Below, piece by piece: positions 1-64,000 of a stretch of DNA of 64,000 nucleotides; within the stretch, counting starts at the first letter, position 1, and each line of letters opens with the position of its first letter. The notes beneath the pieces are model-generated. The model did not search any database, was not told the origin of the DNA, and saw only the letters and a list, made by a program, of their open reading frames with translations. Origin of the DNA: Asanoa siamensis (lineage in GTDB: Bacteria > Actinomycetota > Actinomycetes > Mycobacteriales > Micromonosporaceae); assembly GCF_016862555.1 (NCBI RefSeq), contig NZ_BONE01000028.1:1-64000 (forward strand), in the 5' to 3' direction. A program made the position numbers and the translations under genes.

Positions 1-39
1 GGCGGCTGACCTGGCTGCGCCGCAGCCAGGTCAGCCGCC
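1..39. terminator. Perfect 19-bp-arm hairpin
   Basis: Bases 1-19 and 21-39 are exact reverse complements around a single central C at 20. The stem is very GC-rich and has no clear T-run on either side. It lies past the end of the leftward modification operon (last stop at 127) and also at the window edge, so it could end that operon or a gene entering from the left. A bidirectional terminator is the simplest reading; a protein-binding palindrome is possible. Confidence 0.55.
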
Positions 40-126
40 CCTTGGCACCTCGTCTGCCAAGGACCTTCTTGTGGCTGGTCCTCGGGATGAAGGTGGGCGT
101 GTGGTGGGAGGGCCACGAACGCCACC

Positions 127-474
127 TCACCCGCGTTCGGTTGGTTCACGGCGCGAGTCGCGCCGGAGCGCGGCATGGCCGCTGTCCGGCGTGGCGGGCT
201 GGTTGGCCCGCGCCTTGATCCGAGCCTTGAGCGCGCTCGCGATCGTGTCGACTTCGAGCGTCTCGCCGATGGCGGCCTGCGCCTCGGCGCGCAGCGGGAC
301 GGGCCAGTCCGGGTCGTCGGCAATGGCGGCCAGTCGGGCGGCGACGGCGACTGGGTCGGCTTCGAAGCGCAGCGGGCGGGAAACGTACCGCGACCACCCG
401 TACCTCGTGGGTCCGCGGCCACAGCCGCCGCGGTGAGCAGGTCGGGTTGGTCGCGGCCGACTGGGGGCGGCGTC
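127..474 (-). CDS. Small helical ORF, start not found
   Basis: This open frame follows the DpdA-like gene. Its last 80 or so codons look genuinely coding: third positions are strongly G/C and the protein reads as a helical domain (key stretch FEADPVAVAARLAAIADD, then DDPDWPVPLRAEAQAAIGE). No ATG, GTG or TTG occurs in frame between the DpdA stop at 477 and this conserved stretch. Either it starts inside the DpdA gene, or a frameshift near 400-430 has separated it from its start (the first part reads more naturally in a neighbouring frame). I do not recognise the family. It is probably the last gene of the modification operon, or a broken one. Confidence 0.35.
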   Translation of the reverse strand, partial: DAAPSRPRPTRPAHRGGCGRGPTRYGWSRYVSRPLRFEADPVAVAARLAAIADDPDWPVPLRAEAQAAIGETLEVDTIASALKARIKARANQPATPDSGHAALRRDSRREPTERG

Positions 475-476
475 GA

Positions 477-1709
477 TTACTGGCCGAAGAGCAAGAGTTG
501 ATCCGGGTTCAGTCGCGACCGGTGGGCGCGGCGCAGGAGCGCGGGAGCGAGATGAACCGGCTCTGCGGGGTGTTGGCCGTTGGTGCGGTCGCGCGCGCAG
601 GCGCGGACGGCATCTAGGGCTTCCTCGCGCCAGTGCAGGGCGTAGGCGAAACAGTTTCGGCAGTCCGTCGGGCGGCGTACGCCCGTGACGGCGTCGGGCC
701 GGCTGAGGTGGTTGCAGCCCGGCAGCATGAGGTGTTCGTCGCGAGCGGTCTTCGACCATGCCTGGCTGTCCGCGCTGTTGAGCAGGTGACCTGCGATCCG
801 CAACGCGTTCTGGGAAATCCCGAAGCCGTGCATGTCCAGGCCCAGGCCCAGTTCGGTGAGGGTGCCCAGGACGCGGGCCACGCCTTTTTGGGAGCCGCGG
901 CGGCAGATGCTGCCGACGCCGACCCTGCGGCCGGTGAGGTCGACGCCGGCGCGCTGGTACATCTCGACGTGCTCGACGTATTCCCACGGCCACCAGCCCT
1001 GCAGCGTCGGTAGCCAGTCGATCATCGGGAACTCTTCGGCGAGGTAGAGGTAGGACTCCACGGTGAGTTCCTGGTGCTCGCGCACCGTCTTCCCGGTCCG
1101 CTTCAACACGGCGGGTTCGCACGGCCAGTCCTGCACGCCGACGAAGTCGGGCATCAGATCTCGGGACGAGTGACCGACTGCCTCGGCGAAGCGGACCCAC
1201 ATCGCGCCGTAGTCGGCGGGCCACAGGTACCAGGGGTGGTCGCGGCGGCCGCGGGTGTTGAGCATCAGGGCCGCGTAGGCGCCAGAGTCTCCGGCCCAGG
1301 GCGTGCCGAACGTCTGCACGGGCCAGTCGTCGCCCTGCTGCTCGTACCGGCTCACGTAGCGGGCCAGGGTGGTCGCGGAGATGAATAGCGGCACGGGGGA
1401 GTGGCGCAGGTGGTGAGGGTGCCCGACCCCGAGGTAGAAGGTCATCCGGCGAGCGGGGTCGGGGTGGAACTCGCTGCGGGTGTAGGGGGTGACCGGCCCC
1501 CACTGGGTGTGCCAGCGGTCGGGGCCGAGGCCGTACCGGGCGACGTGCGCGTCCCAGCGGGCGCGGCGCTGCTCGACGGTCGGCGGCGGCGGCCACTCGG
1601 TCACGCCCCGGCGGCGCATCAACTCGAGGAGCCGCGCGGCGCGCTGCGGGTCAACACCGTACGCGGCGATGGTGCGGCGCCGGATCGCGTCCAGGTCCTT
1701 GACGATCAC
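477..1709 (-). CDS. dpdA-like: DpdA-like 7-deazaguanine DNA transglycosylase
   Basis: 410 residues. The family is related to queuine tRNA-guanine transglycosylase (TGT) and exchanges guanine in DNA for a 7-deazaguanine such as preQ0. Seen here: the core opening FYLGVGHPHHL (about 91), GDSGAY with Asp141 in the base-recognition position, VGVQDWPCEP with Asp194 as candidate nucleophile, LQGW (about 236), VGVGSICRRG (263-272), then HGFG, and zinc-ligand-like Cys332, Cys350 and Cys353 in a CRNCFAYALHW context. These are typical of phage and plasmid DpdA-type proteins rather than tRNA TGT. The GTG start shares GTGA with the stop of the upstream methyltransferase, so the two are translationally coupled. 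No preQ0 synthesis genes (folE, queD, queE, queC) are in the window, so substrate would have to come from the host. Confidence 0.82.
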   Translation of the reverse strand: MIVKDLDAIRRRTIAAYGVDPQRAARLLELMRRRGVTEWPPPPTVEQRRARWDAHVARYGLGPDRWHTQWGPVTPYTRSEFHPDPARRMTFYLGVGHPHHLRHSPVPLFISATTLARYVSRYEQQGDDWPVQTFGTPWAGDSGAYAALMLNTRGRRDHPWYLWPADYGAMWVRFAEAVGHSSRDLMPDFVGVQDWPCEPAVLKRTGKTVREHQELTVESYLYLAEEFPMIDWLPTLQGWWPWEYVEHVEMYQRAGVDLTGRRVGVGSICRRGSQKGVARVLGTLTELGLGLDMHGFGISQNALRIAGHLLNSADSQAWSKTARDEHLMLPGCNHLSRPDAVTGVRRPTDCRNCFAYALHWREEALDAVRACARDRTNGQHPAEPVHLAPALLRRAHRSRLNPDQLLLFGQ

Positions 1710-2833
1710 GCCGGCACCTCGTGAGCGTCGAAGAGCGCGAGCTGCTCAACCGGCGGGCGAAGGGCCGGGATGATCTCGGCGAGGACCCGGCCCATCGCGA
1801 AGCGCAAGGCCTCGGGATTGAGGTCGCCGCCCAGAAAGCGGCGCCCTTCGGACAGGCAGGTGACCAGCGTCGTGCCGGATCCGAGGAAGGGGTCGCAGAC
1901 CAGGTCGCCACGGCGGGTGGTGGATCGGACCAGGCGGGACACCAGGGCCGGGTGCAGGGCGTTGTCGTAGCGCAGCAGGCCGGGCCGGCGCTCGTCCGGG
2001 ATGTCGGTCCAGACGTCGACGGCGTAGATCTGGCCGGTCCGGCCGCGCGGCATCTCGGTCGGTCGGTCGAAGACCCGCTGCGGCGAGTCGAGCGGGCCGC
2101 GGGTCATCAGGGTGACCCGGTGGTGGGCGTGAACGTAGCGGCGGGTGCTGTAGAGGCCGAACGGCCGTTTGACGGCGATGGAGTTGACGTAGGTCAGGCC
2201 GGCGATGTCCTCGGCGGCGACCTGGACTCGAGCCGCCTGCTGGGCGCCGGTGATCACGGCGAGGTAGCCGCCGGGGCGTAGCGCGGCGCCGGCGGCGGCG
2301 ATCCATTCGGCGGTCCAGTCGGCGTACGCGGCCGGGTCGACGTCGATGTAGCCGCCGAGCACCTGGGAGTGGTCGCGGCCGTAGGTGCGCCGGTACGCCG
2401 AGCGGTGCTCGCCGCGCCCGAGCGCGTACGGCGGGTCCGCCACGATCAGGTCGATCGGCTCGTCGGCCTGGGCCAGCACGGTGGCCGCGGCGCCGAGCAC
2501 GAGCTCGGCCTGACCCGGGTCGCCGGACAGCCACAGCAGCAGCGCCCGGTGCGGCCGGGCGGTGGTGCCCTCGATCAGCCAGGCCGCGCGCTGGTCGTCG
2601 TCCTGACGGGCGCGGCCCTGGCGGCGCAGGGACTGTAGGGCTGAGCGGATCCGCCGCTTGTACTGCTCCTGCCCGTCCTGGATGATGCGGCGTCCGTCGG
2701 CCCGGTCGGCCAGCCCCGCCCGCTCGGCGAGCTGGTACAGCTCCGGGAGGGTGTAGCAGCCGGAGTCCAGTGTGCGCAGCAGGTCCGCCGCCGTGCGCAG
2801 CTCGCGGACCCCGGTGCCTGGCTGCCTGGTCAC
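1706..2833 (-). CDS. DNA methyltransferase, N4-cytosine/N6-adenine, beta type
   Basis: 375 residues. The catalytic motif DPPY (133-136) precedes the AdoMet-binding motif DPFLGSGTT (about 314-322), the order of beta-class amino-methyltransferases. The first 90 residues form a separate helical, winged-helix-like region with many basic residues (QEQYKRRIRSALQSLRRQG), perhaps for DNA binding. The C-terminus LALFD resembles the QLxLF-type tails of several proteins in this window. It starts with GTG inside GTGA, overlapping the stop of the Mom-like gene, and overlaps the DpdA-like gene at its own end. No endonuclease is beside it, so it is an orphan modification enzyme. Target sequence, and N4-cytosine versus N6-adenine, cannot be read from the motif. 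Confidence 0.85.
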   Translation of the reverse strand: MTRQPGTGVRELRTAADLLRTLDSGCYTLPELYQLAERAGLADRADGRRIIQDGQEQYKRRIRSALQSLRRQGRARQDDDQRAAWLIEGTTARPHRALLLWLSGDPGQAELVLGAAATVLAQADEPIDLIVADPPYALGRGEHRSAYRRTYGRDHSQVLGGYIDVDPAAYADWTAEWIAAAGAALRPGGYLAVITGAQQAARVQVAAEDIAGLTYVNSIAVKRPFGLYSTRRYVHAHHRVTLMTRGPLDSPQRVFDRPTEMPRGRTGQIYAVDVWTDIPDERRPGLLRYDNALHPALVSRLVRSTTRRGDLVCDPFLGSGTTLVTCLSEGRRFLGGDLNPEALRFAMGRVLAEIIPALRPPVEQLALFDAHEVPA

Positions 2834-3684
2834 AGCGGCACGCCCATCGCGGCGAACAGGTCTGGCGAGGGCTTGGGGTACCGGGACGGGTCGCGGTGGG
2901 CCCGCACCGCCCGGCCGTTGCGGTCGCGCTTGTAGACCTTGACGTCCTTACGCAGCGGCATGGCGTAGCGGTGCTTGCCGGGCGTGCGGCGGCGGGTCAC
3001 CTTCACGTCGAGCAGGGCCTGCCGCAGCCATTCGTGCGGCTTTTCTCCGGCCCGCATCGGCCGCGCCCCGAACGACACCAGCCGCCGCTCCGCGGCCGCA
3101 TGTCCGCGCTCCTGCGCGCGGATCTTTTGCATCGTGCGCTCGTCGAGGCACGTGCCGTCGGGCAACCAGATGGTGGTCGTGGTCTTGCTGGTGCCGAGGT
3201 AGATGCAGTTGAACGCCTGGTAGATGATGCCGACGTGCCCCCAGGCCGGGTCGGCGAAGGTGATCACGGCGTGCAGGCCCTCGTCGAGCAGCAGGGCCCG
3301 ACACTGCCCGAGCGTCCAGGTCTCGGCGTTGCCCTCGGTCGGGCCCAGCACCAGCCGTTGCAGCACCAGCGACTGCGTGTAGGGCTCCAGGTCGGGCAGC
3401 GGGTTGGTCAGCACCTTGTCCTGCGCTGGGTTTCCGTACACCGCAACGCCGATCAGCTCGCCGTGGCGGAACAGGCCGAACTGGTGGACGGCGGCCGGGT
3501 ACGAGCGAAGGTAGTGGCGACTGGTGACGAACGGCTTTGCGACGGCCTCGGCGATCGGCTGGACCTCGTAGCCGCGCGGGCTGAACCGCTCGGAGGGGTC
3601 GGCGTACGACCAGGCCGGCATCGGCTGTCCTGGCTGGGATGGGTCGCGTTCGGGCCAGCGCTGGCACCAGCGCGACGCGGTCAT
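2830..3684 (-). CDS. Mom-like DNA hypermodification protein
   Basis: 284 residues. It resembles the Mom family, a GNAT-like fold that in phage Mu converts adenine in DNA to N6-methylcarbamoyl-adenine. Matching features are VTSRHYLRSYP (53-63), FGLFRHGELIGVAVYG (69-84), the acidic turn ETWTLGQCRALLL (121-133), and ITFADPAWGHVGIIYQAFN (141-159), a typical acetyltransferase-like core. The C-terminal third is basic (KVTRRRTPGKHRY). ATG at 3684 is preferred over the upstream GTG at 3783 because it sits in an ATGA overlap with a short upstream ORF, like the other junctions of this operon. It is the second enzyme here predicted to make an unusual base. Remote homology only; another GNAT-like enzyme cannot be excluded. 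Confidence 0.65.
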   Translation of the reverse strand: MTASRWCQRWPERDPSQPGQPMPAWSYADPSERFSPRGYEVQPIAEAVAKPFVTSRHYLRSYPAAVHQFGLFRHGELIGVAVYGNPAQDKVLTNPLPDLEPYTQSLVLQRLVLGPTEGNAETWTLGQCRALLLDEGLHAVITFADPAWGHVGIIYQAFNCIYLGTSKTTTTIWLPDGTCLDERTMQKIRAQERGHAAAERRLVSFGARPMRAGEKPHEWLRQALLDVKVTRRRTPGKHRYAMPLRKDVKVYKRDRNGRAVRAHRDPSRYPKPSPDLFAAMGVPL

Positions 3685-3779
3685 CGGGCCACGCCCCGGG
3701 TGTGGGCCGCGGATGGGATCATGTCCGGCTCCTCGATGAGGGCTTGGAGGCCGGCGGCCCGCGCGGGATCTGTGATCAC
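3681..3779 (-). CDS. Short leader ORF coupled to the Mom-like gene
   Basis: A 32-codon ORF beginning GTG-ATC and ending in a TGA that shares ATGA with the start of the Mom-like gene. Its codons are strongly G/C at third positions and the peptide (key part GLQALIEEPDMIPS) is not low-complexity. It is the first start after the conserved promoter-like element, 76 nt downstream of its core, close to the distance seen in the other copies. It may be a real small protein or a translation-coupling leader. I recognise no family. Confidence 0.45.
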   Translation of the reverse strand: MITDPARAAGLQALIEEPDMIPSAAHTRGVAR

Positions 3780-3812
3780 GCACGCGGTCAGCCGGGGCCT
3801 GAGGTGGTGGTC

Positions 3813-3888
3813 GGGCTTCTGGTCTGGAGTCCGGGTGCCGACCCTCGCTCCGCCTATAATGATACCTTGTATCTATTGTGGACGGTAG
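3813..3888 (-). promoter_or_regulatory. Conserved upstream element, copy 1
   Basis: On the minus (gene) strand it reads CTACCGTCCACA, 10 nt, GGTATCATTATA (core at 3855-3866), then GGGTCGGCACCC (a small inverted repeat) and CCAGAAG. It precedes the small ORF/Mom/methyltransferase/DpdA operon. The same layout recurs before five other leftward operons, which points to a shared promoter or operator. The core contains near-symmetric TATCATTATA, usable as a -10 region or as a repressor half-site pair. Confidence 0.7.
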
Positions 3889-3919
3889 ATGAGACGTGAA
3901 TTTGCCTGGGAAAACAGCT

Positions 3920-3953
3920 CTGCCCGACCTCCGTCGCTGCGAAGGTCGGGCAG
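3920..3953 (-). terminator. Hairpin terminator after the DUF6349-like gene
   Basis: Perfect 11-bp arms CTGCCCGACCT and AGGTCGGGCAG with a 12-nt loop. On the minus strand the stem is followed by GAGCTGTTTTCCC, a short T-run. It ends the leftward gene that stops at 3972 just before the next conserved promoter-like element begins. Confidence 0.7.
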
Positions 3954-3971
3954 GGGTGAGCGGGTGGGCGG

Positions 3972-4697
3972 TCAGCTATCGCGCTGCGCGGGCGGGTCGC
4001 CGTCGTGAGGGGTGGAGGACGCCGCCGCGTCTGCGGGGTCCTCGGCGGCTAGGTCGTAGCCGCCGAACGGGGTCCGGCCCGGCACGTGCCGGGTGGCCAG
4101 GCCGCTGCGGCGGGTGCGGATCGGACCGCCGTCGGTGAGCCATTTCGTCGGGTAGTGAGTGGCGACGCGGTCCACCCAGGCGCCGTGGCGCTTGCGGTCC
4201 TCGGGCACGCGGGGAACCACCGGCAGGTCGCGCCAGCCCGGCCACGCGTGGTCGCAGGCGTCCTCGACGGCCGCGTTCTCCTGGTTGCGCGGCTCGCCCT
4301 CCCAGTCGCACCCGCGGCACGCCCCGCGATACAGCAGGTCGCCGACGCAGCAGCAGTTGTCGAGGCAGTCGCAGCGCAGATCCGCGCTCAGCACGGTGGG
4401 TTGGCAGCGCGCGGTCGGCGTGTCGGGGCAGGTGATGTGCACCTCCCAGGCATGCGAGCGGCGGATCGAGCTCCAGTTGCCGTAGCGGGCGCGCCACGCC
4501 TCGACCTCGGCCGTACGGGCCACCAGGCCACGTGAAGGCGAGTCGTAGAGACTCGGCGCCGCCGTCTGAGGCCCGGGCAGCGGGGCTACCTCGGCGTCCA
4601 GGTCATCGAAGAGGGAGAGTTGCCCGGGAAGAACCTTGGTCATCGGGTTACCTGCCAGTCCTGTGACGTGCCGACCGGTGCGCGGATTCGGGTTCAT
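3972..4697 (-). CDS. DUF6349-like protein
   Basis: 241 residues. The central part matches the actinobacterial DUF6349 pattern: SHAWEVH, then LRCDCLDNCCCVGDLLYRG and CRGCDWEG (a Cys-rich, probably zinc-binding knuckle with seven cysteines at about 109-130), then NAAVEDACDHAWPGWRDLP, GGPIRTRR and TPFGGYDLAAEDP. The N-terminus carries QLSLFDDLD, a short motif shared by several plasmid and phage proteins. ATG at 4697 has GGAGAGAG before it and lies 70 nt from the conserved upstream element; an in-frame ATG at 4643 is a weaker alternative. It forms a one-gene operon bounded by a hairpin. Its biochemical role is unknown; such proteins are common in actinobacterial phages and plasmids. Confidence 0.7.
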   Translation of the reverse strand: MNPNPRTGRHVTGLAGNPMTKVLPGQLSLFDDLDAEVAPLPGPQTAAPSLYDSPSRGLVARTAEVEAWRARYGNWSSIRRSHAWEVHITCPDTPTARCQPTVLSADLRCDCLDNCCCVGDLLYRGACRGCDWEGEPRNQENAAVEDACDHAWPGWRDLPVVPRVPEDRKRHGAWVDRVATHYPTKWLTDGGPIRTRRSGLATRHVPGRTPFGGYDLAAEDPADAAASSTPHDGDPPAQRDS

Positions 4698-4756
4698 GCC
4701 GGCTCTCTCCGAGCAGGTCCAGCCGACGGGGTGCGCTGGCCTGGCCGGCCCGCCCG

Positions 4757-4797
4757 AAGTCCATTGTATAATGATACCTTGTGTCTACTGTGGACGG
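4757..4797 (-). promoter_or_regulatory. Conserved upstream element, copy 2
   Basis: Minus strand: CCGTCCACA, 10 nt, GGTATCATTATA (core 4767-4778), 70 nt before the ATG of the DUF6349-like gene. The downstream leader half (GGGTCGGCACCC, CCAGAAG) seen in other copies is missing or diverged, so the CCGTCCACA and TATCATTATA parts are the conserved minimum. Confidence 0.65.
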
Positions 4798-4830
4798 AAG
4801 CGTTGAGAGGATCTGAGTAGCGGAAGTGGT

Positions 4831-4871
4831 CACCCCGCCCGAGGGTCGTTGGCTCCGGCTCGGGAGGGGTG
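4831..4871 (-). terminator. Hairpin after the 8187-to-5170 operon
   Basis: Arms CACCCCGCCCGAG (4831-4843) and CTCGGGAGGGGTG (4859-4871) pair with one mismatch around a 15-nt loop. It lies about 300 nt past the last stop of the leftward operon on its right and just before copy 2 of the conserved element. No strong T-run follows. Confidence 0.5.
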
Positions 4872-5169
4872 GACAGGTGCGCTCGCGGGTTACCGGCGTG
4901 CGGCGAGGGCGTATGGGTGCAACCCCAGACCCGGTGGTTGCGGGGATCGGGCCGTGGCCTGTGCTTCTCGGCCGGCGATGACCAACTCGGCGGACGGCGA
5001 GCCGGGTGGTGGGGGTGTGCAGCAGGACCGGGCGCCGGTCTCGGCGAACGGTGCGGCAGCGGCCAGGCGCGCCGCCGAGACCGACAGTGGCGGCGCGTCC
5101 GGCTTGGTCAGCCAGCTCGCGTCCTGCGCACCAGGGAGAAGGTGAACGGCCGCTGCCCGCGCGGCGTGC
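4872..5169. other. Non-coding gap
   Basis: About 300 bases between the hairpin at 4831-4871 and the stop of the small membrane protein gene. No frame on either strand shows a convincing start, ribosome-binding site and codon bias together, and no copy of the conserved element was found. It may be the 3' untranslated tail of the operon on its right, or hold a small RNA that I cannot recognise. Confidence 0.4.
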
Positions 5170-5445
5170 TTACCGCTGGTCGTCCTGCTGGAGCCGCAGG
5201 TACCAGCGGTGCATCAGGTCCCAGGTCAGAGCTACGGCGAGCAGCGCGGCGCAGAACGAGGCGAGCAGATACAGCGCCATGCCGGGGATGGCGGCGTCAC
5301 CGGCGCAGTAGATCCCTTCTTGCCAGCTGAGGCGGCACCCGTTCGGCGGCCGCCACAGGCACAGGCCGATCAACGTGCCGCAAAACGTGTTCCAGATCAG
5401 GAAGATCCAGGCCCAGACAAGGGCTTGCGAAAACGATCTCTTCAC
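5170..5445 (-). CDS. Small two-helix membrane protein
   Basis: 91 residues from a GTG that shares GTGA with the stop of the upstream gene. Two hydrophobic helices (about residues 8-31 and 52-75) are joined by a loop with two cysteines (NGCRLSW and IYCAGD). The C-terminus is polar and basic (HRWYLRLQQDDQR), so both ends probably face the cytoplasm. It is the last gene of the operon starting with the large C5 methyltransferase at 8187. No family recognised. Confidence 0.6.
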   Translation of the reverse strand: MKRSFSQALVWAWIFLIWNTFCGTLIGLCLWRPPNGCRLSWQEGIYCAGDAAIPGMALYLLASFCAALLAVALTWDLMHRWYLRLQQDDQR

Positions 5446-6236
5446 TGGTGCCGCCCCGAGGAGGTCATCGCCCGGAGCCGGTCGGCGATCTCCTGCGCGA
5501 TCGCTTCCGGCTGCATGTCCGCAGGCGGGGTCCATGGCTCGGCGGCACGGCAGGTCCAGCCGTCCGGCGCCATGATCTTCAGCTCGCCGGGGTACCAGAG
5601 CCAGTTGTCGTCGTTGATGTGAACCGGCCCGGCGACCAGCCGGTGCTGGCCGGTCTCGAGCAGCGTCCCCAGGTTGATGACACCCTGGCCCTCGTCGCCC
5701 TCGTCGACCTCCGCGTACTGGCCGTGGCCGGTCAGTGCGTCAATCAGCTCGTCGGTCTGGAAGCATTCGCCGAGCGCGTGGGCTAGGTGCAGCTCACGCG
5801 CGCATTCGAAGTTGTCATCGTCGCCGATGGGGAAGTTGCCGGGCGCGTCATCGCACGCGGGCAGGTGCCTTTCGCCGTCGAGGACGAAGAGGGCCAGCTC
5901 GGCTGCGGCGATGGCGTCCTGCACGGGCGTGGGGTCGAGCAGGTCGCGGGTGCAACCGTCGGTCTGGCACTCGTGCTCACCGTCCTCGAACTCGGTGGAC
6001 TCGCAGTGCCACAGAACCTCGTCGTCCGGGCCGAGCACCAGGTGCAGCCACACGTTGAAGGCCATCTTCCCGTCGGCGGGCCAGACGTCGATGACCGCTC
6101 GGCGCGCGGTCGGGAACGCCCGCCGGATCAGCCGGGCGGCCTCCTCCGTCTTCACCTCGGCAAAGGCGACGCCGGCCGAATGCCACGCCGAGATCGCGCG
6201 GTCGAAGCGGACGTCGAAATCGATCCGGTTGGTCAA
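5442..6236 (-). CDS. Uncharacterised acidic protein
   Basis: 264 residues from TTG at 6236, chosen because GAGAGGAGAAG sits just upstream and the longer reading to 6335 is arginine-rich noise. The protein is soluble and acidic, with the start TNRIDFDVRFDRAISAW, a Cys-containing stretch ECQTDGCTRD, a very acidic segment (AEVDEGDEGQG) and the C-terminal motif PEAIAQEIADRLRAM. Its stop overlaps the start of the small membrane protein. It probably belongs to the operon of the C5 methyltransferase. Function unknown. Confidence 0.6.
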   Translation of the reverse strand: MTNRIDFDVRFDRAISAWHSAGVAFAEVKTEEAARLIRRAFPTARRAVIDVWPADGKMAFNVWLHLVLGPDDEVLWHCESTEFEDGEHECQTDGCTRDLLDPTPVQDAIAAAELALFVLDGERHLPACDDAPGNFPIGDDDNFECARELHLAHALGECFQTDELIDALTGHGQYAEVDEGDEGQGVINLGTLLETGQHRLVAGPVHINDDNWLWYPGELKIMAPDGWTCRAAEPWTPPADMQPEAIAQEIADRLRAMTSSGRHQ

Positions 6237-6310
6237 TGTCTTCTCCTCTCGTCTGGCCGGGTGGCCACCGTGCCGGCACGCGCGGGTCGTGCCGGCCGGA
6301 AGGTCAGCGG

Positions 6311-6406
6311 TCAGTCGGTGCGGGCGACAGCCCATGCGTCAGACAGCGGAGCGAAATTGCTCAGCGCCTTGTTCAGGTCCTCGAAGCCGCCGACGATTGC
6401 GAGCAC
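6311..6406 (-). CDS. Possible small ORF after the C5 methyltransferase
   Basis: A GTG-initiated 31-codon frame ending in TGA at 6311, between the methyltransferase stop (6430) and the next gene. The peptide (GGFEDLNKALSNFAPLSDAW) looks like a real helical protein and the frame stays open upstream into the end of the methyltransferase gene, so the start could be earlier. Could be a small protein or a chance frame. Confidence 0.3.
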   Translation of the reverse strand: MLAIVGGFEDLNKALSNFAPLSDAWAVARTD

Positions 6407-6429
6407 GTCGGCGGGCCGAGTCGAACGGT

Positions 6430-8187
6430 TCAGGCGGCCAGCGCGTACTCGCGTTCGAGTTGCGCACCGGTCATGCACTCGACGAGCGCGGAGACGATCA
6501 GCTCGGCGCAGGCCGCCACGACGGCGTTGCCGTACAGGCGGACCCGGGCGCGCTGCGTCTTGGCCTCGTTGCGGTAGGAGGGGTGGAACCCCATCAGCTT
6601 GCCGATCTCGTAGTCCAGCAGCATCCGGAAGTAGATGTCGGCGAGGTCGGGCAGCTCGGTGAGGACCTCCTGTGGCGGCAGGGCTAGGCCGTACCGGTCG
6701 CGGGTGGTCAGCGCTCCGGACGGTCCGGCGGCGGGGATCGCCGACTCGGCGGCGCCGTAGTAGGGCACCAGGAGGGCGTCCTGCCAGGTCACCAGCGACT
6801 GGTGGCCCGCGGTGGTGACCGTGCGAGCCGGTTCGTCGACGGGTGTGCACATCTCGGCGCCGCCGGTGTTGTTGCGCATCAGGAACGCGGGCGGCAGAAC
6901 CAGGCCGTGGTGGTTGCCCGAGGCGGTGACCGTCCCGGCCGGCTGCGTCACCGGGTACGACGCGGTCTTTGACCCGCCTCCCCGCAACGGCGTGATGAAC
7001 GGCATGGCGACGCCGGTCTCCGCGCGGGTGGTCTGGGTGCGCATCGGGCCGGTCGCCGGTGCGGCCGTCTTGTCCGGGCGGCCCTCGACCGGCACCAGCA
7101 GCGGCGGCAGGTCGACGCTGTCGGACTCGCGGGTGGTCCGGGGGAGTGTCGGGGTGGTCAGCGGTACGGCGCCCTGGTCGCCGTGCCCGCGCCGGCTGGC
7201 GCCGGTCGGCACGAGTAGCGGACCCCAGTGGCGGACCTTTCCGGCCTCGATGCGTGAAGTGGTGGCGGGTTGCAGAGCCTTCATCCCTCGGGCCTCGCGG
7301 TCGCCGATGCGCACGCCCGGGTTGGACAGGTCGATCGCGCTCAGCGCGGGCACGACCTCGGGGAAGACCTCCCGGCCCCGGCAGCGCAGTTGCGGGCACT
7401 GGTAGATGTACTGGCGGCCGTAGCTGCCCATGTCCACGCCCGGCTTCTTGAACACCTGCACCGCGTCGACGATCTGGACGCAGTTGTCGCACCAGGCTTT
7501 GGGCCGCAGCCACTTGTCCCAGTCGGGGTGGCGGCCCAGCGAGCGGTGCCAGAAGCCGACGAACAGCCGGTTGCGGGACTGTCCGGCCCACGGCGCGCGG
7601 ACCGGGCGGGCGTGCATCGCGTTGAACGCGATGAGCCGCACGTAGTAGCCCAGGTTGCGCAGTTCGAGGATCCAGCGGTCCCACTCGGCCCACAGACGGC
7701 ACTGGACGACGTTCTCCATCATGCCGATGAGCACCGGCTCGCGTGGGTTGCGTTCGATCATGGCGCGCAGGTAGCGCGGGATCTCGTTCATCAGCAGCCG
7801 CGACCGCTTGTACTGCTTGATCCGGCGCTGCAACTGCGGGTCGTCCTGTTTGGCACCGGGCATCTCGAACAGCGCGGTCTGCTCGGCGTTGGCCTTGTCG
7901 AAGTCACGCTTGATGCCCCTCGAATCGGTCCAGCCAGGGCAAGCGGGGGAGCTGGTGAACAGGTCGACCCGCGGCATGGTCGTCATGTCGAGCTTGGTGA
8001 CGTCCTGCTGGTAGTGCCGAGCGTTGGGGAAGTTCAGCTCGTGCTGTTCACAGGCGTCCGCGTCGTGGTTCGCGGCGTCGGTCGTCTCGATCCACGTGCG
8101 GAACCGATCGCCGAACCCGTCGCCGATGAAGTGGACGCCGTGGTCGGTGCCACCGAGGCCGGAGAACTCGGAATAGTGGGTGATCAT
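6430..8187 (-). CDS. C5-cytosine DNA methyltransferase with SPAC motif
   Basis: 585 residues. Recognised by motif I FSGLGG (8-13), a catalytic-loop motif SSPACPGWTDSRG with Cys83, motif VI MMENV (156-160), motif VIII QSRNRLF (203-209), and the late motif LYGNAVVAACAELI near residue 560. The catalytic loop reads PAC instead of the usual PCQ, a variant known from phage and archaeal relatives that still carries the cysteine. A long segment of about 300 residues between motif VIII and the end contains several T[TV]TxA[GS]xxxGL-like repeats and may be the target-recognition region. ATG at 8187 is preceded by AGAAGG; the frame is open further up to 8274 but would then run through the conserved promoter-like element. 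First gene of the operon ending at 5170. Confidence 0.8.
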   Translation of the reverse strand: MITHYSEFSGLGGTDHGVHFIGDGFGDRFRTWIETTDAANHDADACEQHELNFPNARHYQQDVTKLDMTTMPRVDLFTSSPACPGWTDSRGIKRDFDKANAEQTALFEMPGAKQDDPQLQRRIKQYKRSRLLMNEIPRYLRAMIERNPREPVLIGMMENVVQCRLWAEWDRWILELRNLGYYVRLIAFNAMHARPVRAPWAGQSRNRLFVGFWHRSLGRHPDWDKWLRPKAWCDNCVQIVDAVQVFKKPGVDMGSYGRQYIYQCPQLRCRGREVFPEVVPALSAIDLSNPGVRIGDREARGMKALQPATTSRIEAGKVRHWGPLLVPTGASRRGHGDQGAVPLTTPTLPRTTRESDSVDLPPLLVPVEGRPDKTAAPATGPMRTQTTRAETGVAMPFITPLRGGGSKTASYPVTQPAGTVTASGNHHGLVLPPAFLMRNNTGGAEMCTPVDEPARTVTTAGHQSLVTWQDALLVPYYGAAESAIPAAGPSGALTTRDRYGLALPPQEVLTELPDLADIYFRMLLDYEIGKLMGFHPSYRNEAKTQRARVRLYGNAVVAACAELIVSALVECMTGAQLEREYALAA

Positions 8188-8204
8188 CGCTGCCTTCTGT
8201 CGAC

Positions 8205-8291
8205 GGACTTCTGGAACGTCGAGGCGGGTGCCGACCCAACCTCTGCATATAATGATACCCCTTCTAGGTTTCATTCGTCTACTGTGGACGG
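8205..8291 (-). promoter_or_regulatory. Conserved upstream element, copy 3
   Basis: Minus strand: CCGTCCACAGTAGAC, an extra 13 nt compared with other copies, GGTATCATTATA (core 8248-8259), GGGTCGGCACCC, CCAGAAGTCC. The core lies 61 nt before the ATG of the C5 methyltransferase. The longer gap between CCGTCCACA and the core argues that the two parts are separate sites, or that this copy is an altered one. Confidence 0.7.
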
Positions 8292-8337
8292 ACTCCCACG
8301 GCCCGTGCTTTCGTTGTTAACCAACCGATAGCGGGCG

Positions 8338-8380
8338 GGCCAGGCGGAGATGTCGGGCGTTGCCGTGTCTGCGCCTGGCC
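8338..8380 (-). terminator. Hairpin after the second C5 methyltransferase
   Basis: Arms GGCCAGGCG (8338-8346) and CGCCTGGCC (8372-8380) are perfect and extend inward with one mismatch (AGA/TCT). It lies 8 nt past the stop at 8388 of the leftward methyltransferase gene, in the position of a transcription terminator, just before conserved element copy 3. Confidence 0.6.
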
Positions 8381-8387
8381 GGCTGCG

Positions 8388-9377
8388 TCACCGGACTGCG
8401 AGGTCCGGGCCGAACAGGTCCAACTGCTGCTCCTCGTCGGGGGAGCCATGGGTCGGCTCGGCGCCGTCGGGGGAGGCATGCCGGACGCGCTTCGCGCCGC
8501 GGACGCCGGCGCGCACGCCGGGGGTGATGCCCAGCGAGCGGCGCAGCGCCTCGTACTCGCCGTAGCCGCCGTCGTCCAGGGCCTTGCTGAAGGCGTCGAC
8601 GACCGGGATTCCCTCCGGTGTCACCATGCTCGCGAGGCCGGGGACGTTCTCCATGACGAACGCCCGTGGCCTGATCTCGCAGATCAGCCGGGCGAACTCG
8701 AAGACCAACGAGTTGCGGGGGTCCATGACGTCGCGCGCGCCGGCCATCGAGAAGCCCTGGCACGGCGGCCCGCCGGTGACCAGCGCGACGTCGCCGACGT
8801 CCAGGCCGAGCGCGTCGAGGACCTGCGCGCCGGTCAGGTTCCGCACGTCGGCGACGAAGAACTGCTCGCAGCCGTACGGGTGGGCCGGCGGACGGTTCGT
8901 GTCGGCGAGGTAGTCGTTCGGGTAGCTGCCCGGGTCGTGTGGCCGGCCGTACCCGGAGATCCAGCCGCTTCCGGCCAGCGGGCCACGGTGAACGTATCCC
9001 TCGGGAGCGACGAGATTGCCGTCGCCGTCGAGCTTGAGGCCCATCGCCTTGGCCAGGTGCCGCTCGAATGCCTCTTCCCGCTCGGGGCGGTCGAAGTGCA
9101 CCTTTACCCCGGGCACGGCGAGGTTGACCATGTAGGTGGTGGCCGCGATGAGGTCCATCTCCACCGCGGCGGCCACGTGGAAGCCAGCCTGGTGCAGGCC
9201 GCAGCCGAAACCACCGGCCCCGGCGAACAACTCGACCGCCACCGGCAGCTCGTAGCGCCGGCGCGGTCGCGGCGGGACGAGCAGGCCCAGCGGGGACTTG
9301 GTCCATCCGGCGACCCGGTCGCTGCCGGGTGGTAGCGGCGATGGCGCGCCCGGCCCTCGGTGGTTGGTCGTGTGCAC
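8388..9377 (-). CDS. C5-cytosine DNA methyltransferase, C-terminally short
   Basis: 329 residues. Motif I FAGAGGFGCG (51-60), motif IV GGPPCQGFS with catalytic Cys206, and motif VI VMENV (241-245) are canonical. The protein then ends with a linker and the tail QQLDLFGPDL without the QxRxR motif VIII, target-recognition domain, or motifs IX and X of full-length enzymes. It may be a naturally split enzyme needing a partner, a decayed copy, or a compact variant. The N-terminal 40 residues are proline- and arginine-rich. GTG at 9377 is preceded by GGAAAGGA. It is the second gene after conserved element copy 4, following the unknown gene at 9593 across 215 nt in which I find no convincing gene. 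Confidence 0.75.
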   Translation of the reverse strand: MHTTNHRGPGAPSPLPPGSDRVAGWTKSPLGLLVPPRPRRRYELPVAVELFAGAGGFGCGLHQAGFHVAAAVEMDLIAATTYMVNLAVPGVKVHFDRPEREEAFERHLAKAMGLKLDGDGNLVAPEGYVHRGPLAGSGWISGYGRPHDPGSYPNDYLADTNRPPAHPYGCEQFFVADVRNLTGAQVLDALGLDVGDVALVTGGPPCQGFSMAGARDVMDPRNSLVFEFARLICEIRPRAFVMENVPGLASMVTPEGIPVVDAFSKALDDGGYGEYEALRRSLGITPGVRAGVRGAKRVRHASPDGAEPTHGSPDEEQQLDLFGPDLAVR

Positions 9378-9592
9378 GATCGTGGGTCCTTTCCAGTCGT
9401 CGGACTCTGGCCCTGACTCGAGTGGCCTTGGACGCGGCGGTACGGGCCGATGAGGCGGCCGATTCGGTGTGGGCTGCTACGTCGAGTACGAGCCCGGTGC
9501 CGGGTCGCGCACGACGCGTGGGTTCGGTCGGCGGAACGCTGCGCGTCCGGCGGCGGCCCTGTCGGCACGCCGCCGGACGGCTTCCGAGCGGT

Positions 9593-10045
9593 CTAGGTGG
9601 TCGCGCCTGTGCGTGGCGCGGCGGCGACGCGGCTGAGTTCTGCGGTGATCCGCTTCGGGATCCGGGCCTTCTCGTAGTGGAAGTCGTCGGTCCGGCCGGG
9701 CGTGGACTCCGCGTAGTACCTGGCCCGGCAGACGACCTGGTACCAGAGGTAGGTCAGCTCGCGCGCGGCGATCGCGTTCTCCCGCCCGGCGTGCGGGCAG
9801 GCGTCGAACGCCCGCCGCCACGCGTCGGAGACCCCGCTGCGGCGGTTGAACAGCCCGCGATGCAGGGCGGGGGCGAGCGCGGCGAGGGTGTATCGCTCGG
9901 GCAGCTCGAAGTCGGGCAGCGGCAGGCAGGCCGCCGCGTCAGGGTGAACCGCGTCGATCGCGTCGCGGATCTGCTGACGCAGCGCCAGCAGGGTCGGTCG
10001 GATGTGGGTGAAGCGCGTCTGCCGGGTTGCCGCATCAACGGGCAC
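9593..10045 (-). CDS. Uncharacterised helical protein
   Basis: 150 residues from GTG at 10045, chosen because GGAGG lies five bases before it and because it is 59 nt from the conserved upstream element. The protein appears all-helical (RPTLLALRQQIRDAID; ENAIAARELTYLWYQVVC; YEKARIPKRITAELSRVAA) with one conserved-looking Cys/His stretch (FDACPHAGREN). No family recognised. It heads the operon that also carries the short C5 methyltransferase, so a role with that enzyme is possible but not shown. Confidence 0.55.
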   Translation of the reverse strand: MPVDAATRQTRFTHIRPTLLALRQQIRDAIDAVHPDAAACLPLPDFELPERYTLAALAPALHRGLFNRRSGVSDAWRRAFDACPHAGRENAIAARELTYLWYQVVCRARYYAESTPGRTDDFHYEKARIPKRITAELSRVAAAPRTGATT

Positions 10046-10061
10046 GGGTGCCTCCAAGCTC

Positions 10062-10137
10062 GGACCTCTGGTGAAGAGGACGGATGCCGCCCGCCCTTTC
10101 CTCTATAATGATACCCCTTCTAAGGGTTTGAAGGTAG
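10062..10137 (-). promoter_or_regulatory. Conserved upstream element, copy 4
   Basis: Minus strand: CTACCTTCAAA, 11 nt, GGTATCATTATA (core 10104-10115), a degenerate leader hairpin, CCAGAGGTCC. The core is 59 nt before the GTG at 10045. Its upstream half overlaps the last codons and stop (10120) of the N6-methyltransferase gene, which may explain why CCGTCCACA is altered here. Confidence 0.65.
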
Positions 10138-11460
10138 CTCTCGACGGCGAGGATTTGTTGAGCCAGGGCCAGGTTGGTCAACGATCAGGTCCAGCAGATC
10201 GAGCTGGACGGCGCGGGGCGCAGCGGGAACGACCTCGTGCGTCGTGGCGGCGGGCAGCGCGTCGACGACGGAGTCGTCGGTATCGGCCCCGGCGGCCGGC
10301 GGCGTCCATGCCCGGCGCGCCACCGGGAGCGCCTTGTCGACCAGGTCGCCGTCGTTGCCGCACTCCACGCACAGGACAGCCGGGTCGCCCTCCATGCCGT
10401 GGCTGTCCGGGAGCAGCGGCCAGCAGTAGGTGTGCAGCCCGAACACACCCCGGGCGTCGTTGTCGCCGTCGGCGTAGCCCCAGACCAGGCGGGGGCAGAG
10501 CATGCACCGGCCGGCGAACCGCACGAGCCGGTCCGAGCCGTGCCACGCGTCGTAGCGCACCTGCACCGGCATGGCCCGGCCCGCGCCCAGGCTGGTCTGC
10601 GGCTGCTGCACCCGCGCCGGCACCTCGTCGCCGGTGTAGCGGCGCAGCAGCCAGGTTGGCCGGTTGTCGCCGGCCGGGGGCTTGTCCAGCCACAGAACAC
10701 CCACGCCGATTCCGATCCCGGGAAAGTCCGTGGAGGTCAGCGGGCGGAAGCCGCCGTGGTCGGCGGCGAGCGCGCGCACCGCCCGGAACCGTGGGCCCCG
10801 TCGGTCGGTGAATCCGGCGGGGACGATCGCGACCAGCCGGGCGCCCGGCGCCAGCAGCCCGTAGGCCAGTGTGACGTGCTCGATCCAGATCGAGTCTGCG
10901 CCAGTGATGTTGAACGGCGGGTTCATCACCACGGCGTCGAACCGGATGGGACGCTGCTCCGCGTACTCCTCCAGCGTGGTCCGTCGGCAGCTTGCGCCGG
11001 TGTCGAGCAGCGTCTCGTAGCGGGCTGCGTCCGGCTCCAGCGCCAGGACGTCCAACTCGCGGCCTGCCCGCCGGATTTCGCGCACGAGCGAGCCGTCGCC
11101 GGCTGAGGGCTCGAGTATCCGGGCGCCGGCCGGTAGCGACGCCAGGTCGGCGAACTCCGGCCCGCAGACTCGTCTGGCGAGCGCCGCCGGGGTCGGCACG
11201 TAGCCCTCGCTGTGCCGGTTGGCGATCGCCTGGCCATCGGCGAGGATGCGCCGCACGACGGGTGCGGCCGGGCCGGGAAACAGCCATCCGGACTTGCGTG
11301 GGATGTAGGTGCCCCCAGCGGTTTCCAGCACCTGTTTCGTCGCCGCCCAGGCCGGGCCGGCGATGCGCTGGGTCAGCAGCACGGCGTTGCCATCGACGGT
11401 GGCGCCGTCGAGGGCGGCGCGGGCCGCCGCGGTCAGGGTTACCGGTCTGCCACCGGGCAT
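10120..11460 (-). CDS. N6-adenine DNA methyltransferase with Cys-rich tail
   Basis: 446 residues. The N-terminal 90 residues (VLETAGGTYIPRKSGWLFPG) resemble the substrate-side domain of plasmid and phage adenine methyltransferases. Motif I is EPSAGDGSL (117-125), and the catalytic motif is NPPF (180-183) followed by NITGADSIWIEH. The C-terminal third holds CMLCPRLVWG, LHTYCWP and CVECGN, suggesting a zinc-binding module. ATG at 11460 is preceded by ACGAGGACG; longer readings upstream are arginine-rich. The gene ends inside conserved element copy 4. It could read on from the gene at 12,942 or have its own promoter; a hairpin lies between them. Confidence 0.8.
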   Translation of the reverse strand: MPGGRPVTLTAAARAALDGATVDGNAVLLTQRIAGPAWAATKQVLETAGGTYIPRKSGWLFPGPAAPVVRRILADGQAIANRHSEGYVPTPAALARRVCGPEFADLASLPAGARILEPSAGDGSLVREIRRAGRELDVLALEPDAARYETLLDTGASCRRTTLEEYAEQRPIRFDAVVMNPPFNITGADSIWIEHVTLAYGLLAPGARLVAIVPAGFTDRRGPRFRAVRALAADHGGFRPLTSTDFPGIGIGVGVLWLDKPPAGDNRPTWLLRRYTGDEVPARVQQPQTSLGAGRAMPVQVRYDAWHGSDRLVRFAGRCMLCPRLVWGYADGDNDARGVFGLHTYCWPLLPDSHGMEGDPAVLCVECGNDGDLVDKALPVARRAWTPPAAGADTDDSVVDALPAATTHEVVPAAPRAVQLDLLDLIVDQPGPGSTNPRRRELPSNP

Positions 11461-11579
11461 GGGACGTCCTCGTCTCCGCGTGCGGGCTTGTGGCCGGAGC
11501 TCGGATTGCCGTCCCTGGCTCCGTGATCCCCCGCCTGCCGCGAGGGGATGACCCGGCATCGGCCCGCCGGGTAGGGCGA

Positions 11580-11616
11580 AGCCGCCCGGAACCGGCAGGA
11601 GGCGGCCCGGGCGGGC
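11580..11616 (-). terminator. GC hairpin between two leftward genes
   Basis: Arms CCGCCCGG (11582-11589) and CCGGGCGG (11607-11614) separated by 17 nt, 52 nt past the stop at 11668. It sits in the 207-nt gap before the N6-methyltransferase gene, in which I see no other gene. No T-run, so moderate support only. Confidence 0.4.
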
Positions 11617-11667
11617 TGTGCTAGTCGCCGTGGGTGACCTGCCGCCAACGTCGATGGCGGCTCGTGG

Positions 11668-12942
11668 TCAGCGGGTCGGTTCGTCGACCAACGGTTGACC
11701 CGCACCGCGCACCGGGTCCGGCGCCAGCAGCTCCCGGTCGCCGTCAGCGGTGCGGTGCACCAGTCGCACGGTGTGCAGGACGTTCGACGGGGCGTGGGCG
11801 GCCAGTGCGGCCACCTCCGCCGTGACGTGGGCGATCGGGGCGGCGTCGTCCATGCGCCCAGCCGAGTCGATGAAGGTCGTCGCCTCCGTCGGCTGCCCGC
11901 CGTCGCGCCGCGCGGTCTGGAGCACGATGTAGCCGGTGGTCGGCAAAGTGACCCGGGTCAGGCCCGGAGCCCCAGCCGGTCGCGGCAGCGCCTCCCACCG
12001 CTCGCCGGTCCAGACCTGGATCGCGTGCGCGTCCGGGCACTGCCGCCACATCCGAGCGGCGACCGCCGCGCGGTCGTCCGCCGTGGCGCCGGGCACGCCG
12101 TAGTACGCGTTGGCGAACGTGTCCACCACCTCGTCATCCCCGCCGGTGATGGCCGCGAAGGTGCGGACCGGCAGCGTGCCGGCCCGCACGAACCGGGCGA
12201 CGTCGCCCGCGGCGCGCGCCTCTTCGAAAAGCCAGGCCAGCACGAACTCCTCGTGCATCGTCTCGCCGTGCTCGTCTCGGCAGGCGGCGACGAACGCGTC
12301 CATCTGGGCGCGGTTGAGAACGTCGCGGTCGTACCCGTACCAAACGGTGGGGCCGCCCTGGCCGCCGTTCTCGATCGAGCCGGCCGGCGTGCCGTCCCAG
12401 AGCAGTTCCGCCGTGTACGCCTCGCCATCGGAGGTGTTCATCGCCTTGAGCTTGCGCAGCGTCATCCGGGCGTGCGGCACGGTCATGCCGGTGTGCGGCA
12501 GCACGATCGGTCCGGTCTGGACCCGGCCCGCGTGCCAGTCCAGGATGGCCAGCCGGCGCAGGCCGACGCTGACGGCGTCACGCTTGATCCGGTGCCAGGA
12601 CGGGTACACGATGTCCGGCAGGGTCAGGCGCCAGACGCCCGACTCCCCGTACGGCATCTCAGCCCGAGGCCGCTTCTCCACACCGATCCGGCTGTCGCGC
12701 TCGGGGATAGGCGTCTCGGCCGGTGCGACCCGCTCCGGGCCGCAATACCGGACGGGGAGACCGCCCGTACCGACCCCGAACTTCAACTGGGTGAACGTCG
12801 GGTTGTCACCCGGGCCGCCGTAGATGACGGGGCTGTCGTCGTACCACGAGATGACCGTGGCGCCAACGGCGACGCCGGCCGGTTGAGCGTCCCCCGGCGC
12901 GGTCGCTTCCCCGGTGACGGGTGGGTTGGATTGGTTGGACAT
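11668..12942 (-). CDS. Uncharacterised 424-residue protein
   Basis: ATG at 12942 has AAGGAG six bases upstream and lies 62 nt from the conserved element. The middle contains SDGEAYTAELLWDGTPAG followed by SIENGGQGGPT, a pattern seen in small actinophage and plasmid proteins of unknown function. The C-terminal region has VWTGERWEALPRPAG and TGYIVLQTAR. No membrane segments or signal peptide. I cannot assign a function. It is the only gene directly behind conserved element copy 5. Confidence 0.65.
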   Translation of the reverse strand: MSNQSNPPVTGEATAPGDAQPAGVAVGATVISWYDDSPVIYGGPGDNPTFTQLKFGVGTGGLPVRYCGPERVAPAETPIPERDSRIGVEKRPRAEMPYGESGVWRLTLPDIVYPSWHRIKRDAVSVGLRRLAILDWHAGRVQTGPIVLPHTGMTVPHARMTLRKLKAMNTSDGEAYTAELLWDGTPAGSIENGGQGGPTVWYGYDRDVLNRAQMDAFVAACRDEHGETMHEEFVLAWLFEEARAAGDVARFVRAGTLPVRTFAAITGGDDEVVDTFANAYYGVPGATADDRAAVAARMWRQCPDAHAIQVWTGERWEALPRPAGAPGLTRVTLPTTGYIVLQTARRDGGQPTEATTFIDSAGRMDDAAPIAHVTAEVAALAAHAPSNVLHTVRLVHRTADGDRELLAPDPVRGAGQPLVDEPTR

Positions 12943-12960
12943 GCACACTCCTTGGCTCGC

Positions 12961-13037
12961 GGACTTCCGGTCGGGAGGTCGGGTGCCGCCCCTAACCCCT
13001 GCCTATAATGATACCTCTTGTCCTGTGTGGACGGTAG
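12961..13037 (-). promoter_or_regulatory. Conserved upstream element, copy 5
   Basis: Minus strand: CTACCGTCCACA, 10 nt, GGTATCATTATAGGC (core 13004-13015), GGGGCGGCACCC, CCGGAAGTCC. The core is 62 nt before the ATG at 12942. This is one of the best-preserved copies. Confidence 0.7.
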
Positions 13038-13077
13038 CCGGAAGCAGCTCAGACTTGGAGAGGCGGCACGTCAGAAC

Positions 13078-13121
13078 GCCGAAACGCCGCCCGGCCCGCG
13101 GTCGGTCGGGCGGCGTTCGGC
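13078..13121 (-). terminator. Hairpin after the 13131 gene
   Basis: Perfect 11-bp arms AACGCCGCCCG (13083-13093) and CGGGCGGCGTT (13107-13117), extendable with one mismatch. It lies 10 nt past the stop at 13131 and before conserved element copy 5. Confidence 0.65.
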
Positions 13122-13130
13122 GCGCGTGGC

Positions 13131-13418
13131 TTAAGCGGCGCGGGCGCTGGGCCGCTGTGCTCCGTATGGTCGGCGGCGCCGGATGGGCCGGCCGGTGGGC
13201 ACGTGGGTGATCTCGGTGGCGCTGCCGGCGTCCTCGACCACCAGGGTGAGTGTCTCGTCGGTGTTGATCCGCCAGATCCGGGCAGCGAAGACGCCGTAGC
13301 AGGCGTCGAGGCAGTCGGCCAGGCTGACCGGTCGCCCGTCGCGCCACCGCTCGTAGAACTGGTTGCCCCAACTGAAGCAGTAGAGGCCGCTGGCCCCGTC
13401 CTGGCGATCGGCGGTCAT
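13131..13418 (-). CDS. Small protein with YCFSWGNQFYERW motif
   Basis: 95 residues; ATG at 13418 shares ATGA with the stop of the upstream gene. The N-terminal half carries the aromatic stretch GLYCFSWGNQFYERWRDG, then LADCLDACYGVFAARIWRI, and the C-terminus is strongly basic (RPIRRRRPYG). A 49-bp piece of this gene recurs, read from its other strand, inside the giant gene at 45,989. Family unknown. Second and last gene of the operon behind copy 6. Confidence 0.6.
   Translation of the reverse strand: MTADRQDGASGLYCFSWGNQFYERWRDGRPVSLADCLDACYGVFAARIWRINTDETLTLVVEDAGSATEITHVPTGRPIRRRRPYGAQRPSARAA
13335..13383. repeat. 49-bp repeat, copy A
   Basis: Identical at 48 of 49 bases to 45,989-46,037 in the same orientation; the one difference is G versus C. 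Here the minus strand is coding (FSWGNQFYERWRDG region); there the plus strand is coding. The match is too long for chance and too short for a gene duplication. Confidence 0.85.
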
Positions 13419-14377
13419 CGGGCCAGCTCCGCGTGCGGCGCGGCGGCCGCGGCGGCGTACCGGGTGGTGCGGGTCTCCTCGTAGCTCAGACCGAGGTCGC
13501 GGACGTGCTGGATCACCTGGTCGAGGCCTGCGTCGGTGACGCAGCTCCATTGGCCGTTGTCCAGGCTGATGTCACGCAGCTCGCCGGGTGCGCCCTTCCA
13601 TCGCCCGAACCAGGACGCCCGCAGGCCGAGCAGCGGACCCAACCCCCGGAACTGGTCCTCGCTCATGCCCAGGACCAGCAGGCCGCGCTCGGTCGTGACA
13701 CCCCCGATCGGCAGGCGCTCCCAGGTCTCACCGTCGGGCCAGTGTCCAGGCCCGCTGGCGTCGACCCCGACGGCGGGGCGGCCGTCGACCAGCACGGTCA
13801 GGGTGTCATCGCCGACCACCACGAGCCGATCGGGTTGCCGCCCGGGCACCTCGATGACTACCTCCCGCCCGATGCCCGGTGAAGGGGTGTACGCGAGCGC
13901 GGCGTTGACCGCCGAGGCAATATCCAGCGCGACCAGGCGCGCGGGCGGATCGTCAGTATCGCGAGGGTCCATGGTGGAGTGCCGGAACGCGGAGCGGTCG
14001 AGGTCGGCGGGAACCAGGATCACCTGGTCGAGGGCGATCTCGATGCGGTCGCCGAGGTTGCGCGTGGCCGAGCCGCCCACGGCGTCCAGCGCTAGGGCCT
14101 CGGGCGTGTCGGCGAGCAGGTCGCCGAACCACAGCAGCTCGCCGGCCGGGCCGCGTACCGCCTCAAGGCTCACGCCCAGCCGGTCGCCGTCGAGGTCCCA
14201 CGCAAAGAATATGGTCTGCGCGCCCGGCACGGCCTGCGCGACCAGGCGCGCGGCCCGGCCGGCGGCGAGGGTGAACGCCCGGTCCGTCGCGTGGGCGATC
14301 GTGGTGTGCTCACGGGCGATTGCCAAGTCGAGGGCGTCGACCGGGTCGACTCCGGGGACGGTGTCGAGTTGGGGCAT
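13415..14377 (-). CDS. Uncharacterised 320-residue protein
   Basis: ATG at 14377 has AAGGAG six bases before it and lies 65 nt from conserved element copy 6. The protein seems mixed alpha/beta: a helical start (DALDLAIAREHTTIAHATD), TIFFAWDLDGDRLGVSLEA, a strand-rich centre (VVIEVPGRQPDRLVVVGDDTL as two parts), and an alanine-rich C-terminus. No Cys motifs, membrane segments or recognised domain. It overlaps the small FSWGNQFYERW gene by 4 bp, so the two are probably made together. Function unknown. Confidence 0.6.
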   Translation of the reverse strand: MPQLDTVPGVDPVDALDLAIAREHTTIAHATDRAFTLAAGRAARLVAQAVPGAQTIFFAWDLDGDRLGVSLEAVRGPAGELLWFGDLLADTPEALALDAVGGSATRNLGDRIEIALDQVILVPADLDRSAFRHSTMDPRDTDDPPARLVALDIASAVNAALAYTPSPGIGREVVIEVPGRQPDRLVVVGDDTLTVLVDGRPAVGVDASGPGHWPDGETWERLPIGGVTTERGLLVLGMSEDQFRGLGPLLGLRASWFGRWKGAPGELRDISLDNGQWSCVTDAGLDQVIQHVRDLGLSYEETRTTRYAAAAAAPHAELAR

Positions 14378-14395
14378 GGCGCTCCTTCCACGTAG

Positions 14396-14475
14396 GGACT
14401 TCTGGGTGCAGCGGGTCCGGTTGCCGACCAGACCGTGCATCAATAATGATACCCCTAATCTATTGTGGACGGTAG
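14396..14475 (-). promoter_or_regulatory. Conserved upstream element, copy 6
   Basis: Minus strand: CTACCGTCCACAATAGA, then GGTATCATTATT (core 14442-14453, last base differs), GGTCGGCAACC, CCAGAAGTCC. The core lies 65 nt before the ATG at 14377. Confidence 0.7.
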
Positions 14476-14518
14476 TCGGGCCCGGCACGCAACCTGCGAA
14501 AACGGTTGCCAAGAAACG

Positions 14519-14551
14519 GCCGAACGCCGCCCAATCGGGGGCGGCGTTCGG
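14519..14551 (-). terminator. Hairpin after the 14581 gene
   Basis: Arms CCGAACGCCGCCC and GGGCGGCGTTCGG are perfectly complementary around a short loop. It lies about 30 nt past the stop at 14581, between that gene and conserved element copy 6. The stem resembles the one at 13,078-13,121 (shared AACGCCGCCC), so the two operon ends may have a common origin. Confidence 0.7.
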
Positions 14552-14580
14552 TTGGGTGTCGCGGTAGCCGGTCGGCTCGG

Positions 14581-14832
14581 TTACTCCCGCCAGGGCTCCT
14601 CGTCCTCGCCTTCCTCGCGTGGCTTCGGGAGCCGCACGCCTGCCGTAGCGAACGCGGCGAGAATTTCCTCCCAGCCTCGCGCGGCGGCGTGGCCGGGGTT
14701 CGGGTCGTCGTCGTCGAGGGCCTGCTCGACAATGTCGAGGATCCGCTCGGTCAGGTGGGTGCGGGCATCGACCCTCAGCGCGCGCAGCGAGCGCTGGGCG
14801 TCGGTTCGGGCGGGCTTGGGCTGGTAGGGCAC
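14581..14832 (-). CDS. Small acidic helical protein
   Basis: 83 residues from GTG at 14832, with GGAGG inside the end of the upstream gene. Helical throughout (AQRSLRALRVDARTHLTERI, then LDIVEQALDDDDPNPGHAAA) and ending in an acidic tail (EEGEDEEPWRE). It follows the 14838 gene by 5 bases. No family recognised. Confidence 0.55.
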   Translation of the reverse strand: MPYQPKPARTDAQRSLRALRVDARTHLTERILDIVEQALDDDDPNPGHAAARGWEEILAAFATAGVRLPKPREEGEDEEPWRE

Positions 14833-14837
14833 GGTGA

Positions 14838-15521
14838 TCAGTCCTCCTTGTTGTTGGTCGAGGTGAAGGTCACGCCGGCGCCGGCGAAGACCCTGTCGAG
14901 GTCCTGCCAGCGGTCCGGGTTCCACTCGGTGCCAGGCTCGCCTTCGCCGTCGATGTCGCCGAACTCCATCGCCATGTAGACCCGGTCCAGCATGCGCAGC
15001 CGCACGGCGAACGGCAGGCGGGCCAACGCGCGTTGTCCATCGGTGCGGCCCGGGGGCGGCTCGTAGCCGTTCGCGTCGACGGCGGCCGGCCAGGTGGTCG
15101 CGGGCAGGTAGACGTGGGCGCGGCCGTCGACCACGGCGATCCGGTAGACGAACGGGTCGCCGTTGCCGGTGTACTCGCCGTGCAGATACCCGTCGAAGGT
15201 CCGCCGCTGCCCATCGGGAGTGGTCCCAAACGCGTCGACAATTTCCTGCACTGCCGCCGCGAGGTCGGCCGAACCGCCCTCGGTCCACCCGTCGGTGCCG
15301 ACTGCGATCGCGATGCCGTGCCCGGCCGGACCGTCGCTGACGCCTAGGTTGTTCGCCGTGCCGGATGCGACCGCCAGGTAGACACCGCTGCGCATCGCGT
15401 CGCTACGGGGTCGCACCTCGGCGCACATGTCGATGTCACGCTCGGGCAAGGCAGTGATCTCGGCGGGTGTGATCGGCGGCGCGATCGTCAACTCGCCGAT
15501 GATCGCGTGCGGGTCGTTCAT
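14838..15521 (-). CDS. Uncharacterised 227-residue protein
   Basis: ATG at 15521 is preceded by GAGGAGGA eight bases upstream. The protein has an alpha/beta look with glycine-containing strands (GVYLAVASGTANNLGVSDG; AGHGIAIAVGTDGW), DPFVYRIAVVDGRAHVYLP, and a helical C-terminus (LRMLDRVYMAMEFGDIDGEG). It does not have the conserved element in front; a small inverted repeat (GCCCGG/CCGGGC at 15,550-15,566) lies in the 157-nt gap to the next gene. Function unknown. Confidence 0.6.
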   Translation of the reverse strand: MNDPHAIIGELTIAPPITPAEITALPERDIDMCAEVRPRSDAMRSGVYLAVASGTANNLGVSDGPAGHGIAIAVGTDGWTEGGSADLAAAVQEIVDAFGTTPDGQRRTFDGYLHGEYTGNGDPFVYRIAVVDGRAHVYLPATTWPAAVDANGYEPPPGRTDGQRALARLPFAVRLRMLDRVYMAMEFGDIDGEGEPGTEWNPDRWQDLDRVFAGAGVTFTSTNNKED

Positions 15522-15678
15522 GAAGAGGGTCCTCCTCGTCATCGATGGAGCCCGGGCTGTCCGGGCATCCTGCGGGGCGCTGCGGGTCTTTGCCGTCGTC
15601 GTCAGGTCAGGCGGCGGCGTGCCGCGTCGGCTTCCGTGTCGTCTTGTTGTCGGTCGTCGTCGGCTGGTGCTTGTTCCT

Positions 15679-16284
15679 TCAGAACAGGCAGCCCTGCGGG
15701 TCAGCCTGTTCGGCGACGGTGCCGCCGAAGCTTCGGTTGCAGTCCGGGCAGGCGTCGCTGCGCTTGACACGGCCCTTGCTGTCGAGCCGGACCGCGCCGG
15801 CTGCGTCGCCCAGCAGCCCGTCCGCGGTCGGTCGGTACAGGTCCCAGGCGCGATCCCACGCGGCGCACACCTTGAAGACGGCGCCGCACCTGCACGCCCA
15901 CACGGGCAGCGCCCGTTCGTATTCACACTGCCACCAGCCCATGAAGTGATGGGCCAGCTCCTTCCAGTTCCAGACCGGGCAGTCTTCGCACGGTCCCGCC
16001 CGCCACAGCACGATGAGCTCGGCGAGAACCCAGTCCGGCCACTCGTCCGCCTCCGGGTCGAGGTAGCTGTGCCGAACAGCCAGGTGCTCGGCGGCAGCGT
16101 CCACAACCTCCCCGAGCGGGGTAAGCGCGTCGCTGACGGTGAGCAGTCCTGCCGGCGACGCGGTCACCGGGTTGAGGCACACGCCGGCATGAAAACGCCC
16201 GCACAGCTCGCATCCAGCCGGGCTCACCCACTCGTGAGGCACCGACAGCGGTGCGCCACTGCGAACGCGTTCGGTCCGGGACAT
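15679..16284 (-). CDS. Cys-rich protein, probable zinc binder
   Basis: 201 residues, ATG at 16284 with CGGAGGAG upstream. Three Cys clusters: CELCGRFHAGVCLN (about 25-38), CEDCPVW, and CRCGAVFKVC followed later by CPDCNRSFGG. The pairs look like zinc ribbons, and the aromatic linker (HHFMGWWQCEYERALPVWAC) is unusual. It may bind nucleic acid, but no known family is recognised. Confidence 0.6.
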   Translation of the reverse strand: MSRTERVRSGAPLSVPHEWVSPAGCELCGRFHAGVCLNPVTASPAGLLTVSDALTPLGEVVDAAAEHLAVRHSYLDPEADEWPDWVLAELIVLWRAGPCEDCPVWNWKELAHHFMGWWQCEYERALPVWACRCGAVFKVCAAWDRAWDLYRPTADGLLGDAAGAVRLDSKGRVKRSDACPDCNRSFGGTVAEQADPQGCLF

Positions 16285-16336
16285 GGTTCTCCTCCGTGCC
16301 GGTGGGCTTCCTGGATGCCGTGCCTGGGGTGGACGG

Positions 16337-16561
16337 CTAGATCGGTGAGTAGTCCCGGAACGCGCTCCCGATCGGCGCCTCCAGCACGATGATGTCCTCG
16401 TCAGGGTCGAGGAAGTCGCGTTCGGCGCGGGTGTGGTCGCAGTGGCGCTGCCAGGCGGCCATCATGGCGTCGCGCGCCTCTTTCTCGGTGGCTCCGGTCG
16501 TCACGAAGCGGTAGTGGCTCGTGAAGACGAGGGCCACGGCTACGGTCGGCTGGTCGGTCAT
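16337..16561 (-). CDS. Small uncharacterised protein
   Basis: 74 residues from ATG at 16561 (AAGGGGATCTGAGGC before it). Pattern: a strand VAVALVFTSHYRFVTTGAT, a helix EKEARDAMMAAWQRHC, and an acidic end DFLDPDEDIIVLEAPIGS. This beta-alpha-beta layout is frequent in small phage-like proteins. Function unknown. Confidence 0.5.
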   Translation of the reverse strand: MTDQPTVAVALVFTSHYRFVTTGATEKEARDAMMAAWQRHCDHTRAERDFLDPDEDIIVLEAPIGSAFRDYSPI

Positions 16562-16662
16562 GCCTCAGATCCCCTTCGCGGGCGATGTCGGCTGGTCGGG
16601 CGTGCACCGCACGGTCCGGGCCCTGGCTGATCCAAGGTCCGGGCCGCACGGATGGCGCCCGG

Positions 16663-16890
16663 TCAGCGCGCTGTAGGCCGGCGCCGTGGCTGGTTGCGCA
16701 GGGTTGAGTCAAAGCCGAGCGCGTCCAACTCGTCGCCGGATAGCGGCTGCGAGGGGTCGGCGCGTTGTGCCTGGGCGTCGACCAGGTCGTCGATGTCAGC
16801 AGGGGTGAGCGGCTGAAGGCCGGTGAAGGTGCCCGCGTTGGTGAGGACCGCCCGGGCCGCCTCTCGCTGAGCGGTGGTGGGCCGGCTCAT
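16663..16890 (-). CDS. Small uncharacterised protein
   Basis: 75 residues; ATG shares ATGA with the stop of the upstream gene. Helical (TAQREAARAVLTNAG; TPADIDDLVDAQAQR) with a basic C-terminus. No family recognised. Confidence 0.5.
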   Translation of the reverse strand: MSRPTTAQREAARAVLTNAGTFTGLQPLTPADIDDLVDAQAQRADPSQPLSGDELDALGFDSTLRNQPRRRPTAR

Positions 16891-17291
16891 CGCAGGTACG
16901 CCGTGGCGACGGTGATGGCCGCGTCGAAGACCGGGGTACCTCGGTCCTCGTTCTCGTAGATGCCGTCCAGGAGGTTCGCCAGCCGGATCAGGTTGTGGGA
17001 GACGGCGTCGGCTGCGGTCGCCTCTTGCATCGCGGCCCAGAGCGCGTTCGCCTCTTCGGCCACGTCCTCGCAGACCCGGTCGTCACCCTTGACCGCCTCG
17101 ACCAACTTCTGGACCGCTGTGGCGACCTCGGCGCCGATGGGGGGTGGGGTGCCGAGGCAGCTCTCGCGGATCTCTTCCGCTGCTTGGGCGATTCCCGGCT
17201 CGGCGGTGTCGAGCTTCGGGGCCACTGCGCTGTGTTCGTCGGCCCCGAGGCCTGCTTGAGGTAGGTCCTGGGCCAAGTTCGGGTTCGCCAC
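16887..17291 (-). CDS. Uncharacterised helical protein
   Basis: 134 residues from GTG at 17291 with AAGGAGA six bases before it. Rich in acidic helices (GIAQAAEEIRESCLG; VATAVQKLVEAVKGDDRVCE; NLIRLANLLDGIYENED). It starts the leftward group ending at about 16,337. The GGTATCATTATA core at 17,330 lies just upstream but in the opposite orientation to all other copies relative to this gene. Confidence 0.5.
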   Translation of the reverse strand: MANPNLAQDLPQAGLGADEHSAVAPKLDTAEPGIAQAAEEIRESCLGTPPPIGAEVATAVQKLVEAVKGDDRVCEDVAEEANALWAAMQEATAADAVSHNLIRLANLLDGIYENEDRGTPVFDAAITVATAYLR

Positions 17292-17313
17292 CTGTCGTCT
17301 CCTTCGCTCGTCC

Positions 17314-17360
17314 GACCGTTCACATAAAGGGTATCATTATAGGCCGCCTGCGTCGACCCC
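17314..17360 (+). promoter_or_regulatory. Conserved upstream element, copy 7 (rightward)
   Basis: Plus strand: GACCGTTCACA, 5 nt, GGTATCATTATAGGC (core 17330-17341), then GTCGACCCC. It is the same module as copies 1-6 but points right, toward the oriT region and relaxase genes; the next large rightward gene starts 600 nt on. A 22-codon GTG frame at 17,404-17,472 sits at the typical distance of 63 nt and could be a leader or a remnant. Confidence 0.55.
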
Positions 17361-17942
17361 CTCCAAGAGCCGCAAAATGCCGGCTCGCTTCCCAGATGCC
17401 GGTGTGCCGGTGACTCTCAGACCCCGGGTCCGCGGCGACGATCGCGAGCACGTCTTGGATCGGGCGCGCTGAGGCCCGCTCGCGTTGGTGGCCCCCCCCG
17501 CTCGCGGCCGCGCGAGGCCAGGCGCCTCCCGCGTCGTCAATCCCGGCGGACACAGCGCTCCGCAGTGGCATGCCTCCCCAGGACCACGTGCTGCGTCACC
17601 GCTTCGAGCAACCCGCCCACGCGGTCCAGGGCCGACTCCCTGATCCGGAAGCTGCGTGAGTCCCCTGTGGTCCGTGCACCAGCGGCCTGGAGCGTCTCCC
17701 GGCTCGACCGGCTGGGGCCGGTCGCGGCGCGTCAAGATCAACCAGGCGACCGGCCCGGCTCCGCCGGCGAGCTCTCAGACTGGCCACTACTGCGGTGGCC
17801 GCCCCCATCCATCGACCCGGCTGGGCCGGGGAGCAAGTTATAGCTCCTGTAACAGGAGCTGGTCCGACCGGGCGCGGTCGGAGCCTGGAAGAGCGTGGCG
17901 CTCGTGGACCGTCAGCGAGTCCGCTAACGGTGGCAGCAACCG
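17361..17942. other. Long intergenic region, probable origin of transfer
   Basis: About 580 bases with no convincing gene on either strand, between a leftward gene group and the rightward mobilisation genes. It contains an eight-C run at about 17,493, a short palindrome CTCGCG/CGCGAG near 17,504-17,520, and two adjacent inverted repeats at 17,842-17,882. Location directly before MobC and relaxase genes is the usual place for oriT. The 22-codon frame at 17,404 is too short to call. Confidence 0.5.
17842..17882. other. oriT: Candidate oriT inverted repeats
   Basis: Two perfect inverted repeats side by side: AGCTCCTGT-A-ACAGGAGCT (17842-17860) and TCCGACC-GGGCGC-GGTCGGA (17863-17882). They lie 60-100 nt before the MobC-like start. 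Relaxase sites usually have one inverted repeat with the nick just beside it; which repeat, and where the nick lies, cannot be told from sequence. A terminator or repressor site for the mobilisation operon is the alternative. Confidence 0.5.
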
Positions 17943-18389
17943 GTGACGACAACGCTCGGCGACATGGCGCATGGCGACACTCGAGTGCGGGAGGGTCGTG
18001 GCCGTGACCGGACCCACCTGTATCCGGGCCGGCCGCGGCGGATCGCTCCGAGCTTCACCGAACAGGAGATGGCCGACGTCCAGAAGGCGGCGGAAGACGC
18101 CGGTCTGACGCCGACCGGGTTTTTGGCCGAGGCGGGCTTGGCCGCCGCCCGGGGAACCCCGCCCGCGTCGCTCGACCGCGGCCGCGAGGGCCTGGCGCAG
18201 CTGCAGGCCGAGTTGTTCGACGCGCGTGTCGCCGTCGGTCGGATTGGCACCAACCTCAACCAGGCCGTGGCCGCCCTGAACGCCACCGGGGCGGCCCCGG
18301 ACTGGTTGATACAAGCCGTCGCGATGTGCGAGCGCAGGATGCAGGCCCTCGATGAGGTGATCTCGATGGTCGACCGGCGGCTCCAGTGA
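17943..18389 (+). CDS. MobC-like relaxosome accessory protein
   Basis: 148 residues. The pattern SFTEQEMADVQKAAEDAGLT, then PTGFLAEAGLAAARG and VGRIGTNLNQAVAALNATG, is typical of MobC/plasmid mobilisation accessory proteins with an N-terminal ribbon-helix-helix DNA-binding fold; IGTNLNQ is the family signature. It should bind oriT and help the relaxase open the DNA. GTG at 17943 lacks a clear ribosome-binding site and an ATG nine codons... further on is also possible. Its stop overlaps the relaxase start (GTGA), so the two are coupled. Confidence 0.8.
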   Translation: MTTTLGDMAHGDTRVREGRGRDRTHLYPGRPRRIAPSFTEQEMADVQKAAEDAGLTPTGFLAEAGLAAARGTPPASLDRGREGLAQLQAELFDARVAVGRIGTNLNQAVAALNATGAAPDWLIQAVAMCERRMQALDEVISMVDRRLQ

Positions 18390-19858
18390 TCCCATCGATC
18401 CACAAGCGCGGTACCCGGGTCGGCGGGCTCATCCGCTACCTGTACGGGCCCGGTCGTCGAGAAGAACACCGCGACCCCCGGTTGGTGGCCGCGTGGGACG
18501 GCGCCGGACCGCTGTCCCGCCTCGAGCCGGTGGCGGGCCCGGGCGGCAAGCTCGATTTCACCCAACTGGTCGATCTGCTCGAGCAGCCTGTCCGGGCGGG
18601 CCGCAACCCACCGCAGCGCACGGTGTGGCACACCTCCGTGCGCAATCACGCCTCCGACCGGACGCTGAGCGACCAGCAGTGGGCGCACATCGCCAGGGAG
18701 ATGGTCGCCGGCTCCGGTCTGGCGCCCCACGGCGACACCCGGGCAGTGCGGTGGATCGCGGTCCGCCACGCCGACGACCACATCCACATCGTCGCCACCC
18801 TGGTCCGTCAGGACCGTCGCACCGAGTGGGGACGCAACGACCGCTGGCGATGCCAGCGGACCGCCCGGGACCTTGAGGAGCGCTACGGTCTGCACCGGGT
18901 CGGGCCCGCCGACCGCACCGCCGACACCCGCGCCCACCGGGCCGAGGTCAACAAGGCCCGGCGCACCGGTCGCCGCGAACCCGCCCGTAACCGGCTGCGC
19001 CGGGAGGTGCGCTTCGCCGCGGCGGCCGCCGGATCCAGCGCCGAGTTCTTCGACCTGCTTCGGGCGGCGGGCCTGCAGGTCCGCCTGCGGCACAGCAGCA
19101 CCGATCCCGGACAGGTCACCGGCTACGCGGTCGCCCTCGATGGGCACACCATCGCCGATGGCACGCCGGTCTGGTACGGCGGCGGCCGGCTGGCGCCCGA
19201 CCTGACCCTGCCCCAGCTGCGGACCCGCTGGGACGAGACCTCGACCGGCGAGGCGGCCCCGCCACTGATCGAGCAGGCCGAGGTCTACCGGCAGGCCGCC
19301 GAGCAGGTGCGCGCCGCCGCCGAGGCCATCCGCCAGCGTGCCGCGGGTGGCCAGGGTGCCGCCGGCGCGGACGCGTACGCGGCCGCTGACGCCCTCACCG
19401 TCACCGCTCGAATGATGGAAGGCGACGACCCGCGAGGGCCGCTGCATCGCGCGGCCCGCGTGCTCGACCGAGCCACCCGCGAACCGTACCGGCGTCCGCT
19501 GCCGCGGACCCGCCGCGCCGAGGGCCTGCGGTCCATGTCGCGGCTGATGAAACTGGCCGGACAACTCAGCGACAACGCGGCCGTGTTCGAAGCACTCCGC
19601 ATGGTCATGCAGATGTCGCTGCTGGCCGACGCCCTCGCCGACATGCGCGAAAGCCAACAACGCCTGCACCAGGCCCGCGCCGCCCGCGCCGCCGCCGGGC
19701 TGCTGCGCACCGCTGGCACCAGGCAGGGCACGACGTCGCCGGCCGTGGCGGACACGGGGGTAACGCCGCAGCCAACGCCACCGTCAACCCCTCCACCAAC
19801 CGGCGCCCACGATCGTCGACGTCAGGCCCGGTCCACCAACACGGGCCGCGGCAGGTGA
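18386..19858 (+). CDS. Relaxase (MobA/VirD2-like)
   Basis: 490 residues. The actinobacterial relaxase start is clear: GGLIRYLYGPGRREEH. The metal-binding motif is HADDHIHIV with His132 and His134, preceded by AVRWIAVR. After about residue 160 the protein becomes helical and arginine/alanine-rich (a long segment with QAAEQVRAAAEAIRQRA), and the C-terminus is proline-rich. It should nick oriT, stay bound to the 5' end, and be taken to the VirD4-like coupling protein. A catalytic tyrosine is presumably Tyr18 or Tyr20 in RYLY, but this is not proven. GTG start within GTGA. Confidence 0.85.
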   Translation: MIPSIHKRGTRVGGLIRYLYGPGRREEHRDPRLVAAWDGAGPLSRLEPVAGPGGKLDFTQLVDLLEQPVRAGRNPPQRTVWHTSVRNHASDRTLSDQQWAHIAREMVAGSGLAPHGDTRAVRWIAVRHADDHIHIVATLVRQDRRTEWGRNDRWRCQRTARDLEERYGLHRVGPADRTADTRAHRAEVNKARRTGRREPARNRLRREVRFAAAAAGSSAEFFDLLRAAGLQVRLRHSSTDPGQVTGYAVALDGHTIADGTPVWYGGGRLAPDLTLPQLRTRWDETSTGEAAPPLIEQAEVYRQAAEQVRAAAEAIRQRAAGGQGAAGADAYAAADALTVTARMMEGDDPRGPLHRAARVLDRATREPYRRPLPRTRRAEGLRSMSRLMKLAGQLSDNAAVFEALRMVMQMSLLADALADMRESQQRLHQARAARAAAGLLRTAGTRQGTTSPAVADTGVTPQPTPPSTPPPTGAHDRRRQARSTNTGRGR

Positions 19859-19879
19859 CGCGACCCCGGGGAGAGGTAG

Positions 19880-20875
19880 ATGGATCGGATCGGGCAAGAC
19901 CAACACGCCGACCTGGCCGCTGAGCTCGGCCAGCGAGTCGGCCAAGGCATCGCCGTGCTCTCGACGCTCACGGAGGCCAGCGCTCGGCTGGCCGCCGAGG
20001 AGATGCGCCGGCGGGCACGACGGGAGGAGCAACAGCACACCGACGAGGACAGACGAGACCGGGATGCGCAGAGGCTGGCGGGCGAGAGCGACAAGCTGGC
20101 CCAGTACGCGGCCCGGCAGCGCGTGGAGCACGACCAACGGGTGGTCGGGCAGGCAGCCGATCCGGATTGGCTGGCTCGAGCGGACCTGTTGGACCTCGCC
20201 ACGGTCTGGCGCACGGCGCGGGCACGCGAGCATGAAGGGCCCGAGTACGCCGAGGCCGCCGAGCGCGTCGAGGAGCGGTTGCGGCAGATGTATCCGCGGC
20301 CGATGGACCTCTACGACCAGAGAGTGAGCGCGGGTGTGCCACGCGCCGACGCGATGCGCACCGCGGCGCAGGAGATGGCCCGCACTCCGGTGATGCGGGC
20401 CCACGGCGGCGGCCGGGCGGCGGCCTTGCACCCCGGCGACGTAGCGATCGGAGAAGCGGCTTTCGCCGCCGCTGTCACCGACGAGCAGATCCGGTTGTCC
20501 ACCGGCGTCGACCCGCGTGACTACGCCGAACAACTGGACCAGCTCGGCGCCGGCGGTGCCGCTGCCGCGCAGGCGCTGCGTGAAACCCTCGCCGCCCGAG
20601 CCGGGCAGGACCTCGCCGACGGCCGCAGCGACGCGGCCACGCCCGACAACCCGGCGACCGCCGTCAACGAACACACGACCGGCCTGGTCGACCACAAGCG
20701 CGCCACCGCGGACGGCGAGCGTGACAGTGCCGCCGCCGGCACCCGTAACGCCGCGCAGCTCGCCGCGGAGTGGTACCCGGAGGGACTCAACCACCCCGCG
20801 GCCCTGCCCGGACACGTGGCTGGCAAACGCCCGGCCGCCACCAGCCCGACGCGCACGGCAGGGAGGACCCGATGA
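19880..20875 (+). CDS. Relaxase-operon protein with C-terminal LAxxWYP motif
   Basis: 331 residues, highly charged and helical, with a basic coiled-coil-like stretch (MRRRARREEQQHTDEDRR) at about 35-52, DPDWLARADLLDLATVWRTA, and a C-terminal AQLAAEWYPEGLNHP. The last motif recurs as AKLAGQWYP in the protein encoded at 21,800-23,344, suggesting a shared docking or secretion-type signal. It starts 22 bases after the relaxase (GGGGAGAGG upstream) and overlaps the next gene by ATGA. Probably a relaxosome or transfer accessory protein; no named family. Confidence 0.55.
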   Translation: MDRIGQDQHADLAAELGQRVGQGIAVLSTLTEASARLAAEEMRRRARREEQQHTDEDRRDRDAQRLAGESDKLAQYAARQRVEHDQRVVGQAADPDWLARADLLDLATVWRTARAREHEGPEYAEAAERVEERLRQMYPRPMDLYDQRVSAGVPRADAMRTAAQEMARTPVMRAHGGGRAAALHPGDVAIGEAAFAAAVTDEQIRLSTGVDPRDYAEQLDQLGAGGAAAAQALRETLAARAGQDLADGRSDAATPDNPATAVNEHTTGLVDHKRATADGERDSAAAGTRNAAQLAAEWYPEGLNHPAALPGHVAGKRPAATSPTRTAGRTR

Positions 20876-21279
20876 CCCACTCCGTACTCGAGGACCCGCC
20901 CGCCGCCGAACTGGCCGAGGAGCGGCAGGCTCAGCCGCCGCTGTATCCGAGCGTGGAAGCCTGGGTGGGCGGCTACTTCACCCCGATGTTCCTGCACCGA
21001 GTGCCCGGCAACCAACGCATCCGGTGGTGTCCCCAGTGGTGGCAGCACGCGGAAGCGATCGCCCGGCTCACGCTGTTGTGGAACACCTGGGAGGGCGCAC
21101 GGTGGGAACCGGCAGCCAAATCCGGATGGTGGCTCGATCTGGACCACCACCTGCCGATCCTGCTCGGCATCGACGGACCGTTCCGCAACTGCCGCCACCC
21201 GGAGGGCAACCGAGCCGGCAAACACGAATCGCCGGCGGACGCCGCCATCGAACCGGCCCCGGACGGTTGGTGGGACTGA
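20872..21279 (+). CDS. DUF4913-like protein
   Basis: 135 residues. Matches the DUF4913 layout: VEAWVGGYFTPMFLHRV, RWCPQWWQHAEAIARLTLLW, WEGARW, then GWWLDLDHHLPILLGIDGPF and NCRHPEG. Tryptophan- and histidine-rich. ATG shares ATGA with the previous stop. DUF4913 proteins are common beside conjugation genes of actinobacterial plasmids; their role is unknown. Confidence 0.75.
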   Translation: MTHSVLEDPPAAELAEERQAQPPLYPSVEAWVGGYFTPMFLHRVPGNQRIRWCPQWWQHAEAIARLTLLWNTWEGARWEPAAKSGWWLDLDHHLPILLGIDGPFRNCRHPEGNRAGKHESPADAAIEPAPDGWWD

Positions 21280-21301
21280 GCGGCGGGGACCGCGTTCGCG
21301 G

Positions 21302-21337
21302 TTATCCACAGCCTCGACGCGACTTCGTTTATCCACA
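21302..21337 (+). promoter_or_regulatory. Pair of perfect DnaA boxes
   Basis: TTATCCACA occurs at 21302-21310 and 21329-21337, same strand, 27 bp apart, each followed by GC. Both match the strict DnaA box consensus TTATNCACA. They lie in a 100-nt gap between transfer genes. They could be part of a replication origin, bind host DnaA to control the downstream genes, or be chance; two perfect copies in so short a GC-rich gap makes chance unlikely. Confidence 0.55.
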
Positions 21338-21381
21338 GCACGACCACACCTGGCTTGCCCAACCACGGAAGGAGGCGGACA

Positions 21382-21798
21382 GTGCCGCCCATGAACAGTT
21401 ACCGCATCGCATTGATGGACGCGACCGACCGGCTGAACAGCACGAGCAACCTCGACGGGCCTGACGCGCAGCAGGCCCTGCTGCTCGCCGCGTACGCCGG
21501 TGTCGCCCCCGATACGGCCATGCCCGCCGACTGGGACTTCTACACCGTGGCGATGACCGACGCCATCGGCGAGCTCCAGGAGGGTCTCGACCTCTCCGAG
21601 CAGGTCACCCTCACGTCCCGTCCTGTCCTGCCGGCAGCCAGCGACCCTGGCCTGAGGGAGGGGGTCACCACAGCCGTGCGTCGACTGGCCGACCTGTACG
21701 CCACCGCCGCCGGCGGCCAGGCCGGCCCGGGGTGGCGTCGGCTGGTCTGGGCCCAGGTCGCGCACCGACTCGACGACGCCGTCGCGGAGCTGACCTGA
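21382..21798 (+). CDS. Uncharacterised transfer-region protein
   Basis: 138 residues from GTG at 21382, chosen because GGAGG lies six bases upstream. Helical (SYRIALMDATDRLN; DAQQALLLAAYAGVAPD; TTAVRRLADLYATAAGG). It follows the DnaA-box pair and precedes the next gene by one base. No family recognised. Confidence 0.55.
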   Translation: MPPMNSYRIALMDATDRLNSTSNLDGPDAQQALLLAAYAGVAPDTAMPADWDFYTVAMTDAIGELQEGLDLSEQVTLTSRPVLPAASDPGLREGVTTAVRRLADLYATAAGGQAGPGWRRLVWAQVAHRLDDAVAELT

Positions 21799-21799
21799 C

Positions 21800-23344
21800 A
21801 TGGACTACGGCGACTACCTCGAAACCGCGGCGGCGCAACTGGCGCGCGCCCATGCCATCCTGCGCCAACCGCGCCCGCCGGACCCTGCCGTCCGCGCATC
21901 CGCCGCCCTGGCCAGGATCCGGCTGTACCGCAGTGTGGAGCGGCAGGTCGTGGCCGTCGGTGGAGTGCGGGAGGCCGACCTGCCGCAACGCGGTGTCGTC
22001 CCGGACCGGCAGCGGGCCGGCGGCAACCAGACGGCAGCGGCGAACCTGGCGACGGCGCTGCGCTACGCGACCGCACACTCGATCACGGCAAGCGAGGGCG
22101 TCGGGAACATCCCACCCATCGGGCCCGTCGCGGTCGCGCTGCACAGCGCCCACCAGGCGTTACAGATCGCCGGCGACATCCTGATCAGCAACACCGGGCC
22201 ATACACCGGACCCGGCGACGACCACCAACCGAGCACCGCAGACGGCATCGCCCTTCTCGCGGGCGTCGGCCGCGAGAACAACCTCGCCGCTGTCGCGCGC
22301 CTCGCGGCCGCCGCCGCGGACATGGACGTGCGCCTGGCCCGCTGGCTGTGGCCGGAGGAGGCGCCAGCACCGCTGGGAAGGGTGCTGGCCGCCGCCGAGC
22401 AAGACGCCTGGCAGACGAAGAACGGCTCGCTGCGGAACGATGCGCGCACCATCGTCGGCCTCGGTCACGGAGCTCAGGCGCCGGTCCGGGCCCTGGCCAT
22501 CGGGCCCGCGGTCGACGACCCGCACCGGTGGGCATCCCCAGCCTCACTACAGGAATGCGTGGCAGCGGTAGACGCCGCCCGCGCGTGGCTGACCCGCCGC
22601 GGCGACGACCTGACGGTGCAGCAGGTGGTCCGCGTCGCGACCGCGGCGGTGGGCATCACCCGGTCGGTTGGGCACGTGCAAGCGCACACGACTGGGACAC
22701 CCGCGCTCGACGAGTTGGCCGCGACGACCGCCCGGCCATGGCGGGGCGTACTCGAGTTCGCCAACGAGTTGCGCAGCCCCGTGCCGGATCGCGGCAACCT
22801 GAGTACGTTGACCGCTGCCATGTCCGGAGTGGCGACATGGCTGCAGGGCCAGCTTCGGCCAGCCGGCCAGTGGGCCGATCCGCCCCGGTGGGCCGCGGAC
22901 GAGGCGGCTCGGTCGGCGTGGCGCACCGGCACGGCGCAGATCCTTTCCCGGATGCCGGATCTGGCCGACCAACTCCACGACGCGACGCTGCGCGCTCACG
23001 GTCGTGGCGGGGTGCTCACCGAAGCGCGGCGCCTGATCCGCCGACCCGGCCAGCTGATCCGCGCCACGCACTGGGTGACCGCGCCCCCGGAGCACCCTGT
23101 GTTCACCGAGCTGCTCGGCGGGCTGCGCGCGGCGGGCACCGCGACCCGCGCCCTGGCCGCCCGCGCGGACGTGGCGGAACGGCCCGGTGTGGGGGCAGCG
23201 GCCGCACTGGGTGCTCCGATGAGCCCGGCGAAGCTGGCCGGGCAGTGGTACCCGCAGAGCCCGGCCGAGCCGGTCGAACGGGCGAGCCGGACACGAAGCC
23301 GGGCGGCTCAGCTGCAGGGTGCGCCGCAGGTCAAGCGACGCTGA
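21800..23344 (+). CDS. Long helical transfer-associated protein
   Basis: 514 residues, ATG one base after the previous stop. Almost wholly alpha-helical with repeated alanine-rich segments; no catalytic motif, signal peptide or membrane helix. The C-terminus contains SPAKLAGQWYPQSP, matching the C-terminal motif of the 19,880 gene product, followed by a basic tail (RTRSRAAQLQG). It ends the rightward mobilisation operon and converges on the leftward secretion operon with 32 bases between stops. Possibly a substrate or partner of the secretion system. Function unknown. Confidence 0.55.
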   Translation: MDYGDYLETAAAQLARAHAILRQPRPPDPAVRASAALARIRLYRSVERQVVAVGGVREADLPQRGVVPDRQRAGGNQTAAANLATALRYATAHSITASEGVGNIPPIGPVAVALHSAHQALQIAGDILISNTGPYTGPGDDHQPSTADGIALLAGVGRENNLAAVARLAAAAADMDVRLARWLWPEEAPAPLGRVLAAAEQDAWQTKNGSLRNDARTIVGLGHGAQAPVRALAIGPAVDDPHRWASPASLQECVAAVDAARAWLTRRGDDLTVQQVVRVATAAVGITRSVGHVQAHTTGTPALDELAATTARPWRGVLEFANELRSPVPDRGNLSTLTAAMSGVATWLQGQLRPAGQWADPPRWAADEAARSAWRTGTAQILSRMPDLADQLHDATLRAHGRGGVLTEARRLIRRPGQLIRATHWVTAPPEHPVFTELLGGLRAAGTATRALAARADVAERPGVGAAAALGAPMSPAKLAGQWYPQSPAEPVERASRTRSRAAQLQGAPQVKRR

Positions 23345-23376
23345 ACGAACCACCGACAACGTCCGCTGATGGTGGC

Positions 23377-25383
23377 TCAGCTGTTGCGTTGAGCCGCCGC
23401 AGCGGCGGGCAGCGCAGCCCGCCGAGGCCGCTCACGCAACGCCGCTCTGGCAGACGCTGGCGCCGTCGTCGGCCCCTGATCCTGGCGCGCCAGCCGCGCG
23501 GCGTTCATGGCGTCGCGGACACGGTCCGGGCGAGGCCGCACCACCAGCACGGCCGCCGCCGGGCCCCCGAGCCGGCTGAGGGCGGCCGCACCGGCGGCGG
23601 GCTGCTGGCGCTCCAGCGCCTCCCGCAACTGCGCCGGTGTCGCGGCGGACAGCGACCGGCCGGACAACACGATCCGCGTCACCGGCACATCGATGCGGTT
23701 GACGCCGATGGCCCCACCGCGTACCGATGCGGTCAACGCGCCGTCCCCCGGGCGGGTCGGGGCGCCGGGACCGGCCCGCCCGCGCAGCGTGTGGTCAATC
23801 GTCAACGGGCCTATCCATCGGGGCGTCATGGCGTAGGCGCGGGCATCTCCGGCCCACGCGACGGTGAACCTCTCGCGCCCCGCGACCGGCCGGTCGCCGT
23901 CGAACGAGGTGAGCACCACGATGCTGGCGTTGCCCTGGTGTGCCGCGCCGAGGGCGGCAAAGTGGGTATTGACCGCCGTGCGGGCGATCTCGACGGCCCG
24001 CCGCGCGCCGACCAGGACCGCGACCCGGCCGGCGACCTCGCCGGCCAGAGCAGCGGCGTCGCGGTCAGCGGCGGTGTCGCCGGCGCCTTCGGCGATCACC
24101 CAGGCGGTGTGGCCGGTGCCCGGGTCGTGTTCGACCCAGGTCGCGGCCGCGCCCGACGAACTGGTCCGGGCGTACTGGTGTCCCACGGCCTCCGGGTCGG
24201 GAAACCCGGCGCCGCTCATCGGCGTGGCCGCTCCGGCGGCGGACTCGACCGCAGCCGCATCCGGCGCAGGGGCCTGCCCCGGATCGCCGATCAGGTCGTC
24301 GTCCCCGGGCGGGTAGATCGCCTCGAAGACGGTCAACGGGTTGAGGTCCAGTCGTAGCGTCACCTGGTGGGTCAACCGCGCCGCAGCCACCGCATCCCGG
24401 TCGCCTACCTCGGCCAGCAGCGGCGCCACGGCGCGCAGTGCGTCCAGGCGTATCTGAAACGACTCCGAGGACGGGTCCCGACCGAAACGCGCGAGTTCGG
24501 CGAGCCGTTGACGGAGCCGGTCCAGGTGCGGGGTCATCCGGTGCTCGGCGACAACGTCGACCAGCGGCGTGCGAGCCAGCGCGAGAGCGGCGACCGCGGC
24601 CATTGACCCGTCGGCGATCAGTGACGCCGGATCCGACCCGGCCGGAAACGACATGGCCTCAACCGGCCCTGACCAGTCGCGCAGCAACTCGTAGGACTTG
24701 TCGATCGCACCCTGCCCAGCGGCGTCGGCGTCGAATGCGGCAGCGATCGGGGTGCCGGACGGGACCGCGTCGGCCAGCAGCGCGACTTGCTCGGCGGTCA
24801 GCGCGGTGCCGCACGGAGCGACCGCCACATACGGGCGGTTGCGGTCGGGTAGCGACGGGCGCAGCCCGGCCACCGCGACCACGTCCGCGGGACCTTCCAC
24901 GATCATGACCAGGTCGGGCTGAGCTCCGTCGCGGAGTTGCTCCGCGAGTCCGTACAGCACGGCCTTCTTCGAATAGATCGCTGTGCTGGTGGTGTTGCGG
25001 TACTTCGGAGTGCCGGGCCGTCCGGACACGTCACGGCCGGTGAAGGCGACGACCTGGCCGTCTGCATCGCGGATCGGGAACATGACCCGGTCACGGAACA
25101 CATCGATCAGGTTTCCGTTGCTGGTTTTGGTGATCAGCCCGGCGTCGAGCAACTCCGAGTCAGTGAACCCGGCAGCCCGAAGGTGCTCTCGCAGAACCAC
25201 CCAGCCGCGTGGCGCGTAGCCGATGGTCCACGGCGTGTCCTGGGCGGTCGCCGCCACGATTCCGCGGCTGCGAAGGTACGCCAGTGCCCGGGGTTGGTCG
25301 GTCAGGTGGGAGCGGTAGAACTCGGTGGCTATTTCGTGCGCGGCGATGAGTCGCCGCGGGTCGGGGTCGGTGCGTCCGTTCAT
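23377..25383 (-). CDS. DnaG-type primase fused to PP2C-like domain
   Basis: 668 residues. The N-terminal half is a DnaG primase core without the CHC2 zinc finger: DVFRDRVMFPIRDADG (94-109), PKYRNT, the toprim motifs VEGPADVV with Glu163 and FDADAAGQGA with Asp218 and Asp220. Residues about 400-620 resemble a PP2C phosphatase: VIAEGAGD (429-436), VAWAGDARAYAM (508-519) and LTIDHTLR (527-534). The metal-binding ADGMGG of active PP2C reads AEGAGD here, so activity is doubtful. ATG shares ATGA with the coupling-protein stop. It could prime the complementary strand after transfer, with the PP2C-like part sensing or regulating. The fusion is unusual. Confidence 0.75.
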   Translation of the reverse strand: MNGRTDPDPRRLIAAHEIATEFYRSHLTDQPRALAYLRSRGIVAATAQDTPWTIGYAPRGWVVLREHLRAAGFTDSELLDAGLITKTSNGNLIDVFRDRVMFPIRDADGQVVAFTGRDVSGRPGTPKYRNTTSTAIYSKKAVLYGLAEQLRDGAQPDLVMIVEGPADVVAVAGLRPSLPDRNRPYVAVAPCGTALTAEQVALLADAVPSGTPIAAAFDADAAGQGAIDKSYELLRDWSGPVEAMSFPAGSDPASLIADGSMAAVAALALARTPLVDVVAEHRMTPHLDRLRQRLAELARFGRDPSSESFQIRLDALRAVAPLLAEVGDRDAVAAARLTHQVTLRLDLNPLTVFEAIYPPGDDDLIGDPGQAPAPDAAAVESAAGAATPMSGAGFPDPEAVGHQYARTSSSGAAATWVEHDPGTGHTAWVIAEGAGDTAADRDAAALAGEVAGRVAVLVGARRAVEIARTAVNTHFAALGAAHQGNASIVVLTSFDGDRPVAGRERFTVAWAGDARAYAMTPRWIGPLTIDHTLRGRAGPGAPTRPGDGALTASVRGGAIGVNRIDVPVTRIVLSGRSLSAATPAQLREALERQQPAAGAAALSRLGGPAAAVLVVRPRPDRVRDAMNAARLARQDQGPTTAPASARAALRERPRRAALPAAAAAQRNS

Positions 25384-27410
25384 GGCCGCCGTGCCGAGCC
25401 GCGGAAGCGCGGCATCCGCGACGTGGTCGAGTGGATCGAGTCGACGGGCCCGCCGGAGCTGTCGGCCTCGCCGGTTCCGTCTGCTCCCGAGCTCTCCCGC
25501 AACGGCGCAGGCTCAATGCCGGCCGGGGTCCCAGTGCTCGGCTGAGGTGCGCGCTCGATGACGGTCGGGGACGCGAGCGCAGGCAGCTTTACTCCCTGGG
25601 CGGACAGGTCGCTGATGAGTCGTTCCTGCTCGGCGGCGTCGGAGATTTCGGCGATCGCGGCGGCGGTTTCGGCGGTGAGCGTGGCCGCGGCGGGCTGGCG
25701 GTACCACGGGCTGAGTTCCAGCATGGCCGGCCGTGCGCCGGAGGCGAGCAGGATCGCGTGGCCGCGTTTGAGCGCCCGAACGTCCTCGGGGCCCAGGATG
25801 CGCTGCCGGCGGACGCTGATTTGGCGCGACATGGTGCCGGAGCCGTCGCGGGTCATCGATAGCGTGGCGACGTCGTGCTCGCCGACCAGAGCGGATACGT
25901 CGGCGGCGAACCGGGGGTCGTCTGCGCCGGCGCCGATGAGCTTTACGGTTGCGGCTCCCCACAGGGTGCCCATGCCCCGGTCGCCCCACACCGTGGTGCC
26001 CTGTTGATAGGTCTGCAGGATGGTGACCAGGATGATGCCGCGGCCGCCGTAGTGGCTGTAGAGCTGCGGCAGGTCGGCCAGGGGGCAGATGTTCGCCGCC
26101 TCGTCGAGCATGCACAGCATGGGTGGGTCGAGACGGCCGCCGCGTGCTTCGGCGCGACGCACACCGTGGCGCATGACCTGGTCGGTCAGGGCCGCCACGA
26201 GCGGTCCGCTGGAGCCGGCGCCGTCCTTGGACAGCAAGTACAGGGTGTCGCGGCTGAGGGGGAACAGGTCCGGGTTGAACTGGTCGAGGCCTGTCTCGGT
26301 GCCGGGTTGGTTGACCCAGGCCATGATGCGGGGGTCTTGGAGGCATTTTGCCGCCGTACGGGCGGTCTCGTAGATGCCGTCCCTGGTCTCCGGCGCACCG
26401 TTCTGCCTGCCCCGCAGCGCTCGGGCCACCTCGGGAAATCCGCCTTCGAACAGCAGGCCGACAGGTTCGTCGTCGCCGGCGTCGGCCAGCCACGCCTGCA
26501 CGTCGCTCATGCCGGCGCCCCTGGCCGCGGCGGCGAGGAAGAAGCTGGTCAGCAGGTCCTCGGCGGCGAGCAGCCAGAAGTCCTCGCCCTTGTCCCGCTT
26601 GATGGGCTGCACGAAGTGCGACGCCATCCGCGAGGCGTCTTCGACCGAGCTGATGCTGCTCAGCGGGTTCCACCACCAGCCTTGTCCGGTGCGGGTGATG
26701 CCCTGTGGGTCGAACACCCAGTTTCGGCCCACGCGGGCCCGGGCCGCGCGGGTCGTTGCCCACACGTCAGCCCGGTTGGAGGTCGCCACTACCGCGCCGG
26801 GGGCGTCGAGGATCAACGGCACCGCCAGCGAGGTCGTCTTTCCGGCCCGCGGGCCCATCACCGCGAGCACGCCGTCCTCCCAGGAGGCCCGCAGCGTCGG
26901 CCCGCGCCGGCCGGGGAGCACCATCGTGCCCAGCGCGACGCCGAGGTCGGCGCCGGCGAGCTTCTTGACCGGGGTGTCGCCGAGGCTGGGCCGCAGCTGC
27001 AACGCCCGCTTGGTCACCCCGGCGGGCGTGAGGTCGGCAACCTCGCGAGGACGGGCCATCGACGGCAGCGGGTCCCCGGCGTGCGTGCGCCGACGCTCCC
27101 AGATGACCCAGCCGGCCGTCACGGGCGCCGCGGCGGCCGCCACCAGCGCGCCGTAGACGCCTGCGACGGCGGTGTGATTGACGTGCGGATACAGCACGGC
27201 CCATTGGCCATGGAGCAGCCCGTCGACGAATGCCGCGCCGAAGGCTGGCCCGCCGGGCTGGTTCGTCATCGCCGAGGTCAGCGCACCGGCGGCCCACGCC
27301 AGCCATGCCAGCGCGATCGCCCCCCACGCCGCGGCGAGCAGCAGGAACGGCGTCAGCGGCATGGTGCCGGCGCTGGAGCGGGGTTGCACCGGGTGTTGGG
27401 ACAGGCTCAT
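25380..27410 (-). CDS. VirD4/TraG-like coupling protein
   Basis: 676 residues from ATG at 27410 (ATGA overlap with the VirB4-like stop). Two membrane helices (about 19-47 and 83-103), Walker A MGPRAGKTTS (185-194), Walker B CMLDEAANICPL, and the family motif VTILQTYQQG. This is the inner-membrane ATPase that brings the relaxase-DNA complex to the type IV channel. The C-terminal 100 residues are proline/serine-rich. It overlaps the primase-PP2C gene by 4 bp, which ties that protein to transfer. Confidence 0.88.
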   Translation of the reverse strand: MSLSQHPVQPRSSAGTMPLTPFLLLAAAWGAIALAWLAWAAGALTSAMTNQPGGPAFGAAFVDGLLHGQWAVLYPHVNHTAVAGVYGALVAAAAAPVTAGWVIWERRRTHAGDPLPSMARPREVADLTPAGVTKRALQLRPSLGDTPVKKLAGADLGVALGTMVLPGRRGPTLRASWEDGVLAVMGPRAGKTTSLAVPLILDAPGAVVATSNRADVWATTRAARARVGRNWVFDPQGITRTGQGWWWNPLSSISSVEDASRMASHFVQPIKRDKGEDFWLLAAEDLLTSFFLAAAARGAGMSDVQAWLADAGDDEPVGLLFEGGFPEVARALRGRQNGAPETRDGIYETARTAAKCLQDPRIMAWVNQPGTETGLDQFNPDLFPLSRDTLYLLSKDGAGSSGPLVAALTDQVMRHGVRRAEARGGRLDPPMLCMLDEAANICPLADLPQLYSHYGGRGIILVTILQTYQQGTTVWGDRGMGTLWGAATVKLIGAGADDPRFAADVSALVGEHDVATLSMTRDGSGTMSRQISVRRQRILGPEDVRALKRGHAILLASGARPAMLELSPWYRQPAAATLTAETAAAIAEISDAAEQERLISDLSAQGVKLPALASPTVIERAPQPSTGTPAGIEPAPLRESSGADGTGEADSSGGPVDSIHSTTSRMPRFRGSARRP

Positions 27411-28894
27411 CGCTGACCACCCGCCCGGGCCACCGACCGCACATCGGTTCCTCGTACCGCCATGTCCGTGTCGTACAGGTCCCACTCGTCGCCGACCAGT
27501 GTCAGCGCGACCGGAAGCCCTGGCCTCTCCCCGGTCTTGATCAGGTATTTGCCCCGGCCGGGGTGGACGCTGCCGGCGAACAGTGCCTCCGGTGCGGCCC
27601 AGGAGGACACCATTTCCCGCTCCGGCGCGGACAGGCGGGTGATCTGGCTGATCCGGTCCAACTCCCGCCCTGGCAGCGCCGCCATCACCTTGATCGCGGC
27701 CCTTTCGAAGAAGCCCCTGGCCTTGGCCCGGTCCTCCTCTGTTGGCAACGCTTCGAGGTCGTCGAGACTGTGCGTGATCATGAGCGAGGCCATGCCGCGC
27801 TGACGGTTGAGCCGGGTCAGGGCGTCGGCGTGGTCGACAAGGCCGGGGGCGCCGCGTAGTGCTCTCCAGAGCTCGTCCATCACGCCGAAGAACTGCCGCC
27901 GTGGCGCGAGGCCCTGCTCGGCAAGCACGGCGGCCGCGTCGACCACGCCGAACGAGTACGCCCAGGTGCACAGCATCGCCGCCGCGACGAGTTGGTCGCC
28001 GGCGGCGGCGACGTGGGAAATGTCCACCGACACCGCTGGTGCGTCCAGGTCGATCGGGGTTGTGGTCTCGGCGTCGAACACGCCCTTGAGCGAGCCTTCG
28101 CACAGCAGCGCCAGGGTGGGGATCAACTCAGCGACCCGCCGCTGGTACTCCGCCGCCGAACCGGCCCGGGCGGCGGCCCGCAGCTCGTCCGGTCCTTCTT
28201 CGAGGAGCCCGAGAACGTCGGGCACGGTGGGCTCACGGTCCAACCGGGCGGTCAGCACGTCTACGGTGCGCCCGAGAATGACCTCCTCCGGGTTGGTGAC
28301 CCGGCCGGCGCGCACGAGGGTGCACAGCGCGAGGAGCAGTGACAGCCGGCGGCCTCGGATCTCCAGGCGCAACCGGTCAGCGTCCGGTCCGCTCATCCGC
28401 GCCAGCGCGCGTCCCAGCGGCCCGGAATCCAGCGGGTTGATCCGGTCCAAGCCGCGCCCGACCCGGATCACCTGGCCGCCCAGGTGGCTGACGAGCCGGG
28501 TGTAGTCGGGTTTGGTGTCGCCGAGGACCAGGGCCTGCGTGCCGTATCCGACCAGACCCGTGATGAGGCGTTTTGCCAACGAGCTCTTGCCCACCCCTGG
28601 TTGGCCGAGGAGGAACATGCCCGGGTTGGTCACCAGACCGGCGTTCAGCCAGGCCAGCGGGTCGAGGCAGAGGACCTCGCCCCACAACATGTGCCTTCCG
28701 ATGGGCACGCCGAGCATGGGTGAGCCGGATCCGGCCACGAAGGGGTACATCCCGCACAGCTGCACGGTCGTTCCCTGGTATTCCATTCCCGGCGCGAGGT
28801 GGCTGACTCGGCCGGCGCCGGGCACGCGGAATCCCCATGACGGGGCGACCGGCCCGCGGGAGGGCGCGTCCACCGCGGAGTCGTGTGTGGTCAT
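27407..28894 (-). CDS. VirB4/TraC-like secretion ATPase
   Basis: 495 residues. Walker A LGQPGVGKSSL (96-106), LGDTKPDYTRL, and Walker B FFGVMDELWRAL followed by RQRGMASLMITHSLDDLEA (as in VirB4 proteins). It lacks the N-terminal half of full VirB4, which here is probably supplied by the separate SCO6880-like protein encoded just upstream. Powers assembly of the conjugation channel at the cytoplasmic membrane. GTG/ATG start region follows a 19-nt gap with GAGGAGCTACC upstream. Confidence 0.85.
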   Translation of the reverse strand: MTTHDSAVDAPSRGPVAPSWGFRVPGAGRVSHLAPGMEYQGTTVQLCGMYPFVAGSGSPMLGVPIGRHMLWGEVLCLDPLAWLNAGLVTNPGMFLLGQPGVGKSSLAKRLITGLVGYGTQALVLGDTKPDYTRLVSHLGGQVIRVGRGLDRINPLDSGPLGRALARMSGPDADRLRLEIRGRRLSLLLALCTLVRAGRVTNPEEVILGRTVDVLTARLDREPTVPDVLGLLEEGPDELRAAARAGSAAEYQRRVAELIPTLALLCEGSLKGVFDAETTTPIDLDAPAVSVDISHVAAAGDQLVAAAMLCTWAYSFGVVDAAAVLAEQGLAPRRQFFGVMDELWRALRGAPGLVDHADALTRLNRQRGMASLMITHSLDDLEALPTEEDRAKARGFFERAAIKVMAALPGRELDRISQITRLSAPEREMVSSWAAPEALFAGSVHPGRGKYLIKTGERPGLPVALTLVGDEWDLYDTDMAVRGTDVRSVARAGGQR

Positions 28895-28913
28895 CGGTAG
28901 CTCCTCACACCGG

Positions 28914-30401
28914 TCAGCGGGGCCACTGGGTGGCCAGTTGCGGTGGGCAGATTCCGCACGGCAGGGTGGTCACGAACCCCGCGGCCTGGCTGGCCCACAG
29001 CCGCCGCAGCCGGATCTTGGCGACCTCGGCGCGGGACTCGACGTCGGCGATGGCTCGACCGAGCTCGGCCTTGTCGGTCACGGTGACCGTGACGAACATC
29101 GACATCAGCCCGACGCCTGAGCCGGCGGCTTCCTCCTGGGCCGCGCGCAGTGCGCGGTCCTTGTCCGCGCGGTCGCGGGCGTTCTCGTCGCGCTTCTGGG
29201 CCGCTCGCAATGCGTCGCGGAACGCCGCGGCGTTGACCTCCCGCTCGACGATGTTGGCCGCCTGCCCGGCGGAGAACGGGCGGTATACCAGGCTGACCCG
29301 CTTGGGATAGGGGCCGGGGGCGAGCAGCCGGGACAGTACGTCGGCGTGTACTTGCGCCCGCGGGGCCTCGTGCCACGCCCACGACACGCTCCAGCCCGAG
29401 TCGTGCTGGTAGTGGTCGTAGTGCTCTTCGGCCGCGACCGGCCCGGCCGTGTCCCAGTCCAGCCAACGGCCTGGATTCGAGTCGCCGTCGCTGACCAGCC
29501 GTGCCACGTCGCCACGCGCCAGCGGGTCGTAGGCGGTGCGCACGGTCGCGGTGAGGTCTTGGGCGGTGGCCCGACCCAGCACGGTCACCCCGCAGCTGCC
29601 GAGTGAGTCCATCAGACCCGGCAGGGTCCGGCCGATCTCCGCGACGGACTCGTCGAGGTTGCGGGGCCGGGCAGGGGAGTGGGCGGGGTCGAAGGTGATC
29701 GTCACCCGGGTCTCGACATCGGCGGCCGCCGCCGGGCTCGTCTCGACCAGCTGTGCGAGCACCCGCCGGGCGGACGCTGGAGCGTTCGGCGCGACGCGCC
29801 GGGCGACGTAGTCAGCCAACCGCGACCCGGACGCTGGCGCGGTGTCCACCGTGATCGTCACCCACCGCACGATCGGCAGATATCCGAGCGAGGACAGCCA
29901 CCCGCCCCAGTTCGACACCCACGATGTCGCCTGATCCCGGTCGACCAGCCACGTCGACGTCGCCGCCGTCCGAACGGTGGCCGTCATCGTGCCGACTCTC
30001 TTGTGCCAGACGAGCCCGAAGTCCCCGGCAGGGTCGGTGACGGCGAGCAGGGTGGTGGGGGCCAGCAGCCCGGGTAGCCGCCAAGCCTGGGCATGAGCCA
30101 CCGTCACACCGGATCGATACGACGTGTAGCCACGTGCTGACCCCCACCCCCAGCGGACCCGCTGCAGCACTCCATGCAGCAGCGGTACACCATCCCAACG
30201 CAGGACGGTTCCACCGATGATCAACAGTGCGGGCCCGGCCGCGATGGCCAGAGCGGTCGGACTCAGCGAGGCGGAGATGATCAGTACGGTGAGGGCGATG
30301 AGCACCATCAGTGTCTGCCCGGAGCCCAGGCCCATCAGGCCCATACCCCGGCTGCGTCGCCACCCGCCGTACGTGCGTACCTGGCCGTCAGTTGACGTCA
30401 T
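28914..30401 (-). CDS. SCO6880-like type IV secretion protein
   Basis: 495 residues from ATG at 30401 (GTGAGGATCC before it; longer upstream reading is proline-rich noise). Two membrane helices at about 30-65 (LMVLIALTVLIISASL; ALAIAAGPALLIIGGTVL). The rest is soluble: SWVSNWGGWLSSLGYLPIVRWV, FDPAHSPARPRNLDESVAEI, and YDHYQHDSGWSVSWAWHEAP, followed by a helical charged segment. The pattern fits the actinobacterial SCO6880 family, always found between the VirB6-like and VirB4-like genes. Probably the membrane and N-terminal half of a split VirB3/VirB4 unit. Confidence 0.75.
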   Translation of the reverse strand: MTSTDGQVRTYGGWRRSRGMGLMGLGSGQTLMVLIALTVLIISASLSPTALAIAAGPALLIIGGTVLRWDGVPLLHGVLQRVRWGWGSARGYTSYRSGVTVAHAQAWRLPGLLAPTTLLAVTDPAGDFGLVWHKRVGTMTATVRTAATSTWLVDRDQATSWVSNWGGWLSSLGYLPIVRWVTITVDTAPASGSRLADYVARRVAPNAPASARRVLAQLVETSPAAAADVETRVTITFDPAHSPARPRNLDESVAEIGRTLPGLMDSLGSCGVTVLGRATAQDLTATVRTAYDPLARGDVARLVSDGDSNPGRWLDWDTAGPVAAEEHYDHYQHDSGWSVSWAWHEAPRAQVHADVLSRLLAPGPYPKRVSLVYRPFSAGQAANIVEREVNAAAFRDALRAAQKRDENARDRADKDRALRAAQEEAAGSGVGLMSMFVTVTVTDKAELGRAIADVESRAEVAKIRLRRLWASQAAGFVTTLPCGICPPQLATQWPR

Positions 30402-30408
30402 CGGATCC

Positions 30409-31809
30409 TCACCCGTCCTTCGTGGAGGTGGACATCGCGCCAGCGGCGCTGTCGGCGGCGGCGCGAGATGTCTTGGCGGCCGCGCCGACCGCGACGACCG
30501 CGCCGGCGACGATGGGGGCCGCCGGGCCCGTCGCGGCGGAAGCCGCGACACCCGCGCTGGTCGCGGCGCCAGTGCTCGCTCCCGCGCCGGCGCCGGCAGC
30601 CGCGGCGCCCGTCGTGGCCCCGGTCGTGGCTGCCGTGCCTGAGCCGCTGGCAGACGTGACGCTGGCGACCTTGCCGGAGCTGACATCCCCCTGGAACACC
30701 GGCGGTCTCGCCCCACCGCCGGTGCCAGAGATTGGCCCCGGGCCAGGGCTCGGGGCAGATGACGGACCGAGACCCGAGCCATTGCCCCGGTCGAAGGTGT
30801 CGCTGAGGTAGCGGGCGTGCTCATTGACGCCCGAGCCACCACCAGAGCCGCGCATTGAGGCGGCGGCGTGCATACCGGCCGCGCCGGCAGTGGCAAGCAT
30901 GCCCAGCCCGCCGCCCCCGCTCTGGAGCGATCCGACAGTCCAGTTGAAGAACCTGAGCAGCACCGGGAGCGCCACCAGGGCGGCGACCATCATCGCCAAG
31001 CCGAACAGGAGAATGCGCGGGTCATTGGAGTTGTTCTCGCCCGTCATCCAGATCATCACCGCGTAGGTGACGGCGGCGAAGTCCTTGTAGAAGATCAAGG
31101 TGAGCATCCAGGCCATGACCTTGGGCAACCAGCCGTTTGTGGCGTTGGTGAAGCTGCCGGAGGCGGCCAGCGGAGTCAGCGCGGCGAGGATCAGGACCGC
31201 GCCGTCGCGGAACAGCATGAGGATTGCCTGGATGAAGGCGCAGATCATCGCGATGAAGCTGATCAGGATGACGAGCCCGATCGGCATGCCACCGGCTGGC
31301 AGGCCGCCGGGGAGAAACGCCGGTAGGAGCAGACCTCCGAGTCGCTTGCCGAGGCTCGGCTCGCCGACCGAGCCGAGCGCGAGGTTGATCACATAGGTGG
31401 CGAACCCATCGGTGCCGGCAAGCAGCAGGTTCGTGCCGAACACCCCAACGGCCGACCACAGTGCGGTGTTCCACAAGCCGCGCAGCACGTTGACCAGCGG
31501 GGCCGGCTTGCGTGAGAGCACCATCAGCAGGCCGTTCCAGAGCATGCCGCCGGTCGCGATGATGACGGTGATCGGCAGGATGAGCGCCCGCAGGTTCGCG
31601 ACCGAACTGATCGTGGCCGCGTAGGGGTCGGTGTTGCCGCGATCCGGGTACAAGCTGATCGAGGGCACCATCACCCACCAGCTCGCGGAAAGGTTGATCA
31701 GCCACTGCGCCGCAGCGACGAGCATCTGCCCCACCTGTGCGAACATGCCGTTGGCGACGGTGTTGGCGACCTCGGCGGCGATGCACGTCGTGTCCCACGG
31801 GGTGCACAT
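30409..31809 (-). CDS. VirB6/TrbL-like channel protein (SCO6881-like)
   Basis: 466 residues, ATG with GGAGG five bases upstream. About six membrane helices between residues 20 and 300, with the N-terminal CTPWDTTCIAAEVANTVANG typical of this family, and a long Gly/Ser/Ala/Pro-rich C-terminal tail from about 310. It should form part of the inner-membrane pore of the secretion system. The tail is low-complexity, with alternating Ala/Gly/Thr runs. Confidence 0.8.
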   Translation of the reverse strand: MCTPWDTTCIAAEVANTVANGMFAQVGQMLVAAAQWLINLSASWWVMVPSISLYPDRGNTDPYAATISSVANLRALILPITVIIATGGMLWNGLLMVLSRKPAPLVNVLRGLWNTALWSAVGVFGTNLLLAGTDGFATYVINLALGSVGEPSLGKRLGGLLLPAFLPGGLPAGGMPIGLVILISFIAMICAFIQAILMLFRDGAVLILAALTPLAASGSFTNATNGWLPKVMAWMLTLIFYKDFAAVTYAVMIWMTGENNSNDPRILLFGLAMMVAALVALPVLLRFFNWTVGSLQSGGGGLGMLATAGAAGMHAAASMRGSGGGSGVNEHARYLSDTFDRGNGSGLGPSSAPSPGPGPISGTGGGARPPVFQGDVSSGKVASVTSASGSGTAATTGATTGAAAAGAGAGASTGAATSAGVAASAATGPAAPIVAGAVVAVGAAAKTSRAAADSAAGAMSTSTKDG

Positions 31810-31810
31810 G

Positions 31811-32581
31811 TCAGCCTCCGTCCGCGAATCGTTTGAACCCTGCGGCGTCGGTGACCACCGAGGTCTCCGTCGACCAGTCGCCGTCGGCCGGAGCGACCAG
31901 CGCCCAGTCGCCGTCGACCCACTGCAGTTCGGAGACCAGCGAGACCAAGACGGAGCCGCCAGATGCGCCCGGGCCCTCGATGAGCAGCCGTACGGTGGGT
32001 CTGTCGATGGACTCGACGTCGACCTGGTAACCGCGGATCGTGGAGTAGAGCCGGCCGGCTGGCTCGCCGTGTGGCAGCCCGAGCTGTGCCCGCGCCTGCT
32101 GGTAGTCGTCCTCTACCCGGTCCGCGAGGGCTGCGGCATCCGGGCCGACGACCTGGTCGCGCAGGGTCGGCTCGAACACCGCGGGGCCGGCCTGCGGGCT
32201 CAGCCGCACGCTGATGTGCGCCGCGGCGAGGACCGCGCCAAATGGTGTCCGGGCGAAGCCGCGTGCCCGGCCGCCCGCGCTGTCGGCCGGGCCGGCGGTC
32301 GCGGAGACCGGCACGCCGGCCCCCGCGACCGTGGTCCAGGCCACCGTGCTGGACGGTGCCGTCGACAGCGGCACCGGGTCTGCCGGTTCCGTCGTGACGT
32401 GCGGTGCGCCGGGGCCGGCCGTGCCGGGACCGCCCTGACCCGCGGCCGGCGCCCCGGTTCGACCATTCAGCGCGACGACCAGCCCGGTCACGCCGGCGGT
32501 GATAGTCAGCAGCACGATGCTGGCCACGACCCCGATGGCGCGGGTGCGGCGGCGGGCACGCAGTGCGATGTCGTCGGTCAT
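31811..32581 (-). CDS. Membrane-anchored secretion protein, VirB8-like position
   Basis: 256 residues. One N-terminal helix (about 16-38), a Pro/Thr/Gly linker, then a globular extracytoplasmic domain with FARTPFGAVLAAAHISVRL and LQWVDGDWALVAP near the end, a layout suggesting an NTF2/VirB8-like fold. One base separates it from the VirB6-like gene. By position it is the VirB8/TcpC equivalent; sequence identity to these is not evident by eye. Confidence 0.6.
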   Translation of the reverse strand: MTDDIALRARRRTRAIGVVASIVLLTITAGVTGLVVALNGRTGAPAAGQGGPGTAGPGAPHVTTEPADPVPLSTAPSSTVAWTTVAGAGVPVSATAGPADSAGGRARGFARTPFGAVLAAAHISVRLSPQAGPAVFEPTLRDQVVGPDAAALADRVEDDYQQARAQLGLPHGEPAGRLYSTIRGYQVDVESIDRPTVRLLIEGPGASGGSVLVSLVSELQWVDGDWALVAPADGDWSTETSVVTDAAGFKRFADGG

Positions 32582-32585
32582 CGCG

Positions 32586-32894
32586 TCACAGCACTGTGGA
32601 TACGACGGTCGCCCCGATCGCGGCGATGGTCAGCCCGCCGAGGACCCAGGGGATGCCGGTGGCGCCGTCCACCGCCGTGGCGGACCGGTTACGTCGGCCG
32701 AGGATCATCATGCCGCCGCAGATGAACATGCCCAGCACGCCACCGACGAGCAGCGCCCATTTGCCCCAGCCGAGGAACATGTCGGCGACCGGACCCAGCC
32801 CTGGAATCTCGGCGGGCGCTGGGTTGGGGGCCTCGCCGGGGTCCGGCGCGGCCAGATAGGCCTGTGCCGCGTCGACAATGTGGGCGATCAGCAT
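32586..32894 (-). CDS. Small membrane protein, VirB2/TrbC-like position
   Basis: 102 residues from ATG at 32894 with AAGGAG six bases upstream. Two hydrophobic helices (about 45-68 and 80-100) after an amphipathic N-terminus and a Pro/Glu-rich stretch (DPGEAPNPAPAEIPG). First gene of the leftward secretion operon. Size and topology resemble VirB2/TrbC-type subunits. The 188 nt to the divergent gene at 33,083 should hold promoters for both directions; I do not see a clear -35/-10 pair or the conserved element there. Confidence 0.6.
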   Translation of the reverse strand: MLIAHIVDAAQAYLAAPDPGEAPNPAPAEIPGLGPVADMFLGWGKWALLVGGVLGMFICGGMMILGRRNRSATAVDGATGIPWVLGGLTIAAIGATVVSTVL

Positions 32895-33082
32895 CTCGCA
32901 CTCCTTCAATCCGGGTAGCTGGCCCGTCCTGCGGCGAGCCCGTGACCTGGACGATGTCCGCTGGTCGATAGCGGGGGAGTTGGCGACGACGTAGGTGCTG
33001 GCGCTGATGGCGTTGCGGGTAGCGCTGCCGCCCACCCTTGCCGGGTTTCGTGAGGCGATCACGACCTTGCAAGGAGGTAGGT

Positions 33083-33679
33083 ATGCGCGCGCTGCCCCGC
33101 ACGGCCGCGGTCACGGCCGCGGTCGCGACCGCGGTGGTGGTCGTCGTCGCGGCGATGGCGCTGGTGCTCGGTCCCGGCGGCGTCGACGACCGTCCGCCAA
33201 CGGCCGCGACCGATCCGTCGCCAACGCCGTTAGTAAGCCCACCGATCGACCCCGGCGCCGACTACGGCGACCCGACGCAGGTGTGCCTGCGGTTCGCGGG
33301 CGCGTTGTACCGCCACGACACCGGTATCGACGCGAGCGCCCGGGCCGCGCACCAGCGGGCCATGGCGTACGCGACAGGACGGCTGGCCTCCGCCGTCGAT
33401 GCCCAGCCGGACCGATCCGACGCCCAGTGGTCGACCTGGCAGAGCCACCGCGCCGTGACCGACCCGACGGCCGCAAACGTGATCGACGCCGATGAGCAAC
33501 CCGCAGACGGGCCCGTCGACGCCTACCGAGCGGCCCGGGTCACCTTCACCCCGGTCGGCGCCGACGGATGGTACGGCCCCGCCGAGACCTGGGTCGTCTT
33601 CTGCGTGTTGCACCGTGACGAGGGCGGCTGGCGGGTCGCCCACTACGACCTTGACGACCTCGGTCAGGCAGTTCAATGA
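33083..33679 (+). CDS. Membrane-anchored extracytoplasmic protein
   Basis: 198 residues; ATG with AAGGAGG upstream. One N-terminal helix (about 8-30) and then a secreted domain with VCLRFAGALYRHDTG, AAHQRAMAYATGRLA and a C-terminal ETWVVFCVLHRDEGGWRV, again like an NTF2/VirB8 fold. First gene of the rightward operon running into the giant gene. Probably a secretion-channel component. Confidence 0.6.
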   Translation: MRALPRTAAVTAAVATAVVVVVAAMALVLGPGGVDDRPPTAATDPSPTPLVSPPIDPGADYGDPTQVCLRFAGALYRHDTGIDASARAAHQRAMAYATGRLASAVDAQPDRSDAQWSTWQSHRAVTDPTAANVIDADEQPADGPVDAYRAARVTFTPVGADGWYGPAETWVVFCVLHRDEGGWRVAHYDLDDLGQAVQ

Positions 33680-34788
33680 GCGGCGACCGCGAGGCCGGCC
33701 CACCGCGGGGCCTGATGCTCCTCGCCATCGGCGCGCTGGTGGTGGTCATGGTCTGCAGCTCGGGCCTGCTCGTCATCGGCGGCGCGGTCGGTGGCGGCCT
33801 GACGGCCACACCACCGCCAACCCAGGGCACGCCCCTACGACCGGACGCCCCGGTCCCACCTCAGTACCTGAGCTGGGTGCTGAAGGCGGGCGCGCTGTGC
33901 CCAGAGCTCGGCCCGGGCGAGATCGCCGCGCAGATTGACCTCGAGTCCGGCTGGAACCGCGACGCCGTCGCCCACAACCCGGCCAGCCGCGGCGGCGACG
34001 CCATGGGCATCGCGCAGTTCCAGCAAGGCACCTGGGCCAGCTGGGGCGGGGACCGGGACCAGGACGGACGAAACTCCCCCTTCGACGCCGAGGACGCGAT
34101 CCTCGCGATGGGGCACCTCATGTGCGACCTGGCCGAATGGGCCAGCCAGAACGTGGAGGCGCAGCACCTGCGCGGGGACCTTCTCGACTTGGCCTGGGCC
34201 AGCTACTTCTGCGGCCGCGGCTGCGTGCTCGCCGCCGGGGGCGTGCCTGCCGCCGGCCTCGCTCACGACTACCCGGGCAAGGTCCGTGAGCGACTCGCGA
34301 AATACGGCGCGCCCAACGCTGGTGGAGTACCGGTCGGCCCGGGCGGCTGGACCCTTCCCCTCAAGCCCGGCACCTACAGCGTCGGCAGCGGCTTCGGCAA
34401 CCGCTGGGGCAGGCTGCACGCCGGCGTCGACCTGATGGCCAAGACCGGCACCCCGATCTACGCCGCCGCCGCCGGCACCGTTCTCGACGCCGGCTGCACC
34501 AGCGCCTACTGCGACCGTCCCGGCAGCCTCAACCTGCCCGGCTGCGGGCTGCGCATCAACCTCGGCCACGCCGGCCGGATCGTCACCCGCTACTGCCACG
34601 CCGTGCGGCTCAACGTCCGCGAGGGCCAGCGGGTCGCCGCCGGGCAAATCATCGCCTGGGTCGGCTCCACCGGCCACTCATCGGGACCACATCTGCATTT
34701 CGAGGTCCACCACAGCGCACCACCGGCGAGCAACGACAACGCCGAAAACCCGATCACCTTCCTCCGCAAGGCCGGACTGCGGCCATGA
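33676..34788 (+). CDS. Lytic transglycosylase and M23 peptidase fusion (VirB1-like)
   Basis: 370 residues. One membrane helix (about 14-38), then a lysozyme-like transglycosylase domain (IDLESGWNRDAVAHNPAS with the catalytic Glu, MGIAQFQQGTW), then an M23 endopeptidase domain (GRLHAGVDLMA, zinc motif HSSGPHLHFEVH). It would open peptidoglycan by cutting both glycan and peptide bonds so the transfer channel can pass. ATGA overlap with the upstream gene. Fusions of this kind are usual in Gram-positive conjugation systems. Confidence 0.88.
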   Translation: MSGDREAGPPRGLMLLAIGALVVVMVCSSGLLVIGGAVGGGLTATPPPTQGTPLRPDAPVPPQYLSWVLKAGALCPELGPGEIAAQIDLESGWNRDAVAHNPASRGGDAMGIAQFQQGTWASWGGDRDQDGRNSPFDAEDAILAMGHLMCDLAEWASQNVEAQHLRGDLLDLAWASYFCGRGCVLAAGGVPAAGLAHDYPGKVRERLAKYGAPNAGGVPVGPGGWTLPLKPGTYSVGSGFGNRWGRLHAGVDLMAKTGTPIYAAAAGTVLDAGCTSAYCDRPGSLNLPGCGLRINLGHAGRIVTRYCHAVRLNVREGQRVAAGQIIAWVGSTGHSSGPHLHFEVHHSAPPASNDNAENPITFLRKAGLRP

Positions 34789-35498
34789 CGACCACCCCGT
34801 TGTCCCTAGCTACGCCGGCAGGAGTGACACCAATGACGGCAACGCAAACCTTCCCCACGGCATACGCCACCGCCCGCGCCGTGGCGGCCGGCAACTGGTC
34901 ACGCCGTTCGTACCTCGCGCCATCGGACCGGTTTATCCTGGCCGTCGACACGATCTGGGCGGTGGGCTACACCACCGGCTACCGCGCCGGACACCACTGC
35001 GTCACCCGGCAGGTTCACACATCCGCCCGCGCGGCTGCCCCGCAAACCCCGGCCGGCGAGCCACGCCGGTGCGCCGCCGCACTCGTCGACGCTGCAGCCG
35101 AGGTGGCCGAGCGGTGCACCCCGCTCATCGCGCCCACGCCAGCCGCCATCCTTGCCGCAGCCGAGGCCACCACCGACCCCCATCCGAACCCGGCATTGTC
35201 CTCGTGCAGCAGCGTCGTGTGGACACAGGCGCTGCGTGCCGGCGCTCTTGCGGGCATCGCCACCGCCGCCACCGACATCCTCATTGACTTCAGGATCGGC
35301 GTCGGACTCCGCGCCCTGGGCCGGGTCCGCGTGGCGGACCTGACCGCCGCTGAATGGGCGGCCGCCGTCCTCATCGACGCCAATCGGACCGCCGCGTCCA
35401 CGCCCTGGATCGCCGGCGCCACCAACCCCCTGAAGTCCAGTCGGCGAGCCGACCCGACACGGGCGTCGAAGACCACGAGTATGAAGGGCGCTCTGTAA
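34785..35498 (+). CDS. Uncharacterised helical protein
   Basis: 237 residues, ATGA overlap with the transglycosylase gene. Alanine-rich and helical, with SDRFILAVDTIWAVGYTTGYR and CCxxHC-like isolated cysteines only. An in-frame ATG at 34,833 is a possible later start. Its TAA stop shares TAATG with the first ATG of the giant gene. No family recognised. Confidence 0.55.
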   Translation: MTTTPLSLATPAGVTPMTATQTFPTAYATARAVAAGNWSRRSYLAPSDRFILAVDTIWAVGYTTGYRAGHHCVTRQVHTSARAAAPQTPAGEPRRCAAALVDAAAEVAERCTPLIAPTPAAILAAAEATTDPHPNPALSSCSSVVWTQALRAGALAGIATAATDILIDFRIGVGLRALGRVRVADLTAAEWAAAVLIDANRTAASTPWIAGATNPLKSSRRADPTRASKTTSMKGAL

Positions 35499-38400
35499 TG
35501 GCACGGCGCCGCCGGGAGGAGAATCCGAACCAGCTCTCACTGGACTTCCTGTGGGGAGCCGAACCCGAGCAACTGCACCGAGCGGAGAGGAAACCAGAAC
35601 CGGATGAATCAGTACGGCCGCAGGGCGCAGACGTACTGGCAGCAGCACCTGCCGACCCAGTACGCCCAGATCGCGAACCCGACGAGTTTCTTCGAGGAGA
35701 TGGGGGAGGCGCTAGCCCAGCAGATCGACGAATTGGCGGACGCGATCGCCAACCGGACCCCGTCGACAGGGGACTTCATGGCCAACCTCGGCCGGCTGAA
35801 CGGAGCCAGGCAGGAAGCCGAGATGGAGGTGCTCCGGGAGATGCTGCCCCAGCCGGAGACGACGGCAGCTCAGACGGACGAAGCGACCGTGAGTTAATCG
35901 CGGCTGTCGCGGAACAGCGACTGCCTCATCCCAACCCGCATTCCTGTACGCACTGCACCAACCGGGCCACGCTGCAGCTCACCCTGCCCACGGGCGACCA
36001 GGTCACCGTGTGCCGGCCACACGCCAGGCTCTATCGCGTCGACCCGGCGGTCGCGCCGCTCACCTCACCGGCCATCGACTCCGCGCTCACGCCGGCGTTA
36101 CTCCCCAGCCCCGAACCCACGATCGCCGACTGGACCGATCCGGCCATCAGACTCGCGCCCGACGCGGGGGCGGGCATGGGGCCCTCGAGCGGCGCCCCGG
36201 CGCCAGGCCTCGTCGCAGACCAGCATGTCCCTGCAGCCGTCCCCGGGTTCCGGCCCAGGAGCCAAGACGACCTAGCCCCGTCGGGCGAGATGGCTCGTAT
36301 TCGAGCCAATCTCGCCGCCCTGCGGACCCTGCGGGCCATTCAGGCCGATCAGCGGCCGGCCACCGCCGAGGAGCAGTCGGTGTTGGGCCGCTGGTCGGGA
36401 TGGGGCGCCGTTCCCGCCGCGCTCGATCCGGACAACGAGAAGTTCGCGTGGGTCCGCGAAACGTTGGGTGAGTTCCTCGACGAGCGTGAGCTCGCCGCTG
36501 CCCGACGCACCGTCATCAACGCCCACTACACCGACCTTGCCCTGGTCCAAGCCGTCTGGGACGGCATGGCCCGCCTCGGCTTCGCAGGCGGTCAGGTGCT
36601 CGAACCCGGCTGCGGCGCCGGCAACTTCATCGCCGCTGCCCCGGACGCGGCCGAGATCACCGGCGTTGAGCTCGATCCGACCACCGCGGCGATCGCCGCC
36701 GCGCTCCACCCGCGGGCCCGCGTCCTGGCCGAGAGTTTCGCCGACACCCGCGTGACCACCGGCAGCTTCGACGCCGTGGTGGGCAACGTGCCGTTCGGCG
36801 ACGTGCGGCTGCACGACAAGCGCGACAACCTCGGCAACCACTCCATCCACAACCACTTCATCCTCAAGGCGCTCAGGGCCACCCGCCCGGGTGGTCTCGT
36901 CGCGGTGATCACCTCGGCGTACACCATGGACGCCGCAAACCCAGGCGCCCGCCGGGAGATGCAGCAGATGGGCGATCTGGTCGGCGCCGTCCGGCTGCCG
37001 AGCAAAGCCCACGCTCGGGCCGCCGGCACCGACGCGCTGACCGACGTGCTGGTGTTCCGTCGCCGGGAAGCCGACCGGTCAGCGGCGCCATTCGACTGGG
37101 AATACACCAACCCGCTCGACGTCGACGGCACCACCGTGCGCATCAATTCGTACTTCACTGACCACCCCGAGCGAATCCTGGGTCGCATCGTGGTCGGCGA
37201 CGGCCTGTACCGGCGCGACGAGGTTGCCGTTAGCGGCGACCCGGCGACGGCACCGTTCCAACTGCGCGACGCGCTGGCGCAGATCGCCGAGCAGGCCAGC
37301 GACACCGACCTGACCATGAGCCCTGGCTCCAGCGCGCCCGTAGAGGTGCGCGCCGCCGCCCAGCTTCCCGACTCCGTTACCCGTCCCGACGGCTACCTGC
37401 GCGCCAACGACGACGGCACCTTCAGCCGGCTCGACGACGGCGCGTGGGAGTCCTACGCCCCGGCGAAGACCCAGTCCGCTGAACTGCGGGCCCTGATCGG
37501 GCTGCGCGACACCGCCGTGAGCCTACTCGAAGCCGAAGCCGCGTCGCTGGACGACACCCCGCAGATCGACCGGCTCCGGGGCCTCCTCAACTACCGCTAC
37601 GACGTCTACCAGGCCAGGTTCGGGCCGATCAACCGGTTCACAGACTCGCCGCGACGGCGCAAGGACAAAGACACCGGGAAGATGGTGCCGGCGCTCGACG
37701 AGGAGACCGGCGAGCAGCTGATGAACCGCAAGCGGCCTCCGCAGGGCGGCTTTCGGCATGACCCGTTCGCGCCGGTCGTGCGGGCGTTGGAGGTCTTCAA
37801 CGAGGAGACGCAGACCGGCGAGAAGGCCGACATCTTCCGCCAGCGCGTGGTGTCGCCGCGGCCGCCGCGCCTGGGCGCCGACACCCCGGCGGACGCCTTG
37901 GCGATCTGCCTCGATGAGTACGGCGAGGTGCGGCTGGCGACGGTGGCATGGCTGCTCGGCGTCGACGAGGACGAGGCCCGCCGCGCCCTCGGGACCCTGG
38001 TCTACGACGATCCGGCCACCAACCGGCTCGAGCCGGCCGCGGCGTACCTGTCCGGCGACGTCAAGACCAAACTCGCCACCGCGCGCAACGCCGCCGACGA
38101 GGACGAGCGGTACGCGGTCAACGTCCAGGCTTTGACCGACGTCGTGCCGCCCGACCTGACCGCGGGGGAGATCAGTGACACCGGCGCGGTCAAGATGGGC
38201 GCCCCCTGGATCGGTGACGAGTACGTCCAGCAGTTCCTGCAGGAGATCCTCGAAGACCCGACCGTCAAGGTCGAGCACGGCGGCGGCGGGATGTGGACCG
38301 TCCACTCCGACAACAACAACTCGGTGCTGGCCCGCTCCACCTGGGGCACCGACCGCAGATCGGCCGCCGAGATCGCCCAACACATCCTGGAGCAGCGCGA

Positions 38401-41400
38401 GTTCGTCATCAAGGACACCGTCAGCCGCAATCCCAAGCGGACCGTGGTCAACCTCGACGCGGTCATGGCGGCCACGGAGAAAGCCGTCGAGATGCGGGAG
38501 CGGTTCGCCGACTGGGTCTGGGAGGACCCGACCCGGGCCGCCACGCTCGTAGCCCGCTACAACGACATCTTCCAGCGGTACGTCCTGCGCAACTACGACG
38601 ACCTGAAGCTGTCCCTGCCCGGACTGGCGCACGCGTTCAAGCCCGACGCGCACCAGGTCGCCGGCGTCGCCCGCATCATCCACGAGCCGGCCGTAGGCCT
38701 CTACCACGCCGTCGGCGCCGGCAAGACCGCCACCATGATCATGGGCGCGATGGAGCTACGTCGCCTCGGCTTGGTCCGCAAGCCCGTGGTGGTCGTGCCC
38801 AACCAGCTGCTCGACCAGTGGACTCGCGAGTTCCTGCGCCTGTACCCCCAGGCCAAGATCCTCGCCGCATCGACCGAGGATCTGGAGAAGGACCGCCGCC
38901 GGCTGATGGTCGCGCGGATGGCCACCGGCGACTGGGACGCGGTGATCCTCACCGAGAGCGCCTTCGAGATGCTGCCGATGAGCGCGGAAGCCGAACAGGC
39001 GTACATCGATGAGCAGATGGCCCAACTCGACGCGCAGATCAGCGAGGCCCGCGAGAACGGCCAAGAGCTTACCCTCAAGCGGCTGGAAACCAAGAAGGCC
39101 AACCGCGAGCAGCGACTGGAGGAGCGGCTCGACAACGACAAGGACGCCGGGATCTGGTGGGAGCTCACCGGCATCGACTACATCTTCCGAGACGAGTCCC
39201 ACCGCGACAAAAACCTGCGGACCGTCTCCAACGTCCCCGGGATGTCGATCAAGGGAAGCCAGCGGGCCACCCAGATGGACATGAAGCTCGGGTGGCTGCG
39301 CGACCACAACCCGCGCTGGGGCACCCGGGCCACCGGTACTCCGCTGGCCAACTCGATCGTCGAGATGTACACCGAGTTCCGTTTCCTGCGCCCGGACCTG
39401 ATGGAACAGCAGGGCATCATCGACGTCGACTCGTGGCTGGCCACCTACGCCGAAGGCAAGGTGATCATCGAGGTCACGCCGGACGGCGGTGGACTACGCA
39501 ACAAGACCCGCCTGGACTTCGTCAACCTCGACAAGCTGGTCACGTCGCTGCACGTGTTCGCCGACGTCAAGACCAAGGACGACCTCAACCTGGCGCGCCC
39601 GCCACTGGCGTTGCGCGCCGACGGGCAGCGGCTGCCTGAGATGGTGGTCGTGCCGCCCAGCGACGCACTGCTGGAGAAGGTCGCCGAGCTGGTCGACCGC
39701 GCGGCCAAGCTCAAGGGCAAGCGACCGGAAAAAGGCGACGACAACATCCTGAAGATCGTCGCCGAAGGGTCGGCGGCGGCTCTTGACCTACGGCTGGTCG
39801 GACTGACCACCGACGAGATTCAGAAACTCGACGTGGCCGCCGACCGGGTGGCCGGCTACTACCACGCCAACAAGGACCGGATCTACCTCGGGCCCGACGG
39901 TGAGCCGCACCCGAACCCCGGCGCCCTGCAGCAGGTCTTCTGCGACCTCGGAACCCCGAGCAAGAAAGACCCCACGCGGTGGACGGCGTACGGCGCGCTG
40001 CGGCAGAAGCTCGTTGACCGCGGCGTCCCCCGTGAGGCAATCCGGTTCATCCACGAGGCGGAGGACGACCGGGCCCGGGCCGAGCTGTTCGCGAGTTGCC
40101 GCGACGGCCGCACCGCCGTGCTCATCTCGTCCACAGAGAAGGGCGGCACCGGCGTCAACGCTCAGGACCGGATGCTCGTCCTGCACCACCTGGACACCCC
40201 GTACCGGCCATGTGATCTCGAGCAGCGTGAGGGCCGCATCGACCGGCGGGGTAACCAGAACGAGGAAATCCGCATCGAGCGGTACGTCACCGAGCGGTCC
40301 CTGGACGCCTTCAAATGGCAGAAGGTCGCCTACAAGGCCACCCTCGCCGAGCGCGTCCTGACCGGGCGCGCCGGCCCCCGCACCGAGGACATCGGCGACG
40401 TCACCCTGTCCTACGAGGAAATGAAGGCCGCCTCCACCGGCAACCCGCTCCTGGTCGACCACGCCAAGGCGAAGGTCGAACTGACACGGCTCGACCGCCT
40501 CGAGCGCGGCTACCACCGCTCCCAGTCCCAACTCCGCTGGACTATCACCAAGAACCGGCAGGACATCGTCATCAGTCGAGCGACGATCACCGAGGTCGAC
40601 GCGGCGATCGAACGGCGAGTAGACACCCGCGGCGACGCGTTCGCCATCACCGTGCGCGGCACCCGATACACGAAGCGAGGCGAGGCCAACGAGCGGCTCA
40701 GGAACGTGCTGGGACTGGTCCTCGCCGATCCCCGCAGCCGGTCGGGACCGGCGGTCGAGATCGGAGAGATCAGCGGTTTCGCCATCACCGCGACCGTGAC
40801 GAAGATTGTCGTTGGGGATGGCCGCAAGGAACTCATCCATTACGAGGACGCGGTATATCTGCAGCTCACCGACGTCCCTTCCTCCGGCATGAACATCACA
40901 CAGGATGCCCTCAAGAAGGGCGACATCGTCGCCCGACTCGAGAACCGGCTGGGCAGACTGGAAGCGGTGCGGTCTGACGCCGAGGCCAACATCACGCGGT
41001 ACGAAGCCGAGATCCGCCGCGCCGAGGACGACCTGGCCAAGCCGTTCCGGCACGCGGCCGCGCTGGATGAGGCGCGAGCCCGGTTCCGCCAACTCGACAT
41101 CGAGGTCGTCGCCTTCGCGGCCGCGTCGGAGGCAGAGGCCAACTCGGCTCCAGGCGACGACAGCGACGATGACAGCGACGGCGAGGAACAGGCATCCGAG
41201 GAACCTGCGGAGGATGCCGGGCGCGCTTACGGGCCAGGTGTCGGCGCCCGCGGATCGGCGGTGTATGGCCGCGGAGGCGGGCCGGGCACATCGCCAGGCC
41301 CCCGCCACCAGCCGACGGCACCGAGAACCGGGCCGGGCATGGACCGGTCGGGCGAGAACGCCAGCCACGCGAACACCGAGGCAGCGGCCAGCGCCCCACC

Positions 41401-44400
41401 GTCGCTGCCGCAGGTTCTGGCCGACCCCGTCCTGACCGATGCGGATCGGGAGTGGATCACCGAAAAGCTCGACCAGGTCGTCACCAACCAACAGGTCGTG
41501 GACGCGGCCCGAGCCAACGCGTACGACAACTTCGCGCTGGTCGTGAAAACCCATCTCGACGATCTGATGATGGATGCCGTCGACAGCGGCATGACCGATC
41601 TGGGACGGCTGTACTTCGCGTCCCCCAGCGACGACGCGCCGTTCCGGCCGGCCTTCCTGGCCACCGCCGGGAGGGCGCTCTACGACCGAGTTCGCGCCAC
41701 GCCGCCCACCGCTCCCGCAGCGGATACCCGGGCAACGCCCGCATCGGCGCCACCTGCCGGCGAGATCCGGGCCGAACACTCAGGCGCCCCCTCGGACCCG
41801 CAGCCGACCGCAGCGTCTGAAAGCGTGCCGGTCGGCAGGGCCGCAGCCCGGCCAACACCGCCGCAGACGAGCGCGCCGGCACTGGAAGAGACGCATCGGC
41901 GGCGCCGAGGGCACCCCTTCTACCCGCCCGCCAAACTCGCGGCCACCATTCCGCCGCTGTACGCCACCGAGAAGCTGGCCGACGGCGACAAGGTCGTCCA
42001 CCTGCACTACTTCGGTGGCAGCAACGACTTCTGGCTCGTCGAATACGACCCGGCCACAGGGGAGGGCTTCGGGTACTCCTGCGTCGGCGGCGACACTGAC
42101 ATGGCCGAATGGGGCTACATCGACCTGCCTGAACTCGAGCGGATCAACAAGGGCCTGCTCATTATCGAGCGCGACCTCCACTGGACCCCCAGACCAGCGC
42201 GTGAACTGAACCTTCCCGGGTGGCGAGCTGACACCGAGCCGACCCTCACGCCTGCTGACGAACCCGCGGACGCGCCGGAGGAATCGACACCCACCCCAGA
42301 AGCACCGCCGCCGGCGCCACGAACTGAGCACAACGCCGACGCGGTAGCCGCCGACGGGCGAGAACCGGCGATGGACGCCGAGCCGACCCGTGTGAGCGAC
42401 GGGCCGGTCGAGACAGCTGCTCCGGTGGTTGAGGAGCCGGCCACCGGCCCGGCCGTTCACACCTTCGCCACGACCATCGAGGCGTACGACGACACGAACT
42501 CGCAGCGCCGCGAGGACATCAGAGACGGCGACGTCCTGGTGATCGAGTCGGAGGGTGTCGTCGGGTTCGTGCTGGCTGCCTGGCCGGTCGCGGTCACGGT
42601 CGAGCGCGGCGAGCTGCACAAGACCGACGGCCCGGCCCGGGAGCACGAGGGCGGTCGTTACGCCGCGAGCGTCGACCTCGCCGCGGAGGCCGCACGTGAG
42701 AAGGGCTTCGCGCTCGACCCGGCCGTCATCCCGCCGGCCGTCGCGGTCGAGCCGGCCACCCCAGTCGAACCTCCTGCTCCTGGCGACCTGGCGGCCGAGT
42801 CTGTGATGCCCGGCGACGAAGCCGAGCCGTCCCCGCCGAGTCCGACGCCCACGTGGGTCGACCAAATCAAGATCAAGGTCGGGCCTCCCACGGTCGTCAC
42901 CGGCACCACCGGGCACCCCCGCGAGGAAGGCCTGCGCGGCCTACTGAAACAGCACCGTTTCCAGTACCGGGGCGGTCAGTGGCGTTACACCGGTCGCTGG
43001 GCCGACCGTGACGCCGCGGTCGCCGATGTCCAGCGCTGGCTGGCCGCCAGGGCCAAGACCGAATCAGGCGCCGTCAAGCTGGCGACCGCGGCCAAGTTTC
43101 CGCCCACAGCCCAGCAACAGCGCATCATCGACGCCTACCTTGCCGGACAGAACATCGTGGTCCAGGCTCTGGCCGGCACTGGCAAGACCAGCACCCTGCA
43201 GATGCTCGCCGCCGCCCGGCCCGCGCGCATCGCGTACATCGCGTTCAACCGGCCCATCGCCGACGAGGCCGCCGCGAAATTCCCGGGCAACGTGGTCGCC
43301 GACACCAGCCACGGGTTCGCCCGCGCAGGCCTGCGAACCAGCCCGCTGCGGAACAAGGTGGCGCGCGTCAACCAGGGCGCTCGTTGGCCGGAGGACTGGG
43401 CGCGGATCCTCGACATCCGGGACATCCCACAGGGCGACGACGTGGTCGAGGCCGAATCACAGGCCCACATGGTGATGGCCACCATCAAGAATTTCCGGGA
43501 GAGCGCGGCCGGCACCCTCGGCCCTCAGCACCTGCCGGGGAACCTGCGTGAACCGGGCGCCGGCCCGCTCGGCGACAGGATCCTCGAGTACGCGCGTCGC
43601 GCCTGGGCGGACATCACCGATCCCGACGGCGAGCTGCTGTTCGAGCACGACGACTACCTGAAGATCTGGGCACTGGGCAACCCCCGGATGCCCTACGAGG
43701 TGATCTTCTTCGACGAGGCCCAGGACATCAACGACGTACTGCGCAAGGTCATCCAGGACCAGCCGGTTCCGACCGTCGTGGTGGGCGACTCCAACCAGTC
43801 GATCTACGGGTTTAGAGGCGCGATCGACGCGCTGAGCCGCTGGCCCGGCGACATCACGCTGCCACTGACTCAGAGTTGGCGCTTCGGCCCGCAGATCGCC
43901 GCAGTCGGCAACGACTTCCTCCGGCTGCTCAAGTCGCCGTACCTGCTGACCGGCAACCCTGGCATGACCAGCACGGTCGGGTTCGTCGACCAGCCCGACG
44001 CGGTACTCGCCCGGACCAACGCCGGCGCAGTCGCCGCGGTGTTCGACGCCTTCGACGACGGCCGCCAGGTCGCCCTCGCCGGCGGCGGCCGCGAGATCCG
44101 CGACATCGCCAAGGCCGCCCAGAACCTGCAAAACGGGCGCCGCACCACGCACCCCGAGTTGTCGCGGTTTCCCGACTGGGACGCCGTCCAGGAGTACGTC
44201 GAGAACGACGAGAACGCCCAGTCGCTGCGAGCTTTCGTTCGCCTCATCGACCGGCGCGGCGCCGCCCAGCTCATCCAGATGGCTGGCGACCTGGTCCCGG
44301 AAGAGGCGACCCGGGCGGACGGCACACCGGCGTACGACGTGATCGTCTCGACGGTGCACAAGAGCAAAGGGCGGGAGTGGCCACGAGTTCGGATCGCCGA

Positions 44401-47400
44401 GGACTTCCCAGCGCCGGAAGAGGACCAGAGCACCGGCAAGGTGCGCCTGCCTGACCCCGAGGAACTGCGGCTGGCGTACGTCGCGGCCACGAGGGCCCGC
44501 GAGACGGTGGAGCTCGGCGGACTGTCCTGGATCCGTGACCTCCCACCCGAGCTCACCGATGCCCTCAGCAAGCGACCGGCGCGCCGCGAGGTGCACACGG
44601 TGCCCGCCACCACGACAAGTCAGGGCCCAGAATCCAACCCGCTCGCGGCAGCGGCGGCGCCGATCGTCCAGGCCAGTGAGTCGGACGTCCTTGATCCGCA
44701 GCCGGCCAACGCTCCCCGCCCGAGCCCGGCCGCACCCGCCGCCGCGGCAACTCAGGAGTCGCTGTTCGACAGCAGCGCGGAGGCCCGCCTCCTGCAACGC
44801 GTCGCCGCCCGGATGCCCGCGAACCCCGTCACCCGAACAGACGACAACCAGCCGGCAGTGCTGCTCACCGCCGTGGCGACCGGCACCTACGGCCAGGTGC
44901 ACGGCGTCGACGGCAACGGCCAGCCGATCACCGGCGAAGGATACGTGCTGGACGCTAAGCCCTGGCGCGGCGGCATCCGCGGCCGGGGCGACGACCGGGC
45001 CGTAGTGGTGCGGCTGGCTGACCTTCCCGACGGCCCCGAGGCGACCACTGTCCAGACCGATGTGGACGGCCGGTTGATCGTCCTGCAGCCGCCGGAAGGC
45101 AAACCGGCCGGCGAGGCCGAGCCATGGACGCGGATGCCCCAGGAACAGCAGATCCTCGCCGCCCGATCGGTGCTCGGGCTCGCGGTCCAGGTCATCGACG
45201 GGCCGCACAACGAACTGTGGCGAGTCGAGGGATGCCCGGAGCAGATCGGGGGAGAGGTCGCGTGGTGGCTGTTCGGCGGCCGCTACGGATCCTGGGAAGG
45301 CAGGGCCCGGCCAGTCTTCCAGCAGCGACGGATCGACGAGGCCATCGCCGCCGGCCGCCTGGCCGCCGATTGGTCAGCGTCAGCGGCTCAGAGCACGGCA
45401 GAACACGAATCTCAGGCCACCGAGCCGTCGGCTGCCCTGGCCGACGATGCCGGGACGGAGGCGAGTCTGACCAACGAGCCTACGGCGCCGGACGAAGAGG
45501 TCAGCGCTGCTCGCCAGGCCCGCCTGGCGAAGGCGCTCGACGACTTCGGCCCCCGCTACACCAGCACCACAACCAAGGGTTACCTCGGCGACGGGTCAGT
45601 CGTGCGCTATGTCATCGACGGGCACATTGAGGAGCGGGTCAGCGAGGCGGAACGCCGTTGGATGAAGGAGTACCTCGACGCTCACCGCGAAATCCTGACG
45701 GCAACGCCGCTGCGCCCCGAGGACCTGGACGCCCGAGACCGGGCCGCCTCCGACTCGCTAGCCGAGCGCGCCGCCCGGGCGGTCGAGGAAGGACGCTTCG
45801 AGGAAGCCCTGAACATCATCGACGAGGCCGAGCCGCTCTACAGCCACGTCGACGAGTGGCCCGCATACCGGATCTGGGTAACTGAGGCGGCTGCAGCGGC
45901 GGAGCAATCCGACGAACCCACGCTCGAGGCGCCCGGGGTCGGCGAGCCAGCGTCTGACGGCCCCGACAACGATGAACCGCCAGCGGTGCCCGTCGCGCCA
46001 CCGCTCGTAGAACTCGTTGCCCCAACTGAAGCAGTAGCTGGAATGACCACGATGCAGCGGTACGCCGCTAGCACCCTGGCGCAGGCGCAAACACCGTACA
46101 GCCGTCCGGAGTCGAGGCTGAGCGTCTATTGGCAGATTCCGGCCAGCGAGGTGGCCGGGTTGCCCGATGAGGTGCGCAACGGGTTGCTCGCCGACCTGCA
46201 GGGCATCATGGCGTCCGGCGAACCGCGCCAACGGTCCGCCGCACGTCGGCAACTCGACCGCTGGACGGGTGTCGATGCTGGGCACAGCGAGGCCCAGGCG
46301 GAAGCACTGGCGAGCGCCGGGAGTACGTCGCATCGGAAGGACTCCGCCAGGGTGGATGCCTACGGACGGATGTCGGCGGCCGAGTACGCGGCGCTGGAGC
46401 CGGTACACCGCGACGCAATCGAGGCCGACCTACAGGCGATCGCGGACAGCGGCGCCACCCGGACGATCCCACACAACCGCACCAGCATGGGCACGACGAT
46501 ACGAGGCGTGACCGCGAACCACGTCCACGCGGCCAAGGTCATCCTGGGCCGGATCACCGCCGGCCCGAAGCCCTTCACCAGCAACGCCTCGATGGTCGGC
46601 AAAGGCGTCTTCGCCACGAACCTCAATCCCGGTGACCGCGTTGTGCTATCCGGCAGGGAAGTCACCGTCGACCGGGTCGGACTCGACGGCAAGGTGTACC
46701 TCCGCGGCGGACGCACGCTGCCCGAACGCAGCCACAAGCTGGCCGAAGCCGGTCCTGATCCGGTCGCCCCACCCGCCGCTTCCCAGCGAGACCAACCGGC
46801 CAACCAGGCCGGTGAAACGAACCCCCACTCGGACGGGCCAGCAGAACAGCCCGACCACGGCGACCGCAACCCCGAGGAACCGAACGGCGAACCCGTCGAA
46901 CTCACCGCCCGGGAACAGGCCATCATCCGCAACGCCGTGGCCGACCACGCCGCCGGCTACTACGGCGGCCCGCTCGCGTTGCCGCGCTCCGATGTGCCCC
47001 GCCACATCGCCGACGGACACCTCGAGGAGCTGGAGGCCGTGCACGGTCGGGACCTCATCTGGGAAGCCGTCGCGGCGGTGATCGACTCCGACACCACCGT
47101 GCTGCACCGCACCCATGATGAGCGGGAACAGCGCCGCCTCGGACGGCAAGCACAGGCAGAAGACTTCTCCCGACAGGCGCTGGCGGCGTTCAAGCAGGAG
47201 GACTACGACCAAGCCATGGCATTAGCCGAACAGGGCGAGATGATCGACCCGCTCTACCGACCTAGCCGAAGCGAACGGCGTCCCAACGGGATGAGCTGGA
47301 CCGACATACGCAGCGCGATCAGCCGCCGCCGCGGCGGACAGCCGCAGCCGCCCGCGCCTGGCCTGGAACATCCAGCCCTTGCCGATGCTCCAGCAGCGCC

Positions 47401-47536
47401 GGCGACCCCGTCGCGGCTGGCGCGGCTGGACACCGCCACGGCCGTGCCCTCCGGGCCGGTCACGCCAGCCCGGCAACTCGGCGCGCACTCGAGTTGCGCA
47501 TCGACAGCGGTCGGACGGAGTGGGCCGAATGTCTGA
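35498..47536 (+). CDS. Giant DarB-like methyltransferase/helicase with UvrD-like helicase
   Basis: 4,012 residues from ATG at 35498. Order: NQLSLDFLWG motif; zinc ribbon Cys150/Cys153/Cys172/His175; N6-adenine methyltransferase with EPGCGAGNF (about 369) and GNVPFGD (429-435); SF2/SNF2-type helicase with GAGKTA (about 1073), DESH (1232-1235) and QREGRIDRRGNQ (about 1576); coiled coil (about 1740-1880); acidic/proline linker; DUF2958-like domain LYATEKLADGDKVV to YIDLPELE (about 2145-2230); SF1 UvrD/Rep-like helicase with AGTGKTST (about 2560), FFDEAQD, GDSNQSIYGFRGA, TVHKSKGREWP and AYVAATRARE (about 2993); then a 1,000-residue tail with two small TPR-like segments. The first two domains match the layout of phage P1 DarB, an antirestriction protein. 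The start is uncertain because 35,604-35,897 codes better in another frame. Confidence 0.8.
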   Translation: MARRRREENPNQLSLDFLWGAEPEQLHRAERKPEPDESVRPQGADVLAAAPADPVRPDREPDEFLRGDGGGASPADRRIGGRDRQPDPVDRGLHGQPRPAERSQAGSRDGGAPGDAAPAGDDGSSDGRSDRELIAAVAEQRLPHPNPHSCTHCTNRATLQLTLPTGDQVTVCRPHARLYRVDPAVAPLTSPAIDSALTPALLPSPEPTIADWTDPAIRLAPDAGAGMGPSSGAPAPGLVADQHVPAAVPGFRPRSQDDLAPSGEMARIRANLAALRTLRAIQADQRPATAEEQSVLGRWSGWGAVPAALDPDNEKFAWVRETLGEFLDERELAAARRTVINAHYTDLALVQAVWDGMARLGFAGGQVLEPGCGAGNFIAAAPDAAEITGVELDPTTAAIAAALHPRARVLAESFADTRVTTGSFDAVVGNVPFGDVRLHDKRDNLGNHSIHNHFILKALRATRPGGLVAVITSAYTMDAANPGARREMQQMGDLVGAVRLPSKAHARAAGTDALTDVLVFRRREADRSAAPFDWEYTNPLDVDGTTVRINSYFTDHPERILGRIVVGDGLYRRDEVAVSGDPATAPFQLRDALAQIAEQASDTDLTMSPGSSAPVEVRAAAQLPDSVTRPDGYLRANDDGTFSRLDDGAWESYAPAKTQSAELRALIGLRDTAVSLLEAEAASLDDTPQIDRLRGLLNYRYDVYQARFGPINRFTDSPRRRKDKDTGKMVPALDEETGEQLMNRKRPPQGGFRHDPFAPVVRALEVFNEETQTGEKADIFRQRVVSPRPPRLGADTPADALAICLDEYGEVRLATVAWLLGVDEDEARRALGTLVYDDPATNRLEPAAAYLSGDVKTKLATARNAADEDERYAVNVQALTDVVPPDLTAGEISDTGAVKMGAPWIGDEYVQQFLQEILEDPTVKVEHGGGGMWTVHSDNNNSVLARSTWGTDRRSAAEIAQHILEQREFVIKDTVSRNPKRTVVNLDAVMAATEKAVEMRERFADWVWEDPTRAATLVARYNDIFQRYVLRNYDDLKLSLPGLAHAFKPDAHQVAGVARIIHEPAVGLYHAVGAGKTATMIMGAMELRRLGLVRKPVVVVPNQLLDQWTREFLRLYPQAKILAASTEDLEKDRRRLMVARMATGDWDAVILTESAFEMLPMSAEAEQAYIDEQMAQLDAQISEARENGQELTLKRLETKKANREQRLEERLDNDKDAGIWWELTGIDYIFRDESHRDKNLRTVSNVPGMSIKGSQRATQMDMKLGWLRDHNPRWGTRATGTPLANSIVEMYTEFRFLRPDLMEQQGIIDVDSWLATYAEGKVIIEVTPDGGGLRNKTRLDFVNLDKLVTSLHVFADVKTKDDLNLARPPLALRADGQRLPEMVVVPPSDALLEKVAELVDRAAKLKGKRPEKGDDNILKIVAEGSAAALDLRLVGLTTDEIQKLDVAADRVAGYYHANKDRIYLGPDGEPHPNPGALQQVFCDLGTPSKKDPTRWTAYGALRQKLVDRGVPREAIRFIHEAEDDRARAELFASCRDGRTAVLISSTEKGGTGVNAQDRMLVLHHLDTPYRPCDLEQREGRIDRRGNQNEEIRIERYVTERSLDAFKWQKVAYKATLAERVLTGRAGPRTEDIGDVTLSYEEMKAASTGNPLLVDHAKAKVELTRLDRLERGYHRSQSQLRWTITKNRQDIVISRATITEVDAAIERRVDTRGDAFAITVRGTRYTKRGEANERLRNVLGLVLADPRSRSGPAVEIGEISGFAITATVTKIVVGDGRKELIHYEDAVYLQLTDVPSSGMNITQDALKKGDIVARLENRLGRLEAVRSDAEANITRYEAEIRRAEDDLAKPFRHAAALDEARARFRQLDIEVVAFAAASEAEANSAPGDDSDDDSDGEEQASEEPAEDAGRAYGPGVGARGSAVYGRGGGPGTSPGPRHQPTAPRTGPGMDRSGENASHANTEAAASAPPSLPQVLADPVLTDADREWITEKLDQVVTNQQVVDAARANAYDNFALVVKTHLDDLMMDAVDSGMTDLGRLYFASPSDDAPFRPAFLATAGRALYDRVRATPPTAPAADTRATPASAPPAGEIRAEHSGAPSDPQPTAASESVPVGRAAARPTPPQTSAPALEETHRRRRGHPFYPPAKLAATIPPLYATEKLADGDKVVHLHYFGGSNDFWLVEYDPATGEGFGYSCVGGDTDMAEWGYIDLPELERINKGLLIIERDLHWTPRPARELNLPGWRADTEPTLTPADEPADAPEESTPTPEAPPPAPRTEHNADAVAADGREPAMDAEPTRVSDGPVETAAPVVEEPATGPAVHTFATTIEAYDDTNSQRREDIRDGDVLVIESEGVVGFVLAAWPVAVTVERGELHKTDGPAREHEGGRYAASVDLAAEAAREKGFALDPAVIPPAVAVEPATPVEPPAPGDLAAESVMPGDEAEPSPPSPTPTWVDQIKIKVGPPTVVTGTTGHPREEGLRGLLKQHRFQYRGGQWRYTGRWADRDAAVADVQRWLAARAKTESGAVKLATAAKFPPTAQQQRIIDAYLAGQNIVVQALAGTGKTSTLQMLAAARPARIAYIAFNRPIADEAAAKFPGNVVADTSHGFARAGLRTSPLRNKVARVNQGARWPEDWARILDIRDIPQGDDVVEAESQAHMVMATIKNFRESAAGTLGPQHLPGNLREPGAGPLGDRILEYARRAWADITDPDGELLFEHDDYLKIWALGNPRMPYEVIFFDEAQDINDVLRKVIQDQPVPTVVVGDSNQSIYGFRGAIDALSRWPGDITLPLTQSWRFGPQIAAVGNDFLRLLKSPYLLTGNPGMTSTVGFVDQPDAVLARTNAGAVAAVFDAFDDGRQVALAGGGREIRDIAKAAQNLQNGRRTTHPELSRFPDWDAVQEYVENDENAQSLRAFVRLIDRRGAAQLIQMAGDLVPEEATRADGTPAYDVIVSTVHKSKGREWPRVRIAEDFPAPEEDQSTGKVRLPDPEELRLAYVAATRARETVELGGLSWIRDLPPELTDALSKRPARREVHTVPATTTSQGPESNPLAAAAAPIVQASESDVLDPQPANAPRPSPAAPAAAATQESLFDSSAEARLLQRVAARMPANPVTRTDDNQPAVLLTAVATGTYGQVHGVDGNGQPITGEGYVLDAKPWRGGIRGRGDDRAVVVRLADLPDGPEATTVQTDVDGRLIVLQPPEGKPAGEAEPWTRMPQEQQILAARSVLGLAVQVIDGPHNELWRVEGCPEQIGGEVAWWLFGGRYGSWEGRARPVFQQRRIDEAIAAGRLAADWSASAAQSTAEHESQATEPSAALADDAGTEASLTNEPTAPDEEVSAARQARLAKALDDFGPRYTSTTTKGYLGDGSVVRYVIDGHIEERVSEAERRWMKEYLDAHREILTATPLRPEDLDARDRAASDSLAERAARAVEEGRFEEALNIIDEAEPLYSHVDEWPAYRIWVTEAAAAAEQSDEPTLEAPGVGEPASDGPDNDEPPAVPVAPPLVELVAPTEAVAGMTTMQRYAASTLAQAQTPYSRPESRLSVYWQIPASEVAGLPDEVRNGLLADLQGIMASGEPRQRSAARRQLDRWTGVDAGHSEAQAEALASAGSTSHRKDSARVDAYGRMSAAEYAALEPVHRDAIEADLQAIADSGATRTIPHNRTSMGTTIRGVTANHVHAAKVILGRITAGPKPFTSNASMVGKGVFATNLNPGDRVVLSGREVTVDRVGLDGKVYLRGGRTLPERSHKLAEAGPDPVAPPAASQRDQPANQAGETNPHSDGPAEQPDHGDRNPEEPNGEPVELTAREQAIIRNAVADHAAGYYGGPLALPRSDVPRHIADGHLEELEAVHGRDLIWEAVAAVIDSDTTVLHRTHDEREQRRLGRQAQAEDFSRQALAAFKQEDYDQAMALAEQGEMIDPLYRPSRSERRPNGMSWTDIRSAISRRRGGQPQPPAPGLEHPALADAPAAPATPSRLARLDTATAVPSGPVTPARQLGAHSSCASTAVGRSGPNV
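35604..35897 (+). CDS. Small conserved-looking protein nested in the giant gene
   Basis: 97 residues in a different frame from the giant protein. It has strong third-position G/C and a sensible sequence (NQYGRRAQTYWQQHLPTQYA, then FFEEMGEALAQQIDELADAI, MANLGRLNGARQEAEMEVL), while the giant frame over the same bases is Asp/Gly/Arg noise. Small proteins of this type (YGRRAQ...HLP...A) are common upstream of helicase genes in actinobacterial mobile elements. Ribosome-binding site is weak (GGAGAGG, 13 nt away). Either the two proteins are encoded in overlapping frames, or the giant protein is made by frameshifting from this one. Confidence 0.6.
   Translation: MNQYGRRAQTYWQQHLPTQYAQIANPTSFFEEMGEALAQQIDELADAIANRTPSTGDFMANLGRLNGARQEAEMEVLREMLPQPETTAAQTDEATVS
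45989..46037. repeat. 49-bp repeat, copy B
   Basis: Copy of 13,335-13,383 with one mismatch, same orientation, here coding on the plus strand for a linker (APPLVELVAPTEAV, residues about 3498-3513 of the giant protein). See copy A. Confidence 0.85.
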
Positions 47537-47622
47537 GCGTCATCACCTCATGGCCCGACGGCCACAGAAAGGCGGCAACCCGGCGTCGCCCCGGCCGGCA
47601 GGCTGGGCGCCCCGCCCAACGG

Positions 47623-48378
47623 TCAGGGCAGCAGACTGGCCGCGATCAATGCGCCGGCAACGAGGCCCGGCCCGAGAATGACCTGGTCGCCGCGATGGCG
47701 CCGCCGAGCCAACGCCCACACTGCAGCCAGCAGGAACGCCAGCCACACGCCGGCGTACACGGCTGTCCAACTCACCCAACCGGTGACGAGCCCGGTGGAG
47801 AAGGCGAGCTTGACGTCGCCCCACCCCATCATCCTTGGCCGCACCAGCGCGACCAGACCGAAGACAGCCGTGACGAGCACGCCGGCCAGCGTCCCCCGTA
47901 TCCAGTCGGCACCACGATCCTCGACGAGCGCCACGACACCAAGCGCGGCTAACAACCCGCCCGCAGTCAGCCCCGTCAGGACATTCGGCAATCGACGCAC
48001 GACACCGTCAACCGAGGCCAGCATCACGCCGAGGCCCGCGAACCAGACGTAGGCCGCAAGCTCCCACCCCGCACGATGAGAGACGTACAGGACGATGCCA
48101 GCCGCCAACGCGGCCAACTCCACCGATCCGGCTGGCGCGCCGACCCGCTCCCGACAGGAGGGGCAGCGGGCCGAGGGAAGGAACGCGGTCGATCGCCACG
48201 GGTACGCCAGCGGGTGCGCGCAGTGGTCGCAGGAGCGGCGCCAAGGTTCGCCGACCGGGACCGCGAAGAACGCTACCGCCGCCCGCAACGGTGGCGTGAT
48301 CGCCGCCACCAGCCACCACGATGCCGGCAACCTGGCCCTTCGCTCGGCCATCCGAACATTTCCATCTTCCAGTGCCAT
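47623..48378 (-). CDS. Prepilin peptidase (A24 family)
   Basis: 251 residues. Catalytic aspartates are in LASVDGVVRRLPN (Asp124) and GWGDVKLAF (Asp188, the GxGD motif). An N-terminal zinc-type pair CDHC...CPSC (Cys50, 53, 72, 75) is as in full PilD-type enzymes, here without a recognisable N-methyltransferase activity motif. Six or more membrane helices. It would cut the Flp-like prepilin encoded at 53,414. Start unsettled: ATG at 48378 or 48351, or GTG at 48387. It lies after a strong terminator, so it probably has its own promoter in the 200-nt gap, and converges with the giant gene. Confidence 0.85.
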   Translation of the reverse strand: MALEDGNVRMAERRARLPASWWLVAAITPPLRAAVAFFAVPVGEPWRRSCDHCAHPLAYPWRSTAFLPSARCPSCRERVGAPAGSVELAALAAGIVLYVSHRAGWELAAYVWFAGLGVMLASVDGVVRRLPNVLTGLTAGGLLAALGVVALVEDRGADWIRGTLAGVLVTAVFGLVALVRPRMMGWGDVKLAFSTGLVTGWVSWTAVYAGVWLAFLLAAVWALARRRHRGDQVILGPGLVAGALIAASLLP

Positions 48379-48474
48379 TCGCGCCACCCCCGGACGCGCA
48401 AGCCTAGATACCCGAGGTAGACGGCGCCAAGCAGCGGCTCGGGCGTTCTACACGCAGGGTTGGTGCAAGGAAAA

Positions 48475-48495
48475 ACGGCCCCGCAAGGGGGCCGT
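48475..48495 (-). terminator. Rho-independent terminator of the pilus operon
   Basis: Stem ACGGCCCC/GGGGCCGT with a 5-nt loop; on the minus strand it is followed directly by TTTTT. It ends the leftward transcript whose last gene stops at 48593. A second small hairpin CCAGGG/CCCTGG lies at 48,500-48,517. Confidence 0.85.
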
Positions 48496-48592
48496 CGGGC
48501 CAGGGCATAAACCCTGGCGGGGTAACGACACGATAGCACTTTGGCGCGGCGCGGAACAAGCGCGTTGAGCGGGTCCCCGCTGGCTCTTTGGG

Positions 48593-51500
48593 TTACCGGA
48601 CGCCGACGTGCATGCGCTCGGGCATCAGCTCGCACAGGAGTTGGTAGGTGTCCTTGTCCAGGTCCTCCGGGACCTCGGCTTCCCGCACGCGGATGAGGTC
48701 GCCGAGGATCTGCTCGAGCTCGGCAATGTTCCGCTCTGCGTTGGCCACCCGCAGGAGGTCCCGCCAGGTGATGTCGCTGGTCCGGTCCGGATCGGCCAGC
48801 CACGCCTGGTCGACCGCCCACCGGGCGCCGGTGATGTCGCCGCCGTCCAGGCACAGGTCGACCAGGCGGTGGGCGGTGTCCACCACCCCGGAGGTCAGGT
48901 GATGCGGCTGGATGTCAGAGGTGGGTAGCCAGGTGTACGGGTTTCGGGCAACTGCCGAGTAGGCGATGTCTGCGCCGGCGAGGGGCGCACCGCGGATCAG
49001 GGCGAGTGCTTGACGCAGATCTCGGGCGCCGGCTGGGCCTCGGCTCTCGCCTCGGCTGCGCAGGCGCCGGAACAGGTGCCAGTCGAGTAGGTAGCCCTCG
49101 CGCAGACGGTACCGGCGGTCGGCGGTGGCATCGGGCAGCCACGGCTCGCCATCATCGGTCTGGCCGAGCCAGCGCCGTGCGCGCGACACGTCGACCCGCC
49201 TGCTGGCCGGTTTGACGTGCTGGCCGGGCCATAGCGCGTCGTCGAACGCGTCAGTCGTGGCGCCGCGCTCGCCGCGGGCCGCCAGGTAGGTGATGATTTC
49301 GGCGTAGAAACGGACACGCTCGGATGGGACGCGCCCGGGGGCCTCGACGGTGACTGGTCCGAGGATCGCGATACGCGGGCTTGTGGGGTCGCCTTCGATC
49401 CACCGGCGCACGTCGGCGTCCAGACTCGGGTCGTTGTGCCGACGCCGGATCGGCGACGTCACGCGTCGGCGTGTGCGCAGGGGTAGGGATGGCAGGGCGA
49501 CGATAGCCGGTACCTTGGCCGCGTCGGCTCCCGCCGCGTTGACGTCGGCGGAGTCGGGCACGGGGCCGAGGCCAGCGGACAGAACCGCGGCGACAGTCTC
49601 ACCGGAGGCAGGTTCGTCGGGTTGGTCGGCCCGGTTCGGTACGGATGCATCGCGGTCCTCGGTCGCAGTGGGCGCGTGCGGCTCGTCGAGCAGGCCGCCG
49701 GCGGCGTCGGCGCCCTCGGCCCAAACCTCCGGCTCCGGCGCGGGCGGGACCAGCGGCCAGTCGTCATCGACCGCCGCGGCCGGCGTTGGGTCGGCGTTGC
49801 GGGTGCCCTGCCGGGCGGTGGTGAGAAGGTTGGCGAGGTCGCCCAGTTCGCCGCGGGGCAGTCGGGCAGCGATGAGGCTGGCATCGCTGCCGCTCAGGCC
49901 AAGAAACTCGACCGTCAAACGGCCGTTGGCGTCGATCGAGACCGGCCAGCGCCCGACCTCTCCGTCAGTTACGACAGCGACAGCAACAGCGCAGCGACCC
50001 GCAGCGGTGAGATCGTCGTCCAAGGCCTGGAGTGCGGCGATCTCGTCCGGGTCCGGCTTGTGCGCCAGGAGGACGTGCGGCATCCACGCATCGGCGGCGA
50101 TGTCCGCGACTCTGCCGGAGAGCGGGTCGTCGGCCCCGAGATGGTCGAGTGACTGCACGACCTGGGAGGCGCGTCGACGGATCCGGTCGATAGCGACCGC
50201 GACGCTCGGAGCGGCATTGACTCGGTCGCCAGCCAGGGCGATGAATTCGCCCGTCTCGGTGGCGTCGAATCCTGCGACGGTGACCTCGACATGGTCGCTC
50301 CAGGTGTTGCAGGAGAGTTCAGCAGCGAGGTAGCGCAGGAGGTCGGCGCTGCGCTCGGGATGACCGGTGATGGACACGACCCCGAGTCGCTCCAGGTCGA
50401 GCAGCAAGTGGACCCCGGGGCGGGATGCGACCGTGACCAGGGTCGGCAGCGGCGCGATCTGGCCGTCGACGTCCAGGAGCTCCACGTCACCGGGCAGCGT
50501 CCATGTCGTCTCGTCACCGATCCACGGCGCGGTCGGGTTCGGGCAGGCCCTGGTGAGAAGGAGGTTGACCGTATCGCCGGTCAGCCACGCGCCGACGATG
50601 TCGGGCATCTGCTCGGCGGGACGATCGACCAGCGCCTTGGCGAGGACTCGCAGCGCCCGGTCGAGCCGGTCCACCGCGATCGGTTGCGCGACCACCCGCA
50701 GTTCCTCCTCCACCTCCGGCCTAACGGGCTCGGGCAGCCGCCGGCCGACCGGGCGGTGCTGCTCCTGGCGGCGGCGTCGCCGCCGCAGCGTGGTGAGAGT
50801 TAGCGCCGCGAGCAGGCCTGCGCTGATAAGCGGCACGCCCAGCAGAAGTGTGGTGTCGCGAGCGTCGCCGCCTGTCTCGGATTGGTCATCGGTGAGAGCA
50901 GACTGCACCCTTGGCCTAGGCGTCGGGCTCGCGGGTGCGGTACTCGGGGTTGACGTTGGCTCGGCCGCCGCGCCCGTCGCATTTGGACTCGGGGCGACAG
51001 GGTCGGTCGCCGCCCCGGAGCCTGCGCTCGCTGGAGTGGATGTCGGCGCGGCCGTCCGCGTAGGTCCAGGCCCTGCACCATCGTCTGCGGCGGCGCTGGC
51101 CACCTCGGGGTCGTCTGCGGGGACAGCGGGCTGGTCCACCGCCGGATCACGGTCGACGAGTTTGCCGGTCGCGTGTGGTCGTGCTCCCCGCTCGACGGCG
51201 CCCTTCGGGAGCTCAATAACCTGGCCCGAACGGATTAGGTCCGGATTCCGCAGGTCGTTGAGGCGGGCGAGTTCCGGGTAGCGATCGAAGTCGCCAAGGT
51301 ACCGGTCCGCGATGCCGCCAAGGTAATCACCCTTCGCGACGCGGTACTCGTCGCCGTCAGGTGACTCAGCGCGGGCATTGGGGTCGGCACTGATCAGCAC
51401 GGTCCCCGTGTTGGCCGTGAGGTCGACCGAGACGACCGCCGCCGACGACGGCGTTGCGGTGGCGGGCGCCGGCGCTGCGGTGGCGGAGATGGCCGGCCCG

Positions 51501-51856
51501 GCCACCAGCAGGCTGACGGCTGCGACCAGCACAGCCGCCACTCGCTGCTGGGGTCCCAGCACAGGTAGGCGACGGGCGACTCGGCCGCGTACGTGCGCCA
51601 CAACCTCCCTGACCACCGACACGGCGAACGACAGCCAGGCCAGCCAGCCGACGACCGCGACCGCCGCGATGAACAGGGCGCCGCTCTCGTCTGGTCTGAT
51701 CATTGCCTGGCCTGCTTCGGCCAGGGTGGGAAGCCGGTCCGGCATGGCGGCGAGCTGCACCAGCGCGATTGGAATACCGACCAGCAGTCCTAACAGCGTG
51801 ACCAGTGCTGCGACGCCAGACGCGATCTGGCCAGCGCTACGGACGGGGCCTCGCAT
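48593..51856 (-). CDS. LysM-BTAD membrane protein of the pilus locus
   Basis: 1,087 residues. Three N-terminal membrane helices (within residues 8-125), an extracytoplasmic LysM domain (YRVAKGDYLGGIADRYLG, about 170-218), a long Pro/Thr/Ala linker, a fourth membrane helix (about 335-357) followed by Arg-rich RRRRRRQEQ, a large cytoplasmic region, and a C-terminal BTAD-type tetratricopeptide regulator domain (about 850-1085, start TSPRIAILGPVTVEAPG). Proteins of this layout accompany actinobacterial Tad loci and may couple cell-wall state to pilus assembly. ATG at 51856 has AGGAGG seven bases upstream. Confidence 0.8.
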   Translation of the reverse strand: MRGPVRSAGQIASGVAALVTLLGLLVGIPIALVQLAAMPDRLPTLAEAGQAMIRPDESGALFIAAVAVVGWLAWLSFAVSVVREVVAHVRGRVARRLPVLGPQQRVAAVLVAAVSLLVAGPAISATAAPAPATATPSSAAVVSVDLTANTGTVLISADPNARAESPDGDEYRVAKGDYLGGIADRYLGDFDRYPELARLNDLRNPDLIRSGQVIELPKGAVERGARPHATGKLVDRDPAVDQPAVPADDPEVASAAADDGAGPGPTRTAAPTSTPASAGSGAATDPVAPSPNATGAAAEPTSTPSTAPASPTPRPRVQSALTDDQSETGGDARDTTLLLGVPLISAGLLAALTLTTLRRRRRRQEQHRPVGRRLPEPVRPEVEEELRVVAQPIAVDRLDRALRVLAKALVDRPAEQMPDIVGAWLTGDTVNLLLTRACPNPTAPWIGDETTWTLPGDVELLDVDGQIAPLPTLVTVASRPGVHLLLDLERLGVVSITGHPERSADLLRYLAAELSCNTWSDHVEVTVAGFDATETGEFIALAGDRVNAAPSVAVAIDRIRRRASQVVQSLDHLGADDPLSGRVADIAADAWMPHVLLAHKPDPDEIAALQALDDDLTAAGRCAVAVAVVTDGEVGRWPVSIDANGRLTVEFLGLSGSDASLIAARLPRGELGDLANLLTTARQGTRNADPTPAAAVDDDWPLVPPAPEPEVWAEGADAAGGLLDEPHAPTATEDRDASVPNRADQPDEPASGETVAAVLSAGLGPVPDSADVNAAGADAAKVPAIVALPSLPLRTRRRVTSPIRRRHNDPSLDADVRRWIEGDPTSPRIAILGPVTVEAPGRVPSERVRFYAEIITYLAARGERGATTDAFDDALWPGQHVKPASRRVDVSRARRWLGQTDDGEPWLPDATADRRYRLREGYLLDWHLFRRLRSRGESRGPAGARDLRQALALIRGAPLAGADIAYSAVARNPYTWLPTSDIQPHHLTSGVVDTAHRLVDLCLDGGDITGARWAVDQAWLADPDRTSDITWRDLLRVANAERNIAELEQILGDLIRVREAEVPEDLDKDTYQLLCELMPERMHVGVR

Positions 51857-51944
51857 CACGCACCTCCTCTCTCGCCAAGCGCGAAAACCCTTATCCCATC
51901 ACCGATCCGCGCGCGCAGTGAACCGGGCGCACCCGCTGGACCCT

Positions 51945-52433
51945 TCACCCGGTGAGCAGCTGCGCCGTGCTTTGCCCAGTCACGGGGAGCTCGCCTATAC
52001 CGATCAGCGACAACATCTGAGTCTGGTAGGTGATGGTGACGGTTACCGTCACGCTCTGCCCGTCCGCGCTGGGAGCTACCTCGCCGTCCGCCCCGGCGGC
52101 CGCGAGGTAGCTCTCACCGGCCGCGATGGCCGCTGCGGGATCGACGATCTTCTCGCCGCCCGGCACGGCGAGCTGAAGCTGGATCGACTGACCTGCCGCC
52201 CGTGCCGCCTCCATCGCGATGGAGTCGGCCCGCTTGAGGGCACGCATCTTGCCGCCGCCATCCACCGCTAGTCCGATCATCACGAGTACGCCGAACGCCA
52301 GCACCAGGACGAGCAGGGCGACCCGCCCGTCATCGCGGGCAACGGCACACAGGCGGCGTCTCCTCGGCGCTTCAAGAATTTTGAGGTTCTTCTTGGCCAG
52401 GCTGTCTTGAGATGCCGCAATCACCCTGTTCAT
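51945..52433 (-). CDS. TadG/TadE-like pilus-associated protein
   Basis: 162 residues from ATG at 52433 with GGAGG six bases upstream. One hydrophobic helix after DDGRVA (about residues 36-60), followed by DGGGKMRALKRADSIAMEAARAAGQ, typical of the Tad pseudopilin-like proteins, and a beta-rich secreted C-terminus (SVTVTVTITYQTQM). Likely a minor pilin or pilus-tip protein. Confidence 0.75.
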   Translation of the reverse strand: MNRVIAASQDSLAKKNLKILEAPRRRRLCAVARDDGRVALLVLVLAFGVLVMIGLAVDGGGKMRALKRADSIAMEAARAAGQSIQLQLAVPGGEKIVDPAAAIAAGESYLAAAGADGEVAPSADGQSVTVTVTITYQTQMLSLIGIGELPVTGQSTAQLLTG

Positions 52434-52470
52434 CGGGGCCCTCCGGAGCGCCGGTGGGAGCCCGGGCTCA

Positions 52471-52977
52471 TCACAGGCCACCCGCGCTCAGACTTGCAGC
52501 AGAGCCCGATTCGGTAATCCCGAACGCGAGGGATCTTGCCCGGTACCAGTCGATGGGCGAGGTGAAGGATGCCTCAACCGTTCTCGCCCCCGGCATGCCA
52601 GGCGCCGCGATGTCCGCGAAGCTCACCCTGCAGGTGATATCGACACTGACGGCCGCAGGCGTTCCGACCTGCCGCGCGAACTGAGCGGTGTTAACCACGA
52701 CCACCGGGTCGCACGACAGCCCCTGGTTGGACAGGGACTCGTTCGCGGTGGCCTCGGCGTTAGCCTGCGCTTCAGCCGCCGAACGCGAGATCGACGCGGC
52801 GCGCGCTGCATTGTGTGCTGCGGTCTCGATCGCGCCGGCGGCGACCTCGATGCGCATGCCAATGACGGCGAGCGCGAGGAAGGCCAGCAAGGGCGGGGCG
52901 AGGATCACCGTCTCCAGCGCCGCCGACCCGTCATCGGCGGACCGCAGCGCACGCCACCGAGCGCTAATGCTGCTCAT
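52471..52977 (-). CDS. TadE-like pseudopilin
   Basis: 168 residues, ATGA overlap with the upstream gene. DDGSAALETVILAPPLL is the TadE signature (small residues and Glu before a hydrophobic helix at about 18-42), followed by AAHNAARAASIS and a secreted domain with two cysteines (LSCDP, DITCRV). Prepilin-peptidase-type processing after Gly is possible. Confidence 0.8.
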   Translation of the reverse strand: MSSISARWRALRSADDGSAALETVILAPPLLAFLALAVIGMRIEVAAGAIETAAHNAARAASISRSAAEAQANAEATANESLSNQGLSCDPVVVVNTAQFARQVGTPAAVSVDITCRVSFADIAAPGMPGARTVEASFTSPIDWYRARSLAFGITESGSAASLSAGGL

Positions 52978-53411
52978 CGAGTGAACCGTTCGACAGGCCC
53001 GGTGGCGGTTTGGCTGACATTCCAACCGGGGATCCAAGGCACCAAGGACGGACTCATGCCGGTCACGGTCACGGTGACCTGCTCGGGTCCGGCGTTCACC
53101 CGGACGTTGGCATCTGAAAGGCTGCTACCGGCGGCCTGGTCGACAAAATCGCTGGCTGCCTCAAATGCCCCGCCCGGGCCCCCGGTGTAGGCCCGGCCGG
53201 CGTCGACGCCCTGCTGCGCCGCGGTCAGTGCGATCGATCGCGCGTAGGAATACTCGGCGATCTGGATCGCCAAGAACAACAGGGCGAGCACCACCGGGGC
53301 GATGATCATGTACTCGACTGCGGCTGCTCCGTCGTCGGCGCGCAGCCGCGCGCCAAGCTGCCTGCACCGCTGCGGTACTGGCATTCTCGGCGCGTGGCCA
53401 TCGTTGCCCAT
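52974..53411 (-). CDS. TadE-like pseudopilin
   Basis: 145 residues from ATG at 53411. DDGAAAVEYMIIAPVVL is the TadE motif with Glu and Tyr as in Flp-type prepilins, then SIALTAAQQGVDAGRAYTGG and VRVNAGPEQVTVTVTG. Begins 2 bases after the Flp-like pilin gene stop. An ATG at 53,384 is an alternative start. Confidence 0.8.
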   Translation of the reverse strand: MGNDGHAPRMPVPQRCRQLGARLRADDGAAAVEYMIIAPVVLALLFLAIQIAEYSYARSIALTAAQQGVDAGRAYTGGPGGAFEAASDFVDQAAGSSLSDANVRVNAGPEQVTVTVTGMSPSLVPWIPGWNVSQTATGPVERFTR

Positions 53412-53413
53412 GG

Positions 53414-53593
53414 TCAGACGATCGAGGGGAGCCGGTTGGTGACGGCCAAGGTGATCGCGCCCGCGACCAGGCCGGCGATCAAGAGGGCCAGGATGGCGAA
53501 GATCGCCCATTCGATTGCGGTCGCGCCTCGGTCGTCATTGACCTCGGCGGCTCGGGCCCGGATGTATCCGACCAGGATCTCGATGAGGGGCAT
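53414..53593 (-). CDS. Flp-like prepilin
   Basis: 59 residues; ATG at 53593 has AAGGAG seven bases upstream. The sequence reads MPLIEILVGYIRARA, then NDDRGATAIEWAIFAIL and a hydrophobic helix to the end. G-ATAIEW fits the Flp cleavage pattern G/xxxxE[YW] with Glu at +5 of the mature protein, so this is the probable main pilin or a pseudopilin. Very short genes like this are easily missed. Lies between TadC and the TadE-like genes. Confidence 0.75.
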   Translation of the reverse strand: MPLIEILVGYIRARAAEVNDDRGATAIEWAIFAILALLIAGLVAGAITLAVTNRLPSIV

Positions 53594-53606
53594 GCGGTGT
53601 CTCCTT

Positions 53607-54491
53607 TCAGGCGGTGACGAGGCGGATGAGGAACGGGTAGCCGGCCACCACGAACAGCACGAGCACGGTGAGGCTGGTCGGTACGTAGAGCCAGGTCGTC
53701 GCGGTGTTGGCCCGGTCCTGCTCTTTGGTGCGCAGCGCCACCCGCAAGGACTGGGCGCGGCTGATCAAGGTCTGGTACACCTGGGCGCCCTCTGTCCCGG
53801 AAAGGCGCATGATGTCGCCGACGTCGCCGAGCTCCGGCACGTTGATCTCTTCAGCGACCTGGCTGAGGCCGTCCCAGGGCGGGATGGAGGCGAACCGGGC
53901 GCCGTCGAGCGCAGCCTGGATTCGCTGGAACACCCAGCTGTCGCTGACCCGCGCGGCCCGTTCCAACGACTCGACCGGCCCGTGGGAGGCGGCGCGCTCA
54001 AGGGCGACCAGGTCGAGGTACGCCGCGACCGCGCGGGTGAACTGCTCGCGGGCCGCGGCGGCCTTCTGCTTGATGCTGACGTCGACGAGGAGGAAGAGCA
54101 GCACGGCGAGGGCGATGGACGCGATCGCGGGGATGACGATCGGCAGCGCGAGGCCGAACATCGCCAGCATGAGGGTCATCAGCGGCGGGAAGAGCAGCCC
54201 GACCGCGGCGTATCCGACCTTCTCGAGCACGTACCGTTCCACACTCTGTCCGATGAGCTGCAGTTCCTGCTGCGGCGGGCGAAGTCGGGAGCCGAATCGG
54301 GTGGCGACCCACTGGGCCAGCCGCCCGTCCTCGACGCTGGTCGTGGTCGTGGTGCTGGTCATGGGTGGGTGCATGCGCTGCAGGGCTGGCCCGAGCGCCG
54401 GGACCGTGGGCAGGACGCCTCGGACTACGAGGTAGGCACCGAAGCCGGCGAGTCCGCCGAGGACCATCGTTACGGCGATTCCTGTGCTCAC
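53607..54491 (-). CDS. TadC-like inner-membrane platform protein
   Basis: 294 residues from GTG at 54491 (GTGA overlap with TadB). Membrane helices at the N-terminus, at about 95-140, and at the C-terminus (LTVLVLFVVAGYPFLI). Central type II secretion F-like domain with LSGTEGAQVYQTLISRAQSL and LRTKEQDRANTATTW. Forms the pilus assembly platform with TadB. Confidence 0.85.
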   Translation of the reverse strand: MSTGIAVTMVLGGLAGFGAYLVVRGVLPTVPALGPALQRMHPPMTSTTTTTSVEDGRLAQWVATRFGSRLRPPQQELQLIGQSVERYVLEKVGYAAVGLLFPPLMTLMLAMFGLALPIVIPAIASIALAVLLFLLVDVSIKQKAAAAREQFTRAVAAYLDLVALERAASHGPVESLERAARVSDSWVFQRIQAALDGARFASIPPWDGLSQVAEEINVPELGDVGDIMRLSGTEGAQVYQTLISRAQSLRVALRTKEQDRANTATTWLYVPTSLTVLVLFVVAGYPFLIRLVTA

Positions 54492-55375
54492 GGCGCACCT
54501 CCGTCCGCGGGAGCGAGCAAACGGGGCACTCGGGTGGGCTGGCTGAGCCGGCGAATCCATACGAGCAGGCCGATGAAGACGGTGATGGACAGCAATAGCA
54601 CGAGCTGGCCGAGGACTGTTGCGAACGGCGCCATGTAGGTCCGGTTGGAGAAGAGCAGCACGAGGGTGGCCACCGAGAGAACGGTCATGAACTTCGTCGT
54701 CAGGCGGGGGTCGGCCCGGTCGGCCCAGATCTCGCGCCGCATCTCGACTTCCTGGGCGATACCGGCGCTGATCCGCTGCAGTACGTCGGTGAGACGTGGC
54801 CCCCGGTCGGTGGAGTGCAGCTTGAGCCTGACCAGCACCTCGTCGGCGCTGGCATCCGCGAGCTGGGCACCGAGCCGGTCAAGGGCGTCGCTAGTGGGAA
54901 CGCCAGCACGCAGGTTCGCGGCTAGGTCGCTGAGTTCGTCAGCCAGCGCGGGCGGCGCGTCGCGGGTGCTTCGGATGATCGCCTGGGTAAGGCCGACGCC
55001 GGTACCGACCAGGTCGTGAAGGCGCCGGGTCCAGACCTCGACCGCGACGAGCCGATCGATGGCCCGCTGTTCTTCGCGTCCAGCGGTGAACAGCCACGGC
55101 ACACCGATCACGGCCACGGCGGCGATGAGCGCGGCGATCGGGATGCCGGTGTAGAACCAGACCGCCACCGCCGCGGCGGCGGCGGCCCACTGCGTGGCCT
55201 GGCGCCGTTGACGTTGCTTGGCAGACAGCCCGTCTCCCAACCACACGCGACGTATGGCTTGCCCGAACCGCGACGGTGGACGGGCCGGTCGTCGGGTACC
55301 CACGATCCCGGTGGCGAGCGCAAGGAGCCCGCTGACGAGGGCGGCGGCGGCGAGCGAGGCCAAGAGCTGCAGCAT
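54488..55375 (-). CDS. TadB-like inner-membrane platform protein
   Basis: 295 residues from ATG at 55375, whose first A is the last base of the upstream TGA. Membrane helices at about 2-25, 63-95 and in the C-terminal quarter. F-domain motif VWTRRLHDLVGTGVGLTQAI and STDRGPRLTDVLQRIS. Partner of TadC. Confidence 0.85.
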   Translation of the reverse strand: MLQLLASLAAAALVSGLLALATGIVGTRRPARPPSRFGQAIRRVWLGDGLSAKQRQRRQATQWAAAAAAVAVWFYTGIPIAALIAAVAVIGVPWLFTAGREEQRAIDRLVAVEVWTRRLHDLVGTGVGLTQAIIRSTRDAPPALADELSDLAANLRAGVPTSDALDRLGAQLADASADEVLVRLKLHSTDRGPRLTDVLQRISAGIAQEVEMRREIWADRADPRLTTKFMTVLSVATLVLLFSNRTYMAPFATVLGQLVLLLSITVFIGLLVWIRRLSQPTRVPRLLAPADGGAP

Positions 55376-56874
55376 CAGCGGCCGCCCCACTGCTGGTGTC
55401 CACCGAGTAGTTGCAGGTCGAAGCCTCCGTAGGCAAGGGCGTCGCCGACCCGGCCGCTGGGCATGACGTGGGTGGGCATTGCGACGGCGCCAGGCTGGGG
55501 CGGGGCGAACAACTCGCTTCGGGCGATGGTCCCGTTTTCGGCAACCCCGTTGATTTCCAGGACGTGAGAGACGTACCTCAGCGGCGCCATTCCGGGCCTG
55601 CGCTCCATGTTCACGAACACCACGAGGTCAAGCGCGTTGGCGACGGTCAGGTAGGCGCCCTCCCGGTTGCGGCTGGCGCCGTAGCGCATGAGCAGTTCGG
55701 CGAGTCGGTCGAACACGGCGTGCGGATGGCGGGCGTGGATGGTGCTGAGGCTGCCATGGGTGGTGTTCATGGCGTCGAACATGGGCACGATCTCCTGGCT
55801 GCGGACCTCGCCGACGATCACCCGGGTCATCGACATGCGCAGCATGTGCGGGAAGAGGTCGGTGAGCGAGATCTCGCCCTGGGGCCGGCCGTCTGGTCCG
55901 AGTTCGCCGTGGCCCTCGCGCTCCTCGAACGGTACGACCCACGGATGGGTGCCGTGCTCGTGCAGGCCGAGCTCGTAAACCGTCTCCAAGGTGGCGAACC
56001 ACTCGTCCTGCGGTATGCCGCTGGCCATGGCGCGCAAAAGGGTCGACTTACCGGAGTTGGGCAGGCCAGCGATCATCACGTTGAGGTACCCGCGCACCGC
56101 GGCGGTGAGGAATGCGGCGAGTTCGGCGGTCATCGCGTGCCGGGCGACCATGTCGTCCAAGGACACCTTGCGGATCCGGTGCCGGCGGATAGCGACCGCT
56201 GGCCGTGGCGTGACCACGTAGATCACCGTCAGTCGGGCGCCGTCCGGTAGCCGCAGGTGCAGGATCGGCTTGGAGGTGGACAGTGTCCGCTCGGTTGCGG
56301 AGGTACGCGAGGCCGACCGCTGGAAGTGGTCGATGAGTTCGTCGTCGCTGTCTGCCGCCGAGAAGCTCTTCTCGTCGACGCGGCCGTCGGCGTATTCGAC
56401 ACGCACCCGGTCATGCCCGTTGACCTGGATGTTCTCGATCTCGGGGTCTTCGACCAACGCCTGAAGTCGCGGCCCGAGACCGAGCAGATAAGCAACGATC
56501 GCCGTGAACAGCTGTTCTTCAAACCCGTCGGGTAGGTGTTCGCCGGCACCGTGGCGGTTGTCGGCGTGCTCACGCACCAGGGTGCGCGCCACCTCGATCG
56601 TGACCTTGCGCTGCTCCTCGTAGCCCGTCTCCCGACCGCGCAGGTGTGTCCCGACCCGCTCACTCACCAACGCCTGTAGGTCGCGTACCAACGCCTCGTC
56701 GATGACCGGGGCCTCCGGCGACTCGGCGGGTGGGGCCCAGATACGAGGCTCCAGCGAAGGCGCCGCGGGCTCTGCGGTTGGTAGGTCGACGGGCGTGAGC
56801 CGGCGCGGTCGTCGTCCGTTGGCCTGCTGCTCTGGTGTCCAGCCGGGCTGGAAGACCGGGGTGTTACTGGGCAC
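55375..56874 (-). CDS. TadA/CpaF-like pilus ATPase
   Basis: 499 residues from GTG at 56874 with GGAGG six bases upstream, overlapping the upstream gene by 11 bases. Walker A GLPNSGKSTLL (270-280), MTRVIVGEVRSQEI and HGSLSTIHA are the signatures of TadA/CpaF secretion ATPases. The N-terminal domain contains EDPEIENIQVNGHDRV as in the family. Drives pilus extension (and possibly retraction). Confidence 0.9.
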   Translation of the reverse strand: MPSNTPVFQPGWTPEQQANGRRPRRLTPVDLPTAEPAAPSLEPRIWAPPAESPEAPVIDEALVRDLQALVSERVGTHLRGRETGYEEQRKVTIEVARTLVREHADNRHGAGEHLPDGFEEQLFTAIVAYLLGLGPRLQALVEDPEIENIQVNGHDRVRVEYADGRVDEKSFSAADSDDELIDHFQRSASRTSATERTLSTSKPILHLRLPDGARLTVIYVVTPRPAVAIRRHRIRKVSLDDMVARHAMTAELAAFLTAAVRGYLNVMIAGLPNSGKSTLLRAMASGIPQDEWFATLETVYELGLHEHGTHPWVVPFEEREGHGELGPDGRPQGEISLTDLFPHMLRMSMTRVIVGEVRSQEIVPMFDAMNTTHGSLSTIHARHPHAVFDRLAELLMRYGASRNREGAYLTVANALDLVVFVNMERRPGMAPLRYVSHVLEINGVAENGTIARSELFAPPQPGAVAMPTHVMPSGRVGDALAYGGFDLQLLGGHQQWGGR

Positions 56875-57664
56875 GTCCGGCCTCCGTGAGCTCGACGGCG
56901 GCCTCTCGCCGGACCTGGATGAGCTGGTTGATGGGCTCCTGCATGGATCGGGCCGCGCGCAGCAGGTCTGCGTTGTGACGTGGCGTACCGTCCCCGCGGC
57001 TGAGAATCCGCGCAGTCCGTTCGTCATGCGGCAGATCGGCGAGCACAGGCCCCTGCAGTTGCTCGGCGATCTCTTTGCTGCTGTACGGGCCACGTCCGCG
57101 AACCAGCAGGCGCAGCACGCCCACGCCGTGCTGCTCGAGTTCGCGTTGCAGCATCAGCACTCGCGGGCGGGCAGAGGAGATGGCCTGCATCGTTCGCTCG
57201 ACTACGAGCAGGACGACCTCAGCGTGGTAGATCAGCCCGAGGGGCGCGTTGAGCGCCGGGATCCGGCCGCAGTCAGCGATGGCGTCAAACGCCGGGTCGC
57301 TGTCCTCGAGCCCGGCCAGATAACCGCCCAGTCGAGTCCACATCGCCGGCGTGACGCTGCCGGCCTGCGCCGGATCGGAGAGGCCGGGCAGAAGCCATCG
57401 GTGATGCTGTTGGGAGTCGACGCCGAGGTCGACCAGCTGGGCGCCGACGTCGGCGCCCAGGCGTCCATGCCGCTCGGCGATGGCCAGCCGGGCCAGCCCT
57501 TTGTCGGCGGTCATCTGGCCGGCCAGGTAGCCAGCCTGGATGGTGCCGCCGGCGGGGTCGCACTCGGCCAGGATGACCGATCGCGGCCACGCCAGGGTGA
57601 GGGCGAGGCTGGTGACAGTGACTCCGGGCGCGCCCTTTGCGGACGCGATCGCGATCAGGGCCAT
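56864..57664 (-). CDS. TadZ/CpaE-like ParA-family ATPase
   Basis: 266 residues. Deviant Walker A SAKGAPGVTVTSLAL (8-22) without the usual GKT, as in TadZ/CpaE, followed by LAECDPAGG. Probably places the pilus apparatus in the cell rather than segregating DNA; because it is in the pilus operon it should not be taken as a plasmid ParA. Confidence 0.75.
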   Translation of the reverse strand: MALIAIASAKGAPGVTVTSLALTLAWPRSVILAECDPAGGTIQAGYLAGQMTADKGLARLAIAERHGRLGADVGAQLVDLGVDSQQHHRWLLPGLSDPAQAGSVTPAMWTRLGGYLAGLEDSDPAFDAIADCGRIPALNAPLGLIYHAEVVLLVVERTMQAISSARPRVLMLQRELEQHGVGVLRLLVRGRGPYSSKEIAEQLQGPVLADLPHDERTARILSRGDGTPRHNADLLRAARSMQEPINQLIQVRREAAVELTEAGRAQ

Positions 57665-57668
57665 GTCT

Positions 57669-58361
57669 TCAGTTCCGGGGCAACACGGAAAGCGCCAACC
57701 GGCTCTGCGCCGACAGCGTCACGAGGCTCGGCCCATCTCGGCGGGGCACGACGACGTCGACCACAACCTGACCGTCGGTCTGCGGGGCGCCAACGTTCGC
57801 CACGGTCGCCTCGATGGCCTGCGGGGCGGCCGGCGGCTGATTGGTGGGCTTGGCGTCCGGTACGACGGCCACGCGCGGATCTGGGGTCACCACCAGCAGC
57901 ACCTTGTCGCCGCGGCGCAGCGGCGTGGCCGGCATCTGCGCAGGTTTGAGCTCGATGCCGAACAACTGCTCGCCGGGCGCGGGGATCGGCGTGTCCGTGA
58001 TCTGTTCCGCGGTGAGCAGAGTGCCTGGGACCAGGTCGACCCGCGCGTACCGGCCGACGTATTTGCCCCGATCACGTGCGGGAATCGGCTGCAGGCCTGG
58101 TGCCTTGTTGACGTTGACCACGCGCAGGTCGTCCTCGCCAACCTGAACGCCGACCGCGACCGGCCGGGCGATCGCCAGGAACGATGCGGGCCCGCTCGCG
58201 GCGGTGTACGCCCAGGCGCTGAGTGTGCCGAGCACGGTCAGAACCACGCCGAGCGCGACCAACATCGGGCTGCGCCGTCGAGGCTGGACGCGGGCGACGG
58301 TCGGCGCCGTAGGCCCGGTTGGGCTGGCAGTGCCTGGGCGGGTGGGGGCGGTCAGGCTCAT
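57669..58361 (-). CDS. CpaB/RcpC-like SAF-domain protein
   Basis: 230 residues with one membrane helix (about 33-55) and an SAF domain (IARPVAVGVQVGEDDLRVV; RYARVDLVPGTLLTAEQI; FGIELKPAQMPATPLRRGD). CpaB/RcpC proteins help pilus passage through the envelope. ATGA overlap with the exported protein gene upstream. Confidence 0.8.
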   Translation of the reverse strand: MSLTAPTRPGTASPTGPTAPTVARVQPRRRSPMLVALGVVLTVLGTLSAWAYTAASGPASFLAIARPVAVGVQVGEDDLRVVNVNKAPGLQPIPARDRGKYVGRYARVDLVPGTLLTAEQITDTPIPAPGEQLFGIELKPAQMPATPLRRGDKVLLVVTPDPRVAVVPDAKPTNQPPAAPQAIEATVANVGAPQTDGQVVVDVVVPRRDGPSLVTLSAQSRLALSVLPRN

Positions 58362-59272
58362 CGGGTTACCACCTGCAACTCGTCGATCTGAACTGTGGTT
58401 TGCGACAGGCGGGTGGCGGTGGCGTCACCGCGCTCGCCGCCCCCGACGACCCACCACTGGATGGTCCAGGTGGCAGTGGCCGTGACGGTGAACAAGCCGC
58501 CGGGGGGAGTGGGGCGCTCGTACCGGTAGCCGCAATCTGGTGACGGAGCGCCACCGAAGGCGGGCCGGTACGCCGTGCCGGGGGTTGTGCAGGTCACGCT
58601 TCCGCCATCACCCATAGCCCAGACAACCCTGGTCACCTCGGCCCGCGCAGTGACCGCCAGCCCGGGGACTGCTGCGGTCCGGCTGACGGGGCCCCAACTC
58701 GTCGGGGTCTGGGCGGTCCACATCCACACGGGTAGGCCGACGAGGCCCCGGCCGGTGGATTGAGGAGCCACGCTGATCTGGGGTTTGCCCATCGGCAGCG
58801 CCCGGATCGCCCGGGCGGCGAGCTGGGCGGGCGTGATCGAGCCGGGCTGCCCAGGCGGGGGACTCTGTCGCCACACCGGCGTGCCCAGGAAGTCACCGAA
58901 GCAACGCTGGCGGTAAATGGCCCCGTCGCCGGGTGCGTGGCCCTCCCACACGGGGTCGCCAGCGGCGGGCTGTGGGGACTCCAGGATGTAGTAGCACCCG
59001 TCGGACTCGTTGAACCACCCGAAGCCCTCTTGGAAGCAGCTCACCCATTGGCCCTGCCACTCGCACGTATTGGTGCTTCCGCCGCTGGGGTCGCCGTCGT
59101 CCCCGCCGCCGCCCTCACCGGGGCCGCCGGGCGTCTCCACCACTAACCAGCAGTATTCGCCGTCGGGCGTGCACTGGTAGTAGTCGGCATACGCGGGACC
59201 GGCCGAGACGAGCGCGAAAGCCGCCGTGGCGATGACGGCCGAGGCGACCGCGCCGATCCGGCGGGTCAACAT
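58358..59272 (-). CDS. Exported Trp/Cys-rich protein
   Basis: 304 residues from ATG at 59272. A clear signal peptide (RRIGAVASAVIATAAFALVS, cleavage after AYA) precedes a Cys/Trp-rich region (YYQCTPDGEYCW; CEWQGQWVSCFQEGFGWF), a Gly-rich spacer, and a beta-rich C-terminal part with WAMGDGGSVTCTTPG. Common in Tad-like loci of actinobacteria; may be a surface or pilus-associated protein. Start overlaps the lipoprotein gene by 7 bases. Confidence 0.65.
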   Translation of the reverse strand: MLTRRIGAVASAVIATAAFALVSAGPAYADYYQCTPDGEYCWLVVETPGGPGEGGGGDDGDPSGGSTNTCEWQGQWVSCFQEGFGWFNESDGCYYILESPQPAAGDPVWEGHAPGDGAIYRQRCFGDFLGTPVWRQSPPPGQPGSITPAQLAARAIRALPMGKPQISVAPQSTGRGLVGLPVWMWTAQTPTSWGPVSRTAAVPGLAVTARAEVTRVVWAMGDGGSVTCTTPGTAYRPAFGGAPSPDCGYRYERPTPPGGLFTVTATATWTIQWWVVGGGERGDATATRLSQTTVQIDELQVVTR

Positions 59273-59838
59273 GGCCGGCTCCGATCGCCGGTGGACTCGA
59301 AGATGTACCACCGGTTATTGACACTCTTGGCCTTGCTGACCACGACATACTTCTTCGCCTGGTTACTCGGCGCCGGCATCGGCTTGCCGGTCTTTGCGCT
59401 GACGGTCACGACCGCGGTGGTGTCGCGGCAATCCTCGATCGTGACGATCGCCGGGCTGGCATCCAAGTCGACGTCGACGACCGTCGGATCCCAGATGGAC
59501 TCGCCTCGGCTGACGACACCGGCCTCCCTCATCTGCGCGAACGAGTTGACGAGTTGACCGAGCAGCGGCTCGGCGGCGTACTTCGGCAGTTCCTTCGACT
59601 TGAAGTCCGCCTTACTGGCGGCCGCCTGGTAGGCCGTGCGGTAAAAGCTGTAGACAGCCATCACGTCCGTGCGCGCCTGAGCCTGGGCTGGATCCTCCGT
59701 GGCGCTGGGTGCCACCACCGTCGGCGATCCGGCCAGCCCGGGAGTCGCAGCCTCATCTGAACAGGCGGCGCCGGTGATCAGCACTCCACATGCTGACGCG
59801 ACGAGCAGCAGCCGGGCGCGGTCGGTGCGTCGCCTCAT
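59266..59838 (-). CDS. Lipoprotein with NTF2-like fold
   Basis: 190 residues; ATG with GGAGGAGA upstream. The signal peptide ends in a lipobox ITGAAC with Cys26 as the lipidated residue. Then a helical part (DVMAVYSFYRTAYQAAAS) and strands with TIEDCRDTTAVVTVS, suggesting an NTF2-like domain. First gene of the pilus operon behind a predicted promoter. Confidence 0.7.
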   Translation of the reverse strand: MRRRTDRARLLLVASACGVLITGAACSDEAATPGLAGSPTVVAPSATEDPAQAQARTDVMAVYSFYRTAYQAAASKADFKSKELPKYAAEPLLGQLVNSFAQMREAGVVSRGESIWDPTVVDVDLDASPAIVTIEDCRDTTAVVTVSAKTGKPMPAPSNQAKKYVVVSKAKSVNNRWYIFESTGDRSRPC

Positions 59839-59942
59839 GATGTTGTCTCCTCCCCATGCCGGCCGATGCGCGGCTTACGGTGATGAACGCCTATGCGCCT
59901 CGTTCAGACGTCCGCTGACCTGGATCATGCTAACGGGGTATC

Positions 59943-59971
59943 ATTATATAGAACGTTGGAGTCCTCGTCTA
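59943..59971 (-). promoter_or_regulatory. Predicted promoter of the pilus operon
   Basis: On the minus strand TAGACG (59971-59966), 17 bp, TATAAT (59948-59943), about 105 nt before the lipoprotein ATG. The -10 box is perfect and followed by GATACC, so that the strand opposite reads GGTATCATTATA as in the conserved elements of the left part, but without the CCGTCCACA partner and in the other orientation. Either the shared box has a double role or the resemblance is chance. Confidence 0.55.
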
Positions 59972-59974
59972 CCG

Positions 59975-61843
59975 TCACCGAATGAAAACCCGGTAGTCCG
60001 CCAGCCAGGTGTTCACGTCGAGCAAGTAGCCGAGTTTCATTTCGTTCCGCCAATCGGTGGCGCGGCCGGCGAGAAGGTGGCGAATCGCAGCCGCGTCGAC
60101 GAGCGGATGGATTGGCGATGTCGGGTCGGTGATCACAGCGTGAAGGCGTTCGCGCACGGTCGCCTGCCACGCGCTCATGGCGTGCGACGACGGGTAGCCG
60201 CTCTTGGCCCGCCACGTGACCTGTTCCGGGAGGAGGTCAGCGACCGCATGGCGGAGCAGGCCCTTCGCATGGCCGCCAAGCCGGCGGGTGCCCGCTGGCA
60301 CGTTGTAGACGTAGGCGAGCAGGCGGTGGTCGAGGAAGGGCACGCGCGTTTCGACACCAGACGCCATCGCCAACCGGTCGGCGCGGTCCAGCAGGAAACG
60401 TAGATAGTGGGTGATCGTCAGATGAATCGCCTGGCGCCGCCAGCGAAGGATGGACGGCTCGCCCTGAACGCGGGGCACGACGCGCAGCGCGTCGGCGCGT
60501 TTCTGGGCCTCGTAGTCCCTCGGTCTCATCGTGGCGTCGGCCTCGCGGGACAGCACGTCGACGGGGGAACCGAATGTCCGTGACCACGGCCAGCCCAGAG
60601 GCTTGATGTCGGCGACATCGTCGTGCCAGCCGTATCCCGAGAAGACCTCGTCTGCGCCTTCGCCAGACAAAACGACGGGCGCGGTCCCAGAGACCTCCCG
60701 GAAGAGGAGGTACAGACTGACGTTGACGTTGGTGGGGCCGGGCAGGTCCAGGGCATGGAGTGTGGCGCGTTCAGCGGCGACGAGGTCCTCGGCGCTGACC
60801 TGCACGGTGTGGTGCGCTGAGCCGATGTGTGCTGCGGCCGCGTCCGCGTAAGGGGCATCGCGGTCGACGTGGATGAGCGACGGTCCAGAGGCGCTGCCGC
60901 CTAGATAGTCGATGGTGAAGCTGTGAAGTTTGCCCTGCCCATTCGCCGCGAACTCCGCAGCTGCTAGCGCGGCGATCGCGGAGGAATCCACGCCGCCGGA
61001 GAGAAGCGCGGCGACCGGGCGGTCGGCGACAAGGTGGGAGCGGACCAGTTCTTGTAGTCGGAATCTGACCGTGGCGACTGAGGTCTCGGCGTCGTCTGTG
61101 TGTTCGTGCGGTTCCAACGCCCAGTACCGCGACGTGTTGATGCCGTTGTGGTCCATTACCGCCAGGTGCGCGGGTTCGAGCTCGTGAATGCCGCGGAATA
61201 CAGCGGAGCCGGGGGAGCGGCAGGGGAACATGGCAAACAGCTCGTTGAGCCCGTCGGCGTCGACCTGCGGCGAGATCTCAGGGTGAGCGAGCAAGCCCTT
61301 GATCTCGGATGCGAACGCGAGTCCAGCTGCCACCGGGGCGAAGAACAGCGGCTTGATTCCGAGCCGGTCCCTGGCGAGCACGAGCCGGCCGTTCTGGGGG
61401 TCCCAGATCGCGAGGGCGAACATCCCCTCGAGGTGGTCGACGAATGCGGTTCCCCACCGCAGGTAGGCCGCGAGTACGACCTCTGTGTCGGACCTCGTTC
61501 GGAACGGCGGCACATGTGGCCGCAGTTGCTCGCGGAGATCGTCGGCGTTGTAGAGCTCGCCGTTGTAGACGATGGTCGCTTTCAGGCGGTGGGCCAGCGG
61601 TGACAGAATCAACGGCCGCCCAGACGGGGGTGTCCTGTGGAGCGGCATCCTCGACATCGGCTGGGCGCCCCCGTCGGCATCGATGATGGCCAGTCGGCGC
61701 TGTCCGAGGAGGACGTGGGTGTCGACGAATGTGCCGTGACCGTCTGGGCCTCGGTGGCTCTGCACGCTCGTCATCAGGGAGATGACGTCAGTCCGATTGG
61801 TGAGGTCGCGGGTCAGGTCGACCCATCCAGCGATACCGCACAT
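59975..61843 (-). CDS. asnB: Asparagine synthetase (glutamine-hydrolysing)
   Basis: 622 residues. Begins MCGIAGW with Cys2 as the glutaminase nucleophile; SHRGPDGHGTF, YNGELYNADDLR, RTRSDTEVVLAAY and the synthetase ATP motif LLSGGVDSSAIAAL are all present, as is SGEGADEVFSGY. Full length for the family, no key residue missing. ATG has GGGGGAAC upstream. It could supply asparagine, or amidate a carboxylate of a peptide or natural product, as AsnB-like enzymes do in biosynthetic clusters; the decarboxylase nearby makes the second worth considering. Confidence 0.9.
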   Translation of the reverse strand: MCGIAGWVDLTRDLTNRTDVISLMTSVQSHRGPDGHGTFVDTHVLLGQRRLAIIDADGGAQPMSRMPLHRTPPSGRPLILSPLAHRLKATIVYNGELYNADDLREQLRPHVPPFRTRSDTEVVLAAYLRWGTAFVDHLEGMFALAIWDPQNGRLVLARDRLGIKPLFFAPVAAGLAFASEIKGLLAHPEISPQVDADGLNELFAMFPCRSPGSAVFRGIHELEPAHLAVMDHNGINTSRYWALEPHEHTDDAETSVATVRFRLQELVRSHLVADRPVAALLSGGVDSSAIAALAAAEFAANGQGKLHSFTIDYLGGSASGPSLIHVDRDAPYADAAAAHIGSAHHTVQVSAEDLVAAERATLHALDLPGPTNVNVSLYLLFREVSGTAPVVLSGEGADEVFSGYGWHDDVADIKPLGWPWSRTFGSPVDVLSREADATMRPRDYEAQKRADALRVVPRVQGEPSILRWRRQAIHLTITHYLRFLLDRADRLAMASGVETRVPFLDHRLLAYVYNVPAGTRRLGGHAKGLLRHAVADLLPEQVTWRAKSGYPSSHAMSAWQATVRERLHAVITDPTSPIHPLVDAAAIRHLLAGRATDWRNEMKLGYLLDVNTWLADYRVFIR

Positions 61844-62035
61844 GCTGTTCCCCCGGAGCCCTTGTGGTGGTGAGGTGGTCGTATTGAGCTGTCGTGAATG
61901 GCTTTGGTGGCGATGGTCCGTAGCCCCGGCCGGGCGCCGGCGCGATGTGCCAGGCGCCGTCGGCAGCTTGAGCAGGTGGAACCGGCACGCGGAGGGCCCG
62001 CGGCGGCCGGTGAGGTCGCCGTCGCGGGGTTTGGA

Positions 62036-62587
62036 CTAACTGCCTTGCGTGTCGACTCTCGCGGCGCGCCAGCCGTCGACCGAGTAGGTGCATGTGATGC
62101 GGAGGGTTCCACCGTCGGTCTTGACGTTCATAGTCGCGATCAGGTTCGTCATCGTGACCGGCTCGGGCATGCCCTGCACCTGTGTGGACTTGATGATCTG
62201 GGGGTCGATGGTGTCGAGGTACTTGTTCATCTGTGGGTCGGCCAACGGCTTGACCTGGCCGAGCCATGCCTCTTTCGAGAGCGTTGGCTGAGACCATGCC
62301 TGCGCGAATTTCCCGACGCAGTCCTCAGCACCGGGATACTTCGAACCGTTACCCGATCCTCCCGGAGCGCCTGTAGGCGTTGACGACTGATCGCCGAGGC
62401 CGCGCTGGACCAACGGCGGATTGCCACCCGAGCCTTCGTACGGGTCGTCGGACCCGCTGCACCCGGCGACGGCGACTGCCAGCAGAAGGGCCATGGCGCC
62501 GGCGAGAAGTCGTGGAACGCCGCCGGTCCGCAGGCGCGGCCGACGCCGAGCCTCGGCCTGCGCTGGCGCCAGTTGGGTGTGATGCAT
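62036..62587 (-). CDS. Predicted lipoprotein
   Basis: 183 residues; ATG with AGGAG upstream. N-terminal basic region, hydrophobic stretch LLAGAMALLLAVAVAGCSG with lipobox Cys, a Gly/Ser linker, and a secreted domain (CVGKFAQAWSQPTLSKEAWL; ITCTYSVDGWRAARV) suggestive of an NTF2-like fold. The same layout as the lipoprotein at 59,266 and the 33,083 product. The 192 nt between its stop and the asparagine synthetase start, and the 146 nt upstream, show no gene. Confidence 0.6.
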   Translation of the reverse strand: MHHTQLAPAQAEARRRPRLRTGGVPRLLAGAMALLLAVAVAGCSGSDDPYEGSGGNPPLVQRGLGDQSSTPTGAPGGSGNGSKYPGAEDCVGKFAQAWSQPTLSKEAWLGQVKPLADPQMNKYLDTIDPQIIKSTQVQGMPEPVTMTNLIATMNVKTDGGTLRITCTYSVDGWRAARVDTQGS

Positions 62588-62733
62588 GATCGCTTACTCC
62601 TAGGGTGTGTAGTGATCGGCTTGTCGTGCAGGCTCATCTGCGGTGTCGGCTGCAGCAATGGCGGCGGGCAGCGGCACCCTGAGGAAGGTGGAAGGGCTAG
62701 GGTTCCGGCCACGGGCGCGGTGGCTGAGGCGTC

Positions 62734-63324
62734 TCATCGCAGCGTTGCCGCCGCGGGCTGTGGTTCGCTGCGGTGTACCTGGGAGCCAGCGCCTGGGGAA
62801 ACCGCGGCCCACTCCGGCAGTTGCAGACGGTAAGAGCTGCTCGCCTCCGCCGTGTGAACCGGCTCAAGGTATCTAGCGGCCGTCAACCGCGTCAGCATGC
62901 GACGCAGGCCTACCGGTCGCGTGTTGGTGGCAAGCAGGACCGCCCTGCCGGTCGGATCGCCGTCCAGTTCGACGGACCCGGCGCGACGAAGCCGGGTCGC
63001 TAGGACGTTGGCGAGGGCAACGATGTGGCCCCCCTGCCAGATCGTGGTGACTCTGGCCTGCCAGACCATCGCGAATCCGTCTGGATCAGCTGCCGGATCG
63101 ACCGCCATCGTCGTTCGAGCGATCAGGATCTCAGCACTGGCGAGGATCTCCTGCCGAGGTCCTGTGCTCGGCCGGCGGCGGGCCACGATGTGGCAGTGCC
63201 AGCCGACTGTCGTCATCGAAAGGACGCGGGCGACCGCCCGACCGTCGTGGACCGCGAGCAGGCGCCCGCGGATGCTGGTAGACGGTTGCTCTGTATCGCC
63301 AGGGGCGAGCGGCACGGTGATCAT
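62734..63324 (-). CDS. Uncharacterised protein, possible C-terminal winged helix
   Basis: 196 residues, ATGA overlap with the decarboxylase gene. N-terminal half is strand-rich (RVLSMTTVGWHCHIVARRR; AEILIARTTMAVDPAADP). The C-terminal half (ALANVLATRLRRAG, then RAVLLATNTRPVGLRRMLTR and AARYLEPVHTAEASSSYRL) could be a winged helix-turn-helix. No family recognised. Translational coupling to the decarboxylase suggests a shared function or regulation. Confidence 0.5.
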   Translation of the reverse strand: MITVPLAPGDTEQPSTSIRGRLLAVHDGRAVARVLSMTTVGWHCHIVARRRPSTGPRQEILASAEILIARTTMAVDPAADPDGFAMVWQARVTTIWQGGHIVALANVLATRLRRAGSVELDGDPTGRAVLLATNTRPVGLRRMLTRLTAARYLEPVHTAEASSSYRLQLPEWAAVSPGAGSQVHRSEPQPAAATLR

Positions 63325-64000
63325 CGCACGGCCCTCCTTCGACGGAGCCGCACGGATTCAGCGACGTCGTCGCAGAACGCGTCGATTTGCGCTGTCGTGA
63401 TGCGAGGCATGCAAATCAGGTGACTGATGGATCCACTGGTGGCGAGGTGCCAGCGCTGGATGACCTCGTCGGCTGGACGATCAAGGACGACGGTCATGGC
63501 GTGGGGGTGTCGCCAGGCCCAGACTCCGACGTCGCGGAGCCGCATGACGGTGTAGTTGGCGATCCGACGTGCGTGATCGGCCCGGGCCCGAAGGCCCTCT
63601 TCTCCCTCGATAAGGAGTGCGTACCAGAGCATGACTGGCCCGTGTCCCGAGCGTGAGCTCAGGAGGGTGTTGGCGGTGGTCCCGACGTAGGCTATACGCC
63701 GCGCCGCGGCGTCCATGTGGGCACGATGGGTCAGGACAACGCCGGACGGGATAGGAGCACCCAAGAACTTGTGACCGCTGACGCTGACGCTGTCAACGTC
63801 AGCCAGCCCAAACGGTGGACGAAGCTGTGGCGGCAGTAGCGCCAGCGGAATGCCGGAGAGCGCGGCGTCGGCGTGGATGTAGCGGCGGGTGATGCCGGCC
63901 TGGTCGAGGATGGCCGTGATGGCGGCGACGTCGTCAACCGCCTCGGTCATGGTGGTGCCGATCGTCGCGACGACGATTACCTGCGGGGGCTGCCATTGGC
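63321..64000 (-). CDS. PLP-dependent histidine/amino-acid decarboxylase, partial
   Basis: The C-terminal 226 codons of a group II decarboxylase; the 5' part lies beyond the right edge (the frame is open to 64,000 and continues upstream of the ATG at 63,950). Seen: VIVVATIGTTMTEAVDDV, YIHADAALSG, the PLP-lysine motif SVSVSGHKFLGAPIPSG, and VGTTANTLLSSRSGHGPVMLW. The TIGTTM...AVDDV and SGHKFLG patterns fit bacterial histidine decarboxylase-like enzymes; serine and related decarboxylases are possible. It probably decarboxylates a free or carrier-bound amino acid. Confidence 0.85.
   Translation of the reverse strand, partial: QWQPPQVIVVATIGTTMTEAVDDVAAITAILDQAGITRRYIHADAALSGIPLALLPPQLRPPFGLADVDSVSVSGHKFLGAPIPSGVVLTHRAHMDAAARRIAYVGTTANTLLSSRSGHGPVMLWYALLIEGEEGLRARADHARRIANYTVMRLRDVGVWAWRHPHAMTVVLDRPADEVIQRWHLATSGSISHLICMPRITTAQIDAFCDDVAESVRLRRRRAVR

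Follow-up and report, generated by a model that had tools for sequence, protein, structure and literature searches.

Mom of phage Mu is an adenine-modifying enzyme. For phage CAjan, PMC6884629 describes DpdA as needed for dPreQ0; in that study, phages with DpdA only form the largest group, the modification status of that group is called difficult to predict, and for the DpdA-only phage Orion, whose host lacks the pathway, no 7-deazaguanine in DNA is reported. According to PMC8306585, phage MED16, which has dpdA alone, contains dADG in its DNA. Both chemistries come together in the jumbo phage PA5oct, which possesses Mom enzymes and a deazaguanine system in one genome, although the passages concerned (PMC7824862) describe no single coupled operon. 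Here we analyzed the first 64,000 bp ("the window") of a 101,664-bp contig of Asanoa siamensis, in which a Mom-like and a DpdA-like gene belong to one operon.

The operon consists of three genes on the minus strand (window 477-3684), which encode a Mom-like GNAT protein (2830..3684, 284 aa), a beta-type DNA methyltransferase (1706..2833, 375 aa) and a DpdA-like putative DNA transglycosylase (477..1709, 410 aa). As originally predicted, these genes form a chain of 4-bp overlaps, with GTGA at both the Mom-like/methyltransferase and the methyltransferase/DpdA-like junction. Genes were called with a home-made codon model and 25 of the 54 predicted window genes were scanned against Pfam. The Mom-like ORF extends to 317 aa when read from GTG 3783 (2830-3783), but ATG 3684 is the likelier start and keeps the CQRW family motif. 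The window starts at the end of the contig, whose edge lies 476 bp past the DpdA stop codon. Between the related copies in genomes G119 and G107, dN/dS was about 0.18 for Mom, 0.19 for the methyltransferase and 0.21 for DpdA; for Mom of the window and of G119, a distant pair, it was 0.69 (dS 0.99), so that for Mom only the close copies show clear purifying selection.

The Mom-like protein matched the Pfam family Mom (PF25680, 1.1e-29, 104 bits with a curated cut-off of 27.1), a Mom-like PHROG (4.5e-32) and, in both sequence and predicted fold, Mu Mom (PDB 8bv8). The structure of the 263-aa form was predicted with a pLDDT of 90.8. Comparison with Mu Mom had been set beforehand as the test that could refute the predicted assignment, and Mu Mom was the top fold match (E 1.5e-11), with other GNATs at 8.2e-5 or weaker. 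An unrelated GNAT acting on small molecules was therefore rejected, since sequence and fold both favor Mu Mom. According to the title of PDB 8bv8, loss of S124 inactivates Mu Mom; among 21 relatives this position is Ser in 17 and Thr in four, and the window protein has Thr, a conservative change. The position of Mu D149 is Asp in all 21, and the equivalent of G153 is also shared. The window protein differs from Mu Mom in this Thr, in a longer C-terminal part and in being encoded on a bacterial mobile element, where its gene is coupled to those of a methyltransferase and DpdA. Thus, its assignment as Mom-like survives testing by sequence and structural model.

The predicted relationship of the third gene product to TGTs (tRNA-guanine transglycosylases) and DpdA was likewise confirmed. 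It matched Pfam DpdA (PF23859, 1.4e-40, 139.6 bits with a curated cut-off of 27) and the PHROG "queuine tRNA-ribosyltransferase" (3.8e-46), and the best 50 fold matches listed were all TGTs (best E 3.3e-7), with moderate scores (TMq 0.41, rmsd 10.9); its sequence profile gave no match among PDB chains. Two aspartates, D141 (DSGAY) and D314 (ADSQAWS), were invariant in 56 of 56 sequences. D314 aligns with D264 of E. coli Tgt, whereas D141 was equated with Tgt D89 by motif only; we take the Tgt counterparts to be the nucleophile and the general base, respectively. The DpdA-like assignment thus survives testing at the level of sequence and predicted fold. The singleton DpdAs of Mycobacterium phages belong to the same sequence family (tblastn) and fall in the same tree, and as in these phages no preQ0 genes lie beside dpdA in the window; the window protein differs by an N-terminal extension of about 90 residues and by its Mom/methyltransferase partners. 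A search for Mom in two mycobacteriophage records (TiniBug and Yoshand) found none. CAjan DpdA matched neither PF23859 nor our own DpdA profile, so that deazaguanine use by PF23859 DpdAs rests on the family name and on contexts such as locus L133, where a DpdA of this type adjoins queE-queD-queC; others adjoin queC (L159) or a VUT/YhhQ-type transporter gene.

The methyltransferase encoded between Mom and DpdA matched N6_N4_Mtase (PF01555, 4.2e-26) and contains the motif DPPY followed by DPFLGSGTT. By the usual motif rules, N6-adenine is a likelier target than N4-cytosine. The same gene is located between Mom and DpdA in G101, G119, G107 and Salinispora, with DPPW as the motif in the latter three. 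A PADLOC scan of eight genes for a cognate endonuclease revealed a single weak REase match (0.015) on 5442-6335. Two further genes on the minus strand encode a divergent C5-methyltransferase-like (Dcm-like) protein (6430..8187; PHROG 116, 2.6e-33; NCBIfam dcm, 2.7e-8, under the cut-off) and a C5-cytosine methyltransferase (8388..9377; PF00145, 2.2e-27).

A repeated box with the core ATAATGATACC on the plus strand occurs in eight exact copies in the window, compared to 0.00 expected. Its position suggests a role as promoter: it was found upstream of the mom operon (3854..3889), of a DUF6349 gene (4766..4801) and of the Dcm-like gene (8247..8282), 60 bp upstream of 9593-10045 (10103..10138), 63 bp upstream of 11668-12942 (13003..13038) and directly upstream of 13415-14440 (14441..14476). 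It is also shared with ParB-like and PAPS-reductase-like genes. The alternative that the box represents a folded RNA is weak (covariation term -0.08). The original prediction had placed the operon on a mobile element, in agreement with genes for a MobA/VirD2-like relaxase (18386..19858, plus strand; PF03432, 5.4e-8) and a TraG/TraD-type coupling protein (25380..27410, minus strand; PF12696, 4.3e-29; PF02534, 1e-26). In a nearly identical element of G101, the genes beyond DpdA are those for RepA, a ParB-like and a PAPS-reductase-like protein. Contig C119 of the Asanoa genome matches the ParB/PAPS part of this element at 97%, and a search of this genome with the RepA part gave no match. The element carrying the operon is probably a plasmid. 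Decaying copies also occur, DpdA being interrupted in G111, while Mom reads as split in Salinispora pacifica CNR114, which leaves DpdA alone there.

The tight and recurrent pairing of Mom and DpdA on actinobacterial plasmids and genomes appears to be new. Among 300 Micromonosporaceae genomes, 29 contained Mom, 29 DpdA and 14 both, compared to 2.8 expected (hypergeometric p 7e-9, for genomes that are related and not independent). In 12 of these 14 genomes, hereafter the paired genomes, the two genes are on the same strand and within 10 kb of each other. At least six adjacent pairs (about four of them distinct) were found on Streptomyces/Kitasatospora plasmids among 60 of 93 records, further pairs are present on IMG/VR contigs, and together they span several DpdA lineages. 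Direct 4-bp overlaps of Mom and DpdA, in either gene order, occur at L098, L186, L187 and L071. In one locus search, 80 of the 261 loci found were kept. A quick DpdA tree without bootstrap was built with 102 rows from 139 loci with a DpdA match, after omission of 33 near-copies or repeat fetches and of four loci below 100 bits (L026, L027, L177, L210), of which L177 is Mom-linked; in this tree, Mom linkage needs at least five changes on well-supported branches. Mom-linked rows numbered 22 of 102 with a loose label and 18 of 102 with a strict one, which drops L193, L125, L128 and L024 (distant, broken or on the opposite strand). Mom was present within the stretch examined at five of 80 IMG/VR DpdA loci, and nine of 54 records behind DpdA loci had any Mom match.

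With respect to the supply of a base, the prediction that preQ0 genes are missing held for the window, where tblastn with QueC-E probes gave no match, but not for the genome, which has a folE-queC-queD-queE operon on another contig (C55); absence of preQ0 from the host was thus rejected. C55 is unlikely to be part of the element, as judged from our reading of Ku/ligase- and transporter-like ORF starts on it and from the lack of queC in G101. A clear QueC was found in three of the 12 paired genomes, and since nine have none, the base inserted by DpdA is unproven. Vut matches were obtained in two of the 12. As a base source the VUT transporter was rejected, because it occurs in 3 of 52 genomes and its copy in G119 adjoins a different DpdA. 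The dpd islands (dpdA-C plus dpdD-K) resemble the window operon in having a TGT-fold enzyme that presumably acts on DNA, and DUF6884, the domain given for dpdC in PMC11888242, appears in both contexts: it is fused N-terminally to the Mom-linked DpdAs of G174, G249, G253 and L177, and is also borne by a DpdA in G186 (C1) that is not Mom-linked. The dpd islands differ in that the window has no DndB, DUF6884 or QueC-E match and in that the TGT of the dpd-type island at L185 is a PF01702 protein. The absence of dpd restriction genes was borne out as regards dpdB- and dpdC-like genes by tblastn of the window with DndB-like, DUF6884 and dpd-type TGT probes, which gave no match up to the contig end 476 bp past DpdA.

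We consider it about an even chance (roughly 50%) that the operon is a co-regulated module which protects a mobile actinobacterial element, probably a plasmid, against restriction by placing several marks on its DNA. From one box-bearing promoter, the Mom-like GNAT, the sequence-specific methyltransferase and the DpdA-type transglycosylase would be translated as coupled genes. The Mom-like enzyme would modify adenine N6 in double-stranded DNA, like Mu Mom, and the methyltransferase would mark its own sites, while DpdA would take out guanine via a covalent Asp314 intermediate and put in 7-deazaguanine (preQ0 or a derivative) from the host pathway or salvage. Together with the two C5-methyltransferases, this would result in several unlike marks on the element DNA, on which the restriction enzymes of a new host would therefore fail. 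The recurrence of the pair in related bacteria suggests that DNA is protected by several chemical marks; such stacking by mobile elements, if true, would be relevant to plasmid passage of restriction barriers and to the transformation of Micromonosporaceae. The repeated tight partner and the box shared with the ParB-like and PAPS-reductase-like genes also offer a concrete system for finding the base inserted by DpdA. A deazaguanine link is supported by the PF23859-type DpdAs beside queE-queD-queC, queC or transporter genes and by DUF6884 on Mom-linked DpdAs. Counting against protection by several marks is the missing deazaguanine source in most paired genomes, as seven of the 12 have neither a clear QueC nor Vut. 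The Orion result, the position of CAjan DpdA outside the family, the Mom genes and DpdA loci found without the other partner, the DUF6884-bearing DpdA of G186 without Mom, the decaying copies, Thr at the Ser124 position, the moderate TGT fold scores and the lack of a PDB match to the DpdA sequence profile also speak against it.

A rival reading, which we regard as unlikely, is that in most of these hosts DpdA uses some base other than preQ0/ADG, or that it can work only once it has been transferred to a host making preQ0. The few clear QueC and Vut matches and the absence of a clear tRNA-TGT from all 12 paired genomes fit with it, as do the near identity of the elements in the Asanoa genome (with queC) and in G101 (without queC), purifying selection on DpdA and the position of the preQ0-type CAjan DpdA outside PF23859; however, the dADG of MED16 (PMC8306585) indicates that salvage or host supply can suffice for dpdA alone, and L133 links a PF23859-type DpdA to queE-queD-queC. 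It is quite doubtful that the two enzymes instead build one hyper-decorated guanine, with DpdA inserting 7-deazaguanine and the Mom-like GNAT acylating it (e.g., at an aminomethyl or amide group). Pairing in separate DpdA lineages and direct overlaps in either order would agree with such a compound base, and DUF6884 (DpdC-like) adjoins Mom at L190, L201, L202, L204 and L208, with no DpdA in the stretch examined, which would tie Mom to deazaguanine chemistry. On the other hand, Mom has no linked DpdA in 17 of the 29 genomes that contain it, the residues shared with the adenine enzyme Mu Mom are kept, and DUF6884, with matches in 46 of 300 genomes of which three are near Mom, may not mean DpdC. 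In an equally doubtful wider form, Mom-like GNATs paired with DpdA or DpdC-like DUF6884 would acylate 7-deazaguanine, and the co-regulated PAPS-reductase-like ATP pyrophosphatase would supply or activate the base; this would account for orphan DpdAs whose hosts lack preQ0 genes.

Alternatively, the common promoter might reflect an accumulation of anti-restriction genes in one part of the element, without joint action. The box is indeed also located upstream of the DUF6349 gene, the Dcm-like gene and several unknown genes, and each enzyme family is also found alone, but recurrence of the 4-bp overlaps and of the pairing across backgrounds and gene orders makes this improbable. A tRNA-guanine transglycosylase identity of the DpdA-like protein seems highly improbable. 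Such tRNA TGTs rank first among its PDB fold matches, and phage homologs are so annotated; however, the gene sits among those of DNA-modifying enzymes, and the paired genomes mostly lack QueC. Coupling to DNA-modifying genes and the lack of a clear tRNA-TGT in paired genomes argue for DNA rather than tRNA as substrate.

The DUF6349 protein encoded next to the operon (3972..4643, minus strand) matched PF19876 with 1.2e-54, and DUF6349 genes were also observed near Mom on one Streptomyces and one Leifsonia plasmid.

At the left end of the window, which spans the first 64,000 bases of a contig of 101,664 bp, three minus-strand genes are joined by GTGA overlaps at both joints, in line with the predicted single chain of 4-bp overlaps. 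They encode a Mom-like protein (2830-3684, with a GTG at 3783 as possible start; Pfam Mom, 1.1e-29), a methyltransferase (1706-2833; N6_N4_Mtase, 4.2e-26), and a DpdA-like protein (477-1709; DpdA, PF23859, 1.4e-40), the last being the sole PF23859 match in the 8.78-Mb assembly. PHROG matches agreed with Pfam.

When the PDB was searched with the Mom-like protein as a single sequence, only 8bv8 ("Methylcarbamoylase mom") was found (E 1.3e-5). With a 22-sequence profile this entry reached 3.9e-22, all others being at 0.015 or weaker. The 263-aa form, modelled with AlphaFold2 (pLDDT 90.8), matched 8bv8, the inactive S124A mutant of phage Mu Mom, with an E-value of 1.5e-11 (next entry 8.2e-5). Membership in the Mom family was supported by single sequence, profile and fold, the last being the test named in the original prediction. 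Relative to Mu Mom (sequence from NC_000929), D149 and G153 were conserved in 21 of 21 relatives, and the position of S124 was occupied by serine in 17 and threonine in 4 of the 21 (T122 in the window).

The claimed relationship of the DpdA-like protein to TGTs also held: the 50 PDB matches listed for its model (pLDDT 82) were TGTs (best E 3.3e-7), with moderate TM-scores (0.41, rmsd 10.9). Searching the PDB with a profile of its sequence family yielded no chain up to an E-value of 1. Profile comparison aligned D314 with D264 of E. coli Tgt (77% probability, E 2e-5), a residue outside the invariant columns of the four-sequence Tgt alignment used, and D141 corresponds to Tgt D89 by the DSG motif only. 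We take D264 to be the nucleophile and D89 the general base. Both D141 and D314 were invariant in 56 of 56 DpdA sequences.

In a survey of 300 genomes from the host's family, with an E-value limit of 0.001, DpdA and Mom each had matches in 29; the matches scored above the cut-off in 28 genomes for DpdA and in 24 for Mom. Both occurred together in 14 genomes versus 2.8 expected (p 7e-9, related genomes not being independent), and in 12 of these, all except G030 and G125, they lay within 10 kb on one strand (hereafter paired genomes). A phylum-wide draw of 396 genomes gave 7 with Mom, 3 with DpdA and both only in the window's own genome (G000). The order Mom, methyltransferase, DpdA was found in G000, G101, G119, G107 and Salinispora pacifica CNR114. 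DpdA followed by Mom with a 4-bp overlap was present on pKP058 of Kitasatospora purpeofusca and a plasmid of Streptomyces NBC_00445, while locus L098 reads PAPS-reductase-like, Mom, DpdA and L101 DpdA, one gene, methyltransferase, Mom. A plasmid collection yielded 54 records with a DpdA match and 93 with a Mom match; at least nine records (among 60 of the 93) held both, with the genes adjacent in at least six, including two pairs resembling near-copies. At the level of sequence, the pairing of Mom and DpdA is established here. Mapped onto a tree of 102 DpdAs, linkage to Mom requires eight changes (seven under a strict label, 18 rows), and since well-supported branches force at least five changes, the association was gained, or lost, several times.

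Counting against a fixed partnership, 17 of the 29 Mom genomes had no linked DpdA. Mom was present in the flanking stretch examined at 5 of 80 IMG/VR DpdA loci, and 9 of 54 records behind DpdA loci had any Mom match (7 above cut-off). Decayed copies also occur: G122 has a truncated methyltransferase, Salinispora has a split Mom, and about 6.7 kb of other genes interrupt DpdA in L064 (G111).

A 36-nt element with the core ATAATGATACC occurs eight times in the window (0.00 expected). Six copies (3854, 4766, 8247, 10103, 13003 and 14441) lie in one orientation upstream of minus-strand genes, namely the mom operon, a DUF6349 gene, a Dcm-like gene and three unknowns; those at 17330 and 59937 have no such gene downstream. 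Relative G101 carries a near-identical element (identity 100% for Mom, 98.4% for the methyltransferase, 94.4% for DpdA), which continues beyond DpdA with RepA_C. Contig C119 of the own genome matches part of this continuation, and in both the box precedes the ParB-like and PAPS-reductase-like genes. It also precedes a DUF6884-DpdA gene in G253 and genes at L061, L181, L062, L069 and L192, and perhaps represents a regulon or a leading-region promoter of these elements. The window encodes a relaxase and TraG/D; because the own genome has no match to the RepA stretch of G101, we infer rather than observe that the own element is a plasmid. A 4060-aa ORF (35354-47536, plus strand; scanned as 3842 aa) matched methyltransferase, SNF2/ResIII and UvrD helicase domains, a layout reminiscent of DarB-type anti-restriction proteins.

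We consider it most likely that the element protects itself with several DNA marks of putative chemistry (probability about 50%). Alternatively, DpdA might insert a base other than preQ0 or ADG, or act only after transfer to a preQ0-making host, which we regard as rather unlikely. PF23859-type DpdAs adjoin queE-queD-queC in L133, queC in L159 and a VUT-type transporter in L130, L135, L157, L160 and L193 (the latter with a broken Mom about 4 kb away); therefore, the family does touch deazaguanine metabolism. The own genome carries folE-queC-queD-queE on C55, with an uninterrupted queE frame. DUF6884, a domain of dpdC according to the accessible part of PMC11888242, occurs as an N-terminal fusion in the Mom-linked DpdAs of G174, G249, G253 and L177, and in Streptomyces and Streptacidiphilus (L190, L201, L202, L204, L208) a DUF6884 gene directly precedes the Mom-like gene in flanking stretches lacking DpdA. 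The domain was matched in 46 of 300 genomes, near Mom in three of these, and G186 has a DUF6884-bearing DpdA not linked to Mom.

QueC was looked for in 52 genomes: a clear match (E < 1e-20) was present in 3 of the 12 paired ones, in 4 of 14 whose DpdA has no linked Mom, and in 1 of 26 lacking any DpdA match. Vut was matched in three of the 52, two of them paired. A clear tRNA-TGT (E 5e-43) occurred in one genome, the unpaired G003, and four genomes gave weak TGT matches, of which G111 (5e-4) is paired. G101, which carries the near-identical element, had no QueC match. In the accessible text of PMC6884629, phage CAjan requires DpdA for its dPreQ0, and Orion, with DpdA only, lacks 7-deazaguanine; MED16, with dpdA alone, contains dADG (PMC8306585, accessible part). 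The CAjan DpdA matched neither PF23859 nor the DpdA profile built here; for this reason, and because the own genome gave no RepA match, self-protection was weighted slightly down and a different base or a later host slightly up.

No description of a Mom-DpdA operon was found in the literature searched, which excluded most subscription papers and is therefore weak evidence of novelty; the nearest precedent is a remark on PA5oct in the accessible part of PMC7824862.

The folE-queC-queD-queE island is conserved in L180/L223 (G000 C55), L220 (G111 C4) and L218 (G253 C1; folE not called). Also in this island are a DUF6884-like ORF, a short ORF resembling a reverse transcriptase, and others resembling glycosyltransferase, radical SAM and deacetylase proteins; these labels are readings of ORFs except for the Que/FolE blast matches and DUF6884. 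A second, partial QueC-like match (34 bits) lies at C120:1636-2013 of G000. L184 (G111) and L185 (G018) are dpd-like islands with queC-queE-queD, a GTP-cyclohydrolase-like ORF and a DUF6884-like ORF, L185 further containing a PF01702 TGT and DndB.
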